Part shown: piece after piece, positions 1-20,182 of the stretch
How the letters are laid out: each line of letters starts with the position of its first letter
Position numbering within the stretch: the first letter of the stretch is position 1
Program-made: the position numbers and the translations under genes
The notes under the pieces: generated by a model
What the model was told of the DNA's origin: nothing
What the model saw: the letters and a program-made list of their open reading frames with translations, nothing else
The model's database searches: none
Origin: a virus
Length of the DNA stretch: 20,182 bases
IMG/VR virus record: IMGVR_UViG_3300042867_000482
Location: 1 to 20,182 of that record
Direction: 5' to 3' (one strand)

Positions 1-908
1 AAGCGCCATCAATCGGTGGGATAGCAGGTGTGTTAGGTGCTGTTACTGGAGGAATAACAGGTGCGTTAGGTTCAGTAACTAGTGGATTAACAGGTGCATT
101 AGGTGCAGTAACAGGGGCAGCCAGCGGATTATTAAAAACGGCAACAGGTATAACAGCAAACCTATCTACTGGATTGGGAGCATTACCCGGTGGTGCTGGT
201 GTAGTTGCTTCTGTAGTTAACAATGCCTTCGGTGCCGTTAATAATGCACCAGGGGTAGCAGCCATCACAGCTTTAGCCGGCCAAGCAAGCGCAATTACAA
301 ATGGTATATCTAATATAGCATCAATTAATCCTCTAGCATCATCTGGTGCATTGTCAGCAGCCACAGGAGCAGTAGGAGCATTAACAAAAGGGTTAGATGA
401 TTTAAAGAGTGGTAAGAAAACATTATCTAACTTAGCCTTCGAAGGATTGCCAACAGGGGTAGCATCACAATTACAAGCATTAGTTAGTTCTTTTCCAAAT
501 TCTGGGTCAGGAGGAAACTCATTAAAGCTACCTACAGTAGCTATTAATACAAATACCCGTGATACCGCACAGACAAGAGACATACTTGGAGATTCTAGAA
601 TACCGGAACCAAACTTTGCAGGTGTTAGTGAAGATGCATATAAAGCTGGACTGTCTACGCTTGATACAAAAAAAGAAAAGTATAAAGAAATTGATGCAAA
701 ATTAGAGGCTTTAAACGAGGAAGCTAAAACGGTTAGAGCACAATATAATGCGTCTGCCGAAACATATGAAAATGCAAATAATAACTTACCTGCAGGTGAC
801 CCGTCAGTCAGGGCAATATACGAAACAACACAACAATACAGGTCACAATTATTAGCAATTCAGAAAAAAGGATATGAACTGCTAAACGAGCGAAACAGCA
901 TAGCATAA
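1..908 (+). CDS. Unrecognised virion-region protein, 3' part, with Gly/Ala-rich 11-residue repeats
   Basis: The reading frame is open from the first bases of the window (the first complete codon is at position 3) and ends at TAA 906-908, so the true start lies upstream. The in-frame GTG at position 30 falls inside the repeat and is not a convincing start. About 300 residues are visible. The N-terminal part has tandem 11-residue units of the form G-A-L-G-A-V-T-G-G-I-T, followed by roughly 130 residues rich in Gly, Ala, Ser, Thr and Leu. A Ser/Gly linker (around NSGSGGNS) follows. The C-terminal ~100 residues are charged and helical-looking (KKEKYKEIDAKLEALNEEAK), suggesting a coiled coil. I do not recognise the family. 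Its place directly before gene 25 suggests a baseplate, hub or tail-associated structural protein, but that is inference from position only. Confidence 0.8.
   Translation, partial: APSIGGIAGVLGAVTGGITGALGSVTSGLTGALGAVTGAASGLLKTATGITANLSTGLGALPGGAGVVASVVNNAFGAVNNAPGVAAITALAGQASAITNGISNIASINPLASSGALSAATGAVGALTKGLDDLKSGKKTLSNLAFEGLPTGVASQLQALVSSFPNSGSGGNSLKLPTVAINTNTRDTAQTRDILGDSRIPEPNFAGVSEDAYKAGLSTLDTKKEKYKEIDAKLEALNEEAKTVRAQYNASAETYENANNNLPAGDPSVRAIYETTQQYRSQLLAIQKKGYELLNERNSIA
27..158 (+). repeat. 33-bp tandem repeat encoding an 11-residue Gly-rich unit
   Basis: Four imperfect 33-base units can be laid end to end at about 27-59, 60-92, 93-125 and 126-158. They encode GVLGAVTGGIT, GALGSVTSGLT, GALGAVTGAAS and the more diverged GLLKTATGITA. 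Gly at position 1 and Leu at position 3 are kept in all four. Gly at position 4 and Val-Thr at positions 6-7 are kept in the first three. The array may extend upstream of the window. Confidence 0.75.
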
Positions 909-912
909 ATAC
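904..912 (+). promoter_or_regulatory. Candidate T4-type late promoter before gene 25
   Basis: The string CATAAATAC overlaps the stop codon of the preceding gene and lies 16 bases before the gene 25 ATG. It differs from the T4 late promoter octamer TATAAATA only at the first base. In T4 such boxes are read by host RNA polymerase with the phage sigma factor gp55. That this phage uses the same element is inference; the box also overlaps coding sequence. Confidence 0.4.
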
Positions 913-917
913 GTTAT

Positions 918-921
918 AGGA
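918..921 (+). promoter_or_regulatory. Shine-Dalgarno site for gene 25
   Basis: AGGA lies six bases before ATG 928. An in-frame TAA at 922-924 sits between this site and the ATG, so translation cannot begin further upstream in this frame. This fixes the start at 928. Confidence 0.75.
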
Positions 922-927
922 TAAAAT

Positions 928-1377
928 ATGCCATCATACATTGGTTTCAGTACTATTAACTCTAACAAGCCCCGTTCTACTAATTTACCAGCTGGTATTG
1001 CTGGTGGAGTAGGTTCTATGGTACAACCAGTGATTCCTGGCAAAAAGTTTAAGCTAGTGGACGAGCAGTTGGTTATACAAGATTTCATTAATGCATTGAA
1101 TATTCAACAGGGACAAAAAGTTGGGAATCCGGGTTACGGAACTACTCTTTGGAGTTTTGTTTTTGAACCAAATACGTTTGATGTACAGAACAAATTAGAA
1201 ACAGAACTTAGACGAGTTGCAAATCAAGATCCGAGATTGATAGTCAATACCGTTAGTGCTTACCCACAAGAAAATGGCATATTAATTGAAATGGAAATAG
1301 CGGTTACCCCATTCAATAATGCACAAGCATTAAGCGTTTTCTTCAATAATAGTACAAGTACTGCAGTTATTCAATAA
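928..1377 (+). CDS. 25: Baseplate wedge protein gp25-like (sheath initiator, GPW/gp25 family)
   Basis: The 149-residue product resembles T4 gp25 (132 residues) and the GPW_gp25 family of contractile phages and related injection machines. In T4, gp25 sits in the inner baseplate wedge with gp6 and gp53 and templates the first ring of sheath subunits. Visible family hallmarks are the stretch around residues 45-60 (EQLVIQDFINALNIQQGQ), then a GYGTTLWSFVFEP block near residues 70-82, whose ...LW.F.FEP pattern is typical. A helix (NKLETELRRVANQDPR) follows, then a two-strand C-terminal segment (GILIEMEIAVTP). The N-terminal ~40 residues form a Pro/Gly/Ser-rich extension. The start is fixed by the in-frame stop at 922-924 and an AGGA site. 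It is followed by gene 6 after 56 bases, the usual pairing in this group. Confidence 0.93.
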   Translation: MPSYIGFSTINSNKPRSTNLPAGIAGGVGSMVQPVIPGKKFKLVDEQLVIQDFINALNIQQGQKVGNPGYGTTLWSFVFEPNTFDVQNKLETELRRVANQDPRLIVNTVSAYPQENGILIEMEIAVTPFNNAQALSVFFNNSTSTAVIQ

Positions 1378-1406
1378 TATCTTCCAAAAGTGTGGTTTTC
1401 ATTTAA

Positions 1407-1416
1407 GATAAATACT
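1407..1416 (+). promoter_or_regulatory. Candidate T4-type late promoter before gene 6
   Basis: GATAAATACT matches the T4 late consensus TATAAATACT at every base but the first. It lies in the 56-base gap between genes 25 and 6, 17 bases upstream of ATG 1434. It shares the ATAAATAC core with the box before gene 25. The match and placement are seen directly; promoter activity is inferred. Confidence 0.5.
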
Positions 1417-1417
1417 T

Positions 1418-1424
1418 AAAAGAG
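1418..1424 (+). promoter_or_regulatory. Shine-Dalgarno site for gene 6
   Basis: AAAAGAG (1418-1424 region) offers a weak purine-rich AAGAG ribosome site about ten bases before ATG 1434. An in-frame TAA at 1404-1406 limits how far upstream the gene could begin. Confidence 0.5.
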
Positions 1425-1433
1425 AATACCATT

Positions 1434-4400
1434 ATGGCTACAAGTTCACGACAATCAGCACTATTCGGCGTTAACGATTGGAAGGCAATTTATCAAACCT
1501 TCCGTGAAGCCGATTTCCGTTCATATGACTATGAAACACTACGCAAAAGTTTCATAGATTATCTAAGAGTTTACTATCCGGAAACATTCAATGATTATAT
1601 TGAATCATCAGAGTTTATAGCGTTATTAGACGTTATGGCTTTTATGGGTCAGGGTTTAGCTTTCCGTAGCGACTTAAACGCACGTGAAAACTTTATTGAT
1701 ACTGCGGAACGTAGAGATAGTGTTGTTAAACTAGCAAACTTGGTTAGCTATACTCCTAAACGTAATTTAGCAGGTCAGGGCTATATCAAAGTAGTAAGTA
1801 TTCAAACAAGTGAAAATATTACTGACTTAAATGGATTTAATTTAAGTAATCAAACAGTATTATGGAATGACCCTGCAAATATTAATTGGCTAGAGCAATT
1901 TAATACAGTAATAAATGCAACACTAGTTAATAGTCAACGTGTTGGTCGTCCAGGAAATACCTCACAAATTTTAGGTATTAAGACTGATGAATATGCTATT
2001 AATATTCCATCTACTAGTTTGCCAATTATACCGTTTAGTGCTACAGTAGATAACACTACAATGAATTTTGAATTAGTTAGTGTAACTAGTTTAGATGAAG
2101 ATTATGTATATGAAATTCCTCCTGCTCCTAGCGGACGTTTTAATATGCTATATCGTAACGATAAATTAGGTTACGGTAGTCCAAATACAGGTTTCTTCTT
2201 TTATTTTAAACAAGGAAATCTACAGACTTACGATTTTAATTTAGCACAACAGATTAGTAATCAAGTAGTTGATGTTGATATTCAAGGTATCAACAACACC
2301 GATACTTGGCTATATCAGTTGAGTACCGATAATAGTAATACAACTACTAGGACATTATGGAATAAAGTAGAAAATGTATATGCGGATGCTTACCTTCAAA
2401 CTGAAAGTAGTATTCGTAGAATATTTGCTGTAGCTAGCAGATTTAATGACCAAGTTAGTTATACTTTTGGTGATGGAGTATTTTCCGAAATTCCAGTTGG
2501 AACATTTAGAGCATATGTACGTGCAGGTAATGCATTGACATATACGATTGATCCAACTGAAATGCAGAATCTATCAGTTTCAATAAGTTATATTAGTAGA
2601 GTAGGACGAACAGAAACACTTACATTAGGATTAGAATTACAGACACCAGTGTCAAACGCACAGGCAAGAGAAACATTAGCAAACATTAAACAACGTGCCC
2701 CTACTCGCTACTACACACAGAATAGAATGGTTAATGGTGAAGATTACAACAATTTCCCATATACATTATACAGTTCTATTATTAAAAGCAAAGCTATTAA
2801 CCGTAGTTCTGTTGGTGTATCAAAAAACTTAGACCTGTTAGATCCTACCGGAAAATACTCCAGTACCAATTCATTTGCAAGTGATGGTGGTATGTACCAA
2901 GATAGCACTAATGGCAATGAGTTATTAACTATTAATAGTTCTGGTGATATTATTACTTTCTTGACAGATACATTGGCTTCATTGCTAGCAGACAATCGAG
3001 CAAGACAGTATTACATTCAAAATTATACACGTTACAGTGTCAATGCCGCATCGGGTGATAACACAGTATATTGGCAAGAAGAAACAGTTGACACTAATAG
3101 TTTAACTGGATATTTTTATAATATAAATGGAAGTGCTAATGTACCTGTTTCTGTAGGAACGTATTCATCATATAATATGAAATATGTAACTAAAGGTGCA
3201 ATGATTAAGTTTATCGCCCCGAGTGGTTATTATTTTAATAATAACAATCGCTTAGTAGCCGGCATTGCAAGCCCATCAGATGCCACATACATTTGGACTA
3301 CTGTGTTAAATGTAGTGGGTGACGGATATAATAACGGTGAGGGTGCTTTTAGTAATGGTACCGGTCCGATAACATTAAATGGGTATGTGCCGCAGGGCGC
3401 AATTGTATCTACAATAATTCCTGCATTCGACAATTCATTGCCTAATTTAGTGTTACAGGAATGTATTGTTAGAATGGAATTAAATCAAAGCTTTAGTTTG
3501 ATATTCAATAACAGTCTAACAGTAGCGCAAGATCGTTGGAGTATTGGTGCATATAATGCTAGTAACTATTTTGTAAATTTACAAAGTGTAGGTAATAACC
3601 GTTATAGTGTATCATATCGTTCTTTAGCATATTATTTTGGTAGTGTTGCAGACACTAGATTTACATACGAAAGTGGTAAGTTGGTATATGACCCTGTAAC
3701 AGGTAAAGTATTACAAGATTTTGTAAAAGTATTAACTACCAACACACAGCCCGGTAGTAACTATCCATTAACAAATGCAGTGCCAGTAAGTATTATTGGA
3801 CAGACAATAGAGAGTGATGGCTATGTAAATGACTTTGAAGTAGAAGTAGCTAGCATTGATGTTAATGATAGAACTATTGTTAGTAACCCAGATTTCTTTA
3901 CTGAAGTTACTGGATATGTCAATGGTAACACAAATATTGGTATATATACTTTCTTTGAATTAATACAAGATGCTGTTAATTTATCACGCTATCAATTAAT
4001 AGCATCAGGTGAGGTTGTTTATCAATATGCAAATAAAACTCAAATTGAAATAGTTAAGTATGAATATCCTCAGGGTCAATTATTCTATGCATATACTGAT
4101 AATTTATTCTACACAACTATACAAGACCAAACGATTAACACTCCGTATTACCTAGTTATTGAACAACCTCAATATAGTATGAAATCAGGTCGTCAAGGGT
4201 TGCAGTTTCAATATCGTCATAATAGTAATAATACAACACGTATTGACCCTGCAACTACAAACATTATTGATTTGTATCTAGTTACACAGGCATATTATAC
4301 TGCATATCAGAATTGGATTCAAGATACTACTAACACAGTAATTGAACCAGATCGTCCTACTATTAATGAATTGCAACAAGCATACGGAACATTAAATGAT

Positions 4401-4814
4401 TATAAGATGTTAAGTGATAGTATAATTTTAAATAGTGTTGTGTTCTTGCCATTGTTTGGACCTAAAGCTCCAACAGCATTAAGAGCCACAGTTAAAGTTA
4501 TTAAATCATCTTCTACTAATGCAAGTGATAGTGAAATTCGAAGTGCAGTTCTTTCTGCAATGAACGATTATTTCAATATTAATTTTTGGACATTTGGAGA
4601 TACTTTCTACTTCAGCGAATTGAGTGCGTACTTGCATTCGCAAGTAGGTGAGTTAATAAGTTCTGCTGTGCTAGTACCTAACGACCCTACAATGAATTTT
4701 GGTGACTTGTATGAAATTAAGGCTGCCCCGTATGAAATATTTGCTAACGGTGCAACAGCAAATGACGTAGTAGTTATTGCCGCGCTTACTCCTGCAGAAT
4801 TACAAATAGCATAA
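1434..4814 (+). CDS. 6: Baseplate wedge protein gp6-like (Baseplate_J-related), enlarged
   Basis: The 1,126-residue product is recognisable as a T4 gp6-type wedge protein. In T4, gp6 dimers form the continuous inner ring of the baseplate and drive the hexagon-to-star change on attachment. The N-terminal ~130 residues are strongly family-like: ADFRSYDYETLRKSFIDYL, then FIALLDVMAFMGQGLAFRSD (about residues 62-81), NARENFIDTAERRDSV and LVSYTPKRN. The C-terminus also fits, with FYFSELSAYLHSQVGELISS near residues 1057-1076 and FGDLYEIKAAPYEIF near the end. The middle is beta-rich, high in Asn/Ser/Tyr, and longer than in T4, whose gp6 has 660 residues. It follows gene 25 and is followed after 26 bases by the giant gene, so the three are probably co-transcribed. 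The start is bounded by an in-frame stop at 1404-1406. Confidence 0.9.
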   Translation: MATSSRQSALFGVNDWKAIYQTFREADFRSYDYETLRKSFIDYLRVYYPETFNDYIESSEFIALLDVMAFMGQGLAFRSDLNARENFIDTAERRDSVVKLANLVSYTPKRNLAGQGYIKVVSIQTSENITDLNGFNLSNQTVLWNDPANINWLEQFNTVINATLVNSQRVGRPGNTSQILGIKTDEYAINIPSTSLPIIPFSATVDNTTMNFELVSVTSLDEDYVYEIPPAPSGRFNMLYRNDKLGYGSPNTGFFFYFKQGNLQTYDFNLAQQISNQVVDVDIQGINNTDTWLYQLSTDNSNTTTRTLWNKVENVYADAYLQTESSIRRIFAVASRFNDQVSYTFGDGVFSEIPVGTFRAYVRAGNALTYTIDPTEMQNLSVSISYISRVGRTETLTLGLELQTPVSNAQARETLANIKQRAPTRYYTQNRMVNGEDYNNFPYTLYSSIIKSKAINRSSVGVSKNLDLLDPTGKYSSTNSFASDGGMYQDSTNGNELLTINSSGDIITFLTDTLASLLADNRARQYYIQNYTRYSVNAASGDNTVYWQEETVDTNSLTGYFYNINGSANVPVSVGTYSSYNMKYVTKGAMIKFIAPSGYYFNNNNRLVAGIASPSDATYIWTTVLNVVGDGYNNGEGAFSNGTGPITLNGYVPQGAIVSTIIPAFDNSLPNLVLQECIVRMELNQSFSLIFNNSLTVAQDRWSIGAYNASNYFVNLQSVGNNRYSVSYRSLAYYFGSVADTRFTYESGKLVYDPVTGKVLQDFVKVLTTNTQPGSNYPLTNAVPVSIIGQTIESDGYVNDFEVEVASIDVNDRTIVSNPDFFTEVTGYVNGNTNIGIYTFFELIQDAVNLSRYQLIASGEVVYQYANKTQIEIVKYEYPQGQLFYAYTDNLFYTTIQDQTINTPYYLVIEQPQYSMKSGRQGLQFQYRHNSNNTTRIDPATTNIIDLYLVTQAYYTAYQNWIQDTTNTVIEPDRPTINELQQAYGTLNDYKMLSDSIILNSVVFLPLFGPKAPTALRATVKVIKSSSTNASDSEIRSAVLSAMNDYFNINFWTFGDTFYFSELSAYLHSQVGELISSAVLVPNDPTMNFGDLYEIKAAPYEIFANGATANDVVVIAALTPAELQIA

Positions 4815-4829
4815 GTATAATATAACCAT

Positions 4830-4836
4830 AGAGAGA
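4830..4836 (+). promoter_or_regulatory. Shine-Dalgarno site that fixes the start of the giant gene
   Basis: AGAGAGA lies four bases before ATG 4841. The in-frame TAG at 4829-4831 overlaps its first two bases, so ATG 4841 is the only reasonable start. No good late-promoter box is visible in the 26-base gap; CATAAGTA at 4810-4817 is a weaker relative of the boxes before genes 25 and 6. Confidence 0.7.
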
Positions 4837-4840
4837 AACG

Positions 4841-7800
4841 ATGGCAACAAGAATTAGAACATTAAATTTTCTACCTGAAATATTTAAAACAACAACTAAT
4901 AGTCAATTTTTAAATGCTACTTTGGATCAATTGGTAGCGCAACCAAATACAAAAAAAATTGAAGGTTATGTAGGTAGTAAATTTGGATATGGGGTTAATG
5001 CTAAAGACAAGTATGTAATAGAACCTAATAAAACACGTACGGACTATCAACTTGATCCTGGAGTCACGTTTCTTAAAAAAGACACAAATGTAGCACAAGA
5101 TTTTCTTAGCTATCCTGGCATTATAGATGGGTTAAAATTAGAAGGTGCAGTAACAAATGATAACAACAGACTATTTACTAGTCAGTTTTATTCTTGGGAT
5201 AGTTTTACTAATTTAGATAAGATTATTAATTTTAACCAATACTATTGGTTAGCTGAAGGCCCAGCCCCAGTTACAATTAGTACTGAAACTGTTTTCAATG
5301 CAACTGACTACACTATCACTAGCTTATCTAATGGGTATCTTGTAGTTGCTGACGGCGCATCTCAAGGTTCAGTTAATCCAACGTTAACTTTACTACGTGG
5401 CGGTACTTATCGTTTTTCAGTAAACCAAGATAGTCAATTTTGGATTCAAGGTGCTCCTGGGGTAACTGGATTTGACCCAACACAACCTAACATTCAAACA
5501 CGTGAAGTATTAGGAGTAGATAATAATGGTACTGAAGTTGGTGTAGTGACATTTACTGTACCATTTAAAAATGCACAAGATGAATATATTTTCCCTGGCA
5601 ATAATCGTGTTGATGTAGTGTCAACACTCCCATATGATGATGTTAATGGAGTATTGGTTAGTAGTCTAACTAATGGCATTGATGGTATCACCTCATTAGA
5701 AGGTCTTACTGTAATGTTTTATGATACCGGTGTTGCGAATGAACAAGGCTTTATTTCAAAATTCTATGATACTACAACATATGATGAAGACGGAGGATCC
5801 TCGTATACTCCACCTGGTTCTAGCGTAGATTTTAATAATTATGAAGGTGGATACTATACTGATGTATTTTCTACTTTTTATACAATAACGTATGAAGGTG
5901 ATCCAACAAATCCAGTTATTAGATTAGTTAATACTGGCACTATACCAGTTGAAGAAAAAATTACTGTAAATTATGGTACTGAGTGGATTGGCAGAAGTTT
6001 CTATTTAAACACCACCGACACAATAGAACTAATACCATATTTAAGTTCATTATTAGATACACTATACTATCAAGATGGTACGTCTAGTAACAAAGTTGGT
6101 CAAATTAAGCTTATTGCCAGCAACACAACTAACACCATTAATATATTAACAGATGTGATTGGCAAAGCTAACTATACATCACCGAACGGTGTTGTATTCA
6201 CAAACGGATTAAAAGTAATTTTCTCGGGTGATATATATCCAACAAGTTATGAAAATGTTCAATATTATGTTGAAGGTGTAGGGTCGGCAATCCAATTAGT
6301 TCAGGTTGCTGATTTAATTGCACCAGAACCTTTTACTGCAGGATCTTATATACCATACGATACTTTACCGTATGATGTGGGTAACTATGATAGCAATTTA
6401 TATGTACCGGTGACACCTGATTATATTACTATTGCTAGAAATAGCATAGATGAAAACGCATGGTCAAGAAGTAATCGCTGGTTCCACATTGATGTGATTA
6501 CTGCCACTGCCACTTATAATAATAATCCAGATTCAATAACCATATATGCTACGGCATCCAATAAAGCTAAACGTCCTATTATTGAATTTTATCCTAATTT
6601 AAAATTATTCAATTCAGGCATTGTGGGCAAAGCACCAATTGACTTTATTGACTTTAGAACACCCGATGCATTTACGCAAGTAGCTAGCCAAGAAGTATAT
6701 TATCCGGACGTAGAAGTTTATACAGCATATACTGTCGAAATTACCGGAGTGACCGGTACCTCTACTACTATTGATATTCCTACAACTGATATTACTGGTT
6801 CTTTTCAAATTGGTCAATATGTTGCTGATTTAGTTATAGATGGACCTAGTCAATTACCTCCCACAACTCAAATTACAGATATTTCTACTGCTAGTGGTAC
6901 AACTACACTGACAGTAACTTGGGTAGGATCAACAACAATTATCGGAACCACTACAGAAGAAATATCATTAATTGCAAACGATGAACAGAATGACGAATAC
7001 GCAATATTTGATGGTGCAAGAATTGTATTTGCTGCCGACACACGTGATAATGTAAAAAATAAAATATATATTGCTAGATTTAGTTCTATCTCAGTAGGTT
7101 CTAATCCAATAATAACTTTAACAGAAGCATCAGATGGATTAGTATTGCCTGCTGAACAAACTTTTACATTTAGAGGTTATAACTACCAAGGTAAAGATTT
7201 TTACTTTGATGGTTTAGATTGGATATTAGGTCAACAAAAAACTACATTAAATCAGCCACCGTTATTTGATATATTTGATGAAAATAATATAAGTTTTGGT
7301 AACAGAGAGGTATATGTAGGAACATCATTTGCAGGTAATAAGTTATTTGCATATGGTATAGGTGTTGGTATTGACGATGTAGTCTTAGGCTTCCCGTTAC
7401 TATATAGTGCGGTAGACAATGTAGGAGACATTACCTTTAACGTATCTTTAAACTTAGATACATTTGATTATGTAAGCGGAACAACTCCAAAAACACAAAA
7501 AGTTAATACTGGTTATGTTTATAATTATAATGACTTGACTTCTTACACAAGACAATTGGGTTGGCAAACAGCAGTTGCACCTAGTGTGCAATATCAGATA
7601 TTTGAATTTAATTATTATGCTAATAATCCAACTACAACTTATACTTGCGACATTGCAAAATTAGCAGACGACAATAGTATATGGCCTACTATACAACTAT
7701 ATCTTAATAATAGTATACAGTCTGCAAGTGATTATACAGTAACAATTACTTCTAATCAAACTATTGTTGAATTTAGTGTACCCAATCCATTGGAAGACAC

Positions 7801-10800
7801 CGTTGTTGAAATTTTATTATTGAGTGATCAAGTTAGTCCAACTGCATATTATCAAATACCAACTAATCTAAATAACAATCCATTAAATGGAGATATTACA
7901 GTAGTCAATGTTGGTGATATTAGAGGACAATATCAAAGTATTTTCTACAATAATCCAAACACAACAGGTACAATATTTGGTTCTAATAACTATCGTGATT
8001 TAGGCAATGTAGTGCCATATGGTAACGCTATTATACAAAATAGTGCAAGTTTAGTATTACCTGGCACATTCTTGCGTAAACAAAATCACAATTTATTTAA
8101 TGCATTATTGTTTAATAGTAGAGAATATGTTACCTTTAAAACATTGTTAGTAGATACGGTTAATTCTACTGATTACAATTTTGCAACACCTGCGTCAACA
8201 ATGTTAGATGATGCATTAGATAAAATTTCTGCATCTAAAACAGATAGTAATTCATTCTTTTGGAGTGATATGTTGCCAAGTAAAGCGGCATACATTATCA
8301 ACTCATACAGTTTTGCAAATGCATTAGATACCAGTATATATCCTTTAAGTCAAATATACAATTTTGCGACCGCAAACTATAATAGTGTTTTGGTTTATTT
8401 AACCAACTCATCCGGAATAGTAACACAATTAATACGTAACACCGATTATACGGTGAGTACTGACACTCCGTCATTAACAATTACAACGGATTTGGTAGCC
8501 GGTGATCAAATTACTATTAAAGAATATAATCAAACATATGGTAACTATGTTCCAAATACGCCGACTAAGTTAGGATTATACCCAGCAACAATTCCATCAG
8601 TTACATTAGATAGTAATTACAATCAACCTACATATTTTATTGTAGGACACGACGGATCATATACTAAATTATACGGCGACTACATAAATGGTAGTTTAGT
8701 TGATTTTAGAGATCAGGTTTTATTAGAGTTTGAAACTCGTATATATAATAACTTAAAACTAAGTAATACCATACCAATACAGGCATATGAAGTATTACCT
8801 GGCTTCTTCCGAGACACTGATTATAGCTATGATGAAATATTAGAAATTTACTCTAGTAGTTTCTTAAATTGGGTTGGTCAAAATAGAATTAATTATAAAA
8901 AACAATTTTACAATTCTACTAATCAATATACATATAACTACAATCAATCTGGTAATAAGATAAATGGCAGTGTTATCCCGCAAGGTTATTGGAGAGGTAT
9001 ATATGAATACTTCTATGACACTAGTAATCCAAATACTAGTCCTTGGGAAATGATTGACTACAAAAATATGCCTAGTTGGTGGACAAGCCGATATGGTGCC
9101 GCACCGTATACAAGTGATAACTTAGTATTGTGGGGCGACCTATCACAGGGTATTGATTGGAATGACGGTAACCCAGTTGTAATACCAAAAGCAATTAGAC
9201 CAGAATTATTAGAAGTATTACCAGTAGATAGTGCAGGCAATTTAGTATCACCGTTTAATGCTATAGTAGGTAACTATAGCAACACCTCATTTAATCGTGA
9301 TTGGAAAGTTGGCGATGTGGGTCCGGCAGAGTTCTCGTATCGTAGAAGCAGTAGTTGGCCTTTTGACCTGATGCGTATATTAGCACTAACTAAACCAGCC
9401 GAGTTCTTTAACTTGGGTGTTGACGTAGACAATTACAAATACAATGAAGAATTTAATCAATATCTAGTTAATGATAGAAGCCATTTAGTATTAAGTGACA
9501 TTCAAATATACGGAAGTGGTATTGCTAAGACCAGCTATATCAATTGGATTGTTGACTTTGAAAAACAAGTAGGGGTAGATGCAACTACTAACATTACTAC
9601 TTTATTAAAGAATTTAGATGTACGATTAGTATATCGTCTTGCAGGGTTTAGCGATAAAACTTTATTGAAATTTTATGTTGAAAAATCAACAGCTAATAGT
9701 AACAACAGTAGTTTATTGATCCCGGATGAGAGTTACCAAGTATTACTATATGATAACCAACCGTTTGACCGTATTGTATATAGCGGAGTAGTGATTCAAC
9801 TAACAGATAACGGTTATTATAAGGTATATGGCAATAGCCAAACCAATGCATATTTTAATGTGTTATTACCAAAAATCAACGGTAGTTATGATAGAGTATC
9901 GGTTCAAGGTTTGAGTGTACAAGTAGCTAAAGATTACTATACCACACCTACATTGATTGCATATGGTACAGAATTTTATAGTGTGCAAGAAGTAGCACAA
10001 TTCTTAGAAAGTTATGGTAGATATTTAGCAAGTCAAGGTGTATTATTTGATCAAATAGAATCTGGATTAAAAGTGAGCTGGAGACAAATGGTTGCTGAAT
10101 ATTTGTATTGGGCTCAATCTGGATGGGAAACTGGTAGTATAGTTAATATAAATCCAGCTGCCGACCTAATATCTATTAACAAAGATAGTTATATTGTACA
10201 GCCATTAACACTGCAACAACAAAATTTTGTATTGAATCAAAATTTATATCCAATACAAAGTGTTGATTTGAGCATTGTTCGTGATGGTACCTTATTCACA
10301 GCACAGCCGTTAAATCAAGGTGATACTGTTGCATACGGTCAATTCAATATTAGTAATTTTGAACACGGTATTGTATTTGATAATATTACATTATTTGGGG
10401 ATGTGATTTATAATCTAGTTACCGGTCTACGTCAAAACCGTATTATCTTGCGTGGAACAAAAACCGCTGAATGGAATGGTACAATAGATGCTCAGGGCTT
10501 TATTCTTAATCAAGATAATATACTTGAATGGAGTAAAGAAGTCAAGTATACTACCGGATCTATTGTCAAATACAAAAACAAATACTGGATTGCTATTAAA
10601 ATTATTCAAGCAAAAGAACTATTTGATGAACGTGATTGGAAACAAACAGATTATAACGAAATACAAAAAGGTTTGTTACCAAATACAAGTACCCGTTCAT
10701 ACGAAAGTACATTGTATTATGATGTAAACAAAACTAACTTAGAAAATGATGCTGACTTATTAAGTTTCAGTTTGATTGGTTATCGTCCACGTGATTATTT

Positions 10801-13800
10801 GGCTCTTGCTGACTTAACCGACATTACACAGATTAATGTTTACAAAAACTTTATTAAGAATAAAGGTACATTGAATGCAGCCAGCGCCTTTAAGGGTGCT
10901 AGTTTACCTCAAGGTGGTATTGATTATGATATCTATGAAAACTGGGCTATCAAGTCAGGTGAATTTGGGGGCGTACTGAACAGTAATTTTGTTGACTTTA
11001 AACTAAATGAAACATTATTAACCGGTAATCCAAGTATTGTTGGACTAACAAACGGAGTGTATACAGACGGAGTACAGCAAGAAGTACCGTTGTATAGCTT
11101 GTATAATTATGGACGCCCAATAACTAATACAAACGTACTTCCGTTATTACCAATTGATACACCTACACAATTATTCCCTGATGCAGGTTATGCTAATTTT
11201 AATGATATGCGAATTGCGGCATATTATTATTCTAACTTATCAACTAGCACTGCACCTAGCGGAGAAGTAATTCCTATATCAAACTTATATGTAGGACAGT
11301 ATGTTTGGTTAGCTAACTACCAAGGTACTTGGGATGTAATGACTCCTATAAGTTTGGGTCAAGTGATATTTGCGAAAAACAATTTAAATGGTACAGTTAC
11401 TATAGTATTCAATACTCCCCATAACTTATCAAAATATCAACCGTTTGCAGTTGTGAATTTTAATGATTCATTGAATGGTTATTATGTTGCTAATACCATA
11501 GTTGATCCACATAGTATTTTAGTTAATGTTACGTTAGATCCGTCTATTACTTCTATTACAGGACAAGGTATTGGTTTTAAGTTTCAATCACAGCGTGTTG
11601 ATAATCCAAGTGATATTATTAATTTACCATTATTGAATAATGAATTTGTAAAAAATAAAGTATGGGTAGACACTAACAATGATGGTAGTTGGGCTGTATA
11701 TCGCAAAGATATTAATTATAGTTATGCTTCTGAGTTAACTAAAGCAGGGTCACAATCATTTGGTAATGCAGTTGCATATACTGATGGTCTAGGATATTTA
11801 ATAAGCGATGCAGATGCTGGTATTGTATATCGTTATGTGTTTAATGAATTATTTCAAGTATATCAATTAACACAAACATTAACTGGAAGTGCATCATTTG
11901 GTGCAACTATTGCTTATAGTGATGATATATTTGTTATATCACAGCCAACAGGAGCAACTACCGCTGATAGAAAAATAAACATTTATCAATTGATTATTAC
12001 TACTGCAGTAGATGAATTACAACTATTACAAACTGCAATTGAAGCACCTGCGGGTGTAACAAATTGGGGTAGTGCGTTAGCAATATCCGGAGACAAAAAT
12101 TGGTTATATATTTCAGACACAGCCAATAATAGTGTTCACGTTTATTTCAAATCAGCAATCACTGGTAACTATATAGCTAGTTATATTATAGACGGAGATG
12201 CATTGGGTCTAACTACATCAGGTGATAATTTTGGTTATTCATTGTCAACTGATTATTACGGTGATACTATTGTAATTGGAACCCCTGATAAAGATTATGA
12301 TATTAATACGGGCAATTGGGGCTATACATATGTGTTTGCTAGAACAGTACAAAATTTTGAAGCGCAATACTCTAGTACTACAGGAGTACCGCAACCATTA
12401 ACTTTATCTTGGACTCCTGCCACAGTAACACAAACGGCAACAGCAACTGATGCCTCAACAGAAAGAATTACAGTTACAAGTTCTGCTGGTTTTAGCGTAG
12501 GTGATCCTGTAGTATTCTCTGGGACTTTATTATCATCCGGAGCAATTTCAGCCAATATAGTATATTATGTGTATGATAAACCAACAGGTACTACATTTAG
12601 AATTGCGGCAACACGTGATGCATTAGCTCCAATCAATTTAGTTACTGATACAGGTAGCATGACTTGTACTATACAGACAACTCCGTTATTAATTAATGTT
12701 AATGGTACAGCACTAACTGATAATAATTATGCAGTTATTGGATCAACATTATACGTATACAGTGCATTAAATGCAGGTGATATTATCAATGTTAGTGGTA
12801 ATAATATAGTATTGGCTCAAACATTAACGTCTGAGACTACACCGAGAGCAAATGTTCAGTTTGGCAAGAGTATAGACACTACCACATACGCTACTGAAAT
12901 CTTAATAGGTGCACCTTTTGAGCTTAATAGTCAAAATCAAGAAGGTGCGGTCTATCGTTATACTAATGGTGGCGGCAAGTATGGTATGATTGTTGGCTCT
13001 ACTGACTGCGCTATTACAACTAGTAGAACTATTTTGATAAATGGATATGCAGTTACATTAACTGCAGGTGATGCAACACTAGCAACAGCAATCATTAATA
13101 ATGCACGTATTACTAACGTTCAAGCTGCCGCACAAGACGGAAAATTAATTATTAGTTTAATAGATACCGCATTGGCTTCAGTGAATGACAAATTAAATGT
13201 AACTGCGTTGAACGTTGCAACTTGGGCAGAGTTAGGTTTTAATACTTACACACAAACGCAAGTAATTAATGATCCGCACATTCAAAGTACAACACAATTT
13301 GGAAACACCGTTAAGTTTAATGAATTTGATTCATTTATTGTAAGTGCACCTACTGCAACTAGATATGAAGCAACAACATTTGATTCATCTGATGATGAGA
13401 ACTATGATAATGACACCTTGTTTGATAACAATGCCACTCAGTGGGTAGACACTAGTGTAAATGCAGGTGCTGTTTATATGTATGATTATCTATCAGTATA
13501 TAATGAAAGTTTGCTTAATACCGGCAACTTTGTATATGCTCAAAGTGTTAATGATATTAATGAAACATATGGCAGTCAACCTCTATACGGTCAAGCATTA
13601 GAATTTAATGCATCTCATGTTGTTGTAGGAACTCCAAACTTTAAACCAGGTATTAATAATGGACAAATTACAACATATATCAATGATAGTGGTCAAGTTG
13701 ATTGGAGCGTTTATAGAAATTCTAACCCAGTTGTTGATTCAGGTAGAATACAAAATATACAATTGTATAGTGCGTTAACAAACAATACACTAGACAACTT

Positions 13801-16800
13801 AGATTATATTGATCCGTTGCAAGGTAAGATATTAGGTTCGGTAAGACAAAATATTGATGTAGTATCTAATATTGATCCTGCAGGATATAATGCACCTAAC
13901 ACACCTAAGGGCACAATGGTATGGGGAACAGCCCAACTTGGCCAGTTATGGTTTAACACTAGCAATACACGTTTTGTAAATTATCATCAAAATGATATTG
14001 TATACAATAGCAAATGGTGGGGCCGAGTATTCCCTGGCAGTGATGTAGCTGTATATAGTTGGATTACAAGCACTGTTCCTCCAATCTCTTATGCTGGTTC
14101 GGGAACTGTATTTGATGTAGAGTCTTATGCCATTGAATATGTATTAAATGCAACGGGAGTATTAACACCCGTATACTTCTATTGGGTACGTAATACTAAC
14201 ATTGTGTTTACTAAAACAGGAAAAACGCTATCAGATAGCATCATTCAATCTTATATTGCATCACCTATAAATTCTGGTATAAGCTATTTTGCACCATTAC
14301 AACAAAATATATTTGCTTTATATAATAGTGGAGAAAACATTAATGCCACTGACACTGTATTGCATATTGGATTTGGCACCGGTACCAATGATGACGTATC
14401 ACATAGTCTTTATAGTTTAATCCGAACTAAGTATGCTGATGACTTTTTACCTGGATTACCTAGAACAGATTCATTAGATGTACCGGAATCATTATATGAT
14501 AGAATGTTAGATAGTATGTGTGGTGTAGATGAATCGGGTGGAGTGGTTCCAGATCCATACTTACCTAAACCAGTGCAATCGGGTATCTATGCAAGACCAA
14601 GACAAAGTTTCTTTGTTAATAGATTTTTGGCACTAAAAAATTATTTAACATATGCCAATGAGATATTAGCACAATATCCTATAACAGAAACACGTAGACC
14701 TTTATTCTTGTTTACAGAAGGTGCAACTAATCTTTCAACTGATCCAGTATATAATACTGATCCTGATCCAGACAACCCGTATTATAGTGTTAACCCTTGG
14801 ACCGGTCCTATTGAAATATTCTACCAAACTTCTAATTATTGGAATTATATTAATTGGTGGGCAACTGGATACGATAATAATACTAAATCTGCGTTGCAAG
14901 TTCCTGTATATGCAGATTTATCAACAATTGATGCTAGTGCTGGATTAATTGTTACGGTCACAACAAACGGCGACGGTAAATCAGAAACATATGTTTATAC
15001 TGAACTTGGTATTTGGGAAAGAATTGGATTACAAGACGGTACAATTGAGTTTAATTCTAGTCTATGGGATTATGAAACAGCACGTTTAGGTTTCGGAGAT
15101 AACTTCTATGATACAACACCTTACGATCAATACCCTTCAGCAGAAACTCGTAGTATTGTAAGAGCATTAAATGAAGAAATTTACACCAATGAGTTATTAA
15201 TTTATAGAAACAATAGTTTAATATTGCTGTTTGAATACATTCAAAGTGAAACGATTGAATCACAAAATTATTTGCCTTGGTTAAATAAAACATCATTTAT
15301 TGATGTTGCACATACTATACGTGAATTAAGACCAATTGAAGTATTTCAATCTGATAATCAAATATTTTTAGAAGGATATATTAATGAAATTAAACCATAT
15401 CACGTAGTGATTAAGGAATTCTTGTTTAAGTATACAGGTACCGATGTATTCGCAGGTGATATTACCGATTTTGATTTACCTGCACAATATAATACTAGTG
15501 TCGAACAATTTATTACTCCTGAGTTAGTATATACCACTCCAAATGCGGCTAATCAATATTTGCCCACTGATCCTATCTGGCAAACTGCTCCCTATATTCA
15601 GTGGTTCAATAATTATGGTTTAAGTATTACTGGAGTAAATGATTATCAGATTACAGTACTATCATCTTATATTGCATTAAACACTAATGCGTTCACAGTA
15701 GACAATGCATTTGGATTCCCAATAAACGGAAATATATTAATTGGGGATGAGATAATTGGTTATTCCAATGTTGATAGAGCAAACAATACTATTAGCGGAT
15801 TAACACGTGGTGTGGACGGAACTACAGTTAGTGCTCACGTGCCAGGTGAAATTATTACTATTAATTTACCGGCAGTATTATTATTAGACGGTGGTAGAGG
15901 GTATACAGAACCGCCAAAAATCACTGCATATATCGACCCTAGTTATCCTGCACCTAGACGTGCCGCAGTATTAGAAGCGGTAATGAGTTTAGACTCTGTG
16001 TTAAGTGTTAATGTTATAGATCCAGGTGATGGATATACAGTGTTACCACAAATTGTTATAGATCCTTCAATAACGGTAACATTTACAAGTGCGCAAGTAA
16101 ACACAATAACAAATACTATTCAGTTAACCGCACCGTTTTTACAAACAGGAGATTTAGTAACATATACAGTTGGTGCTAATACTACTCCGGTTGGAGGATT
16201 AGATCCTAACCAATATTATTATGTAAATGTGTTAGAGACAGCTCCAACATTTGTAGTTGCATTATATACTAATTACGGAAACGCATTAAATGATCATGAT
16301 CGTGTGGTATTATTTAATCCCGGTGCTGGCCCCAACAATGCATTAAACGTTAGTGCTAGAGCTAGTTGTATATCATCTTCAATGCCAATTCGTGAAAATC
16401 AAATTATATTGCGTTTTGATAGAACTAGTTATACTTCGGATGTAACAGAATGGCGTTCTGGTGCATTCTATGGTAGTTATTATGCTGGATTATATAATAA
16501 TAGTGAAAGAGTTTCTAGTTCTAGTATTTCTTTACAAGCCACTCAGCCTCCTATAGATTCAATTTTAGCTAGTGCTGAAGGTGCAACTTTTGAAGTAGAA
16601 GATGTCACCAATGAACAAACTTTGAGTTGGAGTTCACGTACACGAAATGTTGTATCAACCTTAGCATCTACGGATGTAATTACTATTGAACCTTCTACGG
16701 GAGGTGCACCAGATGAAGGAACAGTGGGACCAACAACCGGTATGTATATTGATATGCCAGTAAAATTTCAAGGAGCAGTTAGTTCAAGTAATTTAATTAA

Positions 16801-19800
16801 CGATACAACTTATTATATTAAAGAAATTTTAAGTCAAACTGAAATTATTATTTCTGAATCTGTTGGTGGTGCAACATTTGCATTAGGCAATGCCACAATT
16901 AGTAGTGCAGGCTTGTTGATGTATGTGGGTGAAGTCACTAACACCGCAGTAGTGACATTATTCTATCCAGGCATATTAAATGCAACTGCTACTACTGCAG
17001 CCACTAACTCAATTACAGTACCCCAAGTGCAAGTTAATCCTAATTTAGGAGGCACTAGCGGTTTCTATCCTAATTTACCAATATTTTTTACTGGAGCTGT
17101 ATTTGGTGGAATCATTGAAAATGAAACATATTATATTACTACTGTTATAGATGATGAGACATTTACAATGTCTACTACAACTAACGCATTGAACATCGCG
17201 GTTAACTCAACCTCTTCTAGTGGTAATGTTATTAATTGTACAAGCACAGTTGGACTTTCTATTAATGACCCTATTATCTTTACTGATATTTTAGTTGCAT
17301 CAGGAACAACAAATATTGTAGCAGGTACAACATATTACGTAAGTGCAGTAAACTCAAACTCACAGTTTGTTATATCTGCTGTAGTTAATGGTGGCCCGTT
17401 TAATCCAGGTACTAGCACAGCTACAATGACAGGTATAGATCAAAAGAATATTGTACAATTAACTAATGCAACAGGTAATATGACTTGTAATGTTGGATTG
17501 CCAGTAAGTCCTGGGCAAGTTAATGGACAACAATTTACTTTCTATTCAACCTCATCAACAGTTACCGGCCCCGCATTTACTCAGGGTAATTTAATTGAAG
17601 GCACTATTGCTAGCGCATTGGCAAACGGTGATTATTTGTCCGTTAGTACAACTAGTGGCGGCACAACTAATATGTATGTTAATATGCCAATCAGATTTGC
17701 TGATACTTACGGTGGTTTGTCGACCGGAACAACATATTATGTTAAAGAAATTGGTGTAATAACTGCAGATATCACTGAAACCACTGCAACTAATGTGTTA
17801 ATTGCTAATGATACTTTACCGTATACTGGTACAGAAGGCTTCTATGTTGGTATGCCTATAATCTTTACTGGTACTACATTGGGTGGAATTATTGCAAACG
17901 CATTATATTTTGTCAAAACTGTAAATGTTAATGGCACTGATTTTACTATATCTGATGCACCTAGTGGTGCTGAACTAGATTTATACGCAGATTCAGGATC
18001 AATGACTGCAACAGGTGAACCATACATTAAAGTATCTGCTACTTTAGGCGGTTCAGTATTAGCATTGTCTGATGATACTGATGTTACTACAGTAACTCAA
18101 TATCCTACATCAAGTCCTGCATTCAACATCAGTTGGATATTGGGCGGTTATCAATACGTTATTACTTCTTCGGGCTCAGGATATGCAATTAACAATACCT
18201 TTACAATATTAGGTACTGCACTAGGCGGTGCTACTCCTGCTAATAATTTAGTATTGACAGTTAATACTATTGGAACTAATGGACAATTAACAGCCTTAAT
18301 TAGTAACGGCACTCCACCTGATGCAGTTACTCAATATTACTTAAAAGTTATTTCTCCGTCTGAGTGTGAAGTGTATAGTGATTCTTTATTACAGATCCCT
18401 GTAAGTGGTATTGGCTTCCCGTATACTGCAGGTGACTATGCGTTGTTGCCAGAACCATTCTACTTCAATCAAAGTGTTGTTAAGTATAACAACAGAGTTT
18501 ATCAATGTATCATTAGTAATAATGACAGTGAATTTATATTTGGTAAGTGGGAATTGTTATCTAGCGATAGTAGAAAACTAAATGCGTTAGATAGAATTGT
18601 AGGGTACTACAAACCAGAAAAATCTAACACAGCCGCCTGGAATGAATATATTAATATGCCGGGCAGTGATTTAACTCAACTAGTAAATGGAATTACTTAT
18701 CCAAATAGCACGTATTTAGGTAATGCGTTTGCTCCGGATGAAGAATATACATTAGATACGGATTTACAAGACCAAGTGTTTACTCCCGCTGAAGTTGACA
18801 CTACCTCAATATTATGGAATGGTACTACTTATTTTGGAACATCTAATACTCCTAACTATTCTGATGTTACAAGCAGTATCAATGGTAGTACTTGGGTGTT
18901 TAATAAAATTACAAATCAATTATTATCTTTAACTGATATTGTATATTCTGGCACAAAATATGTAATAAGTTCGCAAAATAGTGCTACTCCGATCTTAGTA
19001 AGTGATGATGGAATTACTTGGGCTACTACTGGTTTAGAAAATGGCACAGTATCTATTGGAAACACCCAGTTAAACAGTATTGCATACTCGAATGGTATAT
19101 ACATTGCGGTTGGACAAAATATTGTAAAAAGCACTGATGCATATAATTGGACAGAAACATATAGATTTACTAGTGTGGTTTTAAACGGTGTATCTGCAAT
19201 CTCTATACCTAATTTTACTGGATTTATTGCAGTAGGATCTGGTCCTAATTATAATACTATACCTACAACAACTAAGAGTATAGTGTTGGTAAGTTTTGAT
19301 GGTACTGGTTGGACAAACAACACTCCGTCAGGCTCTGTTGACATATTAAATGCAGTATCATCTAATGACTCTATAATAATTATTGCTGGTAATAATGGTA
19401 CTATATACATAAGTAACAATGGTAGTAACTGGGTTAATGTTAGTACTGGCAGTGCGACATTAAATGACATTACGTATTCTGATAGTCTTGGGATGTTTAT
19501 AATAGTAGGTAATTCTGGTGTTATATTAAAATCACTAGACAATGGTGATACTTGGAGTACTGTCACAACATCTACTACGGAAAATTTAAATAGTGTTATT
19601 TGGAATAGTGATTTATCTGAATTCATTGTTACCGGTGACAACAATATTATATTACAAAGTTCTAATGGAACAACTTGGACAAGTAGTAATATATTTGTCA
19701 CAGATCCTACAGTATATAATGTTCAAGGTGATTCATTCACTTCGGGTTATGGTCCGGAAGAGTTAGTACCGGGTGTGGTTAGTGATAATCTAACAATGAT

Positions 19801-20182
19801 TGTTACTACTCGTCCGGGCACAAATTGGGATGTTGAGGTATACGCACACGTTGGTTACAATGTTGTGTCAATTGAATTACCATCATCTCCTGGACAAACT
19901 ACATTTAGTTTTGCTGATCGTACACAGAGTCCTGCGCAAATATCTGTATTCCAAATTGATAGTTCAACTGGATTATCTACTCGTTTGTATGCCCCAACAT
20001 TTAGTGTTGATTGGATAACAAAAACAGTAGAATTAATTACAGCATTACCTACAAATGATTCATTAATAATTGACATATATGAAGTTGGTAACGGTGATCA
20101 ATTAGAAAAATCTAATAGTCAAACTGACCCTATTAGAATTAACACAGAAACAGGATTCAATGAAATTTATTTAAATTGTAAT
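4841..20182 (+). CDS. Giant modular virion structural protein, 5,114 codons visible, 3' end beyond window
   Basis: I translated the frame from ATG 4841 to the window edge and met no stop codon, giving at least 5,114 residues. No signal peptide or clear membrane segment is visible. Ten cysteines were counted. Residues 1 to about 3540 hold blocks I recall from very large proteins next to gp6 in marine T4-like phages: NQYYWLAEGP (132-141), AWSRSNRWFHIDVI (540-553), LGQQKTTLNQPPLFDIFDE (796-814), YNQTYGNYVPNTPTKLGLYP (1229-1248), RRSSSWPF (1500-1507), YGTEFYSVQEVAQFLESYGR (1708-1727), YDIYENWAIKSGEFGG (2029-2044), LDYIDPLQGKILG (2987-2999) and FLEGYINEIKPYHV (3510-3523). Modules are set in and after this scaffold: CBM-like units, an FG-GAP-like propeller, FCCH-like repeats, a BNR/Asp-box propeller, and then GYGPEELVPG (4968-4977). 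Position after gp6 suggests a baseplate-attached protein, perhaps filling the place of gp7 or acting as a host-binding appendage; neither is shown. Confidence 0.9.
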   Translation, partial: MATRIRTLNFLPEIFKTTTNSQFLNATLDQLVAQPNTKKIEGYVGSKFGYGVNAKDKYVIEPNKTRTDYQLDPGVTFLKKDTNVAQDFLSYPGIIDGLKLEGAVTNDNNRLFTSQFYSWDSFTNLDKIINFNQYYWLAEGPAPVTISTETVFNATDYTITSLSNGYLVVADGASQGSVNPTLTLLRGGTYRFSVNQDSQFWIQGAPGVTGFDPTQPNIQTREVLGVDNNGTEVGVVTFTVPFKNAQDEYIFPGNNRVDVVSTLPYDDVNGVLVSSLTNGIDGITSLEGLTVMFYDTGVANEQGFISKFYDTTTYDEDGGSSYTPPGSSVDFNNYEGGYYTDVFSTFYTITYEGDPTNPVIRLVNTGTIPVEEKITVNYGTEWIGRSFYLNTTDTIELIPYLSSLLDTLYYQDGTSSNKVGQIKLIASNTTNTINILTDVIGKANYTSPNGVVFTNGLKVIFSGDIYPTSYENVQYYVEGVGSAIQLVQVADLIAPEPFTAGSYIPYDTLPYDVGNYDSNLYVPVTPDYITIARNSIDENAWSRSNRWFHIDVITATATYNNNPDSITIYATASNKAKRPIIEFYPNLKLFNSGIVGKAPIDFIDFRTPDAFTQVASQEVYYPDVEVYTAYTVEITGVTGTSTTIDIPTTDITGSFQIGQYVADLVIDGPSQLPPTTQITDISTASGTTTLTVTWVGSTTIIGTTTEEISLIANDEQNDEYAIFDGARIVFAADTRDNVKNKIYIARFSSISVGSNPIITLTEASDGLVLPAEQTFTFRGYNYQGKDFYFDGLDWILGQQKTTLNQPPLFDIFDENNISFGNREVYVGTSFAGNKLFAYGIGVGIDDVVLGFPLLYSAVDNVGDITFNVSLNLDTFDYVSGTTPKTQKVNTGYVYNYNDLTSYTRQLGWQTAVAPSVQYQIFEFNYYANNPTTTYTCDIAKLADDNSIWPTIQLYLNNSIQSASDYTVTITSNQTIVEFSVPNPLEDTVVEILLLSDQVSPTAYYQIPTNLNNNPLNGDITVVNVGDIRGQYQSIFYNNPNTTGTIFGSNNYRDLGNVVPYGNAIIQNSASLVLPGTFLRKQNHNLFNALLFNSREYVTFKTLLVDTVNSTDYNFATPASTMLDDALDKISASKTDSNSFFWSDMLPSKAAYIINSYSFANALDTSIYPLSQIYNFATANYNSVLVYLTNSSGIVTQLIRNTDYTVSTDTPSLTITTDLVAGDQITIKEYNQTYGNYVPNTPTKLGLYPATIPSVTLDSNYNQPTYFIVGHDGSYTKLYGDYINGSLVDFRDQVLLEFETRIYNNLKLSNTIPIQAYEVLPGFFRDTDYSYDEILEIYSSSFLNWVGQNRINYKKQFYNSTNQYTYNYNQSGNKINGSVIPQGYWRGIYEYFYDTSNPNTSPWEMIDYKNMPSWWTSRYGAAPYTSDNLVLWGDLSQGIDWNDGNPVVIPKAIRPELLEVLPVDSAGNLVSPFNAIVGNYSNTSFNRDWKVGDVGPAEFSYRRSSSWPFDLMRILALTKPAEFFNLGVDVDNYKYNEEFNQYLVNDRSHLVLSDIQIYGSGIAKTSYINWIVDFEKQVGVDATTNITTLLKNLDVRLVYRLAGFSDKTLLKFYVEKSTANSNNSSLLIPDESYQVLLYDNQPFDRIVYSGVVIQLTDNGYYKVYGNSQTNAYFNVLLPKINGSYDRVSVQGLSVQVAKDYYTTPTLIAYGTEFYSVQEVAQFLESYGRYLASQGVLFDQIESGLKVSWRQMVAEYLYWAQSGWETGSIVNINPAADLISINKDSYIVQPLTLQQQNFVLNQNLYPIQSVDLSIVRDGTLFTAQPLNQGDTVAYGQFNISNFEHGIVFDNITLFGDVIYNLVTGLRQNRIILRGTKTAEWNGTIDAQGFILNQDNILEWSKEVKYTTGSIVKYKNKYWIAIKIIQAKELFDERDWKQTDYNEIQKGLLPNTSTRSYESTLYYDVNKTNLENDADLLSFSLIGYRPRDYLALADLTDITQINVYKNFIKNKGTLNAASAFKGASLPQGGIDYDIYENWAIKSGEFGGVLNSNFVDFKLNETLLTGNPSIVGLTNGVYTDGVQQEVPLYSLYNYGRPITNTNVLPLLPIDTPTQLFPDAGYANFNDMRIAAYYYSNLSTSTAPSGEVIPISNLYVGQYVWLANYQGTWDVMTPISLGQVIFAKNNLNGTVTIVFNTPHNLSKYQPFAVVNFNDSLNGYYVANTIVDPHSILVNVTLDPSITSITGQGIGFKFQSQRVDNPSDIINLPLLNNEFVKNKVWVDTNNDGSWAVYRKDINYSYASELTKAGSQSFGNAVAYTDGLGYLISDADAGIVYRYVFNELFQVYQLTQTLTGSASFGATIAYSDDIFVISQPTGATTADRKINIYQLIITTAVDELQLLQTAIEAPAGVTNWGSALAISGDKNWLYISDTANNSVHVYFKSAITGNYIASYIIDGDALGLTTSGDNFGYSLSTDYYGDTIVIGTPDKDYDINTGNWGYTYVFARTVQNFEAQYSSTTGVPQPLTLSWTPATVTQTATATDASTERITVTSSAGFSVGDPVVFSGTLLSSGAISANIVYYVYDKPTGTTFRIAATRDALAPINLVTDTGSMTCTIQTTPLLINVNGTALTDNNYAVIGSTLYVYSALNAGDIINVSGNNIVLAQTLTSETTPRANVQFGKSIDTTTYATEILIGAPFELNSQNQEGAVYRYTNGGGKYGMIVGSTDCAITTSRTILINGYAVTLTAGDATLATAIINNARITNVQAAAQDGKLIISLIDTALASVNDKLNVTALNVATWAELGFNTYTQTQVINDPHIQSTTQFGNTVKFNEFDSFIVSAPTATRYEATTFDSSDDENYDNDTLFDNNATQWVDTSVNAGAVYMYDYLSVYNESLLNTGNFVYAQSVNDINETYGSQPLYGQALEFNASHVVVGTPNFKPGINNGQITTYINDSGQVDWSVYRNSNPVVDSGRIQNIQLYSALTNNTLDNLDYIDPLQGKILGSVRQNIDVVSNIDPAGYNAPNTPKGTMVWGTAQLGQLWFNTSNTRFVNYHQNDIVYNSKWWGRVFPGSDVAVYSWITSTVPPISYAGSGTVFDVESYAIEYVLNATGVLTPVYFYWVRNTNIVFTKTGKTLSDSIIQSYIASPINSGISYFAPLQQNIFALYNSGENINATDTVLHIGFGTGTNDDVSHSLYSLIRTKYADDFLPGLPRTDSLDVPESLYDRMLDSMCGVDESGGVVPDPYLPKPVQSGIYARPRQSFFVNRFLALKNYLTYANEILAQYPITETRRPLFLFTEGATNLSTDPVYNTDPDPDNPYYSVNPWTGPIEIFYQTSNYWNYINWWATGYDNNTKSALQVPVYADLSTIDASAGLIVTVTTNGDGKSETYVYTELGIWERIGLQDGTIEFNSSLWDYETARLGFGDNFYDTTPYDQYPSAETRSIVRALNEEIYTNELLIYRNNSLILLFEYIQSETIESQNYLPWLNKTSFIDVAHTIRELRPIEVFQSDNQIFLEGYINEIKPYHVVIKEFLFKYTGTDVFAGDITDFDLPAQYNTSVEQFITPELVYTTPNAANQYLPTDPIWQTAPYIQWFNNYGLSITGVNDYQITVLSSYIALNTNAFTVDNAFGFPINGNILIGDEIIGYSNVDRANNTISGLTRGVDGTTVSAHVPGEIITINLPAVLLLDGGRGYTEPPKITAYIDPSYPAPRRAAVLEAVMSLDSVLSVNVIDPGDGYTVLPQIVIDPSITVTFTSAQVNTITNTIQLTAPFLQTGDLVTYTVGANTTPVGGLDPNQYYYVNVLETAPTFVVALYTNYGNALNDHDRVVLFNPGAGPNNALNVSARASCISSSMPIRENQIILRFDRTSYTSDVTEWRSGAFYGSYYAGLYNNSERVSSSSISLQATQPPIDSILASAEGATFEVEDVTNEQTLSWSSRTRNVVSTLASTDVITIEPSTGGAPDEGTVGPTTGMYIDMPVKFQGAVSSSNLINDTTYYIKEILSQTEIIISESVGGATFALGNATISSAGLLMYVGEVTNTAVVTLFYPGILNATATTAATNSITVPQVQVNPNLGGTSGFYPNLPIFFTGAVFGGIIENETYYITTVIDDETFTMSTTTNALNIAVNSTSSSGNVINCTSTVGLSINDPIIFTDILVASGTTNIVAGTTYYVSAVNSNSQFVISAVVNGGPFNPGTSTATMTGIDQKNIVQLTNATGNMTCNVGLPVSPGQVNGQQFTFYSTSSTVTGPAFTQGNLIEGTIASALANGDYLSVSTTSGGTTNMYVNMPIRFADTYGGLSTGTTYYVKEIGVITADITETTATNVLIANDTLPYTGTEGFYVGMPIIFTGTTLGGIIANALYFVKTVNVNGTDFTISDAPSGAELDLYADSGSMTATGEPYIKVSATLGGSVLALSDDTDVTTVTQYPTSSPAFNISWILGGYQYVITSSGSGYAINNTFTILGTALGGATPANNLVLTVNTIGTNGQLTALISNGTPPDAVTQYYLKVISPSECEVYSDSLLQIPVSGIGFPYTAGDYALLPEPFYFNQSVVKYNNRVYQCIISNNDSEFIFGKWELLSSDSRKLNALDRIVGYYKPEKSNTAAWNEYINMPGSDLTQLVNGITYPNSTYLGNAFAPDEEYTLDTDLQDQVFTPAEVDTTSILWNGTTYFGTSNTPNYSDVTSSINGSTWVFNKITNQLLSLTDIVYSGTKYVISSQNSATPILVSDDGITWATTGLENGTVSIGNTQLNSIAYSNGIYIAVGQNIVKSTDAYNWTETYRFTSVVLNGVSAISIPNFTGFIAVGSGPNYNTIPTTTKSIVLVSFDGTGWTNNTPSGSVDILNAVSSNDSIIIIAGNNGTIYISNNGSNWVNVSTGSATLNDITYSDSLGMFIIVGNSGVILKSLDNGDTWSTVTTSTTENLNSVIWNSDLSEFIVTGDNNIILQSSNGTTWTSSNIFVTDPTVYNVQGDSFTSGYGPEELVPGVVSDNLTMIVTTRPGTNWDVEVYAHVGYNVVSIELPSSPGQTTFSFADRTQSPAQISVFQIDSSTGLSTRLYAPTFSVDWITKTVELITALPTNDSLIIDIYEVGNGDQLEKSNSQTDPIRINTETGFNEIYLNCN
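10517..10648 (+). other. CBM5/12-like small module 1 in the giant protein
   Basis: Residues about 1893-1936 follow the pattern W-x(6)-Y-x(2)-G-S-I-V-x-Y-K-N-K-Y-W-x-A ... W. Examples are W1897, GSIVKYKNKYW ending at W1916, and closing W1933. This spacing resembles the short three-stranded carbohydrate-binding modules (CBM5/12) of chitinases and phage tail proteins. The resemblance is by eye; sugar binding is not shown. Confidence 0.4.
12347..12841 (+). other. Domain inserted between propeller blades 4 and 5, including an FCCH-like copy
   Basis: Residues about 2503-2667 interrupt the FG-GAP-like propeller. Within them, residues about 2470+ onward give ITVTSSAGFSVGDPVVFSG ... VYYVYD ... TTFRIAATRD ... 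GSMTCTI. This follows the 'G-x-P-V-x-F-x-G ... Y-Y-V ... F-x-I' layout of the repeats found again at 16,085-17,995. The rest (LLINVNGTALTDNNY ... VGST) is a short beta-rich stretch. Confidence 0.5.
12962..13261 (+). other. Domain inserted between blades 5 and 6, resembling the flagellar-hook IN motif
   Basis: Residues about 2708-2807 contain ILINGYAVTLTAGDATLATA, then INNARITNVQAAAQDGKLII. This is a strand-turn-strand, helix and 'DGKL-I-I' layout like the IN motif of flagellar hook-associated proteins. Similar stretches occur in phage structural proteins. The similarity is by pattern only. Confidence 0.35.
15671..16075 (+). other. Beta modules after the scaffold: LTRG module and paired GYT...P repeats
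   Basis: Residues 3620-3665 carry GFPINGNILIGDEIIGYSNV and then ISGLTRGVDGT, a pattern I recall from phage tail proteins. Two short related units follow: LDGGRGYTEPPKITAYIDP (from 3683) and VIDPGDGYTVLPQIVIDP (from 3725). Both read G-x-GYT-x2-P-x-I-x3-I-D-P. They look like a duplicated small beta unit. Confidence 0.45.
16085..17995 (+). repeat. Array of six FCCH-like beta modules in the giant protein
   Basis: Six diverged copies share the layout 'G-x-P-I-x-F-x-G-(x)n-G-T-T-Y-Y-V-x-x-(I/V)-(x)n-F-x-I-S'. Key strings are QYYYVNVL (16,211-16,234 region), DTTYYIKEI near residue 3988, ETYYITTV near 4094, GTTYYVSAV near 4162, GTTYYVKEI near 4296 and NALYFVKTV near 4354. Each is preceded by a strand such as MPVKFQGA, LPIFFTGA, DPIIFTDI, MPIRFADT or MPIIFTGT. 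Databases often label phage modules of this type as the E1 FCCH domain; I expect that label here but could not test it. A scaffold-like block (MPIRENQIILRFDRTSY, from 3848) separates copy one from the rest. A seventh copy lies inside the FG-GAP region. Confidence 0.6.
18182..18315 (+). other. GYA...TILG-LGG beta module in the giant protein
   Basis: Residues 4447-4490 read GYAINNTFTILGTALGGATP, then NNLVLTVNTIGTNGQLTAL. This is the 'GYxxxdxxTIxGxxLGGxxPxNdlxxTV' pattern common in phage tail and tail-fibre proteins. A conserved linker precedes it (SWILGGYQYVITSSGSG). Confidence 0.45.
18428..18565 (+). other. CBM5/12-like small module 2 in the giant protein
   Basis: Residues about 4530-4575 read FYFNQSVVKYNNRVYQCIIS ... 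FIFGKWELL. The spacing of Y-N-N-R-V-Y-Q and the closing W4570 parallels module 1 near residue 1900. It is followed directly by a scaffold-like block (KLNALDRIVGYYKP). Confidence 0.4.
18788..19696 (+). other. Seven-repeat BNR/Asp-box beta-propeller in the giant protein
   Basis: Seven Asp-box-like motifs of the form S-x-(D/N)-x-G-x-x-W are regularly spaced: SINGSTW (4679-4685), SDDGITW (4721-4727), STDAYNW (4764-4770), SFDGTGW (4818-4824), SNNGSNW (4858-4864), SLDNGDTW (4898-4905) and SSNGTTW (4940-4946). Intervals are 42, 43, 54, 40, 40 and 42 residues. Between motifs each unit has LNSIAYSNGIYIAVG-type strands (DIVYSGTKYVIS, DITYSDSLGMFIIVG, SVIWNSDLSEFIVTG), the expected inner strands of a blade. 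Such propellers are found in sialidases, sortilin-like and Ycf48-like proteins; sialidase catalytic residues were not identified. The region lies between scaffold-like blocks LDTDLQDQVFTP and GYGPEELVPG, so it looks like an inserted cassette. Confidence 0.75.

Follow-up and report, generated by a model that had tools for sequence, protein, structure and literature searches.

The window analysed here, an entire IMG/VR record of 20,182 bp, carries one giant phage gene on the plus strand (4841..20182), which is truncated by the end of the contig after 5,114 codons. The gene is real and single, it belongs to the baseplate operon encoding the hub, gp25 and gp6, and its product is a member of PHROG 10938, the lineage of the window forming a new subfamily of longer proteins within a known family of jumbo-phage virion proteins. 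We consider it probable that the product is a giant baseplate protein formed by one chain in a jumbo myophage; it would act in six copies both as a wedge and as an adhesion-arm protein. Its placement in the virion is deduced from the homologue PA5oct gp355 and from gene order, the phage of the window being known here from its sequence.

The frame runs without a stop codon from the ATG at 4841 to the window edge, as the sequence-only reading had stated. In the remaining five frames, this region is interrupted by 260, 377, 380, 508 and 730 stops, so that chance does not account for so long an open frame. The TAG which that reading had noticed in frame shortly upstream of the start was located at 4829-4831, 9 bases upstream of the ATG, past the gp6 stop codon and ahead of an AGAGAG purine stretch (4829..4840 for the two elements together, as read from the sequence). 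A comparable AGAGA stretch precedes the ATG of the giant gene in most relatives. The start at 4841 is also backed by the relatives through its common position and the MATRIRTLNFLPE-type N-terminus. The mass computed for the unfinished product is 560.8 kDa, in agreement with the earlier estimate of an incomplete protein of more than 500 kDa. According to the alignment to complete relatives, roughly 800-1,340 C-terminal residues are absent from the window, and the complete protein may thus be about 5,900-6,500 residues long.

Scanning viral contigs with the first 1,000 residues detected 360 relatives, of which the best 80 were retained. The open frame of the giant gene comprised 5,557-6,890 codons in 27 of 28 related records. 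All 20 relatives fetched whole contained a single unbroken ORF ending with a normal stop after 5,889-6,886 codons (proteins of 646-747 kDa), and the protein of the window aligned with these complete relatives over its entire length. Codon-by-codon comparison of four pairs gave dN/dS values of 0.04-0.30 in each stretch of approximately 500 codons, i.e. the gene is under purifying selection along its whole length. Three more contigs are 99.9% identical to the window; the longest of them extends to base 13,874. The source is a metagenome contig fragment and the gene is broken in two relatives, which might suggest that stop codons were lost artificially through misassembly or collapse. In L014, about 175 bp are missing near 20731, and L133 carries a 1-nt frame shift near 18916 when compared with its sibling L128 (98.8% identical). 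Since these breaks are isolated and lie at different places, they have the appearance of individual errors or mutations. With the intact frames in the relatives, the agreement of the near-identical contigs and selection acting over the entire length, the probability of an artefact is negligible and we rejected this explanation. The two isolated breaks give no grounds for assuming several separate genes in the relatives either; the relatives keep one gene, and both challenges which the earlier reading had raised against a single frame have thus been answered. Comparison shows that the very long ORFs of this phage clade are real, conserved and selected single genes.

The window opens with the 3' part of a gene for a gp5-like baseplate hub and tail lysozyme (3..908, plus strand), the complete copy of which (2790-6068, 1,092 aa) is present in L051, a contig 99.9% identical to the window. 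The L051 gene matched phrog_13211 (baseplate hub and tail lysozyme) with E 2.7e-37 and Phage_base_V with 1.8e-4, which is under the curated cut-off. The Ala/Gly-rich C-terminal part of this hub protein is encoded with a 33-bp tandem repeat in 2.8 copies (window 21-112). On the same strand, there follow the genes for a gp25-like baseplate wedge subunit of 149 aa (928..1377; phrog_43, phrog_975 and GPW_gp25, the last with E 6.6e-6, narrowly under the gathering score) and for a gp6-like baseplate wedge subunit of 1,126 aa (1434..4814; phrog_10646 E 2.3e-259, phrog_219 E 6.7e-22). The latter protein also matched cyanophage gp6 (1e-12 and 1e-11) and T4 gp6 (6e-5). Both gp25 and gp6 were found upstream of the giant gene in all 54 related contigs reaching far enough, the gp6 match mostly stopping about 30 bases 5' of the giant gene; the position immediately 3' of the gp6-like gene is also evident from the annotation of PA5oct and RaK2.

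In T4, the slot directly 3' of gp6 is occupied by gp7, a 1,032-aa baseplate wedge subunit about one sixth as long as the giant protein, although gp25 is not adjacent there and gp8 comes next. The proposal that the gene occupies the T4 gp7 wedge position was right as to the location directly after gp6, but no homology to T4 gp7 was detected (HMMER E 0.57, HH probability 0.2% or less). The HH pairwise test is weak, as annotated cyanophage gp7 was also negative against T4 gp7; T4 gp7 compared with the cyanophage gp7 profile gave E 1.3e-4. With either HMMER or HH comparison, the N-terminal region and the core showed no detectable homology to T4 gp7, gp8 or gp10, and direct homology of the giant protein to T4 gp6, gp7, gp8, gp9, gp10, gp11 or gp12 was rejected. 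Families of the T4-type gp7 and gp8 were not found in six large related records, in a weak test whose controls barely scored. It is reasonable to suppose that the giant protein acts in the place of gp7, whereas no sequence or fold homology was detected that would make it a gp7.

The profile phrog_10938 matched three pieces of the giant protein significantly (E 3.9e-118, 2.5e-91 and 1.7e-57), covering the N-terminus, the core and the 3' block, and the N-terminus of the window's protein alone gave E 1.2e-27. The cultured members scanned were PA5oct gp355 (3,857 aa), Atu_ph07 AUZ94962 (4,449 aa), SCTP-2 gp140 (3,807 aa) and RaK2 ORF070 (3,326 aa). They share the homologous N-terminus, the core 400-2180 and the block 2945-3590 with the protein of the window, and the giant gene follows gp6 in PA5oct and RaK2; the upstream gene order in Atu_ph07 and RaK2 is similar to that of the window. 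In contrast to these proteins of 3,326-4,449 aa, the members of the window's lineage reach 5,889-6,886 aa, with an additional FG-GAP propeller and, at the C-terminus, an extension of approximately 2,300 residues or more. PA5oct gp355, which sits between wedge subunits and fibre or tail-pin genes, is annotated as detected in the virion by ESI-MS/MS. The order in PA5oct is wedge, wedge, giant gp355, 41 aa, 201 aa and tail-pin-like, and most of these products are annotated as ESI-MS/MS-detected. PHROGs files PHROG 10938 in the category 'head and packaging', though the family is labelled just 'virion structural protein'. A search of a viral fold library gave uncultured phages and Atu_ph07 as best matches, thus mostly the protein's own family.

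The gene had previously been linked, tentatively, with a known lineage of giant proteins in marine T4-like phages. Counterparts do exist there, but PHROG 10938 is the true family, and only small C-terminal modules are common to the window's protein and the cyanophage gp7 family. Single CDSs of cultured cyanophages encode 7,124 (P-SSM7), 6,817 (ACG-2014d), 6,076 (syn9) and 5,195 (P-SSM2) residues. P-SSM7_090 and syn9 gp101, which belong to PHROG 701, each form one giant CDS directly 3' of gp25 and gp6 and have a small module around aa 3675-3750 in common with the window's protein, whereas the N-terminus and core are without a match and the protein family is a different one. The cyanophage gp7 'baseplate wedge initiator' (PHROG 2885), represented by S-CAM9 gp177 (3,884 aa), has the same gene position (gp25-gp6-gp7), a YCF48 propeller resembling that of the window and a GGxGY-type module, but no homology across the N-terminus or core. 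Comparison with PHROG 701 and PHROG 2885 found no homologous N-terminus (HH probability 0.2%). When the full alignment was compared with S-CAM9 gp7, hhalign returned spurious 2-column matches, which were disregarded. Since longer proteins occur in cultured cyanophages, and phage proteins of up to 7,694 residues, some of them tentatively structural, have been predicted (Al-Shayeb et al. 2020, PMC7162821), the size of the window's protein is not exceptional and no record, contrary to what had been surmised. A giant protein after gp6 is thus kept by three phage groups, namely the jumbo phages of PHROG 10938 and the cyanophages of PHROG 701 and PHROG 2885. This shared position, with little if any homology detected between the giants of jumbo phages and those of cyanophages, suggests that the peripheral wedge has more than once been constructed as a single long modular chain. 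Such recurrent giants merit structural work, though their size is ordinary beside cyanophages.

A profile of 21 giant proteins was compared with the cultured members and showed common regions at residues 1-165, about 410-2180 and 2945-3590. The conserved N-terminal domain (aa 1-165; 4841..5335, plus strand, as are all the regions below) was matched in PA5oct, Atu_ph07, SCTP-2 and RaK2 and gave E 1e-27 or better with phrog_10938 in 8/8 members scanned. We propose from gene order that it is a wedge-docking domain. The adjoining aa 170-250 (window 5350-5600) resemble a cupredoxin/YHYH-type domain by eye, and related uncultured phage proteins in BFVD carry the name YHYH domain proteins. The slowest-evolving part of the protein lies in the core (aa 1000-2100). 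A CBM5/12-type, chitin-binding-like module (aa 1893-1937; 10517..10651) is a weak Pfam match (E 0.02), but all 21 proteins of the set carry one copy of it; the fold predicted for residues 1180-2190 is similar to 2d49, the chitin-binding domain of ChiC (rmsd 2.1 over 41 columns, prob 1.00, E 0.18). The FG-GAP-type beta-propeller repeats (aa 2299-2848; 11735..13384; PF14312 FG-GAP_2 E 2.7e-5), of which every member of the set has 4-5, constitute an insertion relative to PA5oct and RaK2, whose aligned core passes over this region. The second conserved core block (aa 2945-3590; 13673..15610) again aligned in PA5oct, Atu_ph07, SCTP-2 and RaK2. The remainder of the window encodes the lineage-specific C-terminal extension (15611..20182), which continues beyond the contig. 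It includes beta modules of approximately 80 aa, of which a profile counted 11-18 in each complete protein and 7 in that of the window. Four repeats of a YCF48/BNR-type propeller also lie here (aa 4655-4947; 18803..19681; PSII_BNR E 9.4e-5, under the gathering score).

Comparison of this kind separates the shared scaffold parts from lineage-specific modules, for which a function in adhesion may be assumed. The relatives differ in module copy number and in short linker repeats, which accounts for part of their range in length. Some of them, e.g. G017 and G005, have a repeat of approximately 48 aa (AGSFVIGNTYxIxxxGTTDFTLIGA...FxATGxGTGTGTA) in several positions, like a mobile linker module; there are 8 copies in G017 and 0 in the window. 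The cysteine content (0.2%) and predicted pI of 4.2 of the window's protein would suit a structural protein that is rich in beta structure and extracellular. AlphaFold models of residues 1-1150 (pLDDT 71) and 1180-2190 (pLDDT 61) were of middling quality. Fold searches of the PDB with both models yielded no match at E <= 1e-3, the N-terminal model giving diffuse beta-sandwich matches only, and a PDB sequence search with two profiles gave nothing useful.

From these data we infer that each virion would be assembled with six copies of the protein. The conserved N-terminal domain would dock on the gp6-gp25 wedge core, a role played by gp7 in T4, and the conserved core (aa 400-3590, minus the inserted propeller) would form the peripheral wedge, which in other phages consists of separate proteins such as gp7 and gp8. 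The outward arm, made up of the FG-GAP propeller, the CBM5/12-like module, the ~80-aa beta modules and the YCF48-type propeller, might mount fibres and touch sugars or proteins of the host surface. This wedge and arm assignment is favoured because an unbroken, selected gene invariably follows gp25-gp6, its PA5oct homologue is virion-detected, the downstream genes are fibre-like, and the chain has propellers and CBM-like modules. Equally giant cyanophage proteins after gp25-gp6, and the YCF48 propeller in S-CAM9 gp7, also argue for it. The missing homology to gp7, gp8 and gp10, the middling models and the filing under 'head and packaging' count against it.

The same modular, beta-rich C-terminus with its propellers and CBM-like module, together with the fibre-like genes downstream, would also suit a side or long tail fibre or adhesin, placed beside the wedge genes and at the baseplate periphery, with no gp7-like structural role in the wedge. 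Tail fibre families are among the PHROG matches of the cyanophage counterparts, and the syn9 counterpart by position is noted as a 'putative fiber'. We regard such a fibre as unlikely, since evolution is slowest in the core and not at the tip, the N-terminal domain is conserved over phages with unrelated hosts, the gene always lies right after gp6, and a T4-type gp7 was not found elsewhere in the six large records (by the weak test described above).

The chain could also be synthesised as a polyprotein and processed into several virion proteins while the particle assembles, as the region spans the length of several usual wedge proteins. The genes downstream bear on this point. In 19 of the 20 complete relatives, the first ORF 3' of the giant gene encodes about 55 aa; it is followed by a protein of approximately 206 aa (PHROG 11259) and then by a fibre-like protein with a weak match to Peptidase_G2, through which an autoproteolytic fibre domain may adjoin the giant protein. 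Pfam and PHROG profile searches, however, found no protease domain in the giant chain itself, and the annotation of PA5oct gives gp355 as one product, which makes processing quite improbable. With the wedge and arm protein as a single chain, a bolder and tentative possibility is that one chain of approximately 6,000 residues absorbed several wedge roles (gp7, gp8 and possibly the fibre mounts). In this clade of jumbo phages, six copies, with a total of about 4 MDa, would then account for the bulk of the outer baseplate together with its fibre network.

The small ORF after the giant gene has a counterpart of 41-42 aa in PA5oct and Atu_ph07, and in PA5oct it is likewise followed by a protein of ~200 aa and fibre-type genes. 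In the relatives, the ~55-aa ORF (GGFYFSSHLKITDPNTKEVL) and the N-terminus of the 206-aa protein (FLKIYDPISGEVL) carry a common short motif. A search of bacterial genome contigs for host assignment gave just three stray matches in metagenome bins. The complete relative G001 (L103) encodes two radical SAM proteins past the fibre genes (PF04055, E 2.5e-11 and 3.5e-13). It also has ORFs there that, on visual inspection, resemble glycosyltransferases; the two that were scanned gave no Pfam match. Together these genes suggest that fibres or surface sugars are modified.
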